Shown here: positions 1 to 64,000 of the stretch, piece by piece
Layout: every line of letters starts with the position of its first letter
How positions within the stretch are numbered: position 1 is the first letter of the stretch
Assembly (NCBI GenBank): GCA_017609645.1
Contig: JAFCDQ010000003.1
Span: 62,001 to 126,000 of the forward strand
Length of the DNA stretch: 64,000 nt
DNA from: Candidatus Woesearchaeota archaeon
Lineage (GTDB): Archaea; Nanobdellota; Nanobdellia; Woesearchaeales; ARS49
Direction: 5' to 3'
Translations under genes and position numbers: made by a program
The notes under the pieces: generated by a model
Seen by the model: the letters and a program-made list of their open reading frames with translations, nothing else
Told to the model about the DNA's origin: nothing
The model's database searches: none

Positions 1-2429
1 ACAAAGTATAAAAGACCATCATAAGCTTCCTTTGTTTTATCTTTAGCATTTTCTGCAATTGTTTTGAGCAAATTATAATGCACTTCATCTAATGTAGAAT
101 TGTCAATTCTACTTGGAAATAATCTTCGAAATTGATTAAGGGCGTAACATGCGTTACCTGTTTCTTTTTTTTCATTTTTTGCAATTGTTTTTAGCAGATC
201 AGGGTGTTTCGTAAAAAGATAAGAACGTATTCGCGCATAACCTTCAAAATCTTCTCCAGCATGTTTTTTTATGAAGTCAAATAAATCTTCATGTTTTTCA
301 TAAAAATCAAATCCATGATCTGATATTTGTTCATATACTGCCCAAACTCCTTTTTTAAATTTTTTAGCTAACGCTTTTGTTTTTTCTTTTTGTAAAATAA
401 GTTGTTTACGATGAAGTCCAGGATATTCATAAATTCGTTTAGCAGCAGTAGCTATATTGTCTTTTGCATTTTCTGCTAAAACTGTTAATAAATCTATATC
501 TTCTTTATAAGCTTTTTTTGGAATGTCATGTAACCAACTCCATCCATAACTATTAAATGCATATGAAGTTTCAAGTTTGATATTTTTTCTTATTACATCA
601 ATGAAATCTTTTTTCTTGTCAATAAATTCAACACCTACATCTAGATAACCCATTAAGTCATAAACCCAGCTAACATATTCTTTATATTCTATTGCAAATT
701 CCTTTAGTTTTTCTTTTATTTTTTTTGTTAACTTTTCTGGTTTAATTGGCAACTTTGAAAAAACTAAACCGCATCTTTCGCCGTCATTTTCGCCGCAATT
801 TTTCAGAATGGTTTCAATAAGATCAGGATGTTCTTCATATTCAAATATTTTTGGCATTATTTTAATCGGATTTTTGTTAATAAGATCAGAAACTAAAAAT
901 AAATCTTCTAATAGTTTTAATCTAGAGTCAATATTTTCATTATCTAGATGATTTGCTATTATTTTTAAACCTGTTTTTTCAAACATACTGTTGGAAGTCA
1001 AAGCATAATTGATATTCTTATATTTGCTTAAAGTATTAAGGATTCTCTGATAATTATTTTTAAGAAAATTAAAATCAATTTTTTCAGCAATTTCTATTAA
1101 TGCTTCATCCCATTCTTTAATTGAAGCTAATTTTGGCCGTCTGAGAGGTTCATAAGTCTCTTTTTCTGCTTCTTTGATTAAAGCTTTATTATCATCTTCA
1201 AATAATTTGATTATTTTTTCATATTCAGGATATGATTCATGTAAAACATTTTTTTTGACTAAATCTGTTATTTTATATAATCTGAATTTATTGAAACTGT
1301 TATCCTCTAAATAGTCTGAGATTTTCTCAAATGTTTGTTTATTTTCTTTTTTTATGTCTGTAAGATCTGCTAATTCTCTAACAGTTAATCTTTTTTTATA
1401 TTGTTTTAATATGTTTGTAAATTCATAATCATTAGCACAATTCTGTGCTTGTTCTTGTTTAACTCTTATTAAGTCTATTAATAAATCTATGTTTAATTCT
1501 TTATCATTAATTATGGAATTTATTGTTTTTGAATCATAATGTTTTATTATGTCTTCAATAAATTCTTTTGGTAATTTGTATTGTGAATTTTCTTTTATTT
1601 TTTTAATTAAATCAAAACTATATCCTTTAATCATAAAATCTGCTTTTTCTTTGTATCCTTTTTCATCTAGTTCTTTATTTAATTTTTTTAGTTCATCAAT
1701 TGAGTATTTTCTGCTGAGTTTTGCTATTTCTATGTCTTCAAAACCTAATTCTTCTAGGTTTGTTATTTCTTTTAGATATTCTGTTGGAAGGATTGTTTTG
1801 CCTAATTTATTAATAAAATATATATCTATTAATTTAATTTCTGAGTTTACTGCTTCTTTTAAATCTTTAATATCATAATTTTCAAGTAAGTCTGCAATTT
1901 GATGGTTAGGCATGTATTTTCCTACCCATTCTACGTCAAATGGATCGAATTTAGATAATGGATCTACTTTTGTTAATCCCTTTGCTTCTAAATATTCTTC
2001 ATCTGCTGTTGAGGATAATGGGTTTACTCCTTCTAGTGCATATATTCCTGGTTTAAAGAAGTGTGATAGTATTTCGTTTGAGCTTGGATTTCCAAAGTTT
2101 TTGTATAAAGCAGAGCCTCCTAAATAAGCTCCAATTAATGCGATTGTTGCCAGTGTTCCTTTTATTCCTTTTCTCAATATTTTTCTTCTTTTTTGTGTTT
2201 TTTCTGCTTGTTTTGTTTCTTGTAGTGCTTTTTCTACTTCTTTTTGTTCTTCTTCATTTAAATTGTCTCCATTTAATTTTTCTTCTAATGGAGTTCCTAT
2301 AACAGGACTATTTGCTTCTAAAAGACCTTTTTTATCTTTTTTCCAGAATTTCCACCAAGGAGATCTTTCTTCTATTTGTTCTTCTTGATCTTCTTCCCAA
2401 TCCTTTCCATTTGGTTTGTATGGTGTCAT
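1..2429 (-). CDS. Giant membrane-anchored helical-repeat protein (partial, runs off left edge)
   Basis: The frame is open from an ATG at 2429 to base 1 (about 809 residues seen, C-terminus missing). The N-terminus is acidic and tryptophan-containing (MTPYKPNGKDWEEDQEEQ), then basic (TQKRRKILRKGIKG), then one membrane segment at about residues 93-112, then a long helical region. Near the visible end, units of the type LLKTIAxNxK recur about every 35-45 residues, which suggests HEAT-like alpha-solenoid repeats. The first ~148 residues nearly match those of the gene at 2431-3816. Its ATG lies 1 bp after that gene's stop, so it is the third gene of the operon started at 5246. I do not recognise a named family. 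The function is unknown; by topology it is a large surface or periplasm-equivalent protein. Confidence 0.8.
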   Translation of the reverse strand, partial: MTPYKPNGKDWEEDQEEQIEERSPWWKFWKKDKKGLLEANSPVIGTPLEEKLNGDNLNEEEQKEVEKALQETKQAEKTQKRRKILRKGIKGTLATIALIGAYLGGSALYKNFGNPSSNEILSHFFKPGIYALEGVNPLSSTADEEYLEAKGLTKVDPLSKFDPFDVEWVGKYMPNHQIADLLENYDIKDLKEAVNSEIKLIDIYFINKLGKTILPTEYLKEITNLEELGFEDIEIAKLSRKYSIDELKKLNKELDEKGYKEKADFMIKGYSFDLIKKIKENSQYKLPKEFIEDIIKHYDSKTINSIINDKELNIDLLIDLIRVKQEQAQNCANDYEFTNILKQYKKRLTVRELADLTDIKKENKQTFEKISDYLEDNSFNKFRLYKITDLVKKNVLHESYPEYEKIIKLFEDDNKALIKEAEKETYEPLRRPKLASIKEWDEALIEIAEKIDFNFLKNNYQRILNTLSKYKNINYALTSNSMFEKTGLKIIANHLDNENIDSRLKLLEDLFLVSDLINKNPIKIMPKIFEYEEHPDLIETILKNCGENDGERCGLVFSKLPIKPEKLTKKIKEKLKEFAIEYKEYVSWVYDLMGYLDVGVEFIDKKKDFIDVIRKNIKLETSYAFNSYGWSWLHDIPKKAYKEDIDLLTVLAENAKDNIATAAKRIYEYPGLHRKQLILQKEKTKALAKKFKKGVWAVYEQISDHGFDFYEKHEDLFDFIKKHAGEDFEGYARIRSYLFTKHPDLLKTIAKNEKKETGNACYALNQFRRLFPSRIDNSTLDEVHYNLLKTIAENAKDKTKEAYDGLLYF
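1986..2429 (-). repeat. Duplicated N-terminal module, copy 1 (about 440 bp)
   Basis: This stretch is nearly identical to 3373-3816. Both encode the acidic start, the basic patch, the membrane segment and the following ~40 residues of two adjacent genes. Identity drops abruptly downstream, at the conserved EEYLE region, so only the anchor module is shared. Confidence 0.9.
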
Positions 2430-2430
2430 T

Positions 2431-3816
2431 TTATTTCTTCAAATAGTCTTTTAGTTTTTCTGGGTTTTCAGTAATTTCTCCAAAAATTTTATAAATTTTA
2501 TTTTTGTATTTTATTGTAAGTTGCTTTAGTTCTTCTTTATTTTCTATAATGTCTATTTTATTTGTTAGTTTTGCTAAATTTTCATAAGATTGATTTATTG
2601 AAAAGCCAGCGTTTTGTTTTATTATTTTTAGCAGGTCTTTATTTTGTTCTATAAAATTCAATCCTTTTTCTCTTACTAGTTTATACATTGCTGCTGTGCC
2701 ATCGTTATATTCTGTTGCTAATTGTTTTAGTGTTTCTTTATTTTCTTTGATGAATTCTTCTGTGAATTCTCTGAGTTGCCGATATGCGTTTGGTATTTCA
2801 AATTTGTTTTTTATTGGATTTGTCGCTATTATTTTTAGCAAATCTTTATGTTCTTGCAGATTTATTTTATCTGCTAGGCTTATTAATGCGCTGTAGGTCA
2901 AATAAGTTAAACCGCCGCCCGTATTTTGCGCAATTATTTTTAGCAGGTCTTTGTTTTCTTTTAAATCGATTTTTTCTGATAAGTCTGCCAGTATGGGTGT
3001 TGTAAATATGTTTGAGATCTGTAAATATTCTATTGTAAAACCCCCTCTGATTTGTTTTAGGTCTATTATAAATAAGTCTTCATATTCTTTTATGTCGATT
3101 TTCTCAGATAACTTTGCCAGTTTCAAATAAAATTCACGGCGGTTTTTTGTTACCAGTTGCATTGTCGCTTTGACAAGATCTTTATTTTCTTTAAAAAATT
3201 TGAACATTTCATTTTCTTTTGATAAATCTTTCAGAACCAAAAGATCGTAATCATCTATTTCGTCTAAATTTTGTTCTATTTTTGAAAAATCGGGATCGTT
3301 TTGCGGAGTTATTTCTTTTGTTAAAATATCGATACCCGAACTTAGCAAATCTGCTTTCTTAAATCCTTTTAACTCTAAATATTCTTCATCTGCTGTTGAG
3401 GATAAAGGGTTTACTCCTTCTAGTGCATATATTCCTGGTTTAAAAAAGTGCGATAGTATTTCGTTTGAACTTGGATTTCCAAAGTTTTTGTATAAAGCAG
3501 AGCCTCCTAAATAAGCTCCAATTAATGCGATTGTTGCCAGTGTTCCTTTTATTCCTTTTTTCAATATTTTTCTTCTTTTTTGTGTTTTTTCTGCTTTTTT
3601 TGTTTCTTGTAATGCTTTTTCTACTTCTTTTTGTTGTTCTTCACTTAAATTATCTCCATTTAGTCTTTTTTCTAATGGAGTTCCTATTACAGGACTGTTT
3701 GGTTCTAAAAGACTTTTTTTGTTTCTTTTCCAGATTTTCCACCAAGGAGATCTTTCTTCTATTTGTTCTTCTTGATCTTCTTCCCAATCCTTTCCATTTG
3801 GTTTATATGGTGTCAT
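2431..3816 (-). CDS. Membrane-anchored helical-repeat protein, paralogue of the gene at 1-2429
   Basis: 461 residues. It has an acidic N-terminus, a KRRKILKKG basic patch, one membrane segment at about 93-112, a linker with NPLSSTADEEY, then an all-helical region. That region holds repeats of about 35-45 residues with the core (E)NKDLLKIIxxN, clearest at residues ~270-430; charged helices alternate with short hydrophobic ones, as in HEAT/ARM solenoids. The start ATG overlaps the upstream peptidase stop in an ATGA junction, so the two are probably translationally coupled. I know of no family name. By inference it is a bitopic protein with a large exported binding domain, possibly a partner or substrate of the peptidase-like protein next to it. 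Confidence 0.85.
   Translation of the reverse strand: MTPYKPNGKDWEEDQEEQIEERSPWWKIWKRNKKSLLEPNSPVIGTPLEKRLNGDNLSEEQQKEVEKALQETKKAEKTQKRRKILKKGIKGTLATIALIGAYLGGSALYKNFGNPSSNEILSHFFKPGIYALEGVNPLSSTADEEYLELKGFKKADLLSSGIDILTKEITPQNDPDFSKIEQNLDEIDDYDLLVLKDLSKENEMFKFFKENKDLVKATMQLVTKNRREFYLKLAKLSEKIDIKEYEDLFIIDLKQIRGGFTIEYLQISNIFTTPILADLSEKIDLKENKDLLKIIAQNTGGGLTYLTYSALISLADKINLQEHKDLLKIIATNPIKNKFEIPNAYRQLREFTEEFIKENKETLKQLATEYNDGTAAMYKLVREKGLNFIEQNKDLLKIIKQNAGFSINQSYENLAKLTNKIDIIENKEELKQLTIKYKNKIYKIFGEITENPEKLKDYLKK
3373..3816 (-). repeat. Duplicated N-terminal module, copy 2 (about 440 bp)
   Basis: Direct repeat of 1986-2429. Synonymous and non-synonymous differences are few, including in the third-base positions of the membrane segment, so the duplication or gene conversion is recent compared with the diverged C-terminal regions. 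Confidence 0.9.
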
Positions 3817-5246
3817 TTTATTTTGCTCCTTTTGGCATAATCTCCGAAAATATCTAAAAATTTAATTTTATTTGCATCAATTTTACCGTTTTCACCAATA
3901 TCGAATTTAAAATCCATAAGATTGATTAATTTCTCTGCTCCAATCACACATCTTCCATCTGTTTTTTGAGTAAAAAACTCATAAATATTTTCTGTGCCTT
4001 TTGCAGAAGCGCATGATAAAAGCAAGATTACTCCATCTTTTGTAACTGATTCAATTTTTTTGCCGTTTTTTTCATAAGGTCTGAAATAATCTGCGATTTC
4101 ATTATCAGATCTGTCTAAATTAGCTTTTTCATCTATTGAAACATTAAATCTTGGATCATCGCAGCCTAATGCAATAAGTTTGCCGTCTCCATGTCCAAGA
4201 ATTCCTGTAAATACTTTTTCAGGAACTTTTTCTTTTGTTTCATAAAAATCAGTTTCATCATTTGCTACAACAAAGTACGTGTCGCAGGCTTTTGATATTT
4301 TGTCATGAAATTCTTTGATCATATAGGGAGTTCTAAATACTCTGTTCCAGTCTTTTTTTGCAATAACTACAACTGCATTTGGTTTTTCAGTATCTTTAAA
4401 TGGAGCAAATATTTTTTTCAAATTATCTAAAGTAACGTATTTGCTTTCAACTCCTTGGATATAGCTGTTTGTTAAACCATAATCGTGTAATTGTTTAACA
4501 TTAAAATACCCTAGTGATTCAATGCCGTCAAAAATTGGCTCTCCTTTCATTCCAGTTATATCTCCTAATTCACTGGCATATTCTTTAAATTCTTTCAAAT
4601 TTTTTTCTAAGAAAGTTTTTGCATTAAAATCTTCAGATAATAACATCCCTATTTGTCCGTCTCCTGTTTTTATTGGATTTTTTTCTAAATTCTTAATAAG
4701 ATGATATCTAATAAATAATTCTGAGCCTTGTAAATCTAAAAAACCATGAGAAATATTGCCGTCTGCTTTTTTGGAGAATAATGATTCTGTTCTGAAAATT
4801 TGTTTTCCTTTTGAATTTTTGATGTTTAAAATGCTGTTAACATATTCGGGGTAGAATTCATTAAAATTTTCTTTACTTTCAGAATTCATATTTTTTAAAT
4901 TTTCTTCTAGTCCATTCCATAGCATCTTTATTTCTGAGGCATTTGCTTTGTCTTTGAAATTATCAACAAAATCTTTTGGAATGTATTCACAAAGAGCTTG
5001 GTATTCTTTTTCAGCTTTTTCAGCAAGTTCATTTTTTCTCATTTCTGTTGCTGTAATTGCATCAGGAACTTTGATCTGTTTTTTTTGAGGAAATATTGCT
5101 CGGACCATAGGTGTGAAAGCAAGAATAGCAACTAGTCCAGAAAGTAGTCCTTTTTTAGCATAATCTTTGCCTAACTCAATAAACTTCTGGAATTTGCCTT
5201 TTTCTTCAGGTTCGATTTTGAATGCATCATAGAGTATCATTTTCAC
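3813..5246 (-). CDS. Membrane-anchored clan-CD (caspase/clostripain-like) cysteine peptidase homologue
   Basis: 477 residues. A single membrane segment (about 33-52) follows a basic N-terminus, so the bulk is probably outside the cytoplasm or tethered to the membrane. The C-terminal third has the clan-CD pattern: a hydrophobic strand ending in GHGDG (His352), then a hydrophobic strand DGVILLLSCASAKG (Cys412), then a CVIGAEKLI strand. His-Gly followed by a Cys after a beta strand is the dyad layout of caspases, clostripain, gingipain and CHAT peptidases; the exact family is not clear to me. Residues 60-290 are helical and unassigned. The start is supported by AGGTG 4 nt before the ATG and a TATA box about 35 nt upstream. 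First gene of an operon with two helical-repeat membrane proteins (ATGA overlap with the next). Confidence 0.72.
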   Translation of the reverse strand: MKMILYDAFKIEPEEKGKFQKFIELGKDYAKKGLLSGLVAILAFTPMVRAIFPQKKQIKVPDAITATEMRKNELAEKAEKEYQALCEYIPKDFVDNFKDKANASEIKMLWNGLEENLKNMNSESKENFNEFYPEYVNSILNIKNSKGKQIFRTESLFSKKADGNISHGFLDLQGSELFIRYHLIKNLEKNPIKTGDGQIGMLLSEDFNAKTFLEKNLKEFKEYASELGDITGMKGEPIFDGIESLGYFNVKQLHDYGLTNSYIQGVESKYVTLDNLKKIFAPFKDTEKPNAVVVIAKKDWNRVFRTPYMIKEFHDKISKACDTYFVVANDETDFYETKEKVPEKVFTGILGHGDGKLIALGCDDPRFNVSIDEKANLDRSDNEIADYFRPYEKNGKKIESVTKDGVILLLSCASAKGTENIYEFFTQKTDGRCVIGAEKLINLMDFKFDIGENGKIDANKIKFLDIFGDYAKRSKIK

Positions 5247-5278
5247 CTTTTACCTTGAGAAGTTAAAGAGTCAATCCT

Positions 5279-5288
5279 TTATAAACCT
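5279..5288 (-). promoter_or_regulatory. TATA box for the peptidase operon
   Basis: On the minus strand the sequence reads TTTATAAAGG, about 35 nt before the ATG at 5246. This predicts a transcript start near 5257 and a leader of about 11 nt that carries the AGGTG ribosome-binding site. Confidence 0.6.
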
Positions 5289-5302
5289 TTCGTTTATTTT
5301 AC

Positions 5303-5317
5303 TACCCTCGAGGGGTA
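5303..5317. promoter_or_regulatory. Palindrome between divergent promoters
   Basis: TACCCTCGAGGGGTA is a near-perfect inverted repeat (10-bp perfect core CCCTCGAGGG) and strikingly GC-rich for this AT-rich genome. It lies midway between the TATA box of the peptidase operon and that of the RsmE gene. It could be an operator or a hairpin; no direct evidence of function. Confidence 0.45.
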
Positions 5318-5336
5318 CAATATTAAGAAGAATCCT

Positions 5337-5345
5337 TTTTAAATA
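5337..5345 (+). promoter_or_regulatory. TATA box for the RsmE-like gene
   Basis: TTTTAAATA is centred about 26 nt before the ATG at 5366, the archaeal spacing for a leaderless transcript. No Shine-Dalgarno sequence precedes the ATG. Confidence 0.55.
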
Positions 5346-5365
5346 AGCTTTATTTACCAATATTC

Positions 5366-6034
5366 ATGTCACGTATTTCAAGACTCTACTACACAAAGCC
5401 TCTAAAAAAGATGATTGAGCTTAGTCAAGATGAAACTAGGCATCTTAAAGCATTAAGGCTTCGTGGAGGAGATTTTGTTGAGTTGTTTAATGGCAAAGGC
5501 CGTGTTTCTAATGGTGAGATTGAATCTTTTGGCAAGAACGCTAAGATTAGAATCATTAAAACTCATTTTGTTGCTGAAATGTCTCCTGAACTTATTTTAT
5601 GGACTGCAATTCCTAAAGGAGACCGTGCTGATTGGCTTGTTGAAAAAGCTACCGAACTTGGTGTAACTAAAATCATCCCTATAATTTTCAGATATTCTGT
5701 TACTAAGCCTAAGAAAAATAAACTAGACCGTTGGAAAAGATTATCAATTGCTGCTTCTGCTCAAAGTAAAAGAGCTTATCTGCCTGAAATAGCAAATCCT
5801 ATGAAATTCAGTAATGCTTTAAAGACAGTCAAGGATGAACAGTTAATTGTTTGTCATCACGAAGGCAAGCCTATTAATAAAATTAGACTAAAAAAGAAAA
5901 TAATTCTTATCATAGGCCCAGAAGGCGGTTTTTATGATGGTGAATTAAACATTAAAGAGAAACTAAAACTCAGCAATAATATTCTTAGAACAGAAACAGC
6001 TGCTGTAATGGCTGTTGGTTTGTTAAGAAGTTAA
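5366..6034 (+). CDS. rsmE: RsmE-family rRNA (uridine-N3) methyltransferase
   Basis: 222 residues, close to the family's usual 230-250. The N-terminal PUA-like part contains HLKALRLRGGDFVELFNGKG. The C-terminal SPOUT domain has the family hallmarks LIIGPEGGFYDGE and ILRTETAAV, which form the knotted S-adenosylmethionine pocket, plus AIPKGDRADWLVEKATELGV in the middle. Bacterial RsmE makes m3U1498 in 16S rRNA; the archaeal target is not established by the sequence. Leaderless start. Monocistronic and divergent from the peptidase operon; it converges on the DUF4304-like gene, leaving 12 bp. Confidence 0.93.
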   Translation: MSRISRLYYTKPLKKMIELSQDETRHLKALRLRGGDFVELFNGKGRVSNGEIESFGKNAKIRIIKTHFVAEMSPELILWTAIPKGDRADWLVEKATELGVTKIIPIIFRYSVTKPKKNKLDRWKRLSIAASAQSKRAYLPEIANPMKFSNALKTVKDEQLIVCHHEGKPINKIRLKKKIILIIGPEGGFYDGELNIKEKLKLSNNILRTETAAVMAVGLLRS

Positions 6035-6046
6035 GTGGTATAATTC

Positions 6047-6658
6047 TTACTTATATTTATCCAGAAAAGTTTTAACTTCATTTAAAAGTTGAGCTGTGAT
6101 TTGTGCTTTTAATTTTTTTAAGTCTGTATCTTGAGTAATTTCAAACCAATCTCGTGAAATTCTTTCTCTAAAAAGATCAACATCTGGACCTTCAATACTT
6201 ATTTCAAAGGTAAAGTCAACCTCATAATAATCGCAGAATTGACTGGTAACAACAAATAATTTCTTAGTATATTTTTCTTCTTTCTTTACAAATGATCTTG
6301 CTTTCTTTTTATATCCCCAACTTTTTAAAATAGGATGAATAACTTCTTTTATTATTTGGTCACGAACTATTCTTTGGTCAATAATTTTTCTTAGATTTTC
6401 AAAAATAAGTTCTGTGCTTTTCTTGCATTTTTCAGAATTATCAAGATTTTTTTTAATGTTAGTGATTTCTTTGGCAATCAAACCATGAAGAGCTTTAAGA
6501 AATTCAATGTCAAACTCTTTACCAGAACTAAGCTCTTCTTTATTTTCCTTTTCTAATTTAACTAACCATTTAATAATTTTTTTCTTGTCATTTGCATTAA
6601 AAGCATCTAATAATTTAACGCAATAATCCAGCATCCTTTCAATAATTTTTATACTCAT
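6047..6658 (-). CDS. DUF4304-like protein
   Basis: 203 residues, no membrane segment. The N-terminal half is helical and lysine/glutamate-rich. From about residue 110 the sequence VIHPILKSWGYKKKARSFVK followed by a beta-rich stretch (FVVTSQFCDYYEVDFTFEISI) resembles DUF4304, a domain often found near phage-defence or immunity genes. The function is unknown; the match is from pattern memory only. It has its own AT-rich promoter (TTTATTAAAG about 26 nt upstream), and is separate from the toxin-antitoxin pair that follows on the same strand. Confidence 0.75.
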   Translation of the reverse strand: MSIKIIERMLDYCVKLLDAFNANDKKKIIKWLVKLEKENKEELSSGKEFDIEFLKALHGLIAKEITNIKKNLDNSEKCKKSTELIFENLRKIIDQRIVRDQIIKEVIHPILKSWGYKKKARSFVKKEEKYTKKLFVVTSQFCDYYEVDFTFEISIEGPDVDLFRERISRDWFEITQDTDLKKLKAQITAQLLNEVKTFLDKYK

Positions 6659-6715
6659 AATCTAATAATAAATATTTATCTTTAATAAAGATTGTCATAT
6701 TTTTAGAAATTATCT

Positions 6716-7027
6716 CTATGTAGTCGGTATTATCCGTATACCTTCTTTATCTTTCATCATTAATCCATGTTTTCCTTCTTTGATTTTTAGTTCTTCAACA
6801 ATATCACTAGGAATTCTTACAGCAAGACTATTTCCCCATTTTGCAAACGTTACCTCTTTTGCTTTTCTTAATTTTCTATACTTGCCTGCCAAGACTTTCA
6901 ATTGTTTCATAGTCAAGATTTCTTCATTGCATTTAGAGCATTGTAAATATTCATATTCAATATTGTCTTCTTTAAAACAATCTTTCTTTTTTTTCATAAT
7001 TCCTTTTCGACAAATTGGGCATTTCAT
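6716..7027 (-). CDS. Antitoxin: MqsA/YgiT-type zinc finger fused to AbrB/MazE-type DNA-binding domain
   Basis: 103 residues from ATG 7027. The N-terminus carries two CxxC pairs (CPICRKG and CSKCNEE), typical of YgiT/MqsA zinc fingers. The C-terminus has VTFAKWGNSLAVRIPSDIVEEL, an AbrB/SpoVT swapped-hairpin motif as in MazE. I chose the ATG at 7027 rather than an in-frame TTG at 7045 because AGAGGA lies 7 nt upstream of it. It follows the toxin stop by 1 bp (TAATATG), so the pair is coupled. By family it would neutralise the DUF4258 toxin and repress the operon. Confidence 0.85.
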   Translation of the reverse strand: MKCPICRKGIMKKKKDCFKEDNIEYEYLQCSKCNEEILTMKQLKVLAGKYRKLRKAKEVTFAKWGNSLAVRIPSDIVEELKIKEGKHGLMMKDKEGIRIIPTT

Positions 7028-7028
7028 A

Positions 7029-7310
7029 TTAATTTCCTCTTTCAATTGTTTTTATGATGATTGCATGGCCAAGATCTTCTCCAATGCATATTATTGAATC
7101 TTTGCCTGTTTTCTTGATGAATTTTATTCCATTTTTTGCAAATTTTTTCATTTTCCCTGTTTTAATCACGTCATAAACTTTATCTGGAAATGATATGTTT
7201 CTTTCCTTTGCCCTCTTAATTGCATGGTGTTTGATAATTACTGGTTTATTTCCAAAATATAATGATATACATAGATATACAAGTATATAAATCTTTTGAA
7301 TAATTTTCAT
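7029..7310 (-). CDS. DUF4258 toxin-like protein
   Basis: About 93 residues from ATG 7310 (a TTG at 7340 is the longer alternative). The core HHAIKRAKERNIS, then DVIKTGKMKKF and a strand-rich end with DSIICIGEDLGHAIIIKTIE fit DUF4258, a small RelE/BrnT-like RNase fold common in archaeal toxin-antitoxin pairs. The N-terminus (MKIIQKIYILVYLCISLYF) is unusually hydrophobic for a toxin; a TATA-like TTATATA sits inside it, so the real start could be shorter. Toxin precedes antitoxin, the reverse of the classical order. Confidence 0.7.
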   Translation of the reverse strand: MKIIQKIYILVYLCISLYFGNKPVIIKHHAIKRAKERNISFPDKVYDVIKTGKMKKFAKNGIKFIKKTGKDSIICIGEDLGHAIIIKTIERGN

Positions 7311-7456
7311 AATCAGATTCTTGATTTTGAGTTTTATCAATTATTTGTTATTTTATTGTAAAATCTTTCAAGAAAATTGAAGATTTTTAGTATTAATTTA
7401 GAAATTTGTGTTTATTTTTGCTTTTTATTGAAATATTTTCAAATTATTAAAAATAA

Positions 7457-8830
7457 TTAGTTTGCTAAGGCTTCAATCTTAAGTTTTCTTCCACTAATTC
7501 CTTCTAATTCTTTTTTTGTATAAATTTTAACTTTTGTAATCAAGTTCTGATTAGATTTAACACACCATTTTTGTTCAGTTGTTGTATTATATGCTGTGTA
7601 AAGTCCGTTTTCATTAGGTTTTGCTTTAAATATTTTCTTAAGATTATCAACTACATAATCTAAAAAATCTTTATTCCAAACTTGTGCTTTCGAATTTTCT
7701 GAGAATTTAGGTGACAAATCCAGTAGAGAATTTATTGCTTCTCCACTTAAAGTATATGCTTTCTCATTAATATAAATGTCCTCCCACGGCGGTACATTTT
7801 TTCCCTCTTCTAAATCATCTTCATAATAATCCATAGCATAAATTAAAGAGTTTGTTATTTTCTTACCTTTTCTGACAGGTTTTGTTTTAATTTTTGCAGT
7901 AATTTTTTCTAATTTTTCTTGTTCTTTGGGTTTCTTTACTTTTTCAACTTTTTTAGTTGGTTGAATATAAGTCTTTTGTGTTGGATTATTTTTTACTTTT
8001 TTTGTTGTCACTGGTTTCACAGTGTGTTTTCTTGCAGTAATTTTCTCTAAAGGCTCTGGGTTTAATATTTTATTTCTGACTTTCGCAGCGATTCTATCAT
8101 AAACAGGATGAACTTTTGGTGCATGATATTTTTTCCCGTCAGCAGAAGGAATGCCTAATCTGTAAATATCGATTTCAGGAAAACCAAACATTTCTTGAAT
8201 CTCTTTTTTTGTGTATTGGAGTTTTTTTGTATTTTTAATTAGATATAAAATCAGATCTTTTCCTTTTATGTATGTTATCATATTTTCTCTTTTAAACGGC
8301 AAAATTTTTGTGTCATTTGTTGCGGTTTGTAATGTTTTTCTAGTTAGTTTTGTTTTTTCACGAATTTCTTTTAAAGTATATTCTGAATTAATAGCAATTT
8401 TTTTATTAGGATAATTTAGAACTTTTTTCAGCAGATGCTCTGCTACTTCATCAAGATATTTATTTTCTTTTTTCAATATTTTTTCAATTGGTTTTTGTGT
8501 TGCCCAGCTGAGTAATTGTGCTAATGAAAGAGGATTAATTGCTTGAGGTGTGATCTTGCCTGTGCCAAATTTTCTAGCAGGATCTTTAAATTTAATAATA
8601 TCAAACACATTTACTAATGTTCTTTCTATGAAGTCTCTCTGAAATCCCAAGTCACATACTTTTTCACTACATCTGTAATATAATTCATCTTCAAAAATTT
8701 CAGGGTCTTCTTCAAGATTTTTTACTCTTTCTCTGAAATTTATCATAGAAAGATAATTCTCAAATTCTTCTGGAAGTACAAAAATTCCTCTTCTCTGCTT
8801 TGTATTGATTAAATCAGTTAATTCCCCCAT
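7457..8830 (-). CDS. Unknown protein with lysine-rich linker and two HTH-like segments
   Basis: 457 residues. Residues ~1-120 are helical with KFGTGKITPQAINPLSLAQLL. Two short segments, YTLKEIREKTKLTRKTLQ (about 150) and YTKKEIQEMFGFPEIDIYRL (about 203), have helix-turn-helix spacing. Residues ~255-335 are a low-complexity Lys/Pro/Thr linker (KPVTTKKVKNNPTQK). A C-terminal domain of ~110 residues has CVKSNQNLITKVKIYTK and ends in a helix. No recognised family. GGTGA precedes the ATG. The domain-linker-domain layout suggests a nucleic-acid-binding protein, but that is inference. Confidence 0.7.
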   Translation of the reverse strand: MGELTDLINTKQRRGIFVLPEEFENYLSMINFRERVKNLEEDPEIFEDELYYRCSEKVCDLGFQRDFIERTLVNVFDIIKFKDPARKFGTGKITPQAINPLSLAQLLSWATQKPIEKILKKENKYLDEVAEHLLKKVLNYPNKKIAINSEYTLKEIREKTKLTRKTLQTATNDTKILPFKRENMITYIKGKDLILYLIKNTKKLQYTKKEIQEMFGFPEIDIYRLGIPSADGKKYHAPKVHPVYDRIAAKVRNKILNPEPLEKITARKHTVKPVTTKKVKNNPTQKTYIQPTKKVEKVKKPKEQEKLEKITAKIKTKPVRKGKKITNSLIYAMDYYEDDLEEGKNVPPWEDIYINEKAYTLSGEAINSLLDLSPKFSENSKAQVWNKDFLDYVVDNLKKIFKAKPNENGLYTAYNTTTEQKWCVKSNQNLITKVKIYTKKELEGISGRKLKIEALAN

Positions 8831-8877
8831 TCCTTCACCAAAAAATACAATTTAAGCAGTTTATTTTAAAGTTTTCG

Positions 8878-10251
8878 TTAGAATTTCATTTTAGCTCCGC
8901 CGCCTTTCATCTGCTGCTGAAGCTTTTTCATCATTTTTTTGGAATCTCCACCTTCTAAGCCGCCTTTCATCATCTTGACTAATTTCTTGCTTTGCTTGTG
9001 CTGCTTGATTAATTCTCTTATCTCCCCTACTGATACTCCAGATCCTCTTGCTATTCTTTCTATTCTTTGAATATCTATAGTTTCAGGCTCTTCTAGTTCT
9101 TTTTTTGTCATTGAATCCATTGCATGTCTCCATTTTTTTAATTTGCCTTCCTGCACTTGCAGCATGTCTTTTGGCAGGCTTAACTGTCCCATGCCAGGTA
9201 TCATTTCCATTACTTTGCCAAGAGGTCCCATTTTTCTCATAGCCTGCATTTGTTTGTATAAATCTAATAAACTAAAATCACCTTTCAAAAGTTTGTCTTT
9301 CATTGCTTCTGCGTCTTCTTCTGTCACAGCTTCTTTTGCTTTTTCAAGAAGAGCTTCTAGGTCTCCCATTCCTAGTAATCTGCCGACAAATCCTTTTGGA
9401 TTAAATGCTTCTAAATCATCTACTCGCTCACCAACACCGATAAATTTAATCTTAGCACCAGTTACTGCGCATGCGCTTAATGCTCCGCCTCCTTTTGCAG
9501 TGCCGTCCATTTTTGTAACAAGAACTCCTGTGATTGCTCCTGCTTTGTGGAATGCTTCTGCTTGGCTTTGAGCTGCTTGTCCTATATCTGCGCTAATAAC
9601 TAATAGAATTTCATCAGGATTAACAATTGAGTTCACATTTTTTAATTCAGTAATCAAATCTTCACTTAATGCGTCTCTTCCTGCAGTATCTACAATTAAT
9701 AAATCATATTTGTTGAATTCTGGTTCAAATTTTTGATAGATTTTGAGCGCATCTTTTTCTGTTCTGTCTATATATACTGATGCATTCACGCTTTTGCCTA
9801 CTTGCTCAAGCTGATCCATTGCAGCAGGTCTGTGTACATCTAATCCAACAAGTGCTACTTTGAGTCCTCGTTTCATGAAATATTTTGCCAGCTTCCCTGC
9901 GCTAGTGGTTTTTCCTGATCCAAATAATCCTACTAGAACAATTTTGTTTGGCTTTTTATCTGAGAATTTGATTTCTTCTTTTTCTCCGCCTAAGAAGTTT
10001 GTTAACTCTTCATATACTATATTGATTAAATGCTCTTTTTTTGTAAGTGCTCCTGGTGTTTCTTCTTTTTGAGCTCTTTCTTTTATCTTGTTGGTGAGGT
10101 CAAATACTAGTTTTACGTTTACATCTGATTGTAATAGTGCTTTTTGTATGTCTTTTACTAGTTCATTTAATAGCCTTTCATCTACAAAAACTGCTTTTGC
10201 AATCTTCTGCAATGTTCCCTTTAAACTAGCGCCAAGCTTTTCTAATACCAT
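8878..10251 (-). CDS. srp54: Signal recognition particle GTPase SRP54
   Basis: 457 residues, full length. N domain (MVLEKLGASLKGTLQKI), then the G domain with P-loop VGLFGSGKTTSAGKLA, the DVHRPAAMDQL insertion-box region, G3 DTAGRD, and TKMDG. The C-terminal M domain is methionine- and glycine-rich (MRKMGPLGKVMEMIPGMG; KKMMKKLQQQMKGGG) and binds SRP RNA and signal sequences. It targets ribosomes making membrane or secreted proteins to the translocon, fitting a genome segment rich in exported proteins. The RNA-binding SGSGV-type loop is present as IARGSGVSVGEIREL. Confidence 0.97.
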   Translation of the reverse strand: MVLEKLGASLKGTLQKIAKAVFVDERLLNELVKDIQKALLQSDVNVKLVFDLTNKIKERAQKEETPGALTKKEHLINIVYEELTNFLGGEKEEIKFSDKKPNKIVLVGLFGSGKTTSAGKLAKYFMKRGLKVALVGLDVHRPAAMDQLEQVGKSVNASVYIDRTEKDALKIYQKFEPEFNKYDLLIVDTAGRDALSEDLITELKNVNSIVNPDEILLVISADIGQAAQSQAEAFHKAGAITGVLVTKMDGTAKGGGALSACAVTGAKIKFIGVGERVDDLEAFNPKGFVGRLLGMGDLEALLEKAKEAVTEEDAEAMKDKLLKGDFSLLDLYKQMQAMRKMGPLGKVMEMIPGMGQLSLPKDMLQVQEGKLKKWRHAMDSMTKKELEEPETIDIQRIERIARGSGVSVGEIRELIKQHKQSKKLVKMMKGGLEGGDSKKMMKKLQQQMKGGGAKMKF

Positions 10252-10295
10252 AATATATCTTTATTTGACAGAATTTATAAGGTTTTTGCCAGAAA

Positions 10296-10754
10296 TCACT
10301 TTTCTTTAGCTGCATCTACCGCATGTTCTATCATGCTTGGCTCCCAGCCTTTTTCTGCTAGTTCCATTCTTATGTCAGCTAATTTCTTTCCTTTTAGCAT
10401 TGAATTATAAGCAAAATCAATCAATTCTTTTGGCACAGGATGTATCTCTCCAATGCCATATCTTTGTTTGATGTATTTCCGGTATACAAAAACTATTAAT
10501 ACAATTACAAATATTATCAAAAGCAGATTAAATCCCAGCAAATAAAATAAGAAGAAGAGATTTGGCTCTTTTGCTGGTTCTTCTTCTATGCCGAGCTGTT
10601 GTTCTAAATCAGTTATCTTTGCTGTGTTCTCATCAAGCTTTTGTTTTATATCTTCAAGATATTTGGTTTCTTCTTGCCTTACAGCTACAATATCTTCTAT
10701 AGCAAATGCTGCAACAGATAATAATATCAATAAGATTAAGGCCTCTTTTTTCAT
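10296..10754 (-). CDS. Small membrane protein with signal peptide, coiled coil and C-terminal UBA-like helices
   Basis: 152 residues. Signal peptide MKKEALILLILLSVAAFA, then a coiled coil (about 28-55, TKYLEDIKQKLDENTAKITD), one membrane segment (about 70-92), a basic stop-transfer patch (YRKYIKQR) and a cytosolic C-terminus. The tail LADIRMELAEKGWEPSMIEHAV looks like a three-helix UBA/CUE-like bundle seen at the end of archaeal membrane proteins. It is in the same direction as srp54, 44 bp upstream of it; a TATA-like TTTTTAAAA lies upstream. Function unknown. Confidence 0.8.
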   Translation of the reverse strand: MKKEALILLILLSVAAFAIEDIVAVRQEETKYLEDIKQKLDENTAKITDLEQQLGIEEEPAKEPNLFFLFYLLGFNLLLIIFVIVLIVFVYRKYIKQRYGIGEIHPVPKELIDFAYNSMLKGKKLADIRMELAEKGWEPSMIEHAVDAAKEK

Positions 10755-10797
10755 ATAAACTGTATAGGTGAGTGGGTTTTAAAAAGGTTTTCTCACT

Positions 10798-12162
10798 TTA
10801 TTCTATTTCTTCTTCAGAATCCTTGATGTAATAATCAAGTATCTCGAAATTAGAATATCCTAATTCTTTTGCTTTTTTAAGATCTTTCAAACTTTCTTCA
10901 AATTTATCTATTTTGTTTAAGAAAGATCCTCTTTCAAAATAAGCATTAGCAGCTTTTGGATTTAATTTTATTGCTTTATTAAAATCTTCAAGAGCTTCTT
11001 TTTCTTTACCTAATCTGTAAAAATGTTCTCCTCTCCCAGTATATATTTGATAATGATTAGGATTTAATTCAATTGCTTTAGCAAAATCTTTTTCAGCTTT
11101 ATCATAGTTGCCCATTTTTGAATGTATATCTGCTCTTAATGAATATTTATGACAACCCAAAAGATCTTTTATTCCATTTTTTTTAACAGAAGCAAGATTA
11201 AATTCTTCATTTATTTTGATTGCTTTATTCATATCATTTATTGCTTTTTCATGTAACTTTAAATTACAAAAAGCCAGGGCCCTTAGTTGATATGCTCCTG
11301 AATTATTTGAAAATAATCTAAGAGAAGCATTGCAATGTTCTATAAGTTTATATGGATCTTTAAAATGAGCTAGACCCAAGGTTTCTAGATGAACTGCCAG
11401 TAATTGTTTTTTTGTTAAAGAAGGGAAAAATTCATGACATATTGGCCCTCCTACATCTATGGCGTATATTAAAGGTCTGAAAGAATGTTCAAATTCTTTG
11501 GCGCGTTTATAACTTTTTACTGATCCATTAGGAAGTTTTATTTTTTTTGTTGTTTCCCAATCAAAAGTTTTGCCAGATTTTAATTTATATCTTAAAAAAA
11601 CATGACATATATTATCCAAACCTGTTGTAACAACAGGAGAAACTTTTTCAGACAAACCTAACGCATCAAATACACTTAAGTATGTAAACACAAGAGTATC
11701 GCAGTCTAAACCTCCTTCCGCTAAACCTTCTGTTAAATAATATCTTGCTTTGTGTTCTTTAGTTTTATTGTCAACAATATCTCCGACAGATTTTAGAAGT
11801 TTTTTTGCTTCATCCTCAGAATAGTTAGCTTTTACTTTGATGGTTTTTTTAGATTCAGCAATTATTTCATCTAAAGTTGTCTTTGCTTTTTTATGATGTT
11901 TTTTATATTTCTCAGGCAGAAGTTCTGCTTCCAGAGTTAGAATTTTATAGCCAAAATTTGTTTCTTTTTCAGCTTTCTTTAATGCTTCTTCAATCTTTTT
12001 TGCATAAGAAAATCTTTCTCCTTCTTTGTAAACACAATATTCATCTGTTTTAGGATTTAGTCTTAAATCATGAACGCTGCAAGAAGAAAACAATCCTGCT
12101 AAAGTCACTAAACCTAGTGCAAACCCTGCTTTTATTGGTTTTAGAATTTTGTCTAGACTCAT
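10798..12162 (-). CDS. Lipoprotein with transglutaminase-like domain and TPR repeats
   Basis: 454 residues. The signal peptide ends in a lipobox-like LFSSC (Cys28). Residues ~60-210 carry a transglutaminase/SirB1-like triad: GGLDCDTLVFTYL (Cys154), NICHVFLRYK (His187) and TFDWETT (Asp201). Residues ~280-450 are about five TPR units (AEKDFAKAIELNPNHYQIY, ALEDFNKAIKLNPKAANAY). By family, the fold can be a protease, amidase or crosslinker; no substrate is visible. Its ATG is 2 nt after the stop of the upstream gene, and its N-terminus matches those of the next two genes in the operon, so the four are likely co-expressed on the cell surface. Confidence 0.85.
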   Translation of the reverse strand: MSLDKILKPIKAGFALGLVTLAGLFSSCSVHDLRLNPKTDEYCVYKEGERFSYAKKIEEALKKAEKETNFGYKILTLEAELLPEKYKKHHKKAKTTLDEIIAESKKTIKVKANYSEDEAKKLLKSVGDIVDNKTKEHKARYYLTEGLAEGGLDCDTLVFTYLSVFDALGLSEKVSPVVTTGLDNICHVFLRYKLKSGKTFDWETTKKIKLPNGSVKSYKRAKEFEHSFRPLIYAIDVGGPICHEFFPSLTKKQLLAVHLETLGLAHFKDPYKLIEHCNASLRLFSNNSGAYQLRALAFCNLKLHEKAINDMNKAIKINEEFNLASVKKNGIKDLLGCHKYSLRADIHSKMGNYDKAEKDFAKAIELNPNHYQIYTGRGEHFYRLGKEKEALEDFNKAIKLNPKAANAYFERGSFLNKIDKFEESLKDLKKAKELGYSNFEILDYYIKDSEEEIE

Positions 12163-12164
12163 TT

Positions 12165-13466
12165 TTATTCTTTTTCATTTTTTGGTGAATATGCTATTGA
12201 AAATTCTATTGTTTGGTGATAGAGGGCGATTTTTACTCCGCCTATTAACAAGAAATCTCCAATTCTTTTCTTAAAAGTGCCTTCTGCTGCGCTAATGTTT
12301 CTGCTATATTCATAATTATTTGATTTTATATTAGGATGATCTAGTATGTAAGAAAGACCGATGTCCGTGCCTTCATCATCAAAATCTTTAATTATTATTC
12401 CTATTTTGTGTGAGATGTTTTCTAGCTTTAATGAACTTGGATAGGTATATGACTTTTTTGAAAAATTTATTTGATAATGCAGAGAAACTTTATCACTTAC
12501 ATTCAAAATTGCTTCTGCATTAAAATCTAATCTTTCATGACCTGCTAAATTTATTGGTAAGTTTACATGACCTAAAAGAGAGACATTTTCATTAGAATAA
12601 CCGCATCCTATTCCTGCTTGTGCATATAAGTGACTGAAAATGATTGTTTGATCTGACTCTATGTCCTCTAATCCTAATTTAAAGCTTAGTTCACCAAATA
12701 ATCCTTTTTCTAATTCTTTCGCTAGTTTGTCTAATTCTAGTGGTTTAGTGCCAAAACTAAAAGAAGGAAAAGTAAGTTCTCCTGCAGTTAATATTTTGCC
12801 TTTTTCTTCTAAATAACTTCTTTTGAATGATAAGTTTCCGCCTAACCAATTTCCAATATTCCAGCTTTTAATATCTAAATTTGCAAATAATTCATATTCG
12901 AATTTATCTAAAGTATTTGTAAGCAATTTTAGTTCATCGGAAAAATAATCACTTCCCTTAGCTTTGCCGCCTATAACTAAGCTGCCCTTTAAGCCATCTT
13001 CTTTTATTTTATTTTTTTCCCAAGGTACCCAAAAGTCAGCATCAGGTTCTTCTTCTATTGGTGAAAATTCTAAATTATATTTATCTTTAAATACTCCTAT
13101 ATCCCAGTCTTTGATAACATAAAAATCACGATCTTTCTTTTTTATCACAGAATCTATTACTTTCACGTCATCTGTTTTCATTTCATCCATTATCTCTTGA
13201 ACATTTATTAAATTTGAATATTTTTTTATTAATGAGTTTAATTGTTTTTGTTCACTTTGTGTTATTTTTTTGTCTTCTATGATTTTTTCAAATTCTTTTT
13301 TGAAATTTCTTGTATTTTGTTCTTTACCTAAATCATGTGCATTTTTAGAATAAGCGGTATTTATAAAATTATAAGAAGAAAACAGACCTGCCAAAGTCAA
13401 TAAACCTAATGCAAATCCTGCCTTTATTGGTTTTGTAATTTTTCCTAATATTTTTTCTAATGCCAT
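12165..13466 (-). CDS. Exported beta-rich, barrel-like protein
   Basis: 433 residues from ATG 13466 (MALEKILGK); the longer frame to 13517 would overlap the previous gene, and the chosen start lines up with the N-termini of its neighbours. The signal peptide matches theirs but the lipobox Cys is Tyr (LFSSYNF), so it is probably not lipidated. Residues ~35-110 are helical; ~150-430 show alternating hydrophobic residues with tight turns (KGSLVIGGKAKGS, LYAQAGIGCGYSNENVSLLG, DIGLSYILDH, IEFSIAYSP), the pattern of an outer-membrane-type beta-barrel or a large beta-sandwich. No family recognised. A barrel would be surprising in an archaeon. Confidence 0.75.
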   Translation of the reverse strand: MALEKILGKITKPIKAGFALGLLTLAGLFSSYNFINTAYSKNAHDLGKEQNTRNFKKEFEKIIEDKKITQSEQKQLNSLIKKYSNLINVQEIMDEMKTDDVKVIDSVIKKKDRDFYVIKDWDIGVFKDKYNLEFSPIEEEPDADFWVPWEKNKIKEDGLKGSLVIGGKAKGSDYFSDELKLLTNTLDKFEYELFANLDIKSWNIGNWLGGNLSFKRSYLEEKGKILTAGELTFPSFSFGTKPLELDKLAKELEKGLFGELSFKLGLEDIESDQTIIFSHLYAQAGIGCGYSNENVSLLGHVNLPINLAGHERLDFNAEAILNVSDKVSLHYQINFSKKSYTYPSSLKLENISHKIGIIIKDFDDEGTDIGLSYILDHPNIKSNNYEYSRNISAAEGTFKKRIGDFLLIGGVKIALYHQTIEFSIAYSPKNEKE

Positions 13467-13479
13467 TTTTAATTGATAT

Positions 13480-16305
13480 TTATTTATTTTTTGCACGCAA
13501 TTGTTTTGCTTTTTCAAAGAATTTATTTGCTTCTTCTGCTCTGCCTAGCCTTACTAAAGCAACACCTTTATTGTTATAGGCATTAATTAATTTTGGATTT
13601 ATTTCAAGGGCCTTATTATTACATTTAATTGAATCCTCAAATCTTTTTAAATGATTTAATGCAGCGCCTTTGTTAATATAAGCATCAGCATGTTTTGGGT
13701 TTAGTTCTATGGCTTTATCATAAAATTTAATTGCATCTTCAAACTCACCTAAGCCATATAGAGTATTTCCTTTGCTATAATAACCAATTGTAAATTCTGG
13801 ATTTAGTTTTTTTGCTTTATCATAATGTTTAATTGCTTCTTCAAACTTACCTTGTCCGCATAAGGCATTTCCTTTGTCATAATAAGTTTCAGCATCTTTA
13901 GCTAATTCATCTGAAGATTTTTTTAGTTCTTTGGTTATTTCTTCAAGTATTTTGCAGCCTTTTTGTGTGTCTTTTTCTTCTGGTTTTGTGAAAAAGTTCA
14001 ATAATATCGCATCTAATACATCCACTAAATGTAAAGAATCTTTATCAGCTCGATTCATAGAGACACGAGGCCCTACTGTTTTTAGCCAATCCCGTTTAAT
14101 ATCTTTTGAATCAAGATATTCTTGCAACTCTGAGAATATTATTGTCTTTGTTTTATTGTTACGAATAATATATATATTTTCTGGGTCATGTGCAGATATT
14201 ATTGCTTTGCTGTCATTAAATTTCAATCTATATCCTTCTGTTGTTCTGACAAAATTATATTTTTCTTGTTCAGGTGCTTTTCCCCATTTTCTAATACCTT
14301 TTATTGTTTCAGTAAGATTTTCTCTAACATATTTGATAAGATCTTCTGCTTCTTCTCTATTTTCTTTATTAGATGAGAGTTGTTTATGCATTAAGTTCAA
14401 GTCCAGCATTCTTACAACATCTTCTGTTTTAGTATAGTCGCAAGAATCATAAGAGTTATTATCAACTAATTCTTTGTTTAATGCTTTTAAGAATCTTTTT
14501 TGATCTGCTTTAGCGACTTTATGACCTATTTCTTCTTTAACTTCTTCTTTTCCGCTTATTCTATTATCATCAAGTGGAATTACAAGTTTATAATATGCAT
14601 AATCTATTCCTTTTTTTACTAAATCATCCCAGTCAGAGAATTGTTTTGGTCCTCCTTGTCTGAACATTATTTCATATCCATTTGCTGTTCTGATTAAGCC
14701 TTCTATTTTTCTGTCAATAATTATTTTTTCTTCTAGAGTTTCTTTCTTTTCTAGAATAGGAGTTGTCTCTGCATCTTCTGTTGGATTTACTTTTTCTTTT
14801 TTTGGGATGGCAGGAATTCTAGGCCATGTTTTTGGAATTGTTTCTTTTTTTGTGTTTCCAGGAAGTTTATCTAGGGCATTTTTAGCATTTTCTTCAACTT
14901 CATCAAATTCACTTTTAGGAGTTTCATCAGTAACAGAGTTTTTCCTCGTTCCCATAATATACATTTGTATTCCTGCTTTTCTTAACTCTCCATTTTCTAT
15001 GTTGCCATCAGTTAATTTTTCGAATTCTTCTGGTGTTATTTCTCCAATAACATCAATTAATCCGCCTTTCTTTTTAACAAGCTCATATATTCTTTTCTTG
15101 ATTACACTGCTTTCTAAGTTTAGCTTGTAAGCTTTGCTTGCTAGCATTTCTCCATTATTATATTCTGTGAATTTGTCTTGTAAAACCATTAGTGGTCCGT
15201 ATTTACTATGTGTTTTATTATTCTCATCTGTTACAATCAATGTAGAAATATCATCCAGACTTGCATTTTCTAAAAATTGAAGTTCATAAGTTGTTCCTCT
15301 TGTGTGCTTTTTACCTTCAGCATCAGTATATTCTATAATTATTGCAAAATCATGTTCATAATTTTTTAAGTGTTCATCCAGAATCTTTGCGTTTTCTTTT
15401 ATTGTTTTTTCCAATTCAATTTGTTCATCTTGGTCTGCTTTAACTGCATCTAATCTGGCGGAGGTATATGATTTTGCAGTTTTTCTTATTGATTCTGCAG
15501 TTTTTCTTATTTTTTCTTTAGTCAGTCCCAAATCGTCATAATATTGGTTTAGTATTGTAATTACTTCATCTCCTAAATCAGGTTCATTAATTTCATTTAA
15601 TATTGGTATTAATTTTGCATCAGTTAAAAAACCGCCTTTGTATAATCTGCGGTCATCTTTCGTCCAAAGCCCAGGACTTTTTCCATCCATTCTTTCATCT
15701 ATGAATTTTTTATGTTCGTTTTTTAGGTGATAAAAATATTTTTCTTTTTTCTCTTCTGGATTTAAATCAAAATAATTAAAATCTTTATTTTCACTTTTTA
15801 TTGATTCTCGCACTAATAATGGCAAAGTTAATTTTGGATATATTTTTTTGAAGAAATCTAAAGCAGTTTCTCCTTCTTTTAATGGTAAAACCATATCTTT
15901 GAAAGATGGTTCTGATTTTTCATTATTTCTTTCAAGAATATATCTTGTTTTTCCGTCAACATCTACTTCTAAAACACATTCTATTCCAATTTTTCTCTCT
16001 ATTAAATCATTTATAGGTTTTAATTGAGAGATAAAGAATTCTGTTTGATTATCACTAATTTCATATTCGCTTTCAAGTTTCATTAATTTTTTTTGTTCTG
16101 AAGTTGTTATTTTCTTATCTATTAGAATTCCTAAAACTTCTTGTTTAAATTGTTCTGCGTGTATTGCTTTTGTTTGTGTTGGAGGATTTTGAAATCTTTT
16201 ATCAAAACTTTCAGGACTTTTACAAGAAGAAAAAAATCCTGCTAAAGCCATTAAACCCACGGCAAATCCTGCTTTTACTGGATTTAAAAGTTTTTCTAAG
16301 GCCAT
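13480..16305 (-). CDS. Large lipoprotein with C-terminal TPR repeats
   Basis: 941 residues. Signal peptide with lipobox-like FFSSC (Cys28), near-identical to those of the next two genes. The middle (~490-790) is homologous to the whole mature part of the 16308-17636 product: shared IRTANGYE(I/L)MF, EVKEEIGHK, YNFVRT, VSxxRxDxxxLHLVDVLD and KGCKIL blocks. The C-terminal ~130 residues are four TPR units (AIKHYDKAKKLNPEFTIGYY, AIKFYDKAIELNPKHADAY). Residues 40-480 are helical and charged, with no recognised domain. Function unknown; the TPR end suggests protein binding at the cell surface. Confidence 0.85.
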   Translation of the reverse strand: MALEKLLNPVKAGFAVGLMALAGFFSSCKSPESFDKRFQNPPTQTKAIHAEQFKQEVLGILIDKKITTSEQKKLMKLESEYEISDNQTEFFISQLKPINDLIERKIGIECVLEVDVDGKTRYILERNNEKSEPSFKDMVLPLKEGETALDFFKKIYPKLTLPLLVRESIKSENKDFNYFDLNPEEKKEKYFYHLKNEHKKFIDERMDGKSPGLWTKDDRRLYKGGFLTDAKLIPILNEINEPDLGDEVITILNQYYDDLGLTKEKIRKTAESIRKTAKSYTSARLDAVKADQDEQIELEKTIKENAKILDEHLKNYEHDFAIIIEYTDAEGKKHTRGTTYELQFLENASLDDISTLIVTDENNKTHSKYGPLMVLQDKFTEYNNGEMLASKAYKLNLESSVIKKRIYELVKKKGGLIDVIGEITPEEFEKLTDGNIENGELRKAGIQMYIMGTRKNSVTDETPKSEFDEVEENAKNALDKLPGNTKKETIPKTWPRIPAIPKKEKVNPTEDAETTPILEKKETLEEKIIIDRKIEGLIRTANGYEIMFRQGGPKQFSDWDDLVKKGIDYAYYKLVIPLDDNRISGKEEVKEEIGHKVAKADQKRFLKALNKELVDNNSYDSCDYTKTEDVVRMLDLNLMHKQLSSNKENREEAEDLIKYVRENLTETIKGIRKWGKAPEQEKYNFVRTTEGYRLKFNDSKAIISAHDPENIYIIRNNKTKTIIFSELQEYLDSKDIKRDWLKTVGPRVSMNRADKDSLHLVDVLDAILLNFFTKPEEKDTQKGCKILEEITKELKKSSDELAKDAETYYDKGNALCGQGKFEEAIKHYDKAKKLNPEFTIGYYSKGNTLYGLGEFEDAIKFYDKAIELNPKHADAYINKGAALNHLKRFEDSIKCNNKALEINPKLINAYNNKGVALVRLGRAEEANKFFEKAKQLRAKNK

Positions 16306-16307
16306 TT

Positions 16308-17636
16308 TTAATCATACGCCTCTTCAACATTATCTTTTATATAACTCTTAAGTCCTTCTTTTATTTCAGAAAGTATTTTGCAGCCTTTTTGTATGTCGTT
16401 CTTAGATGCTTTTGTGTAAAAATTCAATAATATGTTGTCTAATACATCAACTAAATGTAAAGCATTGTTATCTGATCTGTCTAAAGATACATGAGGGCCT
16501 ACTGAGTTAAGCCAGTCTTTATTGATTTCTTTTGAAGTAAGATACTCCTGCACTTCTGTGAATTTTCTTGCTATTGTATTGCCGTCAGATGAGGTTAAAT
16601 ATATATCTCCTGAGTTGTCATTAGATATTATTACTTTATATCCATCTATTTTCAATTTATAACCTTGCATTGTTCTGACAAAGTTATATTTTTGTTGTTC
16701 AGGTGCTTTACCCCATTTCGTTATCTTAGGTAAAGTTAAATCTAGATTCTTCTTGACGCATTCAACAAGAGATTCTGCATCTTTTTTGTTGTCTTCATTT
16801 AATGAAAGTTTTTTGTGCATTAAATTTAAATCAAGCATTCTTACCATGTCTTCCATTTTGGTGTAGTCATAGTCGTCATAAGAATCTGTATCAGAAACAA
16901 ATCTGTTTTTTAATTCTTTTAAGAATTTGTTCTGATCTATAGCTGAGATTTTATGCCCTATTTCTTCTTTTACTACTTCTTTTCCAGTGATTCTGTATCT
17001 ATGAATTTTAATTGAATTTTCTTCAATCGGAATAACAAGTTTATAGAATGCATAATCTACTCCTGTTTTTATTAAATCAACCCAGTCATCAAAATTTTTA
17101 GGTTCTCCTTTTTGAAACATTAGTTCATATCCATTTGCTGTTCTGATTATTTCATTCATTCGTTTCTCTAATGGAACATATTTAATAGGCTCAGTTGAAA
17201 GATCTTTTTTCTTAGCAGTTACTTTTGATTTTGGATTAATTAAGTCATCAAGTTTGCCAAATGCATCATCAGCTGCGTCTTCTACTTTACCATATTCATT
17301 TTTTGGAGTTACTTTTGAATTTGATTTTTCTTTTTTTCGATTGCCAGGAAGTCTGTCAAAGGCATTTTCAGCATTTCCTTCTACTTCATCAAATTCATTT
17401 TCTGTAACTTTCTTGTAACCAGTAGGAAATACATTATCACTGCCTTCTGTTTTATCTTCTTCTGTTTTTTTATTTTCTTGGTTATTTTTTGAATTTACAT
17501 TATGTTCTATGTTTAATTCTTTTACTTTAAGTTCAGCATCAATTTCAGCAGAAACTTTGCAACCATTAATAGTGTAACTGGCAATTGTTAATAATCCTAA
17601 CGCACCCATAATTTTGATTTTATTCCATAAACTCAT
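16308..17636 (-). CDS. Lipoprotein sharing its main domain with the 13480-16305 product
   Basis: 442 residues from ATG 17636, chosen because AGGAGGT lies 7 nt before it; an in-frame ATG at 17660 lies upstream of the SD. The signal peptide MSLWNKIKIMGALGLLTIA ends in INGC (lipobox). A low-complexity Asn/Lys/Glu stretch follows (to about 150), with two repeats of the type FDEVEGNAENAFDRLPGN. The ~300-residue domain behind it recurs in the neighbouring large lipoprotein (KITKWGKAPEQQKYNFVRT, LHLVDVLDNILLNF). It is first in a four-gene operon; its stop is 3 bp from the next start. Family not recognised. Confidence 0.85.
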   Translation of the reverse strand: MSLWNKIKIMGALGLLTIASYTINGCKVSAEIDAELKVKELNIEHNVNSKNNQENKKTEEDKTEGSDNVFPTGYKKVTENEFDEVEGNAENAFDRLPGNRKKEKSNSKVTPKNEYGKVEDAADDAFGKLDDLINPKSKVTAKKKDLSTEPIKYVPLEKRMNEIIRTANGYELMFQKGEPKNFDDWVDLIKTGVDYAFYKLVIPIEENSIKIHRYRITGKEVVKEEIGHKISAIDQNKFLKELKNRFVSDTDSYDDYDYTKMEDMVRMLDLNLMHKKLSLNEDNKKDAESLVECVKKNLDLTLPKITKWGKAPEQQKYNFVRTMQGYKLKIDGYKVIISNDNSGDIYLTSSDGNTIARKFTEVQEYLTSKEINKDWLNSVGPHVSLDRSDNNALHLVDVLDNILLNFYTKASKNDIQKGCKILSEIKEGLKSYIKDNVEEAYD

Positions 17637-17643
17637 TTTTGAT

Positions 17644-17682
17644 ACCTCCTGAAATATCATTATATGCTATATATATTTAATT
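17644..17682 (-). promoter_or_regulatory. TATA box and strong ribosome-binding site of the lipoprotein operon
   Basis: On the minus strand TTAAATATATA (about 17671-17681) is followed about 26 nt later by a predicted start near 17649 and by AGGAGGT (17644-17650) 7 nt before the ATG at 17636. This SD decides the start codon. Confidence 0.65.
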
Positions 17683-17683
17683 T

Positions 17684-17713
17684 CTAGCAATTACAAGTAA
17701 TTACTTATAATTA
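17684..17713. promoter_or_regulatory. Three 10-bp phased repeats upstream of the lipoprotein operon promoter
   Basis: Three consecutive decamers, CTAGCAATTA, CAAGTAATTA and CTTATAATTA, abut with exact 10-bp spacing and contain the palindrome AAGTAATTACTT. They sit directly upstream of the minus-strand TATA box. Matching copies lie beside the divergent promoter at 17811-17830. The helical phasing suggests cooperative binding of a regulator. Confidence 0.6.
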
Positions 17714-17810
17714 CAAAAGTTAATATGCGAAGAAGACTTCGTTATTCTTTCTCGATAAAATGTTTTTCAAAAAAAGAAAAAAGAATATTTTTCGTGTTTA
17801 CCTGAAACTG

Positions 17811-17830
17811 CTAGTAATTACTAGTAATTA
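17811..17830. promoter_or_regulatory. Two 10-bp phased repeats upstream of the AbrB-PhoU gene
   Basis: CTAGTAATTA is repeated twice in tandem without mismatch, making the palindrome CTAGTAATTACTAG. It ends 12 nt before the TATA box at 17843. It shares its consensus with the repeats at 17684-17713. Confidence 0.65.
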
Positions 17831-17842
17831 TTTTCCAAAACC

Positions 17843-17850
17843 TTTATATA
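17843..17850 (+). promoter_or_regulatory. TATA box of the AbrB-PhoU gene
   Basis: TTTATATA is centred 26 nt before the ATG at 17873. The upstream in-frame ATG at 17858 would lie before the predicted transcript start, so 17873 is the better start. Confidence 0.65.
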
Positions 17851-17872
17851 TGTCAAAATGAATCAAGACTTA

Positions 17873-18784
17873 ATGAAGCGTAAAATCAACAGAGTAGGGG
17901 CAAATACTTTGACAGTTTCTCTTCCTAGTGCTTGGGCTAAAAAGCATAAATTAAAGCCAGGACAGGATATAGATGTAAGTGAATTTGAAAAAAGCCTGGT
18001 ATTATCTTTACAACCCTCTAAAAGAGAGTCAATTTATTCTTTGCATATTCCTACAGGTAAATTTCTTTTTAGGTATGTAGAAAGACCTTATATTGCAGGT
18101 TATGATGAAATAAAGTTAACTTTTGATAATTATGAAATTTTAGCTGATTTGCAGGATGTTATTCCTAGATTGATTGGAGTTGATATTATCCAACAAAGCG
18201 CTAAAAGCTGCACTGCCAAGGTTTTTGTTACAGAAGAGATGAAAGATATCAAAAAAACAATGATTTCTGTGTTTTGTGTGATAAAGATGATGTTTGATAA
18301 TTTAATTGATTCTCTGAGAAATAATAAGTTTGAAAATTTAAAGAAACTTAAGTCTTTAGATGATTCTGTAAGCCGTTTGACTAATTTAAGCTTGAGATTA
18401 GTAAATAAAGGAAATGTTCCTGGTGAAGTGAGATTATCTACATATTATACTTCTTTAGCTAGAGAATTAGAACATATGGGAGATCATTTCATATTTATTT
18501 CTCAGGTTTGTTCATTTCAAAAAAATGCTAAGGTGAATCAAGAATTAATGAGTTTTCTTAATAAAACTAAAGCATGCTTTGAAATATTGTATGATATTTA
18601 TGTTAAGCCAAAATGGGAGAAAATGCAGGTGCTTCAATCTACAAGATTTATCCATAAATCAAAAATTCATAATTTGTTCAAGAAACTTAATTATAATGAA
18701 TCAATTATTTTGAGCAGAATGCTGAATCTTCATAGTGATATCACTCATGCATGTGAGTGTGTTATTCTGCTTGAATTGTTCTAA
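17873..18784 (+). CDS. Phosphate-uptake-regulator-like protein (AbrB domain plus PhoU domains)
   Basis: 303 residues from ATG 17873 (MKRKINRVGANTLTVSLPSA). The N-terminal ~45 residues are an AbrB-like DNA-binding hairpin (TLTVSLPSAWAKKHKLKPG). The rest is helical, with PhoU-type repeats containing LRNNKFENLKKLKSLDDSV and LARELEHMGDHF, the metal-binding E/D cluster of PhoU. This fusion is common in archaea and is thought to control phosphate uptake or related genes. I moved the start 15 nt down from the first ATG because of TATA spacing and the family's usual MKRK start. Five 10-bp repeats around its promoter make autoregulation plausible. Confidence 0.87.
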   Translation: MKRKINRVGANTLTVSLPSAWAKKHKLKPGQDIDVSEFEKSLVLSLQPSKRESIYSLHIPTGKFLFRYVERPYIAGYDEIKLTFDNYEILADLQDVIPRLIGVDIIQQSAKSCTAKVFVTEEMKDIKKTMISVFCVIKMMFDNLIDSLRNNKFENLKKLKSLDDSVSRLTNLSLRLVNKGNVPGEVRLSTYYTSLARELEHMGDHFIFISQVCSFQKNAKVNQELMSFLNKTKACFEILYDIYVKPKWEKMQVLQSTRFIHKSKIHNLFKKLNYNESIILSRMLNLHSDITHACECVILLELF

Positions 18785-18796
18785 TTCTCCAAAATA

Positions 18797-18804
18797 TTTA
18801 TAAA
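18797..18804 (+). promoter_or_regulatory. TATA box of the kinase gene
   Basis: TTTATAAA is centred 26 nt before the ATG at 18827, giving a leaderless transcript and ruling out the GTG at 18812 as start. Confidence 0.6.
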
Positions 18805-18826
18805 CTATATAGTGATAACAGTAGGT

Positions 18827-19933
18827 ATGGGGAAATTTTCTTTAAAACCAGGAGAGAAAGTTGGAAATAGAAAGTATAGAGTTATTTCGCATTTTACTGA
18901 TGGTTCGTTTGGTTCATTGTACGTTATTGAAAATGTTAAGACTTTAGGTAAAAATATTCTGAAAGTTAATCTGCCTCATGAAGAATTGATTGAATGGAAA
19001 AATGAATTAACAAGCAAAGTTTATGAAATATCTAAAGAAGAAGAATCCAAAAGAACTATTAGGGAAGCTAGAATCACTGCCAAACTAAACCATTCTAATA
19101 TCATTAAAGTAAATGATTTAATTCATGTTAAAGATAAATATAAAGGAATAATTTATGAAATGATTGAGAACTCTTGTACATTACAAGATTTAATAGAAAA
19201 TGAAAAAAATAAATGGCAACAGCAAGAGAAAAAACTTCCTTATGATATAAAAGCTTCTTTTATTGATTTTGCTTTGCAAATAGTTGATGCTGTTAAATAT
19301 ATAAGATCTAAAGGATTTTTACATAGGGATTTAAAACTTGATAATATTATTGTTGATTCTGATTCTTCAGTTAAAATAATTGATTTTGGTTTAGCTTGTC
19401 ATATCGATGAAGATGTTAAAATTTTTTCAAATCCAAGAATTTATACTCCTCCTGAATTTTATGAAGGAGAAAAACACATAAATTCAGATCTATGGCCAAC
19501 AGCTTTGATTTGTTTAGAATTATTAACAGGCACATTTCTGTTTGGTGAAAAAGATAATGAAAAAGTTAGTGAATTTGTTAAGAAGATAAGCACAGTATTT
19601 GAATTAAATAGAATGTTTTTTGCAACATTTCCAGATCCTCACGCACCATTTTTTACTATGAAACCATCTGATTATATGAATGGTCCTTACGCTTATTTCC
19701 CAACTCAAAAATTAATGCAAAGATTATTTCCTTCTTTTAATCTGGGAATTAAGAAACCTGATATTGATATTCGAGGGTCGCTGCTATATGTTAAACAAGA
19801 ATTAAGTCTTTTCAAGGGAATTGGCGAAGAAACGTATGAAGAGGAGTATTGCAAAAAATTACCAAATTTAGTTCAGGAATTAGTTCCTTTTTTACATCCT
19901 GATCCTGATTGCAGAATGAAATTAAACCCCTAA
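18827..19933 (+). CDS. Eukaryotic-type Ser/Thr protein kinase
   Basis: 368 residues. All key kinase motifs are present: glycine-rich loop FTDGSFGSLY (23-32), ILKVN (Lys46), helix-C Glu80 in IREARITAKL, catalytic loop HRDLKLDN (166-173), DFG (186-188), and PPE (208-210) at the end of a short activation segment. The substrate-binding and C-lobe helices follow, with a C-terminal ~80-residue extension. No membrane segment or sensor domain, so it is a soluble kinase; substrates unknown. It stands downstream of the AbrB-PhoU gene with its own promoter and 33 bp before a metal-dependent hydrolase. Confidence 0.92.
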   Translation: MGKFSLKPGEKVGNRKYRVISHFTDGSFGSLYVIENVKTLGKNILKVNLPHEELIEWKNELTSKVYEISKEEESKRTIREARITAKLNHSNIIKVNDLIHVKDKYKGIIYEMIENSCTLQDLIENEKNKWQQQEKKLPYDIKASFIDFALQIVDAVKYIRSKGFLHRDLKLDNIIVDSDSSVKIIDFGLACHIDEDVKIFSNPRIYTPPEFYEGEKHINSDLWPTALICLELLTGTFLFGEKDNEKVSEFVKKISTVFELNRMFFATFPDPHAPFFTMKPSDYMNGPYAYFPTQKLMQRLFPSFNLGIKKPDIDIRGSLLYVKQELSLFKGIGEETYEEEYCKKLPNLVQELVPFLHPDPDCRMKLNP

Positions 19934-19966
19934 ACCTTTTTAAACCCTTAATATTAATCCCATTCT

Positions 19967-20587
19967 ATGAAACTAACCTGGCTCGGTCAAAACTCATTCA
20001 AACTTATCCTAGATGATCTCAAAATAATCATAGATCCTTACGCAGGGGAAAATGAAGATTATGAACCTTGCGATATCCTATTAATAACTCACAATCATTA
20101 TGATCATTTTAATTTAGAAAAAACAAAGCTTTGCATTAACGACAACACATTAATTTTCGGACCTTCTGATGTTTCTTCTCAATTATTAGGCTGCAACACA
20201 GTTAGCGCAGAACAAAAACATGAAATAAAATCAGTCCAATTCACAGTTATTCCTGCGTATAATAAAAATCATAAAAGGGAAAATTGTTTCGGCTATCTAA
20301 TTAAAGGAAAAAATAAATCTATTTATTTTGCAGGAGATACTGATTATATCCCTGAGATGAATAATCTTAATCCAGATATTGCTGTTCTTCCTGTTGGAGG
20401 CACTTATACTATGGATGCTAAAGAAGCTGCTAAAGCAGCAGAAGCTATGAATGCTAAAATTGGAATTCCTTGCCATTACGGTTCTATCGTAGGAACAACA
20501 GACGATGCAGAATTATTCAAAGAGCTAATTGAAGCAAAGGGTATTAAAGGTATAATTCTTGAATTAGGGATTGAGAAAGAAATATGA
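19967..20587 (+). CDS. Metallo-beta-lactamase-fold metal-dependent hydrolase (UPF0173/UlaG-like)
   Basis: 206 residues, the family's usual size. Starts MKLTWLGQNSFKL, with the metal motif ITHNHYDHFN (HxHxDH type), later FAGDTDYIPEM (Asp ligand) and IPCHYGS (His ligand). Two metal ions would be bound. Family members include lactonases and predicted phosphodiesterases; the substrate cannot be read from sequence. Its stop overlaps the start of the DUF1385 gene (ATGA), so the two are co-transcribed. Confidence 0.92.
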   Translation: MKLTWLGQNSFKLILDDLKIIIDPYAGENEDYEPCDILLITHNHYDHFNLEKTKLCINDNTLIFGPSDVSSQLLGCNTVSAEQKHEIKSVQFTVIPAYNKNHKRENCFGYLIKGKNKSIYFAGDTDYIPEMNNLNPDIAVLPVGGTYTMDAKEAAKAAEAMNAKIGIPCHYGSIVGTTDDAELFKELIEAKGIKGIILELGIEKEI

Positions 20588-21435
20588 AAAAAACAAAACC
20601 TGTAGGCGGACAAGCAGTAATTGAAGGTGTCATGATGAAAGATGACAAAGCATACGCAATTGCAGTTAGAACACCTAAGGGTAAAATTATTACAAGAAAG
20701 AAAAGATATCTATCTTTGTGCAAGACTAATAAAATTTTAGCTCTTCCTTTTATCAGAGGTATTATTCAATTAGGGGAAATGCTTGTAATCGGCATCAAAA
20801 CTTTAACTTGGAGTGCTGATATTGCTGAAGAAAAAAAGTCTGAAAAAATCAGTAAAAAAGAGTTAGGAATCACTCTATTAATAGCATTGGCTTTCACAAT
20901 AGGATTATTTGTTGTTCTTCCTTATTATGCAACAAAATTAGTTGTAACTAAACATGGTGTTTTTTTCAATTTAATTGATGGAATCATAAGAGTTGCAGTA
21001 TTTTTTGCTTATTTAATCATCATAGGATTGTTCAAAGACATGAAAAGAGTGTTTCAATATCATGGTGCAGAGCATATGTCTGTTGCTTGTTATGAGGCCA
21101 GAAAGCCTTTAACTCCAAAAAACTGTAAAAAATACAGCAGACTACATCCTAGATGCGGAACTAGCTTTTTAGTATATGTAATAGTCATAAGCATCATTGC
21201 TTTCAGTCTTGTAAAAACAGATCTTTGGTATGTCAACTTAGGTATTAGAATTTTATTCATTCCATTAATAATTGGTGTTTCTTATGAATTTCTAAAGCTA
21301 GCTACTAAATTCAAAAACAACATAATCTTCAAAATCTTAATTCTGCCAGGCTTGTGGACTCAGAAGATTACAACAAAAAAACCTGATAACAAGCAGCTAG
21401 AAGTAGCTATTGTAGCTTTGAAAAAGATAATTTAG
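20584..21435 (+). CDS. DUF1385 (YqhQ-like) multipass membrane protein
   Basis: 283 residues. The family signature is at the N-terminus (KPVGGQAVIEGVMMK, then AVRTPKGKI). It has about four membrane segments (near 98-118, 138-156, 198-216, 225-245). The conserved block FQYHGAEHMSVACYEA and LHPRCGTSFLVYVI hold the His, Glu and Cys residues typical of the family, perhaps a metal or redox site. Bacterial YqhQ is of uncertain role. Coupled to the upstream hydrolase by a 4-bp overlap. Confidence 0.92.
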   Translation: MKKTKPVGGQAVIEGVMMKDDKAYAIAVRTPKGKIITRKKRYLSLCKTNKILALPFIRGIIQLGEMLVIGIKTLTWSADIAEEKKSEKISKKELGITLLIALAFTIGLFVVLPYYATKLVVTKHGVFFNLIDGIIRVAVFFAYLIIIGLFKDMKRVFQYHGAEHMSVACYEARKPLTPKNCKKYSRLHPRCGTSFLVYVIVISIIAFSLVKTDLWYVNLGIRILFIPLIIGVSYEFLKLATKFKNNIIFKILILPGLWTQKITTKKPDNKQLEVAIVALKKII

Positions 21436-21513
21436 ATACTTCTGATAGGTAGTACTCATATATCAACAAACAGAAAGCTTTAAAACACACTCAGACCATT
21501 TTAAAGTGATACT

Positions 21514-21560
21514 TACTTAACACCCATCTTACTCAACTGCTTCTTCCACATCAATCCTAT
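21514..21560 (-). pseudogene. Copy of the 3' end of the 22864-23316 gene
   Basis: 41 bp (21520-21560) are identical to 22871-22911 and continue with one mismatch to a stop codon in the same frame, encoding MWKKQLSKMGVK plus TAA. Upstream (minus direction) the match ends abruptly. Together with the intact gene it flanks the TPR lipoprotein gene. The rest of the 21436-21587 spacer shows nothing else to me. Confidence 0.85.
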
Positions 21561-21587
21561 TTTTTAAGAATTAAAAGAGAATAAAAT

Positions 21588-22775
21588 TTATTTTTTGTTT
21601 TCTGTTTTTTTGTCAAGTTCTTTTGCTTTTTCTGTGTTTCCTGCTTTTTTGAAAAGAAATGAGGCATAGTCAAAAACTTCTTCTTTTTCGTATTTTTCTG
21701 CAGCTTTGATATAGTTTAATTTTGCTTTTTCTGTATTTCCTAGTTCTTCGTAAAGTTTTGCTGCGCGTTCAAAATATCTTGCTCTTGTTTGTTCGTAGAA
21801 ATCATCTTCTGCTTTTTCTGTGTTTCCTGCTTTTTCATAAAGTTCTGCTGCTTTTTCTGTGTTTCCTAATCGCAGTTCATAAAGTCTTCCTGCATCAGCA
21901 AAACTTTCTCCTTTTTCGTAGTTTTCTGCTGCTTTTTTTATGTTTTCAAGTCCTTCATAAATTCTTGCTGCAAAGTTAAACCATTCATGTTTTTCATAAC
22001 TTTCAGCTGCTTTTTTGTAGTTTTCTTTTGCTTTTTTTATGTTTCCTTGTTTTTCATAAAGTCTTCCTGCCTCATAAAAACCTGTTGATTGTTCATGGTT
22101 TTCAATTGCTTTTTCTATGTTTTCTATTGCTTTTTCTATGTTTCCTTGTTTCTCATAAAGGTCTGCTAATTCGTAAAAACATTCGTCTTTTTCGTAGTTT
22201 TCTATTGCTTTTTCTGTGTTTCCTTGTTTTTCATAAAGCTTTGCTGCTTCAAAAAAAAATCCTGCTTTTTCATGGTTTTCTGCTGCTTTTTCTGTGTTTC
22301 CTTGTTTTTCGTAAATTCTTGCTGCCTCTAGAAACCATTTAATGTTATGACTCTCAGCTGCTTTTTCGTAGTTTTCTATTGCTTTTTCTGTGTTTCCTTG
22401 TTTTTCGTAAATTCTTCCTGCCAAGCCAAACCATTCAAGTTTTACATAACTTTCAGCGTGTTTTTCGTAGTTTTCTCTTGCTTTTTCTGTGTTTCCTAGT
22501 TCTTCATAAAGTCTTCCTGCTTCATCAAAATCTTCGGCTTTTTCGTAGTTTTCTATTGCTTTGTATATGTTTCCTGCTTTTTCGTGAAGGACTGCGTTTC
22601 TCCAAAAATTTTCTGCTTCTTCGTAGTCTTCGTCTAATACAATTTTTCTTTCATTTTCATAATTTTGTGCTTTTTCAAATGAAGTTGTTTTACAACCAAC
22701 TAAATTTCCAAAGGCGACTAAGGCCAGAATTTCGAGTGTAATTATTCCTTTTTGAAATAAATTTTTAATATTCAT
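21588..22775 (-). CDS. Lipoprotein built of about ten TPR/SNAP-like repeats
   Basis: 395 residues. Signal peptide ends in a lipobox-like NLVGC (Cys28). Nearly all the rest is a degenerate array of ~30-35-residue units with the pattern AxxYEKxGNxEKAxENYEKA (for example RIYEKQGNTEKAIENYEKAA). The repeats are highly similar in DNA, so the array is likely to expand and contract. The helical superhelix would serve as a protein-binding surface outside the cell. The gene sits as a cassette between the intact 22864-23316 gene and a second copy of that gene's 3' end. Confidence 0.88.
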   Translation of the reverse strand: MNIKNLFQKGIITLEILALVAFGNLVGCKTTSFEKAQNYENERKIVLDEDYEEAENFWRNAVLHEKAGNIYKAIENYEKAEDFDEAGRLYEELGNTEKARENYEKHAESYVKLEWFGLAGRIYEKQGNTEKAIENYEKAAESHNIKWFLEAARIYEKQGNTEKAAENHEKAGFFFEAAKLYEKQGNTEKAIENYEKDECFYELADLYEKQGNIEKAIENIEKAIENHEQSTGFYEAGRLYEKQGNIKKAKENYKKAAESYEKHEWFNFAARIYEGLENIKKAAENYEKGESFADAGRLYELRLGNTEKAAELYEKAGNTEKAEDDFYEQTRARYFERAAKLYEELGNTEKAKLNYIKAAEKYEKEEVFDYASFLFKKAGNTEKAKELDKKTENKK

Positions 22776-22863
22776 TTTAGTTTTACCTTTAAATTATTGA
22801 TTTTTTATAAAAAGAAGACATTATATTTAAATGTTTCGTTTGTTATCATTGTTGAGTAAGTAA

Positions 22864-23316
22864 TCACTTTACACCCATCTTACTCAACTGCTTCTTCCAC
22901 ATCAATCCTATCTTCATTAAGTCATCTGAGAACTTCTTACTTATTCGATAAGTTTTCTTATACAAATCATACTCTACTAATCCCATTGCTTTCATTGGAG
23001 TTAATATTCTATCATAAAATTGTCGTTTGTTATAAGACAATTTTACTTTCTTTCCTTTATATTGTCCGTCGGAAAGAACTGCTTCATACTTGCCTTCATG
23101 TAATTTTGTTGCAAACAAACTCATTTCTGTTTTGGAAATTTCCCCTTTGTTATCGACGATATAATTAATTAATTCTTTTGCAACTATCACTTGCTGGCTT
23201 GTTGCAAAAACTATTTCAAGAATATTTGAAGGTAAATTAGATCTATCAAAAAGCATTACCATTTTATCAACTAAAGCGCTATTAGTATATAAAATTATTG
23301 CACTTTTAAAAGACAT
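22864..23316 (-). CDS. Unknown soluble protein with winged-helix-like C-terminus
   Basis: 150 residues. Residues ~1-60 are helical with TNSALVDKMVMLFDRSNLPS; residues 75-145 have a winged-helix look: ELINYIVDNKGEISKTEMSL, then YNKRQFYDRILTPMKAMGLV (likely recognition helix), then YDLYKKTYRISKKF (wing). Probably a DNA-binding protein. Its promoter (TTATATTTAAATG on the minus strand) fits a short or leaderless transcript. The last 41 bp of the gene are duplicated beyond the neighbouring TPR gene. No family name recognised. Confidence 0.72.
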   Translation of the reverse strand: MSFKSAIILYTNSALVDKMVMLFDRSNLPSNILEIVFATSQQVIVAKELINYIVDNKGEISKTEMSLFATKLHEGKYEAVLSDGQYKGKKVKLSYNKRQFYDRILTPMKAMGLVEYDLYKKTYRISKKFSDDLMKIGLMWKKQLSKMGVK

Positions 23317-23362
23317 CGTCGCTAAAATTTCTGCATTCGAAACATTTAAATATAAGTTATAT

Positions 23363-23395
23363 TATACTAGTATACATAAATGTGACAATTATACA
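23363..23395. promoter_or_regulatory. Inverted repeats between the winged-helix gene and ftsZ
   Basis: TATACTAGTATA (23363-23374) is a perfect 12-bp palindrome. Just downstream AAATGT and ACATTT form a second inverted repeat with a 9-bp spacer. They lie in the divergent spacer and could be operators or promoter parts. AT-rich sequence makes chance palindromes common, so confidence is low. Confidence 0.3.
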
Positions 23396-23432
23396 TTTGA
23401 TGACATTACAGCAAAATCACATTTATTTGAGG

Positions 23433-23504
23433 GAAAAAGACGGTGATACTCAAGAGGGCTCTCCATCTTTTTCTGATACCACCCCCTACCTTAAGAGGAG
23501 AGCC
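23433..23504 (+). promoter_or_regulatory. Structured ftsZ leader with two interleaved stems
   Basis: GGCTCTCC (23457-23464) pairs perfectly with GGAGAGCC (23497-23504). GAAAAAGA (23433-23440) pairs with TCTTTTTC (23466-23473). The arms interleave (A, B, A', B'), so the RNA can form either stem or an H-type pseudoknot. The element ends 34 nt before the ftsZ start and just upstream of its GGAGG ribosome-binding site. It may be a cis-acting regulator of ftsZ translation or transcription. Confidence 0.5.
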
Positions 23505-23538
23505 TTTCTTATAATTACAAACGGAGGTTAGAAGGAAA

Positions 23539-24603
23539 ATGGATTTGCTCGTTAAAAACGCGCTCACACAAGAACAAAGCCAAGCAGAAGCAGACTTTGG
23601 ACAAGCAAACATCAAGGTTATTGGTGTTGGTGGTGCTGGCAACAACATGGTCAGTTGGTTATACAAAAAAGGCATTCGTGGTGCAGAAGTGCACGTTTGC
23701 AACACAGACAAACAGCATTTAGATATCTCAGAAGCTGATAAGAAATATTTGATTGGCAGAGAGATTACTAAAGGTCTTGGATGTGGAGGTTATCCTCAAA
23801 AAGGAGCCGACTCTGCCCAAGAATCTATTATGCAGATCAAAGAGACTTTAAAAGGGTCTGATATGGTATTTGTTTGCGCAGGAATGGGCGGCGGTACAGG
23901 TACAGGCGCTAGTCCTATATTAGCTAATGTTGCTAAAGACATGGGTTCTATTGTTATTGGAACAGTTACTATGCCATTTAATATTGAGAGAGCAAGAATT
24001 GATAAAGCAGAATTCGGCCTCCAGCAATTAAGGCAAGTTTGCGACACAGTTGTCGTGATTGATAATAATCGTTTAGTAAGCATTGCGGGAAACCTCCCTG
24101 TACAACAGGCATTTGCAGTTGCGAATGAATTGATTGCTACTATGATTAAAGGTATTGTTGAGACTATAGCGATTCCAAGTTTAGTTAACTTAGATTATGC
24201 TGATGTGAAGGCTATTATGACTAATGGCGGTGTAGCAGCGATAGGTGTTGGAACCTCTGATACAAATAATAAAGTCGAAGAAGCTGTTAGAGGAGCTTTG
24301 AGTAACCCTCTTCTTGATATTAATTACAAAGGCGCTACTGGTGCATTGATACACGTGTGGGGAGGCCCTGATTTAACTCTTGATGAAATCGCAAGAGTTG
24401 GAGATTTAGTTACAGAAACTATGGATGAAGATGCTAATGTTATCTGGGGAGCTAGAGTGACTGATGATATGAAAGGAAAGCTGATGGTTATGACTATTAT
24501 TACTGGTGTGAAAAGTCCTTGGATTCTTGGCAAGCCTTTAGGTAATGAAGCACAAGAGCAAAGAGTTGCTTTTAACGAAGAATTAGGCTTAGAGACACTA
24601 TGA
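23539..24603 (+). CDS. ftsZ: Cell-division GTPase FtsZ
   Basis: 354 residues. The tubulin/FtsZ G-box GMGGGTGTGASP is intact, as are VIGVGGAGNNMV at the N-terminus, CNTDKQHL, NIERARIDKAEFGL and the T7-type loop LVNLDYADVKAIM with NGG. It polymerises with GTP into the division ring. The C-terminal tail after KSPWILG is short, with little linker. GGAGG lies 10-14 nt before the ATG, so this gene is translated from a leader, unlike most neighbours. The stop overlaps the next ORF (ATGA). Confidence 0.96.
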   Translation: MDLLVKNALTQEQSQAEADFGQANIKVIGVGGAGNNMVSWLYKKGIRGAEVHVCNTDKQHLDISEADKKYLIGREITKGLGCGGYPQKGADSAQESIMQIKETLKGSDMVFVCAGMGGGTGTGASPILANVAKDMGSIVIGTVTMPFNIERARIDKAEFGLQQLRQVCDTVVVIDNNRLVSIAGNLPVQQAFAVANELIATMIKGIVETIAIPSLVNLDYADVKAIMTNGGVAAIGVGTSDTNNKVEEAVRGALSNPLLDINYKGATGALIHVWGGPDLTLDEIARVGDLVTETMDEDANVIWGARVTDDMKGKLMVMTIITGVKSPWILGKPLGNEAQEQRVAFNEELGLETL

Positions 24604-24881
24604 GTGAAAAAAGATATAACGCGATCTTGCAAGGAGATCGCAATTTAATTTCTTTTCTTTATGGTTTTCTTAGAAGTGAACCTGATTTTGAAGTTAATAA
24701 AAAAGAATCTGAATTAGCTTTAAGAGTTAAAGCTGATGATGTTGTTCAAGCATCTCTTAAGGTTGAGCATACTTTTGCTCACTATGCTAGGTTGTATAAT
24801 AAAATGTATGGTCATAAAAAAGTAGAGTTCAAGACGGGTTTTAATGAAAAAAGATTAATTAATTTTTGTTATGAGTTTTAA
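24600..24881 (+). CDS. Small protein coupled to ftsZ, possibly Pcc1-like
   Basis: 93 residues, overlapping the ftsZ stop by 4 bp. The order beta (RYNAILQGD), helix (NLISFLYGFLRSEPDF), beta (LALRVKADDV), helix (VQASLKVEHTFAHYARLYNK) resembles the KEOPS subunit Pcc1, which has the same size and an A-D step at the second strand-helix junction. The similarity is weak and made by eye. If correct it would be part of the t6A tRNA-modification complex; otherwise it is an unknown FtsZ-linked protein. Confidence 0.75.
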   Translation: MSEKRYNAILQGDRNLISFLYGFLRSEPDFEVNKKESELALRVKADDVVQASLKVEHTFAHYARLYNKMYGHKKVEFKTGFNEKRLINFCYEF

Positions 24882-24994
24882 AACAACAATATTTTCCCAT
24901 TTATTGACTGGCGGTTCTTGACATTTGTTAAAAAACGTATTTTCGTACGTAATTTTAATATTTTCCAATAACCTTAACAAAATTAGAGGTGTTT

Positions 24995-25843
24995 ATGGCT
25001 GAATCATTTGATGAATTAAGAGAAACAGAGGCTTTATTTTCTAATTGTGATAGTATTCCTGCTGATTATAATTTTGTTAATAATGAATATAACGCAGTTG
25101 TTCTTGAGCCCTTGCCTGTTAGAACTGTTGAAGACATGATAATTGACAATTTCTATGGTTTGTTTGAAAGAAAAGAAAGCCTGAAGCAAAAGCTGTTTAA
25201 TAAAAAATATGCTGGTCAAATATCGAAATTCATTCCAAAGCCTCAAAAAGATAAAGATGAGAATATAACTCAAAAATTAACTGATTCAGATCTGTTGCGC
25301 GATAGTTCTGAGAAAAACTATGCAAATAAAACATTTCTTCTTTATGATTTTAACTGTAATTTTAATATTAATCTTAATGAAAATATAGAAAATTATCTTT
25401 CCAATGTGATTTCAGAGCTTTCGCAAAATGCTTGTATGCATTATTTTACTGATGATTTTCGTATGTATTTTGTAAAAATAGAGACTAAAATTACTAAGAG
25501 TGGTGATTGTGAAATTATTATAGGAAATTCTATTTCTGATAAAGACAAGGAAAAAGGCTTGGCTGATGGTATTAAAAAGAAAATCAATAAGCATTATAAG
25601 GGAGATTTAACAGAAATTGGCACTAGAAGTCATAAGACCTATGTTGAAGGCAAAGAGTTTGGAGGTTTTGGTCTTCCTGTAATTGTTGGTGCTATGAAAA
25701 AGCTTAATGGACGCCTTTCTGTTAAAGAAGATAATCATTACATTAAATTTAAGCTTTGGATTCCTAAAGAAACTTTCAAAAAACCTGTTGCAAACAATTT
25801 ACGCCAGAAGCAAAGAATATTTAGACCAAATTATTCTGCTTGA
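24995..25843 (+). CDS. GHKL (histidine-kinase-like) ATPase-domain protein
   Basis: 282 residues from ATG 24995; AGAGGTG sits just before it, while the upstream GTG at 24989 lies within that site. Residues ~130-265 have the GHKL pattern: VISELSQNACMHYF (N box with Glu and Asn), IIIGNSISDKD (G1-like) and GKEFGGFGLPVIVGAMKKL (G2), followed by a strand-rich end (GRLSVKEDNHYIKFKLWIP). There is no dimerisation or phospho-acceptor His domain, no membrane segment and no receiver domain, so it is not a classical sensor kinase. Its 3' end overlaps the converging next gene by 13 bp. Confidence 0.78.
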   Translation: MAESFDELRETEALFSNCDSIPADYNFVNNEYNAVVLEPLPVRTVEDMIIDNFYGLFERKESLKQKLFNKKYAGQISKFIPKPQKDKDENITQKLTDSDLLRDSSEKNYANKTFLLYDFNCNFNINLNENIENYLSNVISELSQNACMHYFTDDFRMYFVKIETKITKSGDCEIIIGNSISDKDKEKGLADGIKKKINKHYKGDLTEIGTRSHKTYVEGKEFGGFGLPVIVGAMKKLNGRLSVKEDNHYIKFKLWIPKETFKKPVANNLRQKQRIFRPNYSA

Positions 25844-26502
25844 ATCTCTTCATTATATTTATTAACCACATCAGCAATAAAATAATCTCCTATTTCTTTG
25901 CCGAAGTTTCTGAAATGAATTAATTTATTAAATACATAATCAAAAAGATTATGATGTGGTTTTATTTCTTCTAATAATTTATCTAATTTAGCATGAAATT
26001 CTTCTCCATTAAGTTTGATAAATCCTACATAGTCGTCATTTTTTGTTACAGTGCCGTCTAAATGAACTATAGGAAATAATATAGAATATTCTCTTGATTC
26101 AGAATTATCCGGTATTTTTTCAATGTCATTTCCTATTATTTCACCTGTATAAGAATTATAAATAAACATAAAACTTTTGATTTGATTGCTTCCGTTATTT
26201 GATGGACATAATTTCTTAAGTTGAGAGAAGTTTTTCTCAATAAACTTGTTCCGCCTGTTTTCTTTTAGTATTTTTCTTGTTAAATTATCACACTCTTCTA
26301 AGAATTCAGGTTTTTCAAATAGATCACCTGATTTAAGTCTATAAACTATATCATTATGTTTTTGAAGGTGCGCTCTAACTAAACTTGTTAATTCATCACT
26401 CACTACTATGTTAAGGTTTGAATCTTGCAAGTTATTAACTATATCTTTTTGCTTTTGAAGTTGCTCTCTAATTAGCATTACAAATTCTTCACTCACTACC
26501 AT
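25831..26502 (-). CDS. Unknown protein with duplicated N-terminal helix unit
   Basis: 223 residues from ATG 26502 (a TTG at 26523 lies 21 nt upstream; a TATA box TTTAAAAATA about 28 nt before the ATG favours 26502). The first ~60 residues are two copies of one unit: VVSEEFVMLIREQLQKQKDIV and VVSDELTSLVRAHLQKHNDIV. The middle contains KSFMFIYNSYTGEIIG and a strand-rich segment; the end is helical with FGKEIGDYFIADVV. No membrane segment. Family not recognised. Divergent from 26589-27077, with both promoters in an 86-bp gap. Confidence 0.7.
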   Translation of the reverse strand: MVVSEEFVMLIREQLQKQKDIVNNLQDSNLNIVVSDELTSLVRAHLQKHNDIVYRLKSGDLFEKPEFLEECDNLTRKILKENRRNKFIEKNFSQLKKLCPSNNGSNQIKSFMFIYNSYTGEIIGNDIEKIPDNSESREYSILFPIVHLDGTVTKNDDYVGFIKLNGEEFHAKLDKLLEEIKPHHNLFDYVFNKLIHFRNFGKEIGDYFIADVVNKYNEEIQAE

Positions 26503-26588
26503 GATTAGCTTTAAATCTTGCAAGTTATTTTTAAAGGTTTTGTTTGTATTTGATAAAATTTAAATAAAATCAGTTTTCTCTTAAAAGT

Positions 26589-27077
26589 ATGGTAAATTAT
26601 AGCAATAAAGTTCGTGGATTATTAGAATTTCGTGAATATTTTGGTGACGAGCTTAAAAAAATTATGGATGCTAGACCAGATGTTACTCTTGACGATTTAG
26701 CAGGTCATTTAAAAGATGTGTTTAAAGGTGCTAATAGAGGCAGTGCTAAAAATATTATTAGTAAATATCGGGCAGGTAAGTTAAAAGACAACTGGCAAAA
26801 AAGAATTCCTCATATTCTTCAATTTTACGGTGTTAAGCCAAATTCTGATTTTGTTGTGAATATCAAAGCACAATTTCCTGATTTTGTATATCCTCCCTCT
26901 ACCATGCAAGAAAAATATTATTCTTCTCTTTCTGAAAAAATGAAATTATTAACATCTCGTCAAAAGAAACAGCTCGCACAAGTTGGAAATATTGAAGATT
27001 TAACTTCTGAGTTATTAAAAGAATTTGAATTAACAGTTGATTTTTTGATTAAAAAAAACGAGAAAAAGAAAAAATAA
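26589..27077 (+). CDS. Unknown protein with possible HTH segment
   Basis: 162 residues. The segment TLDDLAGHLKDVFKGANRGSAKNI followed by KYRAGKLKDNWQKRIPHILQ reads like an XRE-like helix-turn-helix with a terminal helix, perhaps DNA-binding. The C-terminus is a long charged helix ending in Lys-rich NEKKKK. Leaderless start: TTTAAATAAAA is centred 26 nt upstream. It abuts the converging hisS gene with no gap (stop 27077, stop 27078). Confidence 0.7.
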   Translation: MVNYSNKVRGLLEFREYFGDELKKIMDARPDVTLDDLAGHLKDVFKGANRGSAKNIISKYRAGKLKDNWQKRIPHILQFYGVKPNSDFVVNIKAQFPDFVYPPSTMQEKYYSSLSEKMKLLTSRQKKQLAQVGNIEDLTSELLKEFELTVDFLIKKNEKKKK

Positions 27078-28343
27078 TTATTTCAAAAACTTTCCCAAGT
27101 CTTTGATTTCTTGTTTTCCTGTTTTCATGTCTTTGATTATTATTTTATTTTGCTTCCATTCTTTTGGAGCTACAATTATTACTTTCTTTGCTCCGATTTT
27201 ATTTGCATAATTCATCTGCTTGTTAAAGTTTCTTTCCATCAAATCCATGTCAACTGAATATTTTTTTCTTAATTCATAGACATATTTCAAAAATCCATTA
27301 ATCAAGTCAGGTTTCATAAACACAACAAAATAATCTATTTCTCTGCTTAATTTTGGCAGCTTGCCGATTGATTTTAAGAATAATTCCATTACAACATCTC
27401 CCATACCATATCCTACTCCTGGAACTTTTTCTCTGCCGCCAAAGTCCTTAACCAAGTTGTCATATCTTCCTCCTCCTGCAAGTGCTCTGTATTTTTGTTT
27501 TTTGTCAAATACTTCAAATACAGTGGAGGTGTAATAATCAAATCCTCTCATTATTGAGAAATCAATTTGTATGAATTTGCTTAATCCCATTTCTTTCAGG
27601 TATTTTATGACTTCATTTAGTTCTTCATATCCTTTTTTGCCTGTTGCAGATAAGTTTTTCAGGTCGATTTTCTTTAAGTCATCCCATTTAATCAAGTTAA
27701 AGATATTTTTTATTTGCTTATCATTTAATTTCAGTTGCTTTAATGCTTGTTTGAATTCAGCGTCATTCATTTTCTCTTTTTTGTCTATTGTTCTCATGAC
27801 GTCTTGGAAATTTTTAATTCCAAACTCTTCCAGCAAAGCTTGTATTAGTTTTCTGTTGCATAATCTTATGTAAAAATCATTAGAAGTGCATCCTAATTCC
27901 TGCATTATTGCAATTGCTGTTGCTATGACTTCTGCATCTGCCAGCAGGCTCTCTGAGCCTAAACAATCTACATTTAATTGAAAGAATTCTCTTAATCTTC
28001 CAGCCTGTGGTGCTTCATATCTGCAGCATCTTGATACTGAATACCATTTTATTGGTTTTGTAAGTTCAGCTGACTTTTGTGCAACCATTCTTGCTAATGT
28101 TGGAGTTAGTTCTGGCCTGATAGCGAGCATTTTTTTGTTTTTGTCAGGAAAAGAATAGACTTGCTCTGGTATGTCAGAGCCTGATTTCATTTGCCATAAC
28201 ATAGCTGGCTCTAGTAAAGGACCGTCAAAATCTTCATAGCCATAATTCTCAGAAACTTTTATCCATTTGTCAAAGATATAATTTAGTATTCTTTTCTGTT
28301 CAGGATAAAAATCCCTTGTTCCTTTTACTGGTTGTATTTTCAT
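27078..28343 (-). CDS. hisS: Histidyl-tRNA synthetase
   Basis: 421 residues, full length. Class II motifs: IQPVKGTRDFYPEQ near the start, motif 2 WYSVSRCCRYEAPQAGRLREF, the His-A block RGFDYYTSTVFEVF and AGGGRYDNLVKDFGG. The C-terminal anticodon-binding domain begins near residue 325 (DYFVVFMKPD). It charges tRNA-His, whose gene lies 63 bp upstream on the same strand. Confidence 0.97.
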   Translation of the reverse strand: MKIQPVKGTRDFYPEQKRILNYIFDKWIKVSENYGYEDFDGPLLEPAMLWQMKSGSDIPEQVYSFPDKNKKMLAIRPELTPTLARMVAQKSAELTKPIKWYSVSRCCRYEAPQAGRLREFFQLNVDCLGSESLLADAEVIATAIAIMQELGCTSNDFYIRLCNRKLIQALLEEFGIKNFQDVMRTIDKKEKMNDAEFKQALKQLKLNDKQIKNIFNLIKWDDLKKIDLKNLSATGKKGYEELNEVIKYLKEMGLSKFIQIDFSIMRGFDYYTSTVFEVFDKKQKYRALAGGGRYDNLVKDFGGREKVPGVGYGMGDVVMELFLKSIGKLPKLSREIDYFVVFMKPDLINGFLKYVYELRKKYSVDMDLMERNFNKQMNYANKIGAKKVIIVAPKEWKQNKIIIKDMKTGKQEIKDLGKFLK

Positions 28344-28405
28344 CTTCTTAGCCTCTTTTGATAATATTTATCTTGTTTTGTTTTAAAATACTTTCTTAAG
28401 AAAAG

Positions 28406-28477
28406 GGCAGTAGCCGGGAATCGAACCCGAGCCTCAAGCGCCACAGGCTTGTACGCTACCATTACGCCACTACCGCC
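28406..28477 (-). tRNA. tRNA-His (GTG anticodon)
   Basis: Minus-strand cloverleaf: acceptor GCGGTAG/CTACTGC with an encoded extra G at position -1 pairing C73, the tRNA-His identity pair; D arm GCGT/GCGT; anticodon stem CAAGC/GCTTG around loop CTGTGGC (anticodon GTG); T arm with TTCGATT loop. No intron. The 3' CCA is not encoded. It is transcribed toward hisS. Confidence 0.95.
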
Positions 28478-28535
28478 ATAAAGAGTCTGAGAACTAGAGT
28501 CAGATATTAATGAATAATTTGTTAGGAATAAAGAA

Positions 28536-28607
28536 TTATCTATGTTGATGAACACGAACAGCACAATCAAGTGCCTTAGCCTCGATTAAATAATTTTTTT
28601 GTTTCAT
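28536..28607 (-). other. Possible 23-codon microORF or gene remnant
   Basis: The only item I see in the 28478-28674 spacer. ATG at 28607, with a TTTAAATA box about 31 nt upstream, opens a frame of 23 codons (contains IEAKALDCAVRVHQHR) ending in TAA. The amino-acid composition is protein-like rather than AT noise. It may be a micropeptide or the tail of a lost gene. Confidence 0.3.
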
Positions 28608-28674
28608 AATAAGAATAAGTAAGATTAACTAGTATTTAAACCTTTCTATTATTGTCACTCCTTAAAGACAAAAA

Positions 28675-29895
28675 TCATGTAAATTGTTGCATCTTTTTTT
28701 GCATCTCTTTGTCAAAATGCATTTTCATTAAGGAGTCTCTTCCTAAGATTTCTGGTTTTTTGTAATATTTTAGTGCATCATATTTTTTATGAGGAGCATT
28801 ATCTTGCGATGCATGATAAACTTTGCATTTCAATCCTTTATGTGTTGGTTTTATTTCTCCATAATATGCGTCTTCAAAAGGTCCTGCACAAAAGATAAAT
28901 TGTTCATCTGTTATTATAGGAAGTTTTCTCTGGTATATTGGTTTATCATCCATTTTTTGATAACCAAACCAGTTCTTACCAACATAATATGAAAATTTCC
29001 CAAATTTTGTATAAATATTAAATTTAGTTGCTTTAGTTCCATCTGTCATAGTAACAGGATGTTTTGATTTAATAATAAATGTAGGCATATGATCATGTCC
29101 TCTGATAAGTCCTTGATATCCTTCTTTTTCTAAATAATCTAAAACAGCAATGGCTTTCCTCGGATCAAAACTTTTATTTTGTAAACCTTTTTTTCTTGAT
29201 CCTTGAGTTAATCCTGACCATAAATAATGATTATATCCCTTCTCCATTTTTGTTTCAAAATCAATTGGCACTCCATGCAAAACCATTATTTTTTTCCCTA
29301 TTATTTCTATTTCTGGAAAGTTTTTCTCAGCAGACTCTTCTTCAGCGTCTCTTACAAGATCGTCGATAAAAAGATAATGAGGAGAATTTATTATTTGTCT
29401 GAATTCTTTTGGGAAATCAATAGATTTTGCACCAATTCTGCCAAAAGCATAAAATAAAGAATTTAAAGTCATATTATCATGTTTTGGAAGTTCTTCTTTT
29501 ACTATGTCTCTATACCATTCTGCATTATTTTCTGAAAAATACCATTTCATCCAGTCAACATTCTTCATGTCCATTTGAATCATTGGGCTTGAGTAATTGA
29601 TATTGCTGAATGCAATTATATTGTAAAATTCATACATTGCTTTGACAAAACATTCATCATGATTGGCTGCCATCATTAATACATTTCTGAAATGATATTC
29701 ATCAAGATATTTGATTGCTTCTAAATTATCAAATCTGTCATTATCCATTCCAGGGATTAATATTTTATTACCGTCTTCTATTTCTCCTAATAAGTAAGGC
29801 ATTATTCTCTCAAAGTCACCTGTATGAATATCATTAACTATAGTATATTTTATTGAACCATACAATTTTTCAAATACATCTTTACATTCTATCAT
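28675..29895 (-). CDS. Calcineurin-like metallophosphoesterase
   Basis: 406 residues from ATG 29895. I prefer this start to the ATG at 29928, because the sequence just after the latter is itself a TATA box (TTTATAAA, 29918-29925) centred 26 nt before 29895. Metal motifs are in order: NDIHTGDF, GMDNDRFDN, ANHDECF, VLHGVP and GHDHMPTF, matching the D-x-H / GDxxDR / GNHDE / H / GHxH series (the second and third deviate slightly: GMDNDR and ANHDE). Dinuclear phosphoesterase; substrate unknown. A helical insertion (about 90-190) may form a cap. Confidence 0.87.
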   Translation of the reverse strand: MIECKDVFEKLYGSIKYTIVNDIHTGDFERIMPYLLGEIEDGNKILIPGMDNDRFDNLEAIKYLDEYHFRNVLMMAANHDECFVKAMYEFYNIIAFSNINYSSPMIQMDMKNVDWMKWYFSENNAEWYRDIVKEELPKHDNMTLNSLFYAFGRIGAKSIDFPKEFRQIINSPHYLFIDDLVRDAEEESAEKNFPEIEIIGKKIMVLHGVPIDFETKMEKGYNHYLWSGLTQGSRKKGLQNKSFDPRKAIAVLDYLEKEGYQGLIRGHDHMPTFIIKSKHPVTMTDGTKATKFNIYTKFGKFSYYVGKNWFGYQKMDDKPIYQRKLPIITDEQFIFCAGPFEDAYYGEIKPTHKGLKCKVYHASQDNAPHKKYDALKYYKKPEILGRDSLMKMHFDKEMQKKMQQFT

Positions 29896-29917
29896 ATTCT
29901 CAATAAAATTGTCTTGT

Positions 29918-29925
29918 TTTATAAA
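29918..29925 (-). promoter_or_regulatory. TATA box of the metallophosphoesterase gene
   Basis: TTTATAAA on the minus strand, centred 26 nt before the ATG at 29895; it decides the start codon. Confidence 0.5.
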
Positions 29926-29995
29926 CATTTCCCTTTATAACTATCTATCAGTAGCTACAGAAACTTAATTAAAACAAAGCTGATTATGTTCTAAA

Positions 29996-30979
29996 ATGAA
30001 CTTATTGCCGTTTGAAAAAGTTGAAAGAGTTGTTCTTCAAAAGAGAGAAGTAGAGACTAATCTAGAGTTTGGCTGTCTGCCTGATAAAAGAACTATTCCT
30101 GAATTATTAGATAAAGGTGTTATTAATCTAAATAAACCTAAAGGGCCTACGTCTCATATGGTTTCTGATTATGTCAAGAGAATTTTTAATGCTAAAAAAG
30201 CAGGTCATGGAGGCAGTTTAGATCCTGGTGTGACAGGAATTCTTCCAACCGGATTAAATAAAGCAACAGCAGTTATGCAGGCATTGTTAACATCAGGAAA
30301 AGAATATGTTGCAGTCATGCATTTGCATAAAGATGTTCCTGAAGATGAAATAAGAAAAGCGTGTGAACAATTTATTGGTGAAATTACTCAATTACCTCCT
30401 AAAAAGTCTGCTGTGAAAAGAGTCAAAAGAAAAAGAACTGTTTATTATTTTGAAATTTTAGAAATTGATGGTAAGGATATTTTGTTTAAGATGGGTTCTC
30501 AGGCAGGAACTTATGTTAGAAGAATCTGCGACGATGTTGGAAAGAAATTAGGTGTTGGTGCTCATATGGCAGAATTAATTAGAACAAAAGCAGGTCCTTT
30601 TCAAAGTAAAGATTGGGTAACTCTCCAGGATTTAGAAGATGCTTTTGCTTATTATAATGAAAGTAATAATGATAAATTCTTGAGATATTGTGTTAAGCCA
30701 ATGGAATTTGCAGTTAATCATTTAGCAAAGATTTGGATTCTTGATAATGCTGTTGATACTTTAGCTCATGGAGCTCCTTTAAATATTCCTGGAATTGCAA
30801 AATTGCATTCAAACATTCAAGAAGGCGATCCTGTTGCAATTATGACATTAAAAGACGAGCTTGTTGCTTTAGCTGTTGCAAAACTCTCCTCAGAAGATAT
30901 TATGAAGCTAGATAAAGGTTTAGCAGCAACGAGTTCTAGAGTTTTGATGGACATAGGCATTTATACCACTTCTAAGTGA
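29996..30979 (+). CDS. cbf5: Cbf5/TruB pseudouridine synthase
   Basis: 327 residues. The catalytic block AGHGGSLDPGVTGILPTGL contains the active-site Asp; NLNKPKGPTSHMVSD, KEYVAVMHLHKD and the VRRICDDVGKKLGVGAHMAEL block are typical of archaeal Cbf5. The C-terminal ~75 residues are a PUA domain. Cbf5 makes pseudouridine in rRNA with H/ACA guide RNPs and can modify tRNA U55. A partial second copy of its last 138 bp lies at 31928-32056, beyond one intervening gene on the same strand. Confidence 0.96.
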   Translation: MNLLPFEKVERVVLQKREVETNLEFGCLPDKRTIPELLDKGVINLNKPKGPTSHMVSDYVKRIFNAKKAGHGGSLDPGVTGILPTGLNKATAVMQALLTSGKEYVAVMHLHKDVPEDEIRKACEQFIGEITQLPPKKSAVKRVKRKRTVYYFEILEIDGKDILFKMGSQAGTYVRRICDDVGKKLGVGAHMAELIRTKAGPFQSKDWVTLQDLEDAFAYYNESNNDKFLRYCVKPMEFAVNHLAKIWILDNAVDTLAHGAPLNIPGIAKLHSNIQEGDPVAIMTLKDELVALAVAKLSSEDIMKLDKGLAATSSRVLMDIGIYTTSK

Positions 30980-31038
30980 TTACAAACCGAAAGATTTATA
31001 AATGATTTATACTTAATCTCTCTTAAGGGTGACATATA

Positions 31039-31926
31039 ATGGTATTAAATGAACTAGAAAAAATTGAATATAAAGATCTTAATTTTGAGAGAAGAAAATA
31101 TGATAGTGGATTAACTTGTATTACAGGACCCAAAAAAAATCCAATTCAAAGAAATGAGATAGAAATTGAGGTTTATAATAATCTTATTGATGTATGTGAG
31201 AAAATTACTTCTGATGGGAAAATAGAGTTAACTGAAAACGGATTTAAATATATGCCAGTACAAAATCCAACTCCGCAGATTGAAGCAGATGAAAATAAAT
31301 ATCAAGGAGTAATAAGGATGCCAAAATTCTCATATGAGAGTTTTATTGATTTGACTGACAGGCTTGTGAAGATTTCTGGAGAAAAAGTTGAATTAAATAA
31401 AAAGGAATTTAAGATAGCGACTAAAAAAGGATTTGAACATGAATATTCTGATATTGGGGCGATGCTCAGAGTAAATCCAGCAGAAAAAAAAAGTTTCAAA
31501 GAAATAATGGATGTATTGAAAGACTATACTATTATAGGTAGTGCTATTGCAGGATTTACTTTAACAGAAACCTTTCTCGTAGGAGGTATAACTTATATGT
31601 TTACAGAAGATAACGTGCTTTCTTATGCTGCAGGAGGCATAGGTGCTTTATTGACTTTAGTGGCAGCAGGCTGCGCAATAGTCCCTGATCTATTATCAAT
31701 TGAGAAACAGTTTTTTAAAGATGCTGATGAAGTTTTTGATGCTTTCAAAAAGAACAAGAAGAAATGTAAAGATGAATGGAGTTTACGTGATTTAAATGGT
31801 TATAGTGGCAGAGCTTTACAAAGAAAACTGCCTGAAATGCAAAAACAAAAAGGAATAACTATCTCATATGAATCACCTGATCATGAAAAAATTGTTGAGT
31901 TTTTTGATTTTTTAGCAGAAGAATAA
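31039..31926 (+). CDS. Unknown protein with a paired membrane hairpin (cassette gene)
   Basis: 295 residues. Residues 1-165 are soluble and mixed alpha/beta, with two DLxDRLVKIS-type helices. Two close hydrophobic segments (about 172-192 and 197-219, ITYMFTEDNVLSYAAGG between them) form a membrane hairpin. The C-terminal ~75 residues are charged, with WSLRDLNGYSGRALQRKLPEM. GGTGA precedes the ATG. It lies between cbf5 and a copy of the cbf5 3' end, so it is probably a recent insertion. No family recognised. Confidence 0.75.
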   Translation: MVLNELEKIEYKDLNFERRKYDSGLTCITGPKKNPIQRNEIEIEVYNNLIDVCEKITSDGKIELTENGFKYMPVQNPTPQIEADENKYQGVIRMPKFSYESFIDLTDRLVKISGEKVELNKKEFKIATKKGFEHEYSDIGAMLRVNPAEKKSFKEIMDVLKDYTIIGSAIAGFTLTETFLVGGITYMFTEDNVLSYAAGGIGALLTLVAAGCAIVPDLLSIEKQFFKDADEVFDAFKKNKKKCKDEWSLRDLNGYSGRALQRKLPEMQKQKGITISYESPDHEKIVEFFDFLAEE

Positions 31927-31927
31927 A

Positions 31928-32056
31928 ATGACATTAAAAGACGAGCTTGTTGCTTTAGCTGTTGCAAAACTCTCCTCAGAAGATATTATGAAGTTAGATA
32001 AATGCTTAGCAGCAACGAGTGATAGAGTTCTAATGGACATTGGTGTTTATTCTTAA
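31928..32056 (+). pseudogene. Second copy of the cbf5 3' end
   Basis: From ATG 31928 the first 66 bp are identical to 30842-30907 in cbf5, then diverge slightly to a stop in the same frame (42 codons, MTLKDELVALAVAKLSSEDI at the start). It encodes only the last part of the PUA domain, too little to act as an enzyme. The reading frame is intact, so the event is recent or the tail was already complete when it was separated. Confidence 0.9.
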
Positions 32057-32099
32057 TAACAATAATCAATAAATATGATATCTTATTTAAGATAATAAA

Positions 32100-32360
32100 A
32101 TGAGTGAAGAAATAAAAAAAGAGCAAGGTTTCATTGCTTCTGTAAAGTATCATTTCAAGACTTTTGTTCAAAAGTATTTTAGAAAAAATAAAGAAGTAAA
32201 AGAAGAAGCTCCTAAAAGTAATGAAGATAACTTAACTGGAAAAGACTTAGCTTCCTTATTAGATATTGATCCTAGTAGAGGATTAAATTTGCATGAAGCA
32301 AATGAACTCTTAAATTATATTGAGCAGGATGACCCTTATAATCTTCCAGAAGATAATTAA
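32100..32360 (+). CDS. Small acidic protein, unknown
   Basis: 86 residues. A basic amphipathic helix (FIASVKYHFKTFVQKYFRKN) is followed by an acidic half with LASLLDIDPSRGLNLHEANELLNYIEQ. No Cys, no membrane segment. The basic-then-acidic helix layout might bind membranes or nucleic acids, but nothing is recognised. It follows the cbf5 tail copy. Confidence 0.6.
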   Translation: MSEEIKKEQGFIASVKYHFKTFVQKYFRKNKEVKEEAPKSNEDNLTGKDLASLLDIDPSRGLNLHEANELLNYIEQDDPYNLPEDN

Positions 32361-32379
32361 GAAATTAAAAAAATAAAAA

Positions 32380-33117
32380 TTATTTTTGAAGCTTTTCTAT
32401 ACGAACTTCAAATTCCTTTTTTTCTTTGTCGTTGCTAGAGCTGCTGTATCGTTTTGCTTCAGAATCATACCAGGCAACTACTTTTTTAAATTCAGTGATT
32501 GCTTCTTTATTTTTGCCTGCTTTTTCTAAAGCATCTCCTAAGTTTTTTACATAATAAATGTAATCTGGAGAAGTTTCAACTGCTTTTGTATACGCAATAA
32601 CAGCGTCATCAAATCTGTCAGCTTTTTTATAAGCATGTCCTAATTCATTCCATAAGTCGCCATCATCTGAAAACATTTCTGTCCCTGTTTTCCATAATTC
32701 AATTTGTTTGTTGATAGCTCCATTTTCCCAGCCAACAAAACGTTCTGCGCATTCTCTATATTTTTTTATTGTTTTTTCATGATCTCCTGCATGAAAATAA
32801 CAGTTTAATAAAAGCATCCAGGCAGGAGCATCTTGTGTAGCATTTGAACCATAAGGAATATCCACATCTACGTCTTCTTCTAGAATTTTAATTGCTTTTT
32901 GGTAATTGCCTTCTTTCATTGATTTTTCTGCTTGTATTAAATAAAATCTAGGAGTTCCTGGTGTTATTTCTTCTTCAAGAGTTTTCACAATTGCTGTTTT
33001 TGTTTTTGCTTCAAGATTATCATCATTTGATTTGTTACAACCAGTAAAAAATGTGCCAATTGCAGCTCCTACGATAACAGGTACTAAAATTAATTTTGCT
33101 AATGTACTTTTTTTCAT
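32380..33117 (-). CDS. TPR lipoprotein
   Basis: 245 residues from ATG 33117; GGAGGAG lies 9 nt upstream, so the longer frame to 33135 is rejected. The signal peptide MKKSTLAKLILVPVIVGAA ends in FFTGC (lipobox). The mature part has about four TPR units (GNYQKAIKILEEDVDVDIPY, WNELGHAYKKADRFDDAVIAY, LGDALEKAGKNKEAITEF). It resembles the other TPR lipoproteins of this window in layout, but the sequence is not closely related. Likely a surface scaffold. Confidence 0.88.
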   Translation of the reverse strand: MKKSTLAKLILVPVIVGAAIGTFFTGCNKSNDDNLEAKTKTAIVKTLEEEITPGTPRFYLIQAEKSMKEGNYQKAIKILEEDVDVDIPYGSNATQDAPAWMLLLNCYFHAGDHEKTIKKYRECAERFVGWENGAINKQIELWKTGTEMFSDDGDLWNELGHAYKKADRFDDAVIAYTKAVETSPDYIYYVKNLGDALEKAGKNKEAITEFKKVVAWYDSEAKRYSSSSNDKEKKEFEVRIEKLQK

Positions 33118-33265
33118 TTTGTATATCTCCTCCATTAGTGGAATATAAGGTTAAATGAATAACAAGTATTTAAATGTTTCGTTTAACACTACTGTGAAAT
33201 AGTAAAAATTAGGAGTTAGCAATCCTGCCATAAATTTTAAATAAAGTTCACAAACTTCAATAAAT

Positions 33266-34099
33266 ATGGGTGAAGAACTTAATTTTGAAGACAATATTTC
33301 AATAGAAGAAGCAATTAAACAGCTTAATGGAGTTATATTGATTGATACATGTATGTTATCCTCTAACATTAATGAAGTAATGTTTAGTGCAAATAATTAT
33401 GAACATATAAAAGCAGATTTTCCATCTCATTATGAACGTTTAGAGAGAATTGCTGAGATTTTGGTTTTAGATAATGTATATGTTATTCAGGAAGTGTTTG
33501 AAGAATTTAAGACTTTTAAAAATAATTTAAAGAAAAAAGAGAATTTTTTAGATAATGGTTTAAACAATTGGGCAGTTAGAGTGCAAAATAGGAACAGAAA
33601 GTCAAAAATTAATTTAAATTCGGATTATAATCCTTTAGAAAGATTTCATAAAAGTTTTAGTAAATGTGTTGAAAATCAATCTAATTTTGGAAAATATATC
33701 CAGTTGATTGAAAGAAATTTAGGTTATTTAAATGATTTTATAATTAATCCAGGAGAGATTAATTATCTGCTTGATGGAGTTTGCAGATTTAAAGCAGAGA
33801 AAAATAGGGAAATTTCTTGTGAACTTAAGACTGATGAAAAATTGATTGCTGGTGGTTTGGCTTTAAGTCAAGATGAACCAACTCATATTTTGACTAAAGA
33901 TATTGAGATTTTCAAAATAGTTTCAGAGATGTCAAAAGAAAAAAACATAACTGATTTTTTTGAGAAAGATAAAGGAATGGTAAGAACAGCTGCTTTAACT
34001 GTAGTATATTTTGATTCTTCATTAAATTATATTTCTTTGCGTCATTTTCCAAGATACAGCACAAAAAAAACAGAAAGACTAAGAAAAATAAATAAATAG
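33266..34099 (+). CDS. PIN-like nuclease-fold protein
   Basis: 277 residues. Acidic residues are placed as in PIN domains: strand ILIDTCML (first Asp), VYVIQEVFEEF (Glu), LKTDEKLIAGGLALS (Asp) and ILTKDIEIFKI (Asp). A ~110-residue helical insertion (about 85-190) separates the first two from the last two. No antitoxin-like neighbour is present, so it may act in RNA processing rather than as a VapC toxin. Leaderless start (TTTAAATA 26 nt upstream). Homology is inferred from motif order only. Confidence 0.72.
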   Translation: MGEELNFEDNISIEEAIKQLNGVILIDTCMLSSNINEVMFSANNYEHIKADFPSHYERLERIAEILVLDNVYVIQEVFEEFKTFKNNLKKKENFLDNGLNNWAVRVQNRNRKSKINLNSDYNPLERFHKSFSKCVENQSNFGKYIQLIERNLGYLNDFIINPGEINYLLDGVCRFKAEKNREISCELKTDEKLIAGGLALSQDEPTHILTKDIEIFKIVSEMSKEKNITDFFEKDKGMVRTAALTVVYFDSSLNYISLRHFPRYSTKKTERLRKINK

Positions 34100-34141
34100 A
34101 CCAAAAACCTTTAAAAAGCCTAATATATCTTATAGTCTATA

Positions 34142-35956
34142 ATGCATATAGGGCCTTTATATTTTGGTTCAGTAGTTGGATTCGCTGCTTTATTATCTTT
34201 AGTGCCGTTAATTATTTTGTATTTCATTAAGCCAAGCCCTAAAGAGATGAGCATTCCTTCTTTGATGTTTTTTGTCAAATCCACTGGTTCAAGAAAACTC
34301 ACATCATTTTTTAGGTATTTTATGAAAGACTGGCTTTTTGTTTTGCAGTTTTTAGTCTTGTTCATGCTTGCTTTTACTTTTACTCAGCCTTTTGTTTATT
34401 ATCAGCATGATATTACTTCTGAAAATACAGTGATTGTTTTAGACGTCAGCGCAAGTTCTGAAACAGATGAAGGCACTAGAACAAGGTTTGATTATGCTTT
34501 GTCAAAAGCAAAGTCTTCTTTAGGAAACAGCAACACGATTATTCTTGCAAAGGATATGCCTTTTCTTGTTATGAAAGAAGCAAGTTATTCTGAGGCAAGG
34601 GATTATCTTGATGATCTAAAACCTAAACAGACTGAAACTAAGTTGGGTGAGGCAATAATTCTCGCCGGTGAAGTTCTTGCAGGTAAGGAAGGCAGAGTTT
34701 TAGTTATCAGCGACTTTATTAATACTGGCGGACAAGATCCTAATACTGCTAAAGCAGTGTTAGAAAGCAAAGGATTAGTTGTTGACTTTGTGAATACTAT
34801 GAAAGGAAACAAGAGAAACAATGTGGGCATTGTGAATTTAGATATTGATAATGTTCAGACTAGTATTTATGTGAAAAACTTTAATGATAAGCAGGAAACT
34901 GTTAAACTAACTGTTGCCTCTAAATCTAAAGAGCTTGTGATTCCTGCTAAAGGCACTGAATCATTTTCTTTCACAACTCCTTCTGGTGTTACTAAAATAA
35001 GTCTTTCTCCTAGTGATGATTTTCCTGTTGATAATGAAGCTTATTTAAGCGCGCCTTCTGGTGATAAGATTAAGATTGCGTTTATGACTAATAATCCTAG
35101 TGTTTTTCTGCAAAATGCTCTTGAAGCTAGCGGAGAGATTGAATTAGAAATTTTCCGGCCACCTTTGGTTCCTAAAGATGATTTTGATATTTATATTGTT
35201 GCTGATTTGGATAAATCTAAGGTTTTGTCAGGCACTTTCAGCGATTTAGAATCTAAAGCTAAACAAGGAGCTAGTTTTGTTTTCTGTGCTCAGGAAGATA
35301 GTGAGGATATTGATTATGTTTTCAGCCCTGTTGATTTAGAAGGAAGAAAAGACGGCGGTTTTGTTGTTGTTGATCAATTGAATACTTTCACAAAGAATGT
35401 TGATTTTGGCAGTGTTGAATATTTATTGAATGCAGAGCCTAAAGGAGATGATGCTTTGACTATTGCTAAAGCAGCAGACACTTCTTTGCTTGTTGTCAAA
35501 CCAGTTGGCGTGGGCAAGTCTGTTTATTTTGGATTTTTAGAGCAAGGCAGTGGTTTTAAATTTTCTCCAGGTTATCCTATATTTTGGACAGAGTTGATTA
35601 AATATCTTGCAAATAAACAGGATGCTACTAATTTAAATTTCAAGACAGGTGCGATGCTGGTGCTTGATAAGGCTCAGACTATTAAGACTCCGTCAATGAA
35701 AGTTAAGAAAGCTGCTTTGATATTAGAAGAGCAGGGGGTTTATTATCTTGAAGACAGGGCTATTACTGCAAATCTTTTGAGTGATAAGGAATCTGATGTT
35801 AATGCTGAAAAAGTTGTCGGCACTAAGAGTGTTGAGTATGAGTTAAAGCCTGTTAAGGAAAAAAGAGCGCTTAATTGGGCTCATTATCTTTTAATCATCG
35901 CTTTAATTTTGTCATTTGTTGAGTTATGGTATGTTAAGATGAGAGGTGACTTATGA
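34142..35956 (+). CDS. BatA-like membrane protein with von Willebrand A domain
   Basis: 604 residues. N-terminal membrane segments (about 9-28 and 62-82) flank the BatA-type loop FIKPSPKEMSIPSLMFF. The VWA domain follows, with a MIDAS DVSAS in VIVLDVSASSETDEG, then strand-rich Ig-like or GATase-like regions, and a final membrane segment (about 578-597). First gene of a six-gene operon with MoxR ATPase and DUF58 genes; its stop overlaps the next start (ATGA). In bacteria such operons help assemble or stress-proof envelope complexes, with MoxR as chaperone. Confidence 0.87.
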   Translation: MHIGPLYFGSVVGFAALLSLVPLIILYFIKPSPKEMSIPSLMFFVKSTGSRKLTSFFRYFMKDWLFVLQFLVLFMLAFTFTQPFVYYQHDITSENTVIVLDVSASSETDEGTRTRFDYALSKAKSSLGNSNTIILAKDMPFLVMKEASYSEARDYLDDLKPKQTETKLGEAIILAGEVLAGKEGRVLVISDFINTGGQDPNTAKAVLESKGLVVDFVNTMKGNKRNNVGIVNLDIDNVQTSIYVKNFNDKQETVKLTVASKSKELVIPAKGTESFSFTTPSGVTKISLSPSDDFPVDNEAYLSAPSGDKIKIAFMTNNPSVFLQNALEASGEIELEIFRPPLVPKDDFDIYIVADLDKSKVLSGTFSDLESKAKQGASFVFCAQEDSEDIDYVFSPVDLEGRKDGGFVVVDQLNTFTKNVDFGSVEYLLNAEPKGDDALTIAKAADTSLLVVKPVGVGKSVYFGFLEQGSGFKFSPGYPIFWTELIKYLANKQDATNLNFKTGAMLVLDKAQTIKTPSMKVKKAALILEEQGVYYLEDRAITANLLSDKESDVNAEKVVGTKSVEYELKPVKEKRALNWAHYLLIIALILSFVELWYVKMRGDL

Positions 35957-38349
35957 TAGTTTTATCTGATTTAATAAGAGAGATATCCAATGCTTTTCAG
36001 TCTCCTAAGTATCTTTTACTTGTTATTTTCTTAATTCCAGTTTTGATTTTTTTGCTGAAACATGATTTTGTTCATGCTCAGGAAGATCCTAAGACTGCGA
36101 AAAACAAGAAAAAAGCCAGGAAGGTTGTTTTCATTACAAGATTATTGATAATTATTCTTTTGCTAGTTGCGTTAGCAGGTCCTGTTAGGATAACTGAGAA
36201 GACAATTAAAGGTGATGCTTTCATTAAGATGCTGACAGATAAATCAAATAGTATGGATTTGTTTCAAGACAGATCTCTTGAGCTAAAGGAAAAGCTTGAG
36301 AAAAAAGTTAATGTTGAGGCAGATGATGTAGGTATTGGGGATGTAACTAATATTGGAGATTCTATTCTTAATTCTTTAGAGCCAGGCGGAAGTATTTTGT
36401 TAATCAGTGATGGAAATGCTAATAGTGGAGCTGATCTTGGTGATGTTGCATTGTATGCTTCTAAGATTAATGCTTCTATTAATGCTATTAATATCAAGCC
36501 AATTTATTCTGATGTAGGTGTTAGTGTTACAGGCCCGTCTAAGACTATGGCAGGCATTGATAATACTTTTACTGTAAGGATAAATAAGGCGGGAAATATT
36601 GATACAGTTTATTTAAGCGTCACTATTAATGGTGAGAGTGTGTTTGATGATTCTACAAGTAAAAGTGTTATTGAGTTTACTAAGGACTTTGGCAAGGGTA
36701 ATCATAGGATTATTGCTGAGATTAATGCCGAAGGCGATTATTTCCCTCAAAATAATATTTTTTACAAAACTGTGCGTGTTGTTTCTCAGCCAGAAATTTT
36801 GTTTTTAAGTAAAAAAACACAAAGCCCTCTTAAGACTTTATTAGATGATTTATATAAGGTTTCAGAAAAAACTACTTTGCCTGCTAGTTTAGATGATTAT
36901 TATGCTCTTGTTGTTAATGACATCCCTGCAAATGATTTAAATCATATTACTAGTCAGATTAATGAGTTTATTTCTGACGGAAATGGTATGGTTGTTGTTG
37001 GAGGCAGTAATAGTTATCAACATGGAAATTATCAAGGAAGTTCTTTTGAAAGTTTACTGCCTGTTTTTATTGGCTCACCTGGTAAAAAAGCAGGAGGAGT
37101 AAATGTTGCTTTAGTCCTTGATATCTCTCCAAGTACAGGTGCTTATTTTGGTTCTAGCAAGGCTGTTGATGTTGAGAAAGCTTTGGCTGTTAATGTTGTG
37201 AATGATCTTTCTCCTAATTCTATTTTGACTGTTATTGTTTTTAGCGACGCTACAAAAGTTATTTCTCCTCCTAGTTATGTTTTTGAGAAAACAGGTCTTG
37301 AAGATTTGATTGGTTCTTTAAGAGATTCCGGCACGAGCACTCGTATTGAGATGGGTCTTAAGCAGGCAATTGATATTCTTAGTCCGCTTTCTGGAAGTAA
37401 GAATATAATTTTAATTAGTGACGGATGGACTTATCAGGATTCTTTGACAGAGCAGGCTGCTTTGCTTGCTGCGCAAAAAGGCATCAAGATATATACTGTC
37501 GGAGTTGGTCCTAGCACTAATTTTCTTTTAATGATGAAGGTTGCTGCTTTTACTAATGGTATTTATTTCAAGGCAACAGAGGAAAGTAAATTAAAATTAT
37601 TATTTGGCTCGCCTGAGGATAAAGAAGCTATGGGAAAGAAAATGACTTTTACTATTCTCGATATTAATCATTTTATCACGCAGAATCTTGCTATCAGTGC
37701 TGACTTGTCTGGTTTTAATATGATAACTCCTAAATCTACTGCAAGACTGCTTGCTACTACAAGTGGAGGAGATCCTGTGCTTGCTATTTCTCGTCTAGGA
37801 TTAGGAAGAGTTGTTGCTTTAGGTGTTGATGACGGCAGTAAATGGGCAGGCCAATTATTGAATAAAGATAATTCAAAGATAATTTCAAGGATGATGAATT
37901 GGGCTATTGGTGATCCTGAGAGAAAGAGCAAGGCATTTATTGAGGCTAAAGACACTAGGATTAATGATCCTACTGAAATTATTGTTAGAGCAGAGACTAG
38001 ACCTACTGCTACAGGAGTTACTTTCCAGAAAATTGATGAAGATACTTACAGTGCCAGTGTTACTCCTACTCAGACTGGTTTTCAAGAAACAGGTGGAGCT
38101 TTATTTGCTGTGAATTATCCTGCTGAATATGATTCTCCTGGTTTTAGTAAGGAATTGAATTTGATTGTTAAAGGCACAGGAGGTCATTTGTATTCTTATG
38201 ATGATGTTGATGAGATTGTCAAGAACGCAAAGACTAAGTCTAAGAGGACAATTACTGCTAAAGAGCCTGTTATTGCGCCTTTTGTATTATTGGCAATTAT
38301 TATTTATTTATTAGAAATATTTATAAGGAGGTTCTTACGTAAAGAGTAG
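35953..38349 (+). CDS. Large membrane protein with two VWA domains and a GATase-like domain
   Basis: 798 residues. Two N-terminal membrane segments (about 18-35 and 56-77), then a first VWA with MIDAS DKSNS (LTDKSNSMDLF, near 94-98), an Ig-like strand region, a GATase1-like segment with VVVGGSNSYQHGNYQG, a second VWA with MIDAS DISPS (ALVLDISPSTGAYF), another strand-rich region and a C-terminal membrane segment (about 774-793). Two MIDAS sites in one chain are less usual. It overlaps its upstream neighbour by 4 bp and is coupled to the next gene. Confidence 0.87.
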   Translation: MIVLSDLIREISNAFQSPKYLLLVIFLIPVLIFLLKHDFVHAQEDPKTAKNKKKARKVVFITRLLIIILLLVALAGPVRITEKTIKGDAFIKMLTDKSNSMDLFQDRSLELKEKLEKKVNVEADDVGIGDVTNIGDSILNSLEPGGSILLISDGNANSGADLGDVALYASKINASINAINIKPIYSDVGVSVTGPSKTMAGIDNTFTVRINKAGNIDTVYLSVTINGESVFDDSTSKSVIEFTKDFGKGNHRIIAEINAEGDYFPQNNIFYKTVRVVSQPEILFLSKKTQSPLKTLLDDLYKVSEKTTLPASLDDYYALVVNDIPANDLNHITSQINEFISDGNGMVVVGGSNSYQHGNYQGSSFESLLPVFIGSPGKKAGGVNVALVLDISPSTGAYFGSSKAVDVEKALAVNVVNDLSPNSILTVIVFSDATKVISPPSYVFEKTGLEDLIGSLRDSGTSTRIEMGLKQAIDILSPLSGSKNIILISDGWTYQDSLTEQAALLAAQKGIKIYTVGVGPSTNFLLMMKVAAFTNGIYFKATEESKLKLLFGSPEDKEAMGKKMTFTILDINHFITQNLAISADLSGFNMITPKSTARLLATTSGGDPVLAISRLGLGRVVALGVDDGSKWAGQLLNKDNSKIISRMMNWAIGDPERKSKAFIEAKDTRINDPTEIIVRAETRPTATGVTFQKIDEDTYSASVTPTQTGFQETGGALFAVNYPAEYDSPGFSKELNLIVKGTGGHLYSYDDVDEIVKNAKTKSKRTITAKEPVIAPFVLLAIIIYLLEIFIRRFLRKE

Positions 38350-38354
38350 TGAAA

Positions 38355-38840
38355 ATGGGATTTATAACTAAAAATGCAAATATTTTGTTGTTGTTTTTGA
38401 TTCTGCTTAGTTCAGTTGCTCTTGTTTTAGCTACTGTTTTTTTTCAGAGTAATTTTGATAAGATTAATACAGAGTATAATGAGAAGATGACTAAACTTGA
38501 GGAAGTGTCTCAAAAATTAAAAGAATACACTACTGAATTGAATATTAAAGTAGAAAGAGAGAAAGAGATGACAGAGCATTATTCTGAGGTTCAGACAGAG
38601 AAAACACAGCTTGCTTCTGAAAAAGAATCTCTTGAAGATGCAAAAAGCACTCTTGAAGCGCAGGTATCTTCTAAAAATACAGAATTGATTGTTGTTAAGC
38701 AGGAGCTTTCTGATGCTAGAGATGATTTAATTGATGTTCAGAATAACTTAGAAACTTGTGAAGAACAGAATGTTGATTACCAAATTGCTCTTGATAATTG
38801 TGACGACGATCTTGATGATTGTTTAAATCCAGAACCATGA
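38355..38840 (+). CDS. Membrane-anchored coiled-coil protein
   Basis: 161 residues from ATG 38355 (a GTG at 38349 overlaps the preceding stop; AAAGAG is better spaced to the ATG). One membrane segment (about 9-31), then an almost unbroken coiled coil (about 35-145, heptads such as LEEVSQKLKEYTTELNIKVE). The end is acidic and holds three Cys (ETCEEQ, LDNCDDDLDDCLNP). Probably a structural partner of the VWA proteins. ATGA overlap with the next gene. Confidence 0.8.
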   Translation: MGFITKNANILLLFLILLSSVALVLATVFFQSNFDKINTEYNEKMTKLEEVSQKLKEYTTELNIKVEREKEMTEHYSEVQTEKTQLASEKESLEDAKSTLEAQVSSKNTELIVVKQELSDARDDLIDVQNNLETCEEQNVDYQIALDNCDDDLDDCLNPEP

Positions 38841-39619
38841 AGAAAATCAAATCTGCTGTTAGGGAGTTGAAGGATACTTTAGCTTATTTTGGATTATTTA
38901 CAAGTCTTTTTGATACTCTTGTTCTTTTTGCTGTTCTGATTCTTGTTTTTTATTTGACAAATATTCCTTGGTATTTTGCTTTTCTTTTTGCTATTCCTTA
39001 TTTGTTTTTTCATACTAAGACAACTCTGAGAAAATTGAGCATAAGGTTTGTTGAGAAGAAAGTTCCTGAACTTAAGGAAGAGTTAAGGACTGCTGCAGAT
39101 ACTAAAAATGTTGAGAAGAATGAAATTGTTGACTTGCTTCGCGAGGATACTTTGAAAAAGATGAAAAAGATCAAGAGTTCTTATTTTATTAAATTAGGAA
39201 AGTTGACTAGGCAGATTATTTTTCTTGCAGTGATTTCTTTTTTGATAGTTGCGGTTAGTGCTTATCATGTCAGGTTTATTGATGTTCCTAAAAGTCTTTT
39301 TGAACTTAAGGATTTAGGTAAAGAGAATTATATGATTGATGAGGAGTTGCTTTCTTATGATGAGCTGGATGATGCTGATATTTTTGGGGAGAAAAATATT
39401 GCAGAGCTTGGTGATAAAGAACTTTTGCTTGAACTTAATCCAGAAATGAGCGGAGTTGATATATCGCAGGTTAGTGATCCATTTGATAGTTATTTTGATG
39501 AGGTTATTCCTCCTTCTGATATTGAAGCAATGACTGATGCCAGTTATGACGAGTCTTATTCAAATAAGTATAGGAGGATTATTAGGTATTATTTTAATGA
39601 AATCTCTAAGAAGAGATAA
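38837..39619 (+). CDS. Membrane protein of the MoxR/VWA operon, unknown
   Basis: 260 residues from ATG 38837, which overlaps the previous stop. Membrane segments at about 20-38 and 40-58 form a hairpin, a third lies at about 130-150. Between them is a charged helix (KKVPELKEELRTAADTKNVE). The C-terminal ~110 residues are acidic (SYDELDDADIFGEKN; DPFDSYFDEVIPPSD) and probably outside. No family name recognised; position suggests a structural component or DUF4129-like analogue. Confidence 0.78.
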   Translation: MKKIKSAVRELKDTLAYFGLFTSLFDTLVLFAVLILVFYLTNIPWYFAFLFAIPYLFFHTKTTLRKLSIRFVEKKVPELKEELRTAADTKNVEKNEIVDLLREDTLKKMKKIKSSYFIKLGKLTRQIIFLAVISFLIVAVSAYHVRFIDVPKSLFELKDLGKENYMIDEELLSYDELDDADIFGEKNIAELGDKELLLELNPEMSGVDISQVSDPFDSYFDEVIPPSDIEAMTDASYDESYSNKYRRIIRYYFNEISKKR

Positions 39620-39654
39620 ACTTTATATAAATAAAACATTCAAGAGGTGTTGAA

Positions 39655-40590
39655 ATGAAATTTGAAGAAGCTAAAAAGACTTTTGATTATATATTTAATG
39701 AACTTGGCAAGGTTGTTATTGGGCAGGAAGAGCCTTTGAAGCAGGTTACTGTTGCTTTGCTTGCTAATTCTCATGCATTGCTTGAAGGTTATCCTGGGTT
39801 AGCTAAGACTTTGGCCATTACTACTTTCGCTAAGCTTATGGATTTGAAGTTCTCTAGGGTTCAGTTTACTCCTGATTTAATGCCTTCGGATATTACAGGA
39901 ACTTATTTGATTGAAGAAACAACTAGTGGCAAGCGTTCTTTTAAGTTTCAGCCAGGTCCAATTTTCGCTAATGTGGTTCTTGGTGATGAGATTAACAGGG
40001 CAACTCCTAAAACTCAATCTGCATTGTTAGAAGCGATGCAGGAGAAGCAGGTTACTGTAGGTACTGCTACATTCCAGCTTGATGAGCCTTTCTTTGTTCT
40101 TGCCACACAAAATCCTATTGAGCAAGAAGGTACTTATCCTCTTCCAGAAGCGCAGTCAGATAGATTTCTTCTGAAAATTAAGCTTGATTATCCTAGTGAA
40201 GAAGAAGAGCTTGAAATTATTAATAAATATGCAGAAGCCCATAAGGCTGTTAAATTAAAATCTGTGCTTAACAAAGATAGTATTCAATATTTGCAGCATC
40301 TTGCTAAGCAAGTTCCTATTGCTAATGATTTAAAGAAATATATTGTTGACATAATAACCAAAACTAGGAAAAAGAAAGATTTGATTGAGTATGGAGCCAG
40401 TCCTAGAGCGAGTATTGGTTTGACTCTTGCGTCTAAAGCTCGCGCGTTAATTGAAGGCAGGAAATATGTTAGTAAGACAGATATTAACAAGATGGTTTAT
40501 CCTGTTTTAAGGCATAGGATTATTCTAAGTTTTGAGGCTGAAAGGCAAGGTCTTGATGAGGATGCTGTTATTAAGACTTTATTAAAATGA
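39655..40590 (+). CDS. moxR: MoxR-family AAA+ ATPase
   Basis: 311 residues, the family's usual size. Walker A-like LLEGYPGLAKTLAITTFA, Walker B NVVLGDEINRATPKTQSALL, sensor-1 ATQNPIEQEGTYPLPEAQSDRF and the sensor-2 region GASPRASIGLTLAS are all present. MoxR acts as a chaperone for VWA-domain proteins, and this operon holds three such genes plus DUF58. SD GAGGTG before the ATG; 35 bp from the upstream gene. Confidence 0.96.
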   Translation: MKFEEAKKTFDYIFNELGKVVIGQEEPLKQVTVALLANSHALLEGYPGLAKTLAITTFAKLMDLKFSRVQFTPDLMPSDITGTYLIEETTSGKRSFKFQPGPIFANVVLGDEINRATPKTQSALLEAMQEKQVTVGTATFQLDEPFFVLATQNPIEQEGTYPLPEAQSDRFLLKIKLDYPSEEEELEIINKYAEAHKAVKLKSVLNKDSIQYLQHLAKQVPIANDLKKYIVDIITKTRKKKDLIEYGASPRASIGLTLASKARALIEGRKYVSKTDINKMVYPVLRHRIILSFEAERQGLDEDAVIKTLLK

Positions 40591-40600
40591 TTTCATTACA

Positions 40601-41458
40601 ATGATTGAAACAGAATTTTTACATCAGTTGGACAGGTTTAGTCTGATAATTAATAAAAGAGTTACTAGCAATTATTCTGGAGAACGTCGTACTGTAGAGA
40701 CAGGAAGAGGTTTGATTTTTAAGGATCATCAGATTTATGTTCCGGGTGAAGATTTTAGGAATATTGATTGGAAAGTTTTTGGTAGGACTGATAAACTTTT
40801 CACAAAAAGATATGAAGAAGAGAGAAATTTGACTGTGCATGTTCTTGTTGATTTTAGTGCTAGTATGAATTTTGGCAGAGGTAAGCAGAAAAAAAGCGAG
40901 TTTGCAGCGATGATTGGTTTGGGTTTTGCTTACATGGCTTTGAAGAATAATGAGCGTTTTGTTTTGTCAACTTTTACTGATAAGCTTGAGTTTTTCAAGC
41001 CTAAGCGTGGAAAAAAACAGATTATGAGTATTCTTGAGTTCTTGAGTGCTAAAAAAGCTAAAGGTGATATGAAGTTGGATGAAGCTTCTGCTTTGTATAA
41101 GAAAAAAATATCTAAGCAGAGGAGTTTGATGGTTATTATTAGTGATTTTCTTTATTCTATTGACGAGATTAAGAATTGTTTGTATCGTTTTAAGGATAAT
41201 GATCTTATTTTGCTTCAAGTGCTTGATGTGCTTGAGCGTGATTTAAAGATTGAGGGTGATTTAAGACTGCAGGATTTAGAAAGTAAAGCGCACATGAGAA
41301 CTTTTATCAGTCCTTATTTGAAAAAGCATTACACTCAGATGTTAGATGCGCATATTAAGAAGATTCATTTAGAATGTGAGGCTGTTGGTGCTGAGTTTTA
41401 TTCTGCAAATACTGGCCAGAAGATTTTTGATGTTTTCTATGATGTTTTAGGTGGATAA
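40601..41458 (+). CDS. DUF58 protein (VWA-like)
   Basis: 285 residues. The DUF58 signature YVPGEDFRNIDWKVFGRTDKL is followed by a MIDAS-like DFSAS (VLVDFSASMNFG), so this is the fourth metal-binding VWA-type site of the operon. No membrane segment, unlike many DUF58 proteins. Starts 10 bp after moxR, its usual partner. Stop of the operon; a converging SDR gene begins 5 bp beyond. Confidence 0.93.
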   Translation: MIETEFLHQLDRFSLIINKRVTSNYSGERRTVETGRGLIFKDHQIYVPGEDFRNIDWKVFGRTDKLFTKRYEEERNLTVHVLVDFSASMNFGRGKQKKSEFAAMIGLGFAYMALKNNERFVLSTFTDKLEFFKPKRGKKQIMSILEFLSAKKAKGDMKLDEASALYKKKISKQRSLMVIISDFLYSIDEIKNCLYRFKDNDLILLQVLDVLERDLKIEGDLRLQDLESKAHMRTFISPYLKKHYTQMLDAHIKKIHLECEAVGAEFYSANTGQKIFDVFYDVLGG

Positions 41459-41463
41459 TAACA

Positions 41464-42378
41464 TTATGAACCTTCGTGAGGGAATTGTCCTTTTGCAACT
41501 AAATTTAAAGATGGAACGTGTGCAGGCGTCCTAAAGACGAAATTTATGGCTTCTCCTATTGTTGTCGGTGCTGCTAGTCTTATTCCTTTATTTCTCCAAT
41601 CACCTTGGTATTCATCACTAGCATCTTTAACCGCTTCTTGAACTGCTTCACCATCATACATTCCAGTATCTAACGCACCAGGACGAACTGTTGTAATAAA
41701 AATATTATCTTTATATAATCCAAGCATGGCCGCATTTGCATATCTGTCTATAGCTCCTTTAGCTGCACAGTGGGCTGTTCCATAAGAATATCCGCGTATT
41801 GCGCTCATCGATGTAATTAATGCTATTCTTGTTTCCTCTTGTTTTCTAAATATTGGTAAGAGTTCTTTCATCATTAAATGTGTAGCTCTTAATACAATTT
41901 GAGATTCTTTTTCAATTAACTCAAGAGGAATTTCTTCAATTGGTAAGTAAGGATTATCATTTTTTAACTTATAGCTTCCGGCACCTAAACCAACTGATTG
42001 AACCCAATAAATAGGTTTGTCTCTTGGTAAATTATCTACAAAACTTTTTACTTCATTTTCATTCAACAAATCTAAAGCCGAATACTCAATTAAATCATCA
42101 TCAAAAAAAGTCCCTAATCCTTTTTTAATATTATTTAACTTATCTGCAGATGTCGAGACCATATGAACATTTGCGCCATTCAATGCCAGAACGCCTGCTA
42201 CTGCTGAGCCAATATTTAATTTCATTTTTTGTCCATGTATATCAATTGAATCATGACTTGGTTCGCCTGTTGTAATATCATAAAAAGTTTGAGATAAAGG
42301 TTTATAGCCGCATCCAGTTATAACTATTCTTTTATCTTTCAATCCTTCAGATTTTACCATTTGTTCTAATCTATTCAT
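41464..42378 (-). CDS. Divergent short-chain dehydrogenase/reductase (SDR)
   Basis: 304 residues. A Rossmann strand (RIVITGCGY, 17-25) starts the domain but the glycine-rich loop is split: about 30 extra residues separate TGCG from NIGSAVAGVLALNGANV (55-71). The catalytic region ITSMSAIRGYSYGTAHCAAKG has Lys207 and the Ser, but the expected Tyr four residues before Lys is His203. VRPGALDTGMYDG is typical of SDR C-terminal strands. It may bind NAD(P) yet use another acid, or be non-catalytic. Its promoter has an operator-like repeat matching that of the next gene upstream, an HTH_10 regulator. Confidence 0.82.
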   Translation of the reverse strand: MNRLEQMVKSEGLKDKRIVITGCGYKPLSQTFYDITTGEPSHDSIDIHGQKMKLNIGSAVAGVLALNGANVHMVSTSADKLNNIKKGLGTFFDDDLIEYSALDLLNENEVKSFVDNLPRDKPIYWVQSVGLGAGSYKLKNDNPYLPIEEIPLELIEKESQIVLRATHLMMKELLPIFRKQEETRIALITSMSAIRGYSYGTAHCAAKGAIDRYANAAMLGLYKDNIFITTVRPGALDTGMYDGEAVQEAVKDASDEYQGDWRNKGIRLAAPTTIGEAINFVFRTPAHVPSLNLVAKGQFPHEGS

Positions 42379-42398
42379 GTTTAACTACTAAGAAATAG

Positions 42399-42408
42399 TT
42401 TTATTAAT
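42399..42408 (-). promoter_or_regulatory. TATA box of the SDR gene
   Basis: On the minus strand TTAATAAAAC is centred 26 nt before the ATG at 42378. The operator-like repeat 42425-42442 lies directly upstream of it. Confidence 0.45.
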
Positions 42409-42424
42409 TATTATAAATAATTAT

Positions 42425-42442
42425 ACCCGACAATTATCGGTA
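42425..42442. promoter_or_regulatory. Operator-like repeat upstream of the SDR promoter
   Basis: ACCCGACAATTATCGGTA: inverted repeat CCGA...TCGG. It matches the operator at 43101-43118 in 14 of 18 positions. It overlaps the last codons of the HTH_10 gene and ends just upstream of the SDR TATA box, the usual place for an activator or for RNA-polymerase contact. Confidence 0.55.
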
Positions 42443-43099
42443 TTTTAAGAAATAGTCAATAAGTTTATTCTCTGCTTTTCTTAAATTCTCTTGAAAAGTG
42501 GAATACGCTTTTTTTATATTTTTTGCTAATTGTGGAATAGTTAGTTTTCTTGGATAATTGTAATATCCTTTTTTATATGCTAGTTTTATTGCTTCAAATT
42601 GTTTTTCAGTAAGAGCTGGCGTAATCTCTAAACTACTAATACTTTTCAATTTTTCTTTTTTAATAGAAAATAATTTGCCATGATAATGTTTTTTTGCTGC
42701 AGTAATCATTTTGTTTAATTCTTTTCTGTCTAAACAGGCAACTTCCCAATATTCCCATCCATCAGTTGATAAATGAACTGGTTTTGTTCTTATATATTGA
42801 GGATTGTAAAAAATTTTAATCTCTCTTTCTAACTCTCTTGATAAAGGATGTTGTGCATGAATTAGGATATAATCATGATATCTTTCAATATTTTTAATTC
42901 TAGAATCTTTTTTTAATCCAGCAATAAATTGTTTTTTGTTTTCTTCAGAGCCAGAAATAACGCCGCCTGCGAGAAGATTTATTTTTTTGTTTTTAGTAAA
43001 TTGTGTATAGGGGGCTGCAAAAAAATCTATTTTGTATTTTTTACATAAGGAGGTATAAATGTCAGTATCATCCCTTAATTTAAATTTTGCAACCCACAT
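42434..43099 (-). CDS. HTH_10-type (bacterio-opsin-activator-like) transcription regulator
   Basis: 221 residues. The C-terminal ~60 residues (LTEKQFEAIKLAYKKGYYNY, then LTIPQLAKNIKKAYSTFQEN) are the archaeal HTH_10 domain: first helix LxxAxxxGYYxxPR and the recognition helix. The N-terminal ~155 residues are a mixed alpha/beta sensor-like region with no family I can name. Leaderless start with TATA at 43121. A perfect palindrome sits on its own start site, so it likely represses itself; a related site precedes the SDR gene. Contains no metal or Fe-S cluster motif. Confidence 0.9.
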   Translation of the reverse strand: MWVAKFKLRDDTDIYTSLCKKYKIDFFAAPYTQFTKNKKINLLAGGVISGSEENKKQFIAGLKKDSRIKNIERYHDYILIHAQHPLSRELEREIKIFYNPQYIRTKPVHLSTDGWEYWEVACLDRKELNKMITAAKKHYHGKLFSIKKEKLKSISSLEITPALTEKQFEAIKLAYKKGYYNYPRKLTIPQLAKNIKKAYSTFQENLRKAENKLIDYFLKYR

Positions 43100-43100
43100 A

Positions 43101-43118
43101 AACCGATTATTATCGGTT
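43101..43118. promoter_or_regulatory. Palindromic operator at the HTH_10 gene start
   Basis: AACCGATTATTATCGGTT: two 7-bp arms with a 4-bp spacer, perfectly paired. It fills the gap between the TATA box (43121-43130) and the ATG (43099), so bound protein would block transcription start. A sister site lies at 42425-42442. Confidence 0.7.
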
Positions 43119-43120
43119 AT

Positions 43121-43130
43121 TATATATAAA
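43121..43130 (-). promoter_or_regulatory. TATA box of the HTH_10 gene
   Basis: TTTATATATA on the minus strand, centred 26 nt before the ATG at 43099. It partly precedes the folC stop (43133), so the regulator is transcribed on its own as well as behind folC. Confidence 0.6.
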
Positions 43131-43132
43131 TT

Positions 43133-44269
43133 TTACTGATTGCATTCTTTAACCTGCCCTACTAAATAAATACTTCCTGTGATTAATATTAAATCTCCTT
43201 CTTTTGCAATATTCTTGGCAAATTTTAATGCAGTTGCTGGATCTTCAATTACTGCACATTTGCCGTCATACGTTAATTTTGCAGGATCTAATGCTTTATC
43301 AATACGAGGTTTTGTTAATATTAGAAAGTCTGGTTTTGGCAGGAGTTTTATCATTTTTTTGTATTCTTTTCTTTCCATAACCCCGAAGATGATTATTAAT
43401 CTGTTGTATTTCAAATCCTTGACAAAGTTTGTTATCTCAGAAATTGCTGCAGGATTATGTGCACAGTCAACTAATATATTTCCATTAATATATTCTAATC
43501 TGCCTTGCCATTTAACATTTTTAATTCCTTCTTTGATAATTTCTTCATTAATTCCAAGTTCTTTTGCTGTAGAATAAGCAATTCCTGCATTTCTTTTTTG
43601 AAATTCTCCTTTTAATCCAACTTCACCATTATATTTATCAGTAAGAATTAATTTTTCTCCTGCTTTTTCTTTGATAAATTCCAGCGCAGCATTTTCTCTA
43701 TTTGTTACAACCTTTGAGTTTTCTTTTATTATTCCGCATTTCTCTGAAGCAATTTCTTTAATACTCTCACCTAATACTTGCGTATGTTCAAGAGAAATAT
43801 CAGTAAAGACGGCTATTTCTGCATCACAAACATTTGTTGCGTCAAATCTGCCGCCTAAACCAACTTCAAGAATAAGATAATCTACTTGTTGTTCATAAAA
43901 ATAAAGCAAAGCCATTGTTGTTGTGAATTCAAAGAATGATAAATGTACATTTAATGATTTTACTTTATCAATCAACCTTAATACTTCCTCGTCTTTTATC
44001 TCTGCTCCATTTACCTGCATTCTTTCATTATATCTTACTAAGTGAGGACTTGTATACAAGCCAGTTTTAAAACCAGCTTTTTTCAAAATTTCCATAAGCA
44101 TGGCTCCAACACTTCCTTTTCCGTTTGTGCCTGTAATATGAATCACTCTAAGTTTTTTATGAAAATCTCCTAATTTAGAAAGCGCTTGTTTTATTGGATC
44201 TAGTTTTGGCTTTGTTTTAAAGTCAAATTGTTTCAGCGTATACAAATAATTTAATTCATCTTTTAACAT
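43133..44269 (-). CDS. folC: Folylpolyglutamate / dihydrofolate synthase (Mur-ligase family)
   Basis: 378 residues, slightly short for FolC (about 420). P-loop VIHITGTNGKGSVGAMLMEI, the folate-site loop LYTSPHLVRYNERMQVNG, the middle block VGLGGRFDATNVCDAEIAVF and the ALE-type HTQVLGESIKEIASEKCGII are typical, as is VDCAHNPAAISE in the C-domain. It adds glutamate to folates or pterins. GGAG precedes the ATG by about 8 nt. In some archaea a related enzyme uses F420-like substrates, so the exact substrate is open. Confidence 0.93.
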   Translation of the reverse strand: MLKDELNYLYTLKQFDFKTKPKLDPIKQALSKLGDFHKKLRVIHITGTNGKGSVGAMLMEILKKAGFKTGLYTSPHLVRYNERMQVNGAEIKDEEVLRLIDKVKSLNVHLSFFEFTTTMALLYFYEQQVDYLILEVGLGGRFDATNVCDAEIAVFTDISLEHTQVLGESIKEIASEKCGIIKENSKVVTNRENAALEFIKEKAGEKLILTDKYNGEVGLKGEFQKRNAGIAYSTAKELGINEEIIKEGIKNVKWQGRLEYINGNILVDCAHNPAAISEITNFVKDLKYNRLIIIFGVMERKEYKKMIKLLPKPDFLILTKPRIDKALDPAKLTYDGKCAVIEDPATALKFAKNIAKEGDLILITGSIYLVGQVKECNQ

Positions 44270-44397
44270 TATTAATCTCCAAGCGTAAGTGATGATCTAT
44301 GTCCGCAGGACTAATTAAGAGTTTTTAAAGTTAATGTTATTTTACTCTTATGCACTGGTAACTACATTATTTATTATAATCCTGCTTTACACTCAGT

Positions 44398-44940
44398 ATG
44401 GGGATTAAAATAGCTATTATGGGTACTCATAGCACTGGCAAGACTACTTTTACTCAGCAATTAGCAGAATATCTTAAATTTAAAGGTAAGAAAGTTGAAG
44501 CTATTACAGAGATTGCTAGAAAATGCCCTTTTCCTATACATGAGAATACTACTTTAAAAGCTCAGGATTGGATTATCAAGACTCAAATTGATGAAGAAAA
44601 TAAAAAATCTAATTATGATTTTCTTGTTTGTGATAGAAGTGTTTTTGATGATTATGCTTATCTTTATTATGCGTTAAAGGCAGATCATAAGGAGATTTAT
44701 TCTGATGTTTTAGATCATATGAAAACTTATGATGTTCTTTTTTTGACTAAAAGCAAAGAAGATTCAAAAGCAGAAGATGACGGCTTTCGCTCAACAAGCG
44801 ATGAATTCCGGATTGAGATTGAGAGGATTATTTATAATAAGCTTGAAGTAATGAAGCCTTTTTTTGACATGAGTAATATCAAAATTATTAAGGTAGATTC
44901 TTTTGAGGATATTAAGAAGTTTGTTGACGAGAATTATTAG
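44398..44940 (+). CDS. P-loop kinase-like ATPase (AAA_28 / NadR-kinase type)
   Basis: 180 residues. Walker A GTHSTGKTTFTQQL, Walker B-like FLVCDRSVFDD, and a lid region with DGFRSTSDEFRIEIERII. It resembles the ribosylnicotinamide-kinase half of NadR and thymidylate-kinase-like AAA_28 proteins. The substrate is uncertain. Its stop overlaps the converging GNAT gene by 4 bp. Confidence 0.87.
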   Translation: MGIKIAIMGTHSTGKTTFTQQLAEYLKFKGKKVEAITEIARKCPFPIHENTTLKAQDWIIKTQIDEENKKSNYDFLVCDRSVFDDYAYLYYALKADHKEIYSDVLDHMKTYDVLFLTKSKEDSKAEDDGFRSTSDEFRIEIERIIYNKLEVMKPFFDMSNIKIIKVDSFEDIKKFVDENY

Positions 44941-45431
44941 ATTTTTCTTCTCATTTCTATATGATAATCATCAAATCCCCAATATTTGTAAATGTCACGT
45001 GCTTTTTCATTTCCTGAGTAAACAGATATTGACATATTTTTTATTCCTTTTTCTTTAAACCATTTTAGAGCTATTTCTTTGAATTTTGAGCTTATTTTCA
45101 GTCCTCTAAACTGTTTTTTGACAAATAAATCATTAAAACAGCCTGTTTTTTCTATTTTAAATATTGGAATAGTGTTTTTTATTTCAAGAAAAGAATATCC
45201 TGCAGGCTTACCGTCAACATAAGCGATATTCAAAAGGTAATTCTTTGATCTAATACATTTTTTGATATATGTCTTAAAGATTTCTTCTGCATTTTTCTTT
45301 TTCTCAAAAAAGGGTTTGAGATTTTTTATTTTTTCCGGATTCATATCTGTAGCCAGATAAGTCATGAATTCTTTCCATAATTTGACAATCAAGTCAACAT
45401 CTTTTAATTTTGCTTTTTTTATTTCTATCAT
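44937..45431 (-). CDS. GNAT-family N-acetyltransferase
   Basis: 164 residues. Starts MIEIKKAKLKDVDLIVKLWK, typical of GNAT. The acetyl-CoA loop is FVKKQFRGLKISSKFKEIAL (a deviating Q/R-x-x-G-x form) and the end SVYSGNEKARDIYKYWGFDD is motif B. Substrate unknown. The start overlaps the stop of the upstream membrane protein (ATGA), so the two are co-transcribed. Confidence 0.9.
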   Translation of the reverse strand: MIEIKKAKLKDVDLIVKLWKEFMTYLATDMNPEKIKNLKPFFEKKKNAEEIFKTYIKKCIRSKNYLLNIAYVDGKPAGYSFLEIKNTIPIFKIEKTGCFNDLFVKKQFRGLKISSKFKEIALKWFKEKGIKNMSISVYSGNEKARDIYKYWGFDDYHIEMRRKI

Positions 45432-45937
45432 TTTTTATTTTCTTGTTCTATAATTTTGCAAATAAAGTCAATAAGCATGCTTGTATAAAACAATATTATA
45501 AAAATTATTACAAAAGGATTATCTGCAAATCTTAAAACATGATGCAAAACAGGGTAAATAAGATAATAAAATATAATTGATAATATAATCCAATATATTG
45601 AATTTCTCAAACAGATTATTCCTTTATAATTAAATTTATTTTTTGAATAATCCCATAACTTCAAACGATAATGTAATAAAAAAATAAAACCACCTATTGC
45701 TTCCACCGATGTTGTAGCTAGAGCAAATAATATTATTTTGAATATGAAAGATATATTGAGTGAAGAAATAAAATATATTGCTAAAAGGCCAAATCCATAA
45801 CTAGATATATATGGGCCTCGTAAAAATCCATGATTAATAAGTATAATTTTCTTTTTCAAATAACTTTTTCTGATTACTTCTAGTATATAGCCAGCTATGC
45901 TTCCTAAAGCAAAAAGCAATAATAATTTGAGTAACAT
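45428..45937 (-). CDS. Membrane protein of the putative ABC-transporter type IV (CmpB) family
   Basis: 169 residues. Four to five membrane segments (about 4-20, 48-64, 68-88, 113-130, 140-158). The conserved HGFLRGPYISSYGFGLL and LWDYSKNKFNYKGIICLRNS (W-D-Y-S and I-C-L) are family signatures. Despite the family name, a transport function is unproven. First gene of a pair with the GNAT gene. Confidence 0.83.
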   Translation of the reverse strand: MLLKLLLLFALGSIAGYILEVIRKSYLKKKIILINHGFLRGPYISSYGFGLLAIYFISSLNISFIFKIILFALATTSVEAIGGFIFLLHYRLKLWDYSKNKFNYKGIICLRNSIYWIILSIIFYYLIYPVLHHVLRFADNPFVIIFIILFYTSMLIDFICKIIEQENKK

Positions 45938-46026
45938 CTAATTTATTATTGAAAGTTAATATTTAAATTGATGTCACTACTCCTGAAAAGAAATATTTAT
46001 ATAGCGAAGCTTAAGTTTGAAGGAAT

Positions 46027-47190
46027 ATGAAGCCTTTTGAAACTCTTGATGTAGAAGAAGATAAGATTAGAAAAATTCGAAAAACATTGCTAAATATTTG
46101 CAAAGAGAAGAATTTGAAGCCTTTAGATCTTACTCAAGGAAATCCTGTTGGTAAAATAAATGCTGAGTATGGCTGGAATTCTATAGAATTAATTGAAGCA
46201 GAAATAGAAGGACATTCTAATAGTAATGCATATTGTTCTTCTGTTGGTCATCCTGCTTATTTAGAAGCAGTTGCTGAGCTTGAAAAAAAAGTTAATCAGC
46301 TTGATTTCACTTCAGAGCATATTCTTGCAGTTCCAGGAGCTGCTGTTGGTGTTTCTACTCTTTTATATGGTTTAAGTAAAGAACCAGAACAAGGTGAAGT
46401 TATTATTTTAGCCCCTTTTTTCCCGCCTTATACTAAATATATAAATCATAATAAGTTGACTCCAAAAATAATTGATTTTGCTAATGAACCTGTTGCTATA
46501 GATATGATTGGAAGTGCAATTAATGATGATACTAGAGCAATTATAATAAATTCTCCTAATAATCCTTCTGGTCAAATCTATAGCAAAAGATTCTTAAGAA
46601 AATTAGGCGAAATTCTTGACGATAACGAACATGTTTTAGCTATTTCAGACGAGCCATATAGAAATGTTGTTTTGCCTCATGAAGAATGGAATTCTGTCAT
46701 AAAAAATCTTGATTATCAAAATGCTGCTGTTGTTTATTCTTTTTCAAAAGAAGGAAGGATTGCAGGCAGTAGAATTGGTTATATTGCTTTGCATCCTGAC
46801 TTTCCAGAGCATAAAAAAGTTATCAGTGCATTAGCTAATTCTCTGCCAGAGAGAGGTATTGTTCAAGCTCATACAAGAGAGCAGTTTGCTTTGTCTAAAT
46901 GTGAATTGCCTCTTGATGTTGATTGGTCAAATATGCTTAATCTTATGATGAGTTATATGGAGGATTTAATAACAAATGGTCATGCAATTCTTCCTGCTAG
47001 AGGAGGCATGTTTGTTTGCATGAGCAGTAAAAAGTATGATGGAACTGAGTTACATGAGAAATTGTTAGAACAAGGTGTTGGGACTGTTCCTGGAATTGCA
47101 TTTGGTATTGAAAATTATGTCAGGCTGGCTATTTGCAGTCCTGATGCTAAGTATAAAGATGAGTTCTTAGAAAGATTAGATAAGATTTAA
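46027..47190 (+). CDS. Class I/II PLP-dependent aminotransferase
   Basis: 387 residues. PLP lysine in VVYSFSKEGRIAGSRIGY; NSPNNPSGQIY and ISDEPYRNVV (cofactor Asp) precede it; YVRLAICSPD near the end holds the carboxylate-binding Arg. Related to aspartate/aromatic/alanine transaminases; the substrate is not clear. TTTATATA about 27 nt before the ATG; also GAAGGA just before it. Converges on the tRNA-Arg, 4 bp away. Confidence 0.92.
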   Translation: MKPFETLDVEEDKIRKIRKTLLNICKEKNLKPLDLTQGNPVGKINAEYGWNSIELIEAEIEGHSNSNAYCSSVGHPAYLEAVAELEKKVNQLDFTSEHILAVPGAAVGVSTLLYGLSKEPEQGEVIILAPFFPPYTKYINHNKLTPKIIDFANEPVAIDMIGSAINDDTRAIIINSPNNPSGQIYSKRFLRKLGEILDDNEHVLAISDEPYRNVVLPHEEWNSVIKNLDYQNAAVVYSFSKEGRIAGSRIGYIALHPDFPEHKKVISALANSLPERGIVQAHTREQFALSKCELPLDVDWSNMLNLMMSYMEDLITNGHAILPARGGMFVCMSSKKYDGTELHEKLLEQGVGTVPGIAFGIENYVRLAICSPDAKYKDEFLERLDKI

Positions 47191-47194
47191 GATA

Positions 47195-47285
47195 CGGGCC
47201 TACAGGGATTCGAACCCCGATCAACCGGTTTCTTACAGCCTAAGGCTGCCGAAGCCGGGCGCACTATCCGTTATGCTATAGGCCC
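47195..47285 (-). tRNA. tRNA-Arg (TCG anticodon) with 19-nt intron
   Basis: Minus strand. Acceptor GGGCCTA/TAGGCCC with G73; D arm GCAT/GTGC; T arm CGGGG-TTCGAAT-CCCTG. The anticodon stem is CCCGG/CCGGT (outermost pair C-T mismatched) around CTTCGG...A. A 19-nt insert with its own hairpin CAGCC-TTA-GGCTG lies after position 37, the standard archaeal intron site, and must be removed. Arg identity fits A20-free archaeal types only loosely; anticodon position is the main evidence. Confidence 0.85.
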
Positions 47286-47332
47286 GAGTGCTAACGAGGG
47301 GCTATGGCGACCACTAAACTTTGTTTAGGGCG

Positions 47333-47346
47333 TATGCTATAGGCCC
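47333..47346 (-). repeat. 14-bp copy of the 5' end of the tRNA-Arg gene
   Basis: GGGCCTATAGCATA is repeated exactly, 47 bp upstream (transcription sense) of the tRNA start, followed by CGCCC as in the tRNA after a 10-nt skip. The spacer holds the inverted repeat CTAAAC-AAA-GTTTAG. Probably a decayed tRNA duplicate. Confidence 0.7.
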
Positions 47347-47412
47347 AGGTGTTAATTAGAAATATACTGCATTCTTTAAAAAACTAACCAGAAAAATAAG
47401 AAAAAATAAAAA

Positions 47413-47838
47413 TCAAACAGTAGGTTCTGGAGTTTGTTCTTTTGGTTCTTCAGTAGGTTCTGGAGTTTGTTCTCGTGGTTCTTCAGTAGGTTCTGGAGTT
47501 TGTTCTCGTGGTTCTTCTTTTCGTTTTTGATTAAAAGCAGATTGTGGTTCTACGCCTTCTAGTCTTCCTAATTTTATTTCTATTGTGCTTACTCTTACTT
47601 GCTTTCCTTCTTTGTTTGTGAACTCTTCACTATCTATCCTTATTTCTCCGACTCCGACAGTTCCTTGAAGAAATCTTTTTGCAGCAACTTGAGCAACATC
47701 TACAGCACGACAAATAAACTTGCCTCTTGCCATTACTCTTACTTCGTTTGCTCCTTGTGTGGTGAACTGCATAACTACAGCAGTTACATAGTTCATGAAT
47801 GGCTTATTGCCAATAAAAACACAGTTGTCCTCTGGCAT
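47413..47838 (-). CDS. alba: Alba chromatin protein with repeated acidic/proline tail
   Basis: 141 residues. Residues 1-95 are a complete Alba domain (VFIGNKPFMNYVTAVVMQF, then MARGKFICRAVDVAQVAA and IEIKLGRL). It binds DNA and RNA and compacts the chromosome. The C-terminal tail of about 35 residues has three near-identical 11-residue units EEPREQTPEPT, absent from classic Alba (about 90 residues). The canonical K16/K17-type acetylated lysine position is not obvious; Asn-Lys-Pro precedes the strand. Follows rps17e on the same strand, 14 bp away. Confidence 0.95.
   Translation of the reverse strand: MPEDNCVFIGNKPFMNYVTAVVMQFTTQGANEVRVMARGKFICRAVDVAQVAAKRFLQGTVGVGEIRIDSEEFTNKEGKQVRVSTIEIKLGRLEGVEPQSAFNQKRKEEPREQTPEPTEEPREQTPEPTEEPKEQTPEPTV
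47421..47519 (-). repeat. Three 33-bp tandem repeats in the alba tail
   Basis: Units 47421-47453, 47454-47486 and 47487-47519 differ by only a few bases; each is one 11-codon tail unit. In frame, so copy-number change would keep the gene open. Confidence 0.9.
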
Positions 47839-47852
47839 TTTTCGTAACCCCC

Positions 47853-48041
47853 TTATTCACTTTTTTTCTTTAGTTTTGTAACATACCCTGCTACAACGTT
47901 TCTTATTTTCTTGCTAGGCTCTGTTAGCAACTGTTTTACTAATGGTTTATTTTCTTCAAAAGTTTCTTTTAATTGATCCTTATGCGTATTCATAAGTTCT
48001 TTGCCTAATCTCTTGATAAACTGTGTTTTAATCCTACCCAT
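47853..48041 (-). CDS. rps17e: Ribosomal protein S17e
   Basis: 62 residues from ATG 48041 (MGRIKTQFIKRLGKELMNTH). The frame is open upstream to 48212 but those residues are hydrophobic noise overlapping a promoter. TTTATAAA is centred 26 nt before 48041, giving a leaderless start. The sequence matches archaeal/eukaryotic eS17: KQLLTEPSKKIRNVVAGYVT near the end. Component of the small subunit. Divergent from the TraB/ChaN-like gene; co-directional with alba. Confidence 0.95.
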   Translation of the reverse strand: MGRIKTQFIKRLGKELMNTHKDQLKETFEENKPLVKQLLTEPSKKIRNVVAGYVTKLKKKSE

Positions 48042-48061
48042 TAGTCCCTGTGAAATCGAAG

Positions 48062-48071
48062 CCTTTATAAA
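48062..48071 (-). promoter_or_regulatory. TATA box of rps17e
   Basis: TTTATAAA on the minus strand, centred about 26 nt before the ATG at 48041. It decides that start against longer frames. Confidence 0.6.
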
Positions 48072-48116
48072 CCTTCCTCCTTTTTTTATAATCCCTACAC
48101 AGGAGTAGTTATACAA

Positions 48117-49406
48117 ATGGCTAAAAAGAAAAGAAAGACAAAAACTCAGAAAAAGAAATCTCAAACTAGAAAGAAAAAGCAGTCTAAAAAAGATAAAGAA
48201 AAAGCAAAGCAAGAAAGAATTAAAAAAGCAAAAATAAAAAAGAGAAATAAAAGATTAAAGATTGGCTGTTCTTTTTTAGCAGGACTTTCTGTTTTAGCAG
48301 CAGGAGTTTATGTTTTGATAAAAAAGCCAGCAAATTCTAGTTATGATGAAAATAATACTGTTCAAACAAGAGAAGATCCTAAATATCTGAAATTAAGCAA
48401 GTTAGAAAAAGCTGCTTTGAGTGCTGCAGAAAGAATTAGCGGAAATTTAGCTGAAAATCAAGATTATAAATTTTATGAAAATTCAAAGAATATTGTTTTA
48501 TATCTTCCAGATACTCATGATGATTTTTATCAAGAAAAACAAAAAAAGCGTATAATTTTGTTAGATAAAGAATTGAAAAATAGAGGAATAAAAATCTCAG
48601 GTCTTGGTTTAGAAGGTTTTGTTCAAGGAGTTCATTCTAAAGAAAAGATTGAAAAGGCTTTTGATAAAGAGGAAATACTCGGAGACAGAATAACTAGAAA
48701 GTTTCAAACTAAAGCAGACCGTATCTGGAATAATTTTGATAAAAAATTTAAAGAAGTTTTAGTCGATAAATTAGAAGATTATATCGCTGTGAAGATAGCA
48801 AAAAAGACTTATACTTTTTTTCAAAAAATCTTTTATGATTTATACGATTTGCAGAGGAGGTTAGAGAATAAGTATCGATGGGAAAAAAATGGTTTGTTTT
48901 ATCCAGGAGCTCCAGGAGAAGATTATTTAAATGTTATTGATACTTCTTTTTTTGGTTTAGAAGACGAATCAATAGTAAATTCATTAGAAATAAGTATGAA
49001 AAGTTCATTTTTAAGCGCAGTATTAAAATTCTTTGATATTCAAAGCGCTATGAATAAATTTTATAAAAAAATTCCTGGTTTTTTTGTAGAAAAGTTGTAT
49101 TATATTTTTCAAGATTTTTATCAAAAAGAACTAGGAGAAGTGACTGAGGATCTTGCTATATTTGAAAAAAAACTCCCTTCTGAATGGTTGGAAAAAACAA
49201 AAAAAATAATTAAAAAAAATCCTAAAAACGTTACGGCTGAAATGGCAGAAGAATGTATGCCACGTACAGATTATTGGATTAATGCAATACCTGAAGATAT
49301 GAAAGATATAGTAGTAATTATCGGCGGTAATGCTCATAAAGAGTGGTATAAAGATTTGGCAGATAAAGAAAAATTATCCTATATTATTCTCCCAAAACTT
49401 AAATAA
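48117..49406 (+). CDS. Membrane-anchored TraB/ChaN-like (TIKI-superfamily) protein
   Basis: 429 residues. The first ~47 residues are extraordinarily basic (MAKKKRKTKTQKKKSQTRKK), followed by a membrane segment (about 50-67), so the N-terminus stays inside and the rest is exported. Three motifs fit the TraB/ChaN/EreA superfamily: LPDTHDDF (132-134), GLGLEGF (Glu166) and IIGGNAHKEW (403-407). Members of the fold include haem-binding ChaN, erythromycin esterase and TIKI metalloproteases. The ~200-residue insertion between the second and third motif is helical and unassigned. Leaderless or near-leaderless start (TTTATAATC about 28 nt upstream). Function unknown. Confidence 0.78.
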   Translation: MAKKKRKTKTQKKKSQTRKKKQSKKDKEKAKQERIKKAKIKKRNKRLKIGCSFLAGLSVLAAGVYVLIKKPANSSYDENNTVQTREDPKYLKLSKLEKAALSAAERISGNLAENQDYKFYENSKNIVLYLPDTHDDFYQEKQKKRIILLDKELKNRGIKISGLGLEGFVQGVHSKEKIEKAFDKEEILGDRITRKFQTKADRIWNNFDKKFKEVLVDKLEDYIAVKIAKKTYTFFQKIFYDLYDLQRRLENKYRWEKNGLFYPGAPGEDYLNVIDTSFFGLEDESIVNSLEISMKSSFLSAVLKFFDIQSAMNKFYKKIPGFFVEKLYYIFQDFYQKELGEVTEDLAIFEKKLPSEWLEKTKKIIKKNPKNVTAEMAEECMPRTDYWINAIPEDMKDIVVIIGGNAHKEWYKDLADKEKLSYIILPKLK

Positions 49407-50183
49407 TCATTTCCTGCACATTTCTACAAGAATTCTAGCGCCTAATTTAACTGTCATTTCATTAACATCAAGCTCTGGATTTACTTCAACAATATCTCCG
49501 CCAGAAAAATTCTTCATTATTATTAATCTCTTTAACATATAAAGCAAGTCTCTGGAACTCATTCCTCCTGCTTCTGGATTGCCTGTTCCTGGCGCATAAG
49601 CAGGATCAACAGCATCAATATCAACTGAAACATAAAGCTGTTCAAATATATTCATGCTTTCCATGACAGAATCACATACATTTTGTACTCCTTCTTGTGC
49701 TATCTCTTGCATTGTGAAGTAATTTATCTTTTTCTCGTCTAAAAATTTCTTTTCTTCAGCATCTATGCTCCTAAGCCCAACTAAAACTATTTGCCCTGCA
49801 TTCAATACATTTTCTTCTATTAAATGCCGAAGATAGTTTTCATGTGTAGGAACATCAAATCTTTGCATTAAGTCAGGATGTGCATCAAATATCACAATTC
49901 CTAAGCCAGGATGAGCTATTTTCTTTAAGACAGCATTTGTTATTGTATGATCTCCTCCAAGCGCAACAAATGGCAAATTTTCAATAGAATCTTGTATTTT
50001 TTTCAAAGAACCTGCAATATCATTATTATCCATCTCAACAGTTTTCTCGTCGATATTAAAATATTTTCCTTCTTCAGTTGCGCTAAACTTTCTTGCAGAA
50101 TCAATTATTTTATCAGGCGCTAAACTAGTTCCTTTTGTCTTTCCTAGTCCTCCGCTTCCAAATCCGATCTTAAATACTATCAT
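49407..50183 (-). CDS. Arginase/agmatinase-family enzyme
   Basis: 258 residues, a little shorter than usual. All Mn-binding motifs are present: ALGGDHT, IFDAHPDLM, and SVDIDAVDPAYAPGTGNPEAG. The enzyme would hydrolyse a guanidino group to urea plus an amine; arginine, agmatine or formiminoglutamate are all possible. No polyamine or arginine genes are adjacent apart from ArgRS 300 bp away, so the substrate is open. Its stop abuts the stop of the converging TraB-like gene. Confidence 0.92.
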   Translation of the reverse strand: MIVFKIGFGSGGLGKTKGTSLAPDKIIDSARKFSATEEGKYFNIDEKTVEMDNNDIAGSLKKIQDSIENLPFVALGGDHTITNAVLKKIAHPGLGIVIFDAHPDLMQRFDVPTHENYLRHLIEENVLNAGQIVLVGLRSIDAEEKKFLDEKKINYFTMQEIAQEGVQNVCDSVMESMNIFEQLYVSVDIDAVDPAYAPGTGNPEAGGMSSRDLLYMLKRLIIMKNFSGGDIVEVNPELDVNEMTVKLGARILVEMCRK

Positions 50184-50247
50184 TTTAATTAAAAATCATC
50201 AAAAATTTTATAAAATCTTGCTATTTTCTATGTTTAGGTGGGTGAAA

Positions 50248-50463
50248 ATGTTTGAAAGAATTTATGAAAGATTAGGACGTGTTGCTGATATTTTTGGCGA
50301 TGAATGTGAAATAACTATAAGCAAGTCTGTTTTTGACGAGGATTTAAAGAATTCTAATCGTTCAGAAGAAAGGTCTGTTGAAGAGATGGTTAATGATGGT
50401 GATTTTGAACTGGGTGGAAATTATTCTTTAGGTAATCTGACTTATACACAACAACGAACATAA
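50248..50463 (+). CDS. Small acidic protein, unknown
   Basis: 71 residues from ATG 50248; AGGTGGGTGA precedes it, and a TTTATAAA box gives a predicted start near 50236 (12-nt leader). MFERIYERLGRVADIFGDECE is an amphipathic helix; the rest is acidic and unstructured-looking with EERSVEEMVNDGDFEL. The stop is 1 bp from the argS stop. No family recognised. Confidence 0.65.
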   Translation: MFERIYERLGRVADIFGDECEITISKSVFDEDLKNSNRSEERSVEEMVNDGDFELGGNYSLGNLTYTQQRT

Positions 50464-50464
50464 A

Positions 50465-52165
50465 TCACATCTCTTCTAATGCTTTAATTCCTAACAAAGT
50501 TAAAGCATTTTTTATTACAATTGTAGAAACCTTTACAAGTTTGATTCTGGCTGCTTTGATATCTTCTTCAGCCTGCAGGCATTTGCATTTTTGATAAAAA
50601 TCATTGAATGTTCTGCATAAATCTGTCAAATATTGTGCTATTAAGTGAGGTCTTAAGTTATTGCAGCTATTTTCCACAATTTCAGGGAATTCTTCTAATT
50701 TTTTGACTAATTCTCTTTCAACATCTTCTCTTACAAGTTCATATTGAACTTCAATTCCTTTTACACCTTTGACTCTTCTCAAAATAGAGGAGGCTCTGGC
50801 ATAAGTGTACTGAACATAAGGTCCTGTATCTCCTTCAAATGGTATTGCTTCTGTTGGATTAAATATCATGTCTTTTACAGCGTCAATTTTTAGCAAGAAA
50901 AAGCGCAAAGCGGCCAGTCCTATTGCGGAAGATCTTTTTTCCAATTCTGCTTCTTCCATTTCATCATGTCTTTGTTTAATCTCTATTTTTGCAAGATCTT
51001 TCATTACCGTGATTAAATCGTCAATATCAACAACAGTTCCTTCTCTTGATTTCATCTTTCCTTCTGGAAGATTTATCATACCGTAGCTGAAATGAAGGCA
51101 TTTTTCCCACCATTTATACCCTAGTTTTCGCAGTATTGCAAATAATTGCCTGAAATACATTTCTTGTTCGCGTGCAACAACATAAATTGATTTTTCTAGA
51201 TTATAGTCTTTGAATTTTTGTATTGCAAGATAGATGTCTTGCGTTGAGTATAATGTAGTTTTATCTGCTCGAAGCACAACTTTATTCGGTAAATTATATT
51301 TTTCTAGATCGCAAAGAAGTTCTCCGTCTTCTCCCTCTATAAATTGCCCTTTTTTGTAATATCGTAAGACTAGATTTTTTGCTTTTTTCCAAAACGTGCT
51401 TTCATAATATATTTTGTCAAACTTAACGCCAAGTGTTTTATATGTTTCATTAAATCCTTGCAGGCACCATTTTCTCATCTTTTTCCATAACGCAATAGTT
51501 TTTTCATCGCCTTTTTCCCATTTTTTCAATAATCTTTGCGCAGCCTGCTCTAATTTAGGATCTTCTTTTAGTTTTTGTTGGTAAAGAACATAATAATATC
51601 CTACAAAATGGTCGCCTTTCATGTTTTCGCTTTTTGGAGTTTTTCCTTTACCCCATTTTTTGTAAGCCAGCATTGATTTGCATATGTGTATTCCTCTGTC
51701 ATTGATTAAATTGGCTCTTATTACTTTATATCCTTCATAATCAAATATGTTTGAAAGACAGTCGCCAAGCAAGTTATTTCTTAGATGTCCTAGATGCATT
51801 GGTTTGTTTGTGTTTGGTGCTGAGAATTCAAGCATTACTTGTTTTTTTCTTCCAATATTTGTCTTGCCATAATTATTTTTATCTTTACTTATTTTTTCAA
51901 TAACTTTCTTAGCAAGAACTTTTGTTTTTAAGAAAAAATTTACATATCCGCTGAGGGATATTATTTTTTCAATATAGCCTGGTTTTTCTAAATGCAAAAC
52001 TGTTGCATATTCTAAAGCGATTTTTTTTGGATCTTTTCTTAATTTTTTGCAAAAAGGAAAACAAGCCAGTGCATAATCTCCCATGTCTTTGCTAGGAGGA
52101 GTTTCTAATACAATGTCTTCTTTTATTTTTTTCTCCAGCCATTTCACCAGCTTTTTCTTGAACAT
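50465..52165 (-). CDS. argS: Arginyl-tRNA synthetase
   Basis: 566 residues, full length. Class I HIGH motif as HLGHLRNN in SAPNTNKPMHLGHLRNNLLG, and a KMSKS variant KMKSREGTV. N-terminal Add-1 domain and C-terminal anticodon-binding domain (GPYVQYTYARASSILRRV at its start) are present. It charges the tRNA-Arg set, one of which lies 3 kb away. Convergent with the small acidic gene; divergent from 52278. Confidence 0.97.
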   Translation of the reverse strand: MFKKKLVKWLEKKIKEDIVLETPPSKDMGDYALACFPFCKKLRKDPKKIALEYATVLHLEKPGYIEKIISLSGYVNFFLKTKVLAKKVIEKISKDKNNYGKTNIGRKKQVMLEFSAPNTNKPMHLGHLRNNLLGDCLSNIFDYEGYKVIRANLINDRGIHICKSMLAYKKWGKGKTPKSENMKGDHFVGYYYVLYQQKLKEDPKLEQAAQRLLKKWEKGDEKTIALWKKMRKWCLQGFNETYKTLGVKFDKIYYESTFWKKAKNLVLRYYKKGQFIEGEDGELLCDLEKYNLPNKVVLRADKTTLYSTQDIYLAIQKFKDYNLEKSIYVVAREQEMYFRQLFAILRKLGYKWWEKCLHFSYGMINLPEGKMKSREGTVVDIDDLITVMKDLAKIEIKQRHDEMEEAELEKRSSAIGLAALRFFLLKIDAVKDMIFNPTEAIPFEGDTGPYVQYTYARASSILRRVKGVKGIEVQYELVREDVERELVKKLEEFPEIVENSCNNLRPHLIAQYLTDLCRTFNDFYQKCKCLQAEEDIKAARIKLVKVSTIVIKNALTLLGIKALEEM

Positions 52166-52277
52166 TATATGTTTAGAAGAGTCTTTGCTTTTAAAGGTTT
52201 TACTTTAATATTTATATTACTTTAAAGTGGTGATGAGGGGAAAGATTTAAATATTAAATTAAAAATATCTTGTTATA

Positions 52278-52550
52278 ATGAGTGAAATAAAACTGTATGA
52301 AATATTAAAAGAAATGGTAGAGTGTACAGAAAAAGGTTTACAAAAAACAGTGAAATTTTTCGACCAACGATTTGATAAAGAAGCACGTAACGTATTTCAC
52401 TCTCCTAGAACAGAATTAGATTTATTATATGCTAACTGCCAACAAGATTGTATGATGGCTTTTATGATAAAAAATGATTATGATAAATATGTTGCAGCTG
52501 CAAAAGATAAATTTTCTAAAATTCCTAAACCTGAAGAAAAAAATGACTGA
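52278..52550 (+). CDS. Small helical protein, unknown
   Basis: 90 residues, all helical with charged residues; contains KLYEILKEMVECTEKGLQK and LLYANCQQDCMMAFMIKNDY. Two Cys lie four apart. No membrane segment, no recognised family. The ATG follows an AT-rich promoter (AAATATTAAATT) about 30 nt upstream. Confidence 0.6.
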   Translation: MSEIKLYEILKEMVECTEKGLQKTVKFFDQRFDKEARNVFHSPRTELDLLYANCQQDCMMAFMIKNDYDKYVAAAKDKFSKIPKPEEKND

Positions 52551-52609
52551 ACAAACAAAAATTTATTTTAAAAAACTTTCTTAAAACCACTGTTCATTTA
52601 AGGATTTCG

Positions 52610-53131
52610 TTAAAAGCCGTGTCGTTTTTCCAGTTCTTTTATTGAATTAAAATTCGTTACTTCTAATCCTCTTGAACTGCAGCAAGATTTAGTTTTGTCA
52701 TACCATAAATTTTGGCCAGCATACCCGTCCCATATCCTAAAAAGTATTTCATCTGCTAAGTCATTTGCTGAATCTAGTTCTCCAGCTATTTTTATTTCAT
52801 GATAATGCCTGAGAGAAAAAAATTTGAAATTGGTTAGATTTGGTTTTCTAAGATATTTTTTGATTAATTTTTTCTCAGCTGTATAATTTGCTAAATATTG
52901 CTGGATTAGACAACCGTTAAAATGATATGTAGGTGATATTTTTTTAAAACAGTTTTCCCCTGAAATTAATAATGGTGCTGTTGTTTTTTCAGTTCTTTGA
53001 TCAAAAAAAGTTTCTAATGTTTTGAAAACATCCAATATTTGTTGTTCTGTAGGTAAATTATCCTTTTCATCTTTTACATGTGCGAATTGTATCAAAGATA
53101 TTATTTCTATCAATTTTGTTTGTGCTATCAT
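52610..53131 (-). CDS. Unknown soluble protein
   Basis: 173 residues. Helical start (KLIEIISLIQFAHVKDEKD), FDQRTEKTTAPLL, a basic middle (YLRKPNLTNFKFFSLRHYHE) and a Cys pair near the end (KSCCSSRGLEVTNF). FDQR also appears in the small gene at 52278, but I see no wider similarity. Follows lemA on the same strand, 17 bp apart, so possibly co-transcribed with it. Family not recognised. Confidence 0.62.
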   Translation of the reverse strand: MIAQTKLIEIISLIQFAHVKDEKDNLPTEQQILDVFKTLETFFDQRTEKTTAPLLISGENCFKKISPTYHFNGCLIQQYLANYTAEKKLIKKYLRKPNLTNFKFFSLRHYHEIKIAGELDSANDLADEILFRIWDGYAGQNLWYDKTKSCCSSRGLEVTNFNSIKELEKRHGF

Positions 53132-53148
53132 TGTTAAAAATAAAAAAA

Positions 53149-53757
53149 TTAAAATTTAACTTCAGGAACTTTGTCAGCGCCTTCATCTGCTTCAAACATT
53201 TCCTTCTGAGCAAAGCCAAACATGTTTGCAACAAGATTTGTTGGGAATCTTCTTGTTTTTACATTATATGCTTTTACCGCTTCATTGTATCTTTGTCTTG
53301 CTACATTGATTCTATTCTCTGTTCCAGATAATTCATCTTGCAATGCTAAGAAGTTCTCATTTGCTTTTAAATTTGGATAATTCTCAACAACTAACATTAA
53401 TTTGCCAAGAGCTCCTTCTACTTGATTTGCAGCAGCTACTTGTGATTTAGGAGTTTTTGCTTTCATCCAGGCACTTCTTGCAGCGGTGATTTCTTTGAAT
53501 AAGTCTTCTTCATGTGCGGCATAACCTTTGACAGTTTCTATAAGATTAGGAATTAGATCTACTCTTCTTTGATATGTTGATTCTACATTTCCCCATTTTT
53601 CATTTACTGTTTCATCTGTTCTGACAAGTCCATTGTACATGCCTACAAACCAGATTATTAAAATAACAACAACTGCTATTGGGATTATGATTTTCCAGGG
53701 TTTTTTTCTCTTTTGGATGGTTAGATCAACTTTAATCTTTTTATCTTTTTTAGCCAT
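53149..53757 (-). CDS. lemA: LemA family membrane protein
   Basis: 202 residues. Short basic N-terminus, one membrane segment (about 23-41), then the family block YNGLVRTDETVNEKWGNVES and YQRRVDLIPNLIETVKGYAA. Later FPTNLVANMFGFAQKEMFEA is also conserved. The outer part is a long helical hairpin. LemA is often linked to TPM proteins; here the TPM gene is 2.8 kb away. Confidence 0.95.
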   Translation of the reverse strand: MAKKDKKIKVDLTIQKRKKPWKIIIPIAVVVILIIWFVGMYNGLVRTDETVNEKWGNVESTYQRRVDLIPNLIETVKGYAAHEEDLFKEITAARSAWMKAKTPKSQVAAANQVEGALGKLMLVVENYPNLKANENFLALQDELSGTENRINVARQRYNEAVKAYNVKTRRFPTNLVANMFGFAQKEMFEADEGADKVPEVKF

Positions 53758-53873
53758 GATAACACCTCGCTATTTGCTAAAAAAACAAACCATGCTTTTA
53801 AATGTTTTTAATTTTAAGAGATGGGTAAAAAGATTTATAAGTAATCTGCTAATTCCAAGAAAAAGGTGGAGAT

Positions 53874-54482
53874 ATGAATAAGATTGATTATAGTTTATTT
53901 TCCGGAGAATTAGAAATAATTCCTTATTGTATTAATTGGATTAATAAGAATATTGAAAAGAAGTATTGGGAAAATGATAAAGTGATTGAAAAATTTAGTA
54001 AAAGAAGTGCTAATCAAATAATTAAAGAAGGGGAAGTATTCTTTATGTCTCCTTGTTTGGATTTAACTCTGGTTGCTAAGAAAATTTTTGACGATCATTT
54101 AGATTCAATTCTTGTGGCACAAGAAATTTATAGTAATAGTTATGGCATAAACAGTTTGCATTTTGCAATTGAATTCTCTGCTAATGATGTGGATTATTTT
54201 ATTGATTTTTCAAGCATGAATGAAGTGATATTTAACAGAGGAAATTTTGTTAATCATAATGATGATGTAAAAAGTTTACAAATGGTCAGGTCAGCAAAAA
54301 AGATGGATCATGATAAAAATATTTTTGAAAATTTTCCAGAATATGTTAGTAAACTTAAATTTTATGATGGCAAAAAACAATTTGGAAAAATGTTAGAAGA
54401 TAATTCTCTATCCAGATTTCATGCGTATAAGCGGGCATTAGGAGAAAATCAAGAGCTGTATATTGTTTCTGATTTATGTTAA
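53874..54482 (+). CDS. Unknown protein with a possible transglutaminase-like Cys-His-Asp triad
   Basis: 202 residues. Cys61 starts a helix (SPCLDLTLVAKKIF), His96 heads a strand (INSLHFAIEFSAN) and Asp111 ends the next strand (VDYFIDFSS). This C-helix, H-strand, D-strand order is that of transglutaminase-like and arylamine acetyltransferase enzymes. The match is structural guesswork. AGGTGGAGAT before the ATG is a good ribosome-binding site. Monocistronic, between lemA (divergent) and the SET gene. Confidence 0.65.
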   Translation: MNKIDYSLFSGELEIIPYCINWINKNIEKKYWENDKVIEKFSKRSANQIIKEGEVFFMSPCLDLTLVAKKIFDDHLDSILVAQEIYSNSYGINSLHFAIEFSANDVDYFIDFSSMNEVIFNRGNFVNHNDDVKSLQMVRSAKKMDHDKNIFENFPEYVSKLKFYDGKKQFGKMLEDNSLSRFHAYKRALGENQELYIVSDLC

Positions 54483-54550
54483 ATTTTTTTACATTCTAAA
54501 GTAGTATGAAAAAGTTTATAAGCAACTTATGAAATTTATTATTGCTTAAG

Positions 54551-55066
54551 ATGAGGAAGACAAAATCACCATACATAAAAGTCAGAAAATCTGGCATACA
54601 TAATAAAGGTGTATTTGCAAAGAGAGACATTCCTAAAGGCACCAGAATTATAGAGTATGTTGGAGAAAAAATCACTAAAGCAGAAGCTGATGATAGAGCT
54701 GAAAAAGTTATTGAAGAACATAAAAAAAAGGAGAAAAAAGGTTCTGTTTATATTTTTGAATTAAACAAGAAATATGATCTTGATGGTTATCCAAACTATA
54801 ACACAGCAAGATGGATAAATCATTCTTGTGATCCTAATGCTGAAGTTGATATCATCAGAGGCCATATTTGGATTATTGCAATTAAAGATATCAAAAAGGG
54901 TGAGGAGATTTCTTATGATTATGGCTATGATATTGATGACTTTGAAGATCATCCTTGCAGATGTGGTGCTAAAAACTGTGTTGGTTATATTGTATCAGAA
55001 GTAGATGTTCCTAAGTTAAAGAAAATTCTGGCAAAAAAGAAGAAAAAAGCTAAGAAAAAGAAATAA
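54551..55066 (+). CDS. SET-domain protein lysine methyltransferase
   Basis: 171 residues from ATG 54551. Nearly all SET hallmarks: SGIHNKGVFAKRDIPKGTRI, TARWINHSCDPNAEVD (cofactor and catalytic N-H-S-C), GEEISYDYGYD (catalytic Tyr) and a post-SET zinc motif CRCGAKNCVGYI. The C-terminus is a Lys-rich tail (KKILAKKKKKAKKKK), which could bind DNA or be methylated. SET proteins are scattered in archaea and may modify chromatin proteins; Alba is encoded 7 kb away, but no link is shown. Confidence 0.92.
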   Translation: MRKTKSPYIKVRKSGIHNKGVFAKRDIPKGTRIIEYVGEKITKAEADDRAEKVIEEHKKKEKKGSVYIFELNKKYDLDGYPNYNTARWINHSCDPNAEVDIIRGHIWIIAIKDIKKGEEISYDYGYDIDDFEDHPCRCGAKNCVGYIVSEVDVPKLKKILAKKKKKAKKKK

Positions 55067-55099
55067 ATTTTTAAATATCAACTTCTCTAACTTAATTTA

Positions 55100-55942
55100 A
55101 TGAAAAAGTTGTTAATAATTTTGCTAATAATTATCCTTATCCTGATAACTATAGGGGTTGTTCTTTATTTTTACATAACTGTAAGTCCTACTGCTACAGC
55201 TTTATTAGACATTAAACAAGGAACTGTTAAAATTGATCAGGGAGATGGCTGGAAAATAGCAGTTGATGAGCTGAAATTAAGTTTAAATGATAAAATAAAA
55301 ACTTTAGACAACAGCAAAGCATCTATAATTTTATACGAAAGCGCTATCATAAGCTTAGAGCCTAATTCTGAAGTGATTCTTAAAGATTTAAGCAAAGAAA
55401 ATTTGATTATTAAATTAGAAGCAGGCAGAACAAATAATAAATTCACAGGTTTGCAGGGTGTTAAAGGATTAACCATAGAAACTCCTTATGCTGCTGCTAA
55501 TGTTAGAGGAACTTCTTTTGAAGTTAGTGTTTATGAGATTATTGTTGCTGAGGGAAAAGTTGAGGTGGTTCACAAGACAAAGACCATAACTATTGAGCAG
55601 GGTGAGAAAGTAGAAATTAGTGAAGAAGAAATCACTAGACAAATTTTAGATGAAGAAGATAAAGAACAAATTATTCAGATGTTAAGAGAAAACATTAATG
55701 ACTTAAAAGAAATGCGTATTCGTGAAGTTAACAAAAAGCAGGCTCTTGCTAATCAGCTAAAGCGTGAATATAATTTAACTGATGAACAAATTAAAGAAAA
55801 GCTTGAAGAAGCAGATCAGGGAATGTATGATCTTGACGAGATTGAAGAAAAATCTCCTGTGCATATTGAAGCAGTAACTAAGATCAAGCATTTGACAGAA
55901 GAAATAATCAAATTAAACAAAGAGATTAAGAAACTTAGTTAG
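55100..55942 (+). CDS. FecR-domain membrane protein
   Basis: 280 residues. An N-terminal signal anchor (about 4-27) is followed by a beta-rich FecR-type domain (~35-175) with LEAGRTNNKFTGLQG, ETPYAAANVRGTSFEV and IVAEGKVEVVHKTKTITIEQ, which are the usual landmarks. The C-terminal ~100 residues are a charged coiled coil. No sigma or iron-uptake genes are near, so it is likely a structural surface protein rather than an anti-sigma factor. Its end overlaps the converging TPR gene by 8 bp. Confidence 0.87.
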   Translation: MKKLLIILLIIILILITIGVVLYFYITVSPTATALLDIKQGTVKIDQGDGWKIAVDELKLSLNDKIKTLDNSKASIILYESAIISLEPNSEVILKDLSKENLIIKLEAGRTNNKFTGLQGVKGLTIETPYAAANVRGTSFEVSVYEIIVAEGKVEVVHKTKTITIEQGEKVEISEEEITRQILDEEDKEQIIQMLRENINDLKEMRIREVNKKQALANQLKREYNLTDEQIKEKLEEADQGMYDLDEIEEKSPVHIEAVTKIKHLTEEIIKLNKEIKKLS

Positions 55943-56240
55943 TGTCTTTTTTTTCTATATTTTCTTTTATTGCAGCCCTAATTTTTCTTGATGATCTTTT
56001 AGTAATAGCGTCTTGCTGTTCGAGCAAATTTTTATACTTAAGAAATTCTTCATTTGTAGGATCAATTTCTAATGCTTTGTTTAAATCTTTTACTTGTTCA
56101 ATATAATTTCCAAGTTGACCGTTGACAATCGATCTGTAATAATAAGCGTTTGCATCTTTTTCATTAAAGTATACCATTATGTTGTATTTTGTTAATTCTC
56201 TTTCCAAATCTGATGTCTCAAAGTTAATTTCTTCACTCAT
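55935..56240 (-). CDS. Small TPR protein
   Basis: 101 residues, no signal peptide. One clear TPR unit: YFNEKDANAYYYRSIVNGQL then VKDLNKALEIDPTNEEFLKY. The C-terminus is basic (RSSRKIRAAIKENIEKK). Its start overlaps the stop of the upstream lipoprotein (ATGA). By position a cytosolic adaptor for the TPM/lipoprotein set. Confidence 0.75.
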   Translation of the reverse strand: MSEEINFETSDLERELTKYNIMVYFNEKDANAYYYRSIVNGQLGNYIEQVKDLNKALEIDPTNEEFLKYKNLLEQQDAITKRSSRKIRAAIKENIEKKDTN

Positions 56241-56542
56241 TCTTTACAATCTACAGGACAAGTTTCAGCAGTTTCTGCACAAGGACATCCTATTGACATA
56301 CAGACAAACTCTTGACAAATGCCATCTCCACAAAGATCTTCGCAAGGAGGTTGTAATTTTGCTTGTTCTTCAGGACTTAATTCACGAACAAATGTTTTAT
56401 CGCCTGATCTGCACTGTTCAGGATAACTTTCCATGATAGCATTTCCTGCTGCTGCACATTCTTCAAAACTTGTTATTTCTTTTACACATCCTAACAATAA
56501 AATAAGTAAAGTAAATAAGATTATTTTTTTACCAGCCGCCAC
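56237..56542 (-). CDS. Cysteine-rich lipoprotein
   Basis: About 101 residues from GTG 56542, overlapping the TPM gene's end by 14 bp. The longer ATG frame (to 56623) is only the out-of-frame Gly-rich tail of TPM. From GTG the product reads MAAGKKIILFTLLILLLGC, a classic lipoprotein signal with Cys19. The mature part has FEECAAAGNAIMESYPEQC and CGDGICQEFVCMSIGCPC, with 11 Cys that suggest disulfides or metal binding. The GGAGG-rich DNA of the TPM tail supplies the ribosome-binding site. Confidence 0.75.
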   Translation of the reverse strand: MAAGKKIILFTLLILLLGCVKEITSFEECAAAGNAIMESYPEQCRSGDKTFVRELSPEEQAKLQPPCEDLCGDGICQEFVCMSIGCPCAETAETCPVDCKE

Positions 56543-57386
56543 CTGCGCCACCTCCTCCTGACATACCTCCTCCAAATCCACCAAAGCCTCCGGAAAATCC
56601 TCCTCCATGTCTTCCTCCTCCAAAGAATATTGGCGGCATATGACCTCCTTTTCCTGTTGGAAGAGCGAATATTAAGTATAGCACAAATGCTATTATTGCC
56701 ATTAACAAGCCAAATATCAGTAATAAAATCAAAAATAGCACGATTCCTGTGAATATTTTTGTTTTTACTGCTTTTTTCTTTTTCTGCTGGCTGGTTGCTG
56801 CTCGCATTATCATGCCTAAAAATATTAAGAACATAATCAATGACATGAATATAGACAACATTTCTTTTTCAAATTGAGGCTTTTTGTATTTTTCTACTGA
56901 TGAAATAATTTCAGGATCTTTTTCAATATAGCCTTTAAAGTCAAGCACAGCTTCATAAACTCCTTTGCCATATTTTTCTGCTCTGAAATTTGTTACAAAA
57001 TTCTTTCTTGCAACTCTTCCTGCTATAGCGTCAGTTATGAATCCTTCTAAGCCATAACCAACCTCAATCCGATACACTCTATCATTTGGTGCAATTAAAA
57101 TCAATAAACCATTGTCAACATCTTTTTTGCCTATTCCCCATTTTTTGAATAATTCAACAGCATATTCTTCTTTTGTTGTGCCTTCTAAGCTTTGAACAGT
57201 GACTACTGCTATCTCTGCTGTTGAGCTTTTCTCTATTTCTTCAATTACTGATGTGATTTGTTGTTTTTCTTGTTCATTAAATATTCCTGCATAATCATTT
57301 ACATAACCTGTATGTTCTGGCAAATCAAGTGCAAGAACTGTTAAAGAAAGTAAAAGACAAATTATAATTATTGAAATTTTTTCCAT
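56529..57386 (-). CDS. TPM-domain membrane protein (YgcG-like)
   Basis: 285 residues. Signal peptide (1-19), then the TPM domain (PEHTGYVNDYAGIFNEQEKQ, with LFKKWGIGKKDVDNGLLILI and RIEVGYGLEGFITDAIAGR). Two membrane segments follow (about 180-197, 214-240). The C-terminus is extremely Gly-rich (FGGFGGGMSGGGG), as usual for the family, whose members act as quality-control or photosystem-repair factors. Usual partner LemA is nearby. AT-rich promoter upstream. Confidence 0.93.
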   Translation of the reverse strand: MEKISIIIICLLLSLTVLALDLPEHTGYVNDYAGIFNEQEKQQITSVIEEIEKSSTAEIAVVTVQSLEGTTKEEYAVELFKKWGIGKKDVDNGLLILIAPNDRVYRIEVGYGLEGFITDAIAGRVARKNFVTNFRAEKYGKGVYEAVLDFKGYIEKDPEIISSVEKYKKPQFEKEMLSIFMSLIMFLIFLGMIMRAATSQQKKKKAVKTKIFTGIVLFLILLLIFGLLMAIIAFVLYLIFALPTGKGGHMPPIFFGGGRHGGGFSGGFGGFGGGMSGGGGAGGGW

Positions 57387-57502
57387 AAAAGTGCTTATAT
57401 TCTTTGTTTTTATAAAGTTTTTTGCAAATGTTTCATGGTTCTTGAAAATTTTTCCATTATTTCTCCTGAAAATTAATTAATAATAATTATTCAAATAGTT
57501 CT

Positions 57503-57787
57503 ATGCATATTTTTAAAATAAAGGATAAAAGTAATAGAATTATTCGTTTAACAAAAGAAAGATGGAAACATATAGCTAAAGAACATCCAGAAATTCAGGA
57601 TTTTGAAGAAATTAGAACTGCTTTGATTTCCCCTCTTAGAATAAAACCAAGCAAATATGATCCTGATCATGTTCATTATTATTACAAATTTAATAAAGAG
57701 AAAAAAAGATACTTTATGGTCGCAGTAAAGTATTTAAATGGCGAAGGTTTTATTATAACTGCGTATTATATGAGGAGAATAAAATGA
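57503..57787 (+). CDS. PBECR/RelE-like toxin candidate
   Basis: 94 residues. RLTKERWKHIAKEHPEIQDF, then a central helix and strands ending in EGFIITAYYMRRIK, fit small BECR-fold RNases (PBECR-like) often paired with DUF2283. The HVHYYYKFN and RYFMVAVKYL stretches are the likely strand core. The pairing with the next gene is the best argument. The start is ATG 57503; ATGA overlap with the DUF2283 gene. Confidence 0.77.
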   Translation: MHIFKIKDKSNRIIRLTKERWKHIAKEHPEIQDFEEIRTALISPLRIKPSKYDPDHVHYYYKFNKEKKRYFMVAVKYLNGEGFIITAYYMRRIK

Positions 57788-58017
57788 AAAAAATGCATAT
57801 TCATTGGGATATTGAAGGTGATTTTTTAGAAGTTCGATTTGGTAAGTCAACTAAATCTTATTATGAGGAGATAGATTCTGATATTTTCGAAAGAAGAGAT
57901 GAAAAAACAAACAAAGTAAAAGGATTTGCATTTTTTAATGTTCAAAAACGTAAAGAAAAAGAAGTAAAAGATATTGCTGTTGATATTCCAAGTGAAGCAG
58001 GCATTACTGCGCCTTAA
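57784..58017 (+). CDS. DUF2283 antitoxin-like protein
   Basis: 77 residues. IHWDIEGDFLEVRFGK, EEIDSDIFERRDEKTNKVKG and AFFNVQKRK match DUF2283 (small beta-rich). By context an antitoxin to the upstream toxin candidate; it could also regulate the pair. No DNA-binding motif is visible. Confidence 0.87.
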   Translation: MKKMHIHWDIEGDFLEVRFGKSTKSYYEEIDSDIFERRDEKTNKVKGFAFFNVQKRKEKEVKDIAVDIPSEAGITAP

Positions 58018-58066
58018 ATGAAAAATCTACATAACCTTTATTAATGTCTTTTACTTTTCATAGCAT

Positions 58067-58378
58067 ATGCAGGAAGTTATTTGGAGTATTATTGCTTTGC
58101 TTGTTGTTGCGGTGTTAATAGGAGTTACAGCAGTTATTTTACTTCCAGCAGTTGTTGAAGTATTAATCAATGGAGCAATCATTTATTTTATTTTTCTTAA
58201 AGCATCTGCAGATATTAGAAAAAGGAAAAGATTAAAGATTTATTTGATTGCAGGAATTGTTGCTTTGTTTTTATTGGCTTTATTTGGCAATATGTTTCCT
58301 GTTTGGGGTATAACTGCTTGGGCTATATTGACAATCTTTTTCGCTATGTTGATGGTTATTGTTTCAGCTAAACACTGA
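58067..58378 (+). CDS. Small membrane protein, three segments
   Basis: 103 residues with hydrophobic segments at about 4-27, 30-48 and 60-98 (the last may be two). Only one charged cluster, DIRKRKRLK, sits between them, so the loop is inside by the positive-inside rule. No family recognised. Its 3' end overlaps the converging gene by 15 bp. Confidence 0.7.
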   Translation: MQEVIWSIIALLVVAVLIGVTAVILLPAVVEVLINGAIIYFIFLKASADIRKRKRLKIYLIAGIVALFLLALFGNMFPVWGITAWAILTIFFAMLMVIVSAKH

Positions 58379-58681
58379 CTTGTGCAGTTTCTTCATTACA
58401 TTATCAACTGCAAAGAAGATATTTCTATCAGTTAAATCACTGTTGTACATTTTTCCTTTTATGAGAACTTTGCCATGCAATTCAAACAATCCTAATTCTT
58501 CTTCTTCGCCTGATTTAAGTTTCTTTAAGTGCATCAATACTTTCTCAAACCCTTCGGCTCTGTCGATGAATTTTCTTGTATAATTGCCGATTATTTTTTT
58601 CAGGACAGACATTGTGCCTCTGTCTAAAGAACTAAACCCGGTTAGCTCTATGACTCCTCCTAACTGTATAGGTTCGTCCAT
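58364..58681 (-). CDS. Unknown conserved-looking small protein
   Basis: 105 residues. Starts MDEPIQLGGVIELTGFSSLD, then helix (VLKKIIGNYTRKFIDRAEGF), charged KKLKSGEEEELGL, strand (FELHGKVLIKGK) and an ending helix. The strand/helix pattern suggests a compact alpha/beta protein such as HPF-like RNA-binding proteins, but the match is weak. No membrane segment. Confidence 0.65.
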   Translation of the reverse strand: MDEPIQLGGVIELTGFSSLDRGTMSVLKKIIGNYTRKFIDRAEGFEKVLMHLKKLKSGEEEELGLFELHGKVLIKGKMYNSDLTDRNIFFAVDNVMKKLHKSVFS

Positions 58682-58805
58682 TTTACCTCGTTTTCTTTAA
58701 TGCAGTTTCTAATTTATTTAAAATTTGTCACTTTAGGCTTTATTACTCTTAAGTAGCTCAAAAAACAAAAGCTTTTTAAATGCGACCGTGTTTTAAGGCA
58801 TTAAG

Positions 58806-58928
58806 ATGGCTGTTAAATGTCAAAGATGCAATGTTAAGATACAATCCTATAGTCCGATGAGAAAATGGTGTGTCGAGTGCAGAAGACTAATTAACTTAGA
58901 AAGGGCTAAGGAAAGAAAGAGACGTTAA
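58806..58928 (+). CDS. Zinc-ribbon microprotein
   Basis: 40 residues. MAVKCQRCNVKIQ and KWCVECRRLIN give two CxxC knuckles 13 residues apart; the tail LERAKERKRR is very basic. It looks like the small zinc-ribbon proteins that accompany the translation apparatus. A TTTTTAAATG box lies about 27 nt before the ATG, so it is leaderless and has its own promoter. 32 bp ahead of the methylthiotransferase gene. Confidence 0.8.
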   Translation: MAVKCQRCNVKIQSYSPMRKWCVECRRLINLERAKERKRR

Positions 58929-58959
58929 CTTTATAATTCTTCATTAAAAACTTTAAACT

Positions 58960-60249
58960 ATGACTAATATTTTTGTTAAAAGCTTTGGATGCAGTGCTAG
59001 TTTTTCAGATGGTGAGATAATTCAAGGTTTGTTGAACAATGCTGATTTTGATATTTCTGATGAAGCTTTAGCCGATATTATCATCATAAACATTTGCACT
59101 GTAAAAGGAGATCATGCTGCGCTAAGAGAGATTAAAAAAACTCATGAACTTTATCCTAAGAAGAAAATAATAATAGCAGGATGTATAACTGATGAGATAA
59201 TTCCAAAAATAAGAGAATTTTTGCCAGATGTTTCTTTTATAAGCACACATAATATTAAAGAAATTGTACAAATTGTTGAAGAAACTTTAAATGATAATCC
59301 TGTTTCTATTCTTGCAAAAGGTAAAGTTGAAAAAATTCTTTTGCCTAGAATAAAGAAAAATCCTGTTATTGGCATTGTCCAAATAGCTATTGGCTGTGTT
59401 AATAAATGCAGTTATTGCTCAACAAAATTAATTAAAGGAAATCTTTGCAGTTTTACTGTAGAAAGAATTGTTGAAGATGTTAAACAATTAGTAAAAGATG
59501 GGTGCAAGGAAATTTGGCTTACTGCTCAAGACAATTCTTGTTATGGTTTTGATATTAATACAAACCTTGCAAATTTATTAAAAGAAGTTTGCAATATAGA
59601 AGGAGAGTTCTTGGTAAGAATTGGAATGGGTAATCCAAAACATTTTAAGACCTTCACTAAAGAATTGATTCAAGCTTTCAAACATCCTAAGATGTTTAAA
59701 TTTCTTCATATTCCTGTTCAATCGGGAAATAATGAAATTCTTAAAGCGATGAATAGAGGATATAAAGTAGAAGAATTTGTAGATATGATTGATGCATTCA
59801 GAAAAGAAATCCCTGACATTACAATTAGCACAGATATTATTGTTGGTTTTCCTGGGGAGAGTGATGAACAATTTCAAGACAGCTTGAATTTAATTAAGAA
59901 AATCAAGCCAGAAGTATTGAACATTTCAAGATTTGTTCCTCGAGAAAGAACTAAAGCTTTTGACATGGAAAATAAAGTTTCTAGTAATGCCAAGAAAGAT
60001 AGAAGCAAACAGTTAACGAGTTTGCATGAATGGCTTGCTTTAGAACTTAACAGAAAATGGAAAAAGTGGGAAGGTGAAGTTCTTGTTGATGAATTTGGCT
60101 CAGAAAATAGTATGATTACTAGAAACAGCTCATATAAACCTATTGTTATTAAGCAAAATTTGAATCTGAGATTAGGCGATAAAACCAAGGTTAAAATAAC
60201 AGGCATTAGTGCTAATTATTTGATTGGTGAAGTACCTAAAATTATTTAA
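58960..60249 (+). CDS. CDKAL1-type tRNA t6A methylthiotransferase
   Basis: 429 residues. N-terminal MTTase domain with three Cys for a [4Fe-4S] cluster (KSFGCSASFSDGE, IINICTVK, IIAGCITDE); radical-SAM domain with CVNKCSYC; C-terminal TRAM domain (about 370-425). Makes ms2t6A37 in certain tRNAs. The archaeal form (e-MtaB) is the best fit, by the SASFSDGE N-terminus and length. t6A itself is made by KEOPS, one possible subunit of which is encoded at 24600. Confidence 0.93.
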   Translation: MTNIFVKSFGCSASFSDGEIIQGLLNNADFDISDEALADIIIINICTVKGDHAALREIKKTHELYPKKKIIIAGCITDEIIPKIREFLPDVSFISTHNIKEIVQIVEETLNDNPVSILAKGKVEKILLPRIKKNPVIGIVQIAIGCVNKCSYCSTKLIKGNLCSFTVERIVEDVKQLVKDGCKEIWLTAQDNSCYGFDINTNLANLLKEVCNIEGEFLVRIGMGNPKHFKTFTKELIQAFKHPKMFKFLHIPVQSGNNEILKAMNRGYKVEEFVDMIDAFRKEIPDITISTDIIVGFPGESDEQFQDSLNLIKKIKPEVLNISRFVPRERTKAFDMENKVSSNAKKDRSKQLTSLHEWLALELNRKWKKWEGEVLVDEFGSENSMITRNSSYKPIVIKQNLNLRLGDKTKVKITGISANYLIGEVPKII

Positions 60250-60293
60250 ACATCAACTCTAACTGATTCTCTACCATATAAAAAGGTGATATC

Positions 60294-60680
60294 ATGCAAT
60301 GTGATCCAAAAAAAATAACTCCTAAAGATTTTGAAAAGCTTGAGTTAAGAGTTGGAATGATTAAAGGTGTGCAATGGCACAAGAATAAAAAAGATTATAT
60401 TCTTCTTGTTGATCTTGGTCCTGTTGATCAAGATGTCCAGATTGTTGCTGATTTAAAAGAGGGTTATGATATTGAAGGTTTGATGAATAAGCAGTGCATA
60501 ATAATTTTAAATATTTGTTCAGAAGAAGTTGACGGTATTGAAAGTGAGGCTATGTTATTGATTGCCACGCAAGATAAAAAACCTGTATTAATCTCTCCTG
60601 AAGTTATGGTTCCTACAGGCGAGAAAGTGCAGGGAATTATGGACAGTGAAGCTTTTCATTTTGATCAAATAGGTGAGTAA
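60294..60680 (+). CDS. tRNA-binding OB-fold protein (CsaA/Arc1p-like)
   Basis: 128 residues. After a short N-terminal extension, the EMAPII/tRNA-bind OB fold is clear: FEKLELRVGMIKGVQWHKN, LLVDLGPVDQDVQIVADL, and AMLLIATQDKKPVLISPE. Such free-standing domains bind tRNA and often assist an aminoacyl-tRNA synthetase, commonly MetRS. AGGTGAT is 3-9 nt before the ATG. Stop is followed directly by the next ATG, so it is co-transcribed with the phosphohexomutase. Confidence 0.9.
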   Translation: MQCDPKKITPKDFEKLELRVGMIKGVQWHKNKKDYILLVDLGPVDQDVQIVADLKEGYDIEGLMNKQCIIILNICSEEVDGIESEAMLLIATQDKKPVLISPEVMVPTGEKVQGIMDSEAFHFDQIGE

Positions 60681-61991
60681 ATGAGTATATTCAAAGAATA
60701 TGATATTAGGGGAATTTATCCTACAGAAATAAATGAAGAGTTTGCTTACAAATTCGGACAAGCAGCAGCATTATATTTTAAGACAAAAATAACAGTTAGC
60801 AAGGACGTTAGGTTAAGCAGTCCTTCTCTTACAGAAAGTTTAATCAAAGGAATTACAGATGCTGGCTGTGATGTTATTGATGCAGGACTTTGTTCTACCC
60901 CTATGACTGCTTTTATTTCTAAGGATTTTAATTGTGTTGCTGTTACTGCCAGCCATAATCCTAAAGAGTATAATGGTTTTAAAGTATTAAGAAAAGGTGT
61001 TATCGATGTTAGTTTATCAAGTGGTTTGCTTGATATTAAGGATTTGATGGACAAAGAAAGTAAAGCAGAGAAAAAAGGCAATGTTGTTAAGCAAGATTTT
61101 TCAAAAGAATATATTACTCATGTTTTAAAATTTGCTGACATAAAAAAAAGATTAAAAGTGGTAGTTGATACAGGCAATAGCGCACAAGGAATAATAATAA
61201 AAAAGATTTTTGAACAGTTAAACTGCAACCTTGTACCTTTATTTTTTGAACCAGATGGTAATTTTCCTAATAGAAGCCCTGATCCTTCTAAGCCAGAATC
61301 TTTGAAAACACTTCAAGAAACAGTTATTAAAGAAAAAGCTGATTTAGGAGTTGCTTTTGATGGTGATGGAGACAGAACTATTTTTATTGATAATTCAGGA
61401 ATTATAGTTCCTTCTGAAGCTATTTTATTATTTTTAGCAAAGAAATTAATGAAAAAAGGAGAAACTTTAATCTGTCCTATTAATTGTTCTAAATCTGTTG
61501 ATGAATATGTTGAAAATGTAATCAAAGGCAAAGTTATCAGAACGAAAATTGGAAGGACTAATGTTGCTGATGCGATGCGGGAAAATAATGGCATTGTTGG
61601 CGGAGAAGTCAGCGGTCATTTCTTTTTCAAGGATAATTTCTTTAAAGACAGCGGAGATATTACTTTAATTTCTGTTATTTCTCAATTATCCGCAGAAAAT
61701 GAATTATTCTCAGAAATTGTTAAAGAGTTCATTAAATATCCTCAAGAGCATGTTAATATCAAAGTTAAGTCTATGGATGACATTGAAAAAGCTCTTGCAC
61801 AGTTAGAAAAAGAGTTCAAAGGAAAAGAAATCAATAAAATTGATGGCATTACTGTTTATTTTGATGATTGGTGGTTTAATGCTCGCCCTAGCAAGACAGA
61901 ACCTGTTATGAGATTAACAATCGAAGCAGATAATCAAGATATTTTAAAAGAAAAATCAGAGCAAATTAAGAAAACGTTAGAGGAAATATAA
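60681..61991 (+). CDS. Phosphomannomutase/phosphoglucomutase (alpha-D-phosphohexomutase)
   Basis: 436 residues. Four signature regions in order: catalytic Ser in VTASHNPKEYNGFK, Mg-binding FDGDGDRTIFID, sugar-specificity GEVSGHFFFKD, and phosphate-binding RPSKTEPVMRL. It moves phosphate between C1 and C6 of hexoses for glycan or sugar-nucleotide synthesis. Starts at the preceding stop. A copy of the last 30 bp lies at 62866-62895, upstream of another gene. Confidence 0.95.
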   Translation: MSIFKEYDIRGIYPTEINEEFAYKFGQAAALYFKTKITVSKDVRLSSPSLTESLIKGITDAGCDVIDAGLCSTPMTAFISKDFNCVAVTASHNPKEYNGFKVLRKGVIDVSLSSGLLDIKDLMDKESKAEKKGNVVKQDFSKEYITHVLKFADIKKRLKVVVDTGNSAQGIIIKKIFEQLNCNLVPLFFEPDGNFPNRSPDPSKPESLKTLQETVIKEKADLGVAFDGDGDRTIFIDNSGIIVPSEAILLFLAKKLMKKGETLICPINCSKSVDEYVENVIKGKVIRTKIGRTNVADAMRENNGIVGGEVSGHFFFKDNFFKDSGDITLISVISQLSAENELFSEIVKEFIKYPQEHVNIKVKSMDDIEKALAQLEKEFKGKEINKIDGITVYFDDWWFNARPSKTEPVMRLTIEADNQDILKEKSEQIKKTLEEI

Positions 61992-61992
61992 A

Positions 61993-62403
61993 ATGAAAAT
62001 TTACATTTGCTGCAGCAAACATTTGTATCATCACATTTCTACAATAAAGGAAGAATTAGAGAAGAGAGGACACATTATTACTTTGCCGAATAGTTATGAC
62101 AACCCACTGCAAGAAGAAAAAATCAAAGAACAAAGTAAAGAAGCTCATATTAAATTCAAATCTCTAATGTTAAAAATTCAAGGAGAAAAGGTAAAACAAA
62201 ACGAGGCCGTAGTTATCCTAAATTTTGAGAAAAAGGGACAACAAAATTATATTGGAGGAGCTACTTTTTTAGAGATTTTTAAGGCTTTTGAATTAGGAAA
62301 AAAGATTTTTCTCATCAATCCAATTCCTGATAATATCTTTAAAGACGAATTAATTGGCATGAATCCTGTTATTTTAAATAAGGATTTATCTAAAATATTT
62401 TAA
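61993..62403 (+). CDS. Nucleoside 2-deoxyribosyltransferase-like protein
   Basis: 136 residues. KIYICCSKHLYHHISTIKEE, then KQNEAVVILNFEKKGQQNYI and GGATFLEIFKAFELGKKIFL give the Rossmann-like fold and the active-site Glu region of deoxyribosyltransferase/DNPH1-like enzymes. Its ATG is 1 bp after the phosphohexomutase stop. Substrate may be a nucleotide or nucleotide sugar. Confidence 0.8.
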   Translation: MKIYICCSKHLYHHISTIKEELEKRGHIITLPNSYDNPLQEEKIKEQSKEAHIKFKSLMLKIQGEKVKQNEAVVILNFEKKGQQNYIGGATFLEIFKAFELGKKIFLINPIPDNIFKDELIGMNPVILNKDLSKIF

Positions 62404-62461
62404 TAAATAACTTTTATAAAACATAAATTAATTTAAATCCGTGTGTTTTCAATAGTCACAA

Positions 62462-62830
62462 ATGCCAAGAATAAATGATATAACATTAGCTATTTTGTCT
62501 TTTTATCCTAATGACAAAATTGAATATGGTTTAAAGAAATTTTACACTGCATTAGAGACTTGTCAGAAAAAATATGCTATTTTAGAAAAGTTCTTATTTG
62601 ATTATAAGTGGGGTTATCCTTTCTGTGAAGAAGTTGATAATGCTATAACAGTTTCTCAACAAGCTTTAGTTTTGCAGCGGAAAGATATTAGTTCACCTTA
62701 TTTAGACATCAACATTAGAACACCTCGCCAGGAATTTATAGATAAAGGAAAGCTTACAGAAGATGAATTAAAACAGCTTGAAGAGATTGCTACTGAGATG
62801 TTCAAGGTTATGACTGCTAATCCAAACTAG
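62462..62830 (+). CDS. Unknown paralogous protein 1
   Basis: 122 residues, homologous to the next gene: DITLAILSFYPNDKIEYGLK, KFYTALETCQKKYAILE, YKWGYPFCEEVDNAI, and TPRQEFIDKGKLTEDELKQL. The YPFC-E-VD block followed by a helix-turn and AGVLE-like end looks like a winged-helix domain. Also similar to the partial gene at 63332. Its 3' flank (31 bp, ATTCTTCATTATATAAAATT...) is repeated after the next gene. Family not recognised. Confidence 0.75.
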   Translation: MPRINDITLAILSFYPNDKIEYGLKKFYTALETCQKKYAILEKFLFDYKWGYPFCEEVDNAITVSQQALVLQRKDISSPYLDINIRTPRQEFIDKGKLTEDELKQLEEIATEMFKVMTANPN

Positions 62831-62865
62831 ATTCTTCATTATATAAAATTATTTAAATCTTAAAT

Positions 62866-62895
62866 CAAATTAAGAAAATGTTAGAAAAGATATAA
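62866..62895 (+). repeat. Copy of the 3' end of the phosphohexomutase gene
   Basis: 26 of 30 bp match 61962-61991, in frame (QIKKMLEKI then TAA versus QIKKTLEEI then TAA), and in both places one A then ATG follows the stop. It lies directly before the gene at 62897. Confidence 0.6.
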
Positions 62896-62896
62896 A

Positions 62897-63280
62897 ATGC
62901 CAGAAATAAATCCAATAACATTAGCTATTTTGTCTTTTTATCCTGAAGATAAAATAAATTACAATCCTTTTTTTGATGGTTTTAAGCGATTTTATACAGC
63001 ATTAGAGAATTGTCAGCCAAAATATTCTGTTTTAAAAGATTTAAAGTTTGATCATAAGTCTGGTTATCCTTTCTGTCATGAAGTTGATAATATTATGCAA
63101 ACTTGCAAGATCGCAGGTGTTTTGGAGATTATGGATTTTAGCTCGCCTAATTTAGAGATAAAAGCTAGACAACCTCGCCAGGAATTTTTAGACAAAGGAC
63201 AGCTTACAGAAGATGAATTAAATCAGCTTGAAGAGATCACTAAAGAGATTTTCAGAGTTATGACTGCTAATCCGAACTAG
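62897..63280 (+). CDS. Unknown paralogous protein 2
   Basis: 127 residues, about 55-60 percent like the 62462 product by eye. Key blocks NPITLAILSFYPEDKINYNP, RFYTALENCQPKYSVLKDL, GYPFCHEVDNIMQTCKIAGV and QPRQEFLDKGQLTEDELNQL. Winged-helix-like. Preceded by the phosphohexomutase tail copy; shares its 3' flank with the previous gene. The array looks like a tandem-duplicating family. Confidence 0.77.
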   Translation: MPEINPITLAILSFYPEDKINYNPFFDGFKRFYTALENCQPKYSVLKDLKFDHKSGYPFCHEVDNIMQTCKIAGVLEIMDFSSPNLEIKARQPRQEFLDKGQLTEDELNQLEEITKEIFRVMTANPN

Positions 63281-63331
63281 ATTCTTCATTATATAAAATT
63301 ATTTAAATTAGCTTTTTATTATAAATTCAAA

Positions 63332-64000
63332 ATGGTTGATCTTTATGATATTTTAAATAAACTTGTAGATCTTTCAGAAAGAATTAAGGATAAAGGCAAA
63401 GATATTAAGATAGGCGATTCTGATGCCCGAGAACTTAATCATTTAGTTTCTAGTATACCTGCAGCTATTTCTTTTGATGAGTTATTAGAGTATCATAAAG
63501 AAAATTGTGTGCCTTTATTAAAACATTTTGAAGATGCAAATAGAGATATTAAAATATTTCAAGAAAAAATTCAAAAAGAAAGAAAGGATTATTTTAAGAA
63601 AAATAGTGAAGCTCTAAAAGAAACTCTTTTAAATCAAATTAAAAGTAAAAATGTATCAGAAGACGTTCTCAATTTACTAGAATCAGCAGTAGATGATGCA
63701 TTTAAAGGGGAATTGAGACTATTTCCAGGACTTAAACCAAAAGAATATTATATTGCTGCAGCCATTTTTTCTTTTTATAAGAATGATAGAATTTCTGATA
63801 TTTATAAAAAATTCTATCCTGCTCTGCAGGAAATTCAGGAAAAATATTCTATTTTAAAAGATTTAACTTTCAATTTAGAAGAAAAAGATAAAGAGACCTT
63901 TTATTTTTGTGAAGAAATTGAAGAACAAGTAAATGAATTTAAGGCATTAGGATATTTAGGATCTATCATAATTTGGGAAGGTAGAGAAATAAATAAAGAT
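63332..64000 (+). CDS. Longer member of the same paralogous family (partial, runs off right edge)
   Basis: 223 codons seen from ATG 63332, no stop before the edge. Residues 1-135 are an extra helical part (NKLVDLSERIKDKGKDIKIG; long coiled coil with KIFQEKIQKERKDYFKKN). From ~140 the sequence aligns with the two small genes: AAAIFSFYKNDRISDIYKKF, YSILKDLTFN, FYFCEEIEEQVNEFKALGYL. So the small proteins equal its C-terminal domain. Function unknown. Confidence 0.8.
   Translation, partial: MVDLYDILNKLVDLSERIKDKGKDIKIGDSDARELNHLVSSIPAAISFDELLEYHKENCVPLLKHFEDANRDIKIFQEKIQKERKDYFKKNSEALKETLLNQIKSKNVSEDVLNLLESAVDDAFKGELRLFPGLKPKEYYIAAAIFSFYKNDRISDIYKKFYPALQEIQEKYSILKDLTFNLEEKDKETFYFCEEIEEQVNEFKALGYLGSIIIWEGREINKD

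Follow-up and report, generated by a model that had tools for sequence, protein, structure and literature searches.

A candidate peptidase at the head of a tight operon

What kind of protein is encoded by the first gene of a tight operon in the tiny genome of a Candidatus Woesearchaeota archaeon, and do the genes behind it act with it? The window, by which we mean the whole 64,000-nucleotide stretch of DNA analysed here, contains a gene (P0001, Table 1) whose GHGDG and LLLSCASAKG motifs had led a first-pass annotation to propose a membrane-anchored, caspase-like peptidase of clan CD that works with a pair of giant helical-repeat scaffolds. Elsewhere, caspase-fold peptidases take part in cell death, toxin processing and immunity. 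We consider it probable that P0001 is an exported or membrane-tethered clan-CD caspase-fold cysteine peptidase, belonging to a divergent archaeal branch related to the Pfam domain DUF4347.

The open reading frame carrying both motifs is present and lies on the minus strand, which the annotation had left unstated; a plus-strand reading of 3813-5246 is ruled out by 34 stops. It encodes 477 residues when started from GTG 5246 and 475 from ATG 5240. The ATG, 6 bases past the GTG and preceded directly by AAGGTGAAA, is the more likely start. Residue numbers are counted from the GTG throughout, in keeping with the first-pass numbering. Beyond the candidate TATA-like box, further upstream, is a divergent gene encoding an RNA-methyltransferase domain.

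Table 1. Positions of the features discussed, in window coordinates
Feature	Position	Strand	Description or basis
P0003	3..2429	minus	901 residues in total, runs past the window; P0002-like N-terminal module, longer repeat region
P0002	2431..3816	minus	461 residues; charged N-terminal tail, one weak hydrophobic segment, about seven repeats of ~35 residues
P0001	3813..5246	minus	N-terminal anchor, helical region, C-terminal clan-CD (DUF4347-like) peptidase domain (predicted)
Peptidase-like domain, P0001 residues ~280-460 (well-modelled core 280-440)	3867..4409	minus	AF2, fold matches, invariance
Cys412 codon	4011-4013	minus	Motif LLLSCASAKG
His352 codon	4191-4193	minus	Motif GHGDG
Stretch with two degenerate family short repeats, P0001 residues 134-152 and 222-241	4524..4847	minus	Repeat HMM
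Single hydrophobic anchor segment, P0001 residues 34-52	5091..5147	minus	Hydropathy; inferred topology
Candidate TATA-like box TTTATAAA, with GAAAGG before it, upstream of the operon	5278..5285	minus	Read from sequence

A predicted caspase-like fold with an invariant histidine and cysteine

Fold, dyad in register with that of Tce1, family membership and the frequency of export signals were all computed. The AF2 model of P0001 has a mean pLDDT of 57 over the whole protein, with blocks of the domain at residues 280-440 mostly at 80-91 and the divergent C terminus below 50. The modelled domain contains strands at 290-296, 322-328, 344-350 and 401-410; the third of these runs up to His352 and the fourth to Cys412. 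A Foldseek search with the full-length model was weak, giving no E-value below 0.001, and the C11 structure 6n9j was among its matches. Realignment of the matches placed Tce1, a DUF4347 protein (9qpe_G), first with a Z-score of 10.9 (rmsd 3.2, 152 residues aligned) and SAVED-CHAT (8tl0_C) second with 10.8 (rmsd 3.6, 155 residues); both exceed the background of ~7.6 given by unrelated response-regulator structures. Further clan-CD matches were caspase-3 (8.0), legumain (7.8), gingipain (~7.4-7.8) and the Craspase TPR-CHAT 8d9f (7.5). The alpha/beta/alpha sandwich with a parallel sheet that typifies clan CD is found in the modelled domain and is borne out by the two leading Z-scores, and the motif of the clan, a His-Gly after a hydrophobic strand and a Cys after the next, is found as His352-Gly353 and Cys412.

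In an alignment of 34 homologous domains the only columns without exception were His352, the adjacent Gly353 and Cys412; a 20-domain alignment left only P14, H76, G77 and C126 invariant (numbering of its first row). When the family profile HMM was aligned with 9qpe, HG fell on HG and SC on GC. His352 and Cys412 of P0001 thereby fall on His186 and Cys240 of Tce1 (9qpe counted from residue 110), the catalytic dyad proposed by its authors (PMC13323088). A direct sequence search of the PDB returned 9qpe as its sole meaningful match, at an E-value of 0.22 that is meaningful only because the histidine and cysteine line up. Since a homologous domain with the same two residues occurs in 25 of 287 genomes, and all 34 aligned domains keep the dyad, the pattern is not due to chance. 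The first-pass annotation had staked its clan-CD reading on two points, a caspase-like predicted sheet and conservation of these residues among homologues, and the reading came through on both.

An inactive caspase-fold protein that serves as a binding module could account for the divergent sequence and C terminus of P0001, and orthocaspase pseudo-variants are known (PMC6426788). Such variants, however, replace exactly the histidine or cysteine, whereas here these residues and the adjacent glycine are the sole ones kept in 34 of 34 domains, and we regard an inactive protein as very improbable.

The search against clan-CD profiles succeeded for the family and failed for P0001 itself, which matched no clan-CD model in Pfam: neither Peptidase_C14 nor, up to an E-value of 10, DUF4347, whose model scored above its cut-off at 0 places in the P0001 genome. 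Among 20 family domains, 8 matched DUF4347 (best E-value 5.3e-9) and one matched Peptidase_C14 (3.9e-4). Three family loci lie above the DUF4347 cut-off; against this cut-off of 24.6 bits, loci in genomes G126 and G107 scored 35.8 and 24.6 bits, and both were also matched by the family profile. A paralogue from the P0001 genome (L049) stayed below the Peptidase_C14 (PF00656) cut-off, with 18.0 bits (E-value 0.0025) against 21.4, and the CHAT model (PF12770) was matched below its cut-off by one member only, weakly (0.031-0.035). Because P0001 matches neither DUF4347 nor C14, we call it DUF4347-like and base its assignment to clan CD on fold, dyad and homology; it is not a Pfam member.

Tce1 of Pseudomonas aeruginosa is a solved member of DUF4347 (PF14252; PDB 9qpe; PMC13323088). 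The archaeal proteins resemble it in fold, in the equivalent places of histidine and cysteine and in the HG and xC motifs; in contrast to Tce1 they have N-terminal anchors and repeats and no link to the type VI secretion tube. The CHAT proteins of SAVED-CHAT and Craspase share the fold, and TPR-CHAT also has a helical-repeat region ahead of the domain, but the sequence match is weak and limited to a single member (0.035). CHAT systems, moreover, reside in the cytoplasm and are set off by sensors of nucleotides or RNA, of which none was seen at the family loci inspected. Caspases, orthocaspases and metacaspases (C14) have the same strand-His-strand-Cys order, and L049 adds its sub-threshold C14 score, but their Z-scores (up to 8.0 for caspase-3) sit in a range where common folds also score, and no p20/p10 arrangement or known specificity is shown for P0001. 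Legumain (C13), gingipain (C25) and the clostripain-like C11 peptidases share the clan fold but not a sequence match to P0001. Gingipains are exported, as P0001 appears to be, but P0001 is far smaller and membrane-anchored.

A patchy family with frequent export signals

Searching relatives with the single sequence identified homologues in 3 other genomes, as well as a second copy in the P0001 genome. A profile (A2) built from these first homologues extended the family to 25 of the 287 genomes of the order, including a third copy in the P0001 genome. The spread across the order is patchy, and family loci in named records belong to Candidatus Woesearchaeota and Nanoarchaeota. The three copies of the P0001 genome are divergent; the family tree is compatible with one origin, though at weak support (37/83), and P0001 forms a long branch in it (1.62). 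Two scans of viral contigs with short patterns, which could miss distant relatives, and tblastn against plasmids and phages gave nothing that would point to a viral or plasmid origin.

The membrane anchoring proposed for P0001 is supported. Its single hydrophobic segment, together with homologues that have signal peptides, lipoboxes or anchors, points to an exported or membrane-anchored protein, with a membrane topology that is uncertain because charges flank the segment on both sides. Under a strict hydropathy threshold, 20 of the 33 distinct members have an N-terminal hydrophobic segment, and 8 have a lipobox-like motif. The frequent plan is an N-terminal signal, lipobox or anchor followed by short repeats and the C-terminal domain. 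Members L053, L059 and L060 have no export signal, so the family is not uniformly extracytoplasmic.

The repeats between signal and domain, seen in many homologues, are ~33 residues long (GGT-EYA-LASLKD-KGNPLF-G-DI). A repeat HMM was built mostly from units of these same family proteins, with P0001 excluded from the building set. At best it picked out as many as 15 stretches in one protein, against 0 in shuffled proteins; the counts are partly by construction for the proteins that supplied the units. In P0001 it found two degenerate copies with a whole-protein E-value of 2.4e-6.

In the open literature DUF4347 turned up in four papers, and no description was found of an exported DUF4347-like branch from Woesearchaeota or from DPANN archaea in general. 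These proteins apparently form an undescribed archaeal peptidase family whose members mostly look exported, and they tie an uncharacterised Pfam domain, DUF4347, to a wider range of architectures.

Several family loci have features of their own. One homologue of 2231 residues carries two caspase-like domains (L060:3361-10056, G213), and at another locus three short members of ~280-294 residues each stand in tandem (L036:275-2927, G028). In three genomes, small or medium pilin-like proteins, with a short basic tail and then a hydrophobic stretch, are encoded near family genes (L049:2897-7520, L061:5239-6924 and L067:2967-4325).

The co-encoded repeat proteins P0002 and P0003

P0001 and P0002 overlap by 4 nucleotides (ATGA) and a gap of 1 nucleotide separates P0002 from P0003, a spacing that suggests translational coupling of the three genes. 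P0003 is completed at L003:9724-12429; 55 bases further along comes a gene of 964 residues with the same orientation. The proposed coupling to two repeat proteins with a common N-terminal module is borne out by this spacing and by an amino-acid identity of 93% over residues 1-148 of P0002 and P0003; 'giant' is the wrong word for proteins of their lengths (Table 1). At the nucleotide level the module is 94.8% identical, eleven of the codon changes being synonymous and eleven non-synonymous, and similarity is lost by about nucleotide 480. The two anchored repeat proteins were probably made by a recent partial duplication. In both, the weak hydrophobic segment after KRRKILKKGIKG would fit a signal anchor that leaves the charged tail on the inside.

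Their predicted helical-repeat nature has the backing of sequence and lacks that of structure. The two repeat regions are related (z ~10 against shuffles) and internally repetitive (z 3 to 6.5), whereas the predicted structure of P0002 is unusable, with a mean pLDDT of 34.

The suggestion that a peptidase and paired giant scaffolds form a system for host contact found no support. No homologue of P0003 was detected in 96 relatives, and a search of 274 genomes for the shared module gave no convincing match. The peptidase-plus-scaffold order is not kept in related genomes and holds in the P0001 genome only: P0002/P0003-like neighbours were found neither at its two other peptidase genes nor at those other family loci for which a gene map was read, where the neighbours are varied and largely housekeeping-like. 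A family origin for the module was rejected, since the weak hits it gave (1.2e-4 for the best) cover charged tails and a hydrophobic segment in unrelated proteins, and we treat them as composition. A Rosetta-stone fusion linking the P0002/P0003 repeats to the peptidase-family repeats was likewise rejected; a repeat HMM made for this question found only P0002 and P0003, and other targets were no better than shuffles. Among the weak module hits is a YkuD L,D-transpeptidase protein from an archaeon of the same order (L082:739-2605, G220; Pfam E-value 1.1e-14), which combines a charged tail and one hydrophobic segment; the product of an adjoining gene looks similar by eye.

P0002 and P0003 may be substrates, scaffolds or bystanders of P0001, gene coupling being the sole evidence. 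That the gene order is due to chance, an unrelated lineage-specific duplication having come to lie behind P0001, is a serious prospect whose likelihood we put somewhat short of even. It would explain why the order is not conserved elsewhere, why the two paralogous peptidase genes of the same genome have no such neighbours and why no sequence is common to the P0002/P0003 repeats and the family repeats. The coupling suggested by the ATGA overlap and the 1-nucleotide gap speaks against it, as does the N-terminal-anchor plan common to P0001, P0002 and P0003. Chance order concerns the partners only and is compatible with P0001 being a tethered peptidase. The coupled P0002 and P0003 are the likeliest partners or substrates, in this lineage (one genome) only.

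Possible action at the cell surface

Activity, orientation and target are inferred. The single N-terminal segment would keep the enzyme in the cytoplasmic membrane, its domain facing outwards, the short repeats of the family would place or restrain it, and the predicted peptidase would cleave proteins at the cell surface. Its targets could be exported proteins of the cell itself, which it would mature or shed, or else proteins that belong to a neighbouring cell.

The same fold would also suit a cytoplasm-facing regulator or defence effector that cleaves a cellular protein when triggered, like the CHAT of SAVED-CHAT and Craspase. SAVED-CHAT ties with Tce1 as top structural match, L054, L059 and L060 are large multidomain members without signals, and the charges on both sides of the P0001 segment leave room for the opposite orientation. 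Most members, however, have N-terminal signals or anchors, no nucleotide-sensor or CRISPR gene lies beside the family loci inspected, and PADLOC models matched none of P0001, P0002 and P0003 and only one homologue, at 0.014. We therefore hold a cytoplasmic role to be rather unlikely.

Returning to a surface-tethered peptidase, the annotation had suggested a cell-contact, host-attachment or self-processing system in an episymbiont-like archaeon. P0001 could then be aimed at a partner cell, either as an effector that depends on contact or as an attachment factor. Tce1, the nearest solved relative, is a putative effector delivered into other cells (PMC13323088), and both the patchy presence (25 of 287 genomes) and the exported architecture agree with such a use. 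Against it, the source genome has no known host, nothing ties the family to a delivery system or an attachment gene, and neighbours at other loci are varied and largely housekeeping-like. Host-contact use of P0001 is possible, and we consider it improbable. We give equally little credence to the fuller scheme of an undescribed surface-tethered caspase-fold family of host-dependent archaea, in which a lineage-specific anchored repeat pair would be processed by the enzyme, or would steer it, during contact with a partner cell. Cell-cell contacts of DPANN archaea are poorly understood, and if the family is active at the surface it would provide a concrete enzyme for remodelling the cell's own surface or that of a neighbour.

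Other genes in the window

A 203-residue protein is encoded on the minus strand at 6047-6658; its C-terminal half narrowly passes as a match to DUF4304 (25.9 bits against the Pfam cut-off of 23.2). Also on the minus strand, four genes in a row occupy 10798-17660. Their products open with nearly the same signal sequence, which in some includes a lipobox (KAGFALGL.TLAGLFSSC), and two of them carry TPR repeats at the C terminus. The 450-residue product of 12165-13517 gave no Pfam match; its C-terminal half is beta-strand-like.

Follow-up and report, generated by a model that had tools for sequence, protein, structure and literature searches.

Prophages such as e14 and phage 21 at the icd gene of E. 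coli leave behind them a restored 3' end whose differences are mostly synonymous, and each is a complete prophage with an integrase and a fixed site. The locus described here, behind the archaeal gene cbf5, resembles theirs in its restored, mostly synonymous 3' end; integrase and fixed site set the two apart. Homology-facilitated illegitimate recombination (HFIR) is known in Acinetobacter, Pseudomonas stutzeri, Streptococcus pneumoniae, and E. coli conjugation (PMC3240628, PMC5361080). It has also been invoked in genome comparisons for small variable segments. In bacteria, as proposed here, one junction of the entering foreign DNA is homologous and the other illegitimate, and the resident joint sequence can be duplicated. 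The bacterial evidence is experimental, however, whereas ours comes from scars in an uncultured archaeon in which no ComEC was found.

The nearest described pattern is the 3'-end displacement of Vibrio T6SS loci. In Vibrio cholerae, effector-immunity modules are displaced sequentially, and "orphan" 3' regions of rhs loci belong with this pattern; the authors propose HFIR (PMC5361080). A new module arrives at a shared upstream anchor and the old 3' end and old cargo are shifted downstream, much as here; the Vibrio anchor is a secretion-system gene with known effector-immunity pairs, whereas our anchors are housekeeping genes (cbf5, lgt, and a helicase gene) with mostly orphan cargo. Integrated elements of Thaumarchaeota sit in the 3'-distal ends of archaeal protein-coding genes (PMC6563490) and likewise target a conserved-gene 3' end that is restored or replaced. 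Those elements are mobile and generally have short att sites, while ours are single genes or gene pairs with diverged repeats of 36–129 nt and no recombinase in the cargo. Pneumococcal transformation yields merodiploids, tandem duplications in which two alleles adjoin, but the documented duplication, unlike ours, spans 107 kb, is unstable, and makes use of repeats already present (PMC3784515).

How ultra-small DPANN archaea gain genes is little understood, and the literature searched held no report of HFIR in them, which is a weak negative. The genome analyzed here (G000) is a 1.125-Mb MAG of four contigs (C1, C2, and C4 are named below) from a Woesearchaeota-like DPANN archaeon, the sole genome of its genus in the comparison set. 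The closest named matches to its Cbf5 are Woesearchaeota and Nanoarchaeota MAGs, and among the genome contigs searched no relative was nearer than 54%. The window, i.e., the whole stretch of DNA analyzed, spans 64,000 nt (G000:C2:62001-126000). We see about an even chance that its cbf5 locus is the scar of a horizontal transfer by one-sided HFIR. Displaced 3' ends of this kind would be self-dating scars that hold donor and resident allele side by side, making transfer rate, donor distance, and hot spots readable from one genome.

Two copies of the cbf5 3' end enclose an orphan gene

What lies behind cbf5 in this genome? The features, in window positions, are as follows.

29996–30979, plus strand: cbf5, full and intact (Pfam TruB_N, TruB_C_2, PUA, and DKCLD; 45–65% amino-acid identity to Cbf5 of 52 relatives)
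30842–30964, plus strand: repeated cbf5 3' stretch, first copy
30987–31004, plus strand: putative promoter, an AT-rich stretch resembling an archaeal BRE/TATA, picked out by eye 5' of the cargo, CCGAAAGATTTATAAATG
31039–31926, plus strand: cargo, an orphan 295-aa protein with a central hydrophobic, membrane-like stretch
31928–32056, plus strand: displaced cbf5 3' end, from the repeat alignment, with frame and stop kept
32100–32360, plus strand: accessory 86-aa ORF without a family
32380–33135, minus strand: accessory TPR lipoprotein-like gene
33266–34099, plus strand: accessory 277-aa ORF without a Pfam family
34142–35956, plus strand: batA-like gene (BatA, VWA_2), ancestral neighbor of cbf5 and right edge of the variable region

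A sequence-only reading of this DNA had claimed that 31928–32056 repeats the end of cbf5, with the first 66 bp identical and frame and stop kept, and that one unrelated gene on the same strand separates the copies. Both points stand. The stretch at 30842–30964 matches 31928–32050 at 113 of 123 nt (91.9%, E = 3.8e-43), the leading 66 nt are identical, and the mismatches are confined to positions 67–118 of the repeat. Homology begins exactly at an in-frame ATG of cbf5, 1 nt past the stop of the cargo, and the displaced copy keeps the reading frame as far as its own stop at 32054–32056, where it ends in S and stop versus TTSK and stop in full cbf5, the last codon being different. It has also lost a glycine that is nearly invariant among relatives (KGLA to KCLA), as expected of a dead copy.

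The single 295-aa ORF on the cbf5 strand that separates the two tails has no match in Pfam, in PHROGs (E ≤ 0.01), in 56 relatives, or in IMG/VR, and was thereby ruled out as a member of a known family. Nor was the cbf5 tail found on the viral contigs of IMG/VR. The insert thus shows neither mark of a virus or provirus, a PHROG match or an IMG/VR relative of cargo or tail.

Divergence of the tail pairs and the favored mechanism

Did the second tail arise in place, or did the two copies meet after evolving apart? The six tail pairs together show 38 differences, of which 26 are synonymous against an expectation of 9.4 (P = 1.6e-8); the counts are 6/10 for cbf5, 6/12 for the helicase gene, 8/8 for lgt, 3/3 for a 150-aa gene, 1/1 for a 246-aa gene, and 2/4 for cbf5 of the relative G005. 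This excess therefore indicates that each tail belonged to a working gene while the two were diverging, in separate lineages, before they met. Had the cbf5 3' end been duplicated locally in tandem, with decay setting in and a gene then landing by chance between the two copies, no donor would be required, but the dead copy would drift neutrally; because synonymous differences prevail, and because tandem alleles on two other contigs (below) would be left unexplained, we regard this account as very improbable.

The pairs differ in where their mismatches fall. All 10 at cbf5 lie past position 66 (P = 5e-4 under a uniform spread; 0.01 when the six synonymous mismatches are taken alone), an identical block and then divergence, as read from a comparison of the two copies with each other. 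In the helicase pair, which taken by itself is only mildly enriched in synonymous differences, the mismatches run through the whole repeat. The latter is what a Campbell-type insertion would give, in which a small circle bearing tail and cargo joins cbf5 by one homologous crossover, and such an insertion would also produce the observed order of parts without a site-specific enzyme. For cbf5, however, it too predicts differences along the whole repeat, against the identical 66 of 123 nt (which gene conversion could mend), and end joining would still be needed to close the circle precisely at the point between the stop of the cargo and the tail. We hold it to be improbable.

One-sided HFIR fits the cbf5 mismatches with a downstream tail that is wholly resident and an upstream tail that switches from resident to donor at the crossover. 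In the scheme that follows, the donor and the polarity of the event are inferred, and so are the joining of the ends, the route of entry, and the selection that leaves the visible cases. DNA of a related lineage, carrying cbf5 and then a different accessory gene, would pair with the resident cbf5. Strand exchange within or upstream of the shared 66 nt would yield a chimeric, intact cbf5 with the donor 3' end and the donor cargo; the final ~138 nt of the gene at 29996–30979 would then be the incoming 3' end. The far end of the donor DNA, just past the cargo, would be attached to the resident cbf5 at a point 129 nt short of the stop codon of that gene, with no real homology between the two, and the resident 3' end would be pushed downstream as a dead tail, so that 31928–32056 would represent the original host tail. 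Recombination would remove long duplications, and insertions of other kinds would mostly disrupt a gene, so the survivors would be short displaced 3' ends behind conserved genes.

As HFIR would have it, the second junction lacks extended homology and falls at variable positions (boundaries of 129–36 nt, no common core), and the inserted DNA appears foreign to the recipient, judging from the absence of the cargo from the 56 relatives and the synonymous type of tail divergence. No family match for ComEC was found in G000, so natural transformation is without direct support. At three loci the cargo ORFs end intact, 1–28 nt from the junction, and the displaced stretches are shorter than 130 nt; HFIR by itself predicts neither, and selection must therefore be invoked.

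The cbf5–batA junction in relatives

Is the same junction variable in related genomes? The batA-like gene is the ancestral downstream neighbor of cbf5 in this family, and G000 has it only at 34142. In eight genomes (G009, G010, G012, G014, G016, G020, G022, and G038) batA directly follows cbf5 with a gap of at most 146 nt, and in eight (G000, G002, G005, G007, G011, G017, G023, and G025) the gap is expanded to 681–5,863 nt and holds 0.7–5.9 kb of unrelated accessory DNA. With eight tight and eight expanded gaps, the junction is recurrently filled with accessory DNA, and it offers a testable transfer hot spot in the family.

The sequence-only reading had predicted relatives with an empty site, in which the gene at 32100 would directly follow cbf5. 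The empty site exists in the eight relatives with tight gaps, but the neighbor there is batA, and the gene at 32100 is itself accessory. A finding that would have spoken against that reading, both tails and the cargo at the same place in all relatives, was not seen; the cargo is absent from the 56 relatives.

The cbf5 tail is single in all relatives examined except G005, G017 (a likely second tail), and G025 (a weak one). G005, a member of a different genus, repeats 51 nt from the end of its cbf5 at 92% identity ~1.3 kb downstream, with the frame and a stop intact; the gene in between encodes an AAA_14/DUF4143 ATPase and lies on the other strand. The boundary thus lies at 51 nt in G005 versus 129 nt in G000, and the cargo differs too. 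In G017, LPGTYPK appears again 55 nt past cbf5, with one residue between it and a stop and with synonymous changes only; this tail was found via an amino-acid match, which biases its synonymous count, and it was left out of the pooled test. It is likely a displaced cbf5 tail and looks like an older remnant. NTYPPFKRE and a stop in G025 make a weak candidate. Four expanded gaps have no displaced tail, which is therefore not an obligatory companion of the accessory DNA. In the G025 gap (L214, G025:C40), ~0–465 nt past cbf5, minus-strand ORFs that by eye resemble a RelE/ParE-type toxin and a small antitoxin precede the weak cbf5-like tail.

Displaced 3' ends elsewhere in the genome

How many genes of G000 carry a displaced tail? 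An unguided search for local direct repeats in 507 kb of C2 and C1, with paralogs set aside, yielded five coding 3' ends with a displaced copy: those of cbf5, the 150-aa gene, the 246-aa gene, a split-helicase gene, and lgt. Raising the sensitivity and including 14 kb of C4 (~0.52 Mb in total) yielded a sixth, that of a tyrosine recombinase gene. The survey covers ~46% of the genome, in stretches. A scan for downstream duplicates of gene 3' ends had been proposed in the sequence-only reading, and it thus returns six genes in ~0.52 Mb. The chance that a random stretch of such lengths overlaps a stop codon is 0.03–0.12. The additional loci of C2 and C1, in window positions unless a contig is named, are as follows.

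22864–23316, minus strand: conserved 150-aa gene adjoining ftsZ (second locus)
22861–22914, minus strand: 3' end of the 150-aa gene, full copy
21588–22776, minus strand: cargo of the second locus, a TPR lipoprotein-like gene
21510–21563, minus strand: displaced 3' end of the 150-aa gene (54 nt, 92.6%, three coding differences, all synonymous, stop kept)
C2 146233 and 146598: tail pair of the 246-aa gene, with a 67-aa cargo
C1 56608 and 57816: tail pair of the split-helicase gene
C1 58722 and 57742: tail pair of lgt
3349–3823, minus strand: mirror-type locus, upstream copy of the duplicated 5' end, fused to a C terminus of repeat type
1962–2436, minus strand: mirror-type locus, downstream copy of that 5' end, with which a 901-aa gene begins

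Two more loci of the cbf5 layout had been claimed within the window. The pair at 21510–21563 and 22861–22914 has that layout, whereas the pair at 1962–2436 and 3349–3823 is its mirror image, with a duplicated 5' end (475 nt, 94% identical). Over the loci, the boundaries lie 129, 98, 62, 54, 51, and 36 nt from the stop, and the repeats have no common recombination core beyond AT-rich words. The helicase 3' end was ruled out as a broken gene, the same ~220-aa split gene occurring in relatives.

Several repeats stand apart from this tally. Those at 12081, 13373, and 16223 were set aside as paralogous lipoprotein signal regions. Clusters of TPR/lipoprotein-like genes at 21588–22776 and 10798–17660 of the window (minus strand) have signal regions in common and form tandem paralogs adjoining the variable loci. 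A few further local repeats are intergenic or ambiguous. Contig C1 (G000:C1:1-927) opens within an SDR gene, in its 3' end, and the final stretch of that gene appears again (~95 nt identical) in the next SDR gene, followed by a frame-shifting deletion; the repeat is ambiguous between tandem paralogs and a further displaced tail and is uncounted in the survey. On C2, two short intergenic direct repeats (39 nt at 95% and 45 nt at 80%) occur in matching order at 227670–227755 and 228310–228407.

Could such junctions be made by the assembly? Contigs of two coexisting strains, joined end to end where their genes differ and overlapping by short flanks, would show the tandem-allele layout and the synonymous divergence of the overlaps. 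Their frequency points the same way: five in 0.52 Mb of G000 against one (cbf5 of G005) in ~1.5 Mb of relatives (P = 0.005). All overlaps are at most 129 nt, i.e., of short-read scale, and contigs C1 and C2 start inside repeated stretches. Against this, the overlaps differ by up to 12–13%, with mismatches throughout, more than assemblers or scaffolders usually bridge; Ns are absent at the junctions, and the recorded contamination is 0.02%. Random contig ends would usually cut the cargo ORFs (coding fraction 0.95), yet these are intact. The same layout at cbf5 of another genus, the older-looking remnant in G017, and a cbf5–batA gap that is accessory-filled in 8 of 16 genomes whatever the assembly are likewise hard to square with chimeric joins. 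An artifact of exact k-mer overlap was ruled out for the helicase, lgt, and 246-aa pairs, which have no identical blocks of k-mer length, an argument that does not cover cbf5. We judge assembly chimerism unlikely, though the foremost of the alternatives; if the junctions were such errors, the same signature would detect strain chimeras in published MAGs.

Tandem alleles and a possible site-specific element

Two loci preserve more of both alleles. On C1 the order is helicase gene, X (322 aa), and 62 nt of the lgt 3' end, and then 98 nt of the helicase 3' end, Y (a HAD phosphatase), and lgt. One join of a helicase–X–lgt allele with a helicase–Y–lgt allele gives this order of tails, whereas two separate insertions would give the opposite one; from the gene order, we propose that a donor allele with X may have been joined to a resident allele with Y. 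The locus on C4 follows the same scheme of two alternative alleles in tandem: the tyrosine recombinase gene, a 316-aa gene, an Lrp gene, and an 83-nt element are followed by 51 nt of the recombinase 3' end, a TrmB gene, a 559-aa gene, and the 83-nt element again. The insert at each of the two loci also includes a portion of the gene or sequence that borders it on the far side. Under one-sided HFIR, a homologous junction paired with an illegitimate one accounts for a gene that is chimeric yet intact, for boundaries that vary, and for alleles in tandem.

Would a site-specific element do as well? In that case a non-autonomous unit with a copy of the target 3' end would be inserted by a tyrosine recombinase acting in trans, and the gene would be restored. 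The layout, the restored 3' end, the synonymous tail differences, and the empty site at cbf5–batA in eight genomes all fit, cbf5 is targeted in two genera, and G000 has one tyrosine recombinase, the 3' end of whose gene is itself one of those displaced. The targets, however, are six unrelated genes without a common core, the helicase and lgt pairs have no identical core at all, and the unequal cbf5 boundaries of the two genera leave no constant att core. No recombinase is present in any of the cargo inspected. As had been said of the locus from its sequence, no integrase is visible in the cbf5 insert; the sole tyrosine recombinase found lies on another contig, and no serine recombinase was found. 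Neither cargo nor cbf5 tail turned up on a viral contig, and a search for self-tails behind related recombinase genes of relatives gave no clear case. The 62 nt of the next gene in the C1 insert, and the far-side sequence at two loci, are unlike an att-bounded element. We place this explanation next in order, also as unlikely.

The sequence-only reading had favored an element that restores the 3' end of its target. Its core survives, in that DNA has been gained behind cbf5 and the 3' end appears replaced by a diverged incoming copy, as the empty site, the absence of the cargo from 56 relatives, and the other displaced tails suggest. What falls away is the defined attachment site, given varying boundaries, six unrelated targets, no core, and no recombinase in the cargo. 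A bolder variant, which we rate as a long shot, is a dedicated gene-capture route in this archaeal family that would deliver cargo and a replacement 3' end to the 3' ends of housekeeping genes, possibly by means of the lone zinc-ribbon tyrosine recombinase, with conserved genes serving as landing pads for single accessory genes.

That recombinase, the only tyrosine recombinase found, is a 404-aa protein with a zinc-ribbon-like C terminus and lies with its displaced 3' end at 6665–12757 of L241 (G000:C4:155000-168800). In the same stretch, the 83-nt direct repeat, with one mismatch between its copies, flanks the recombinase tail, the TrmB gene, and the 559-aa gene.
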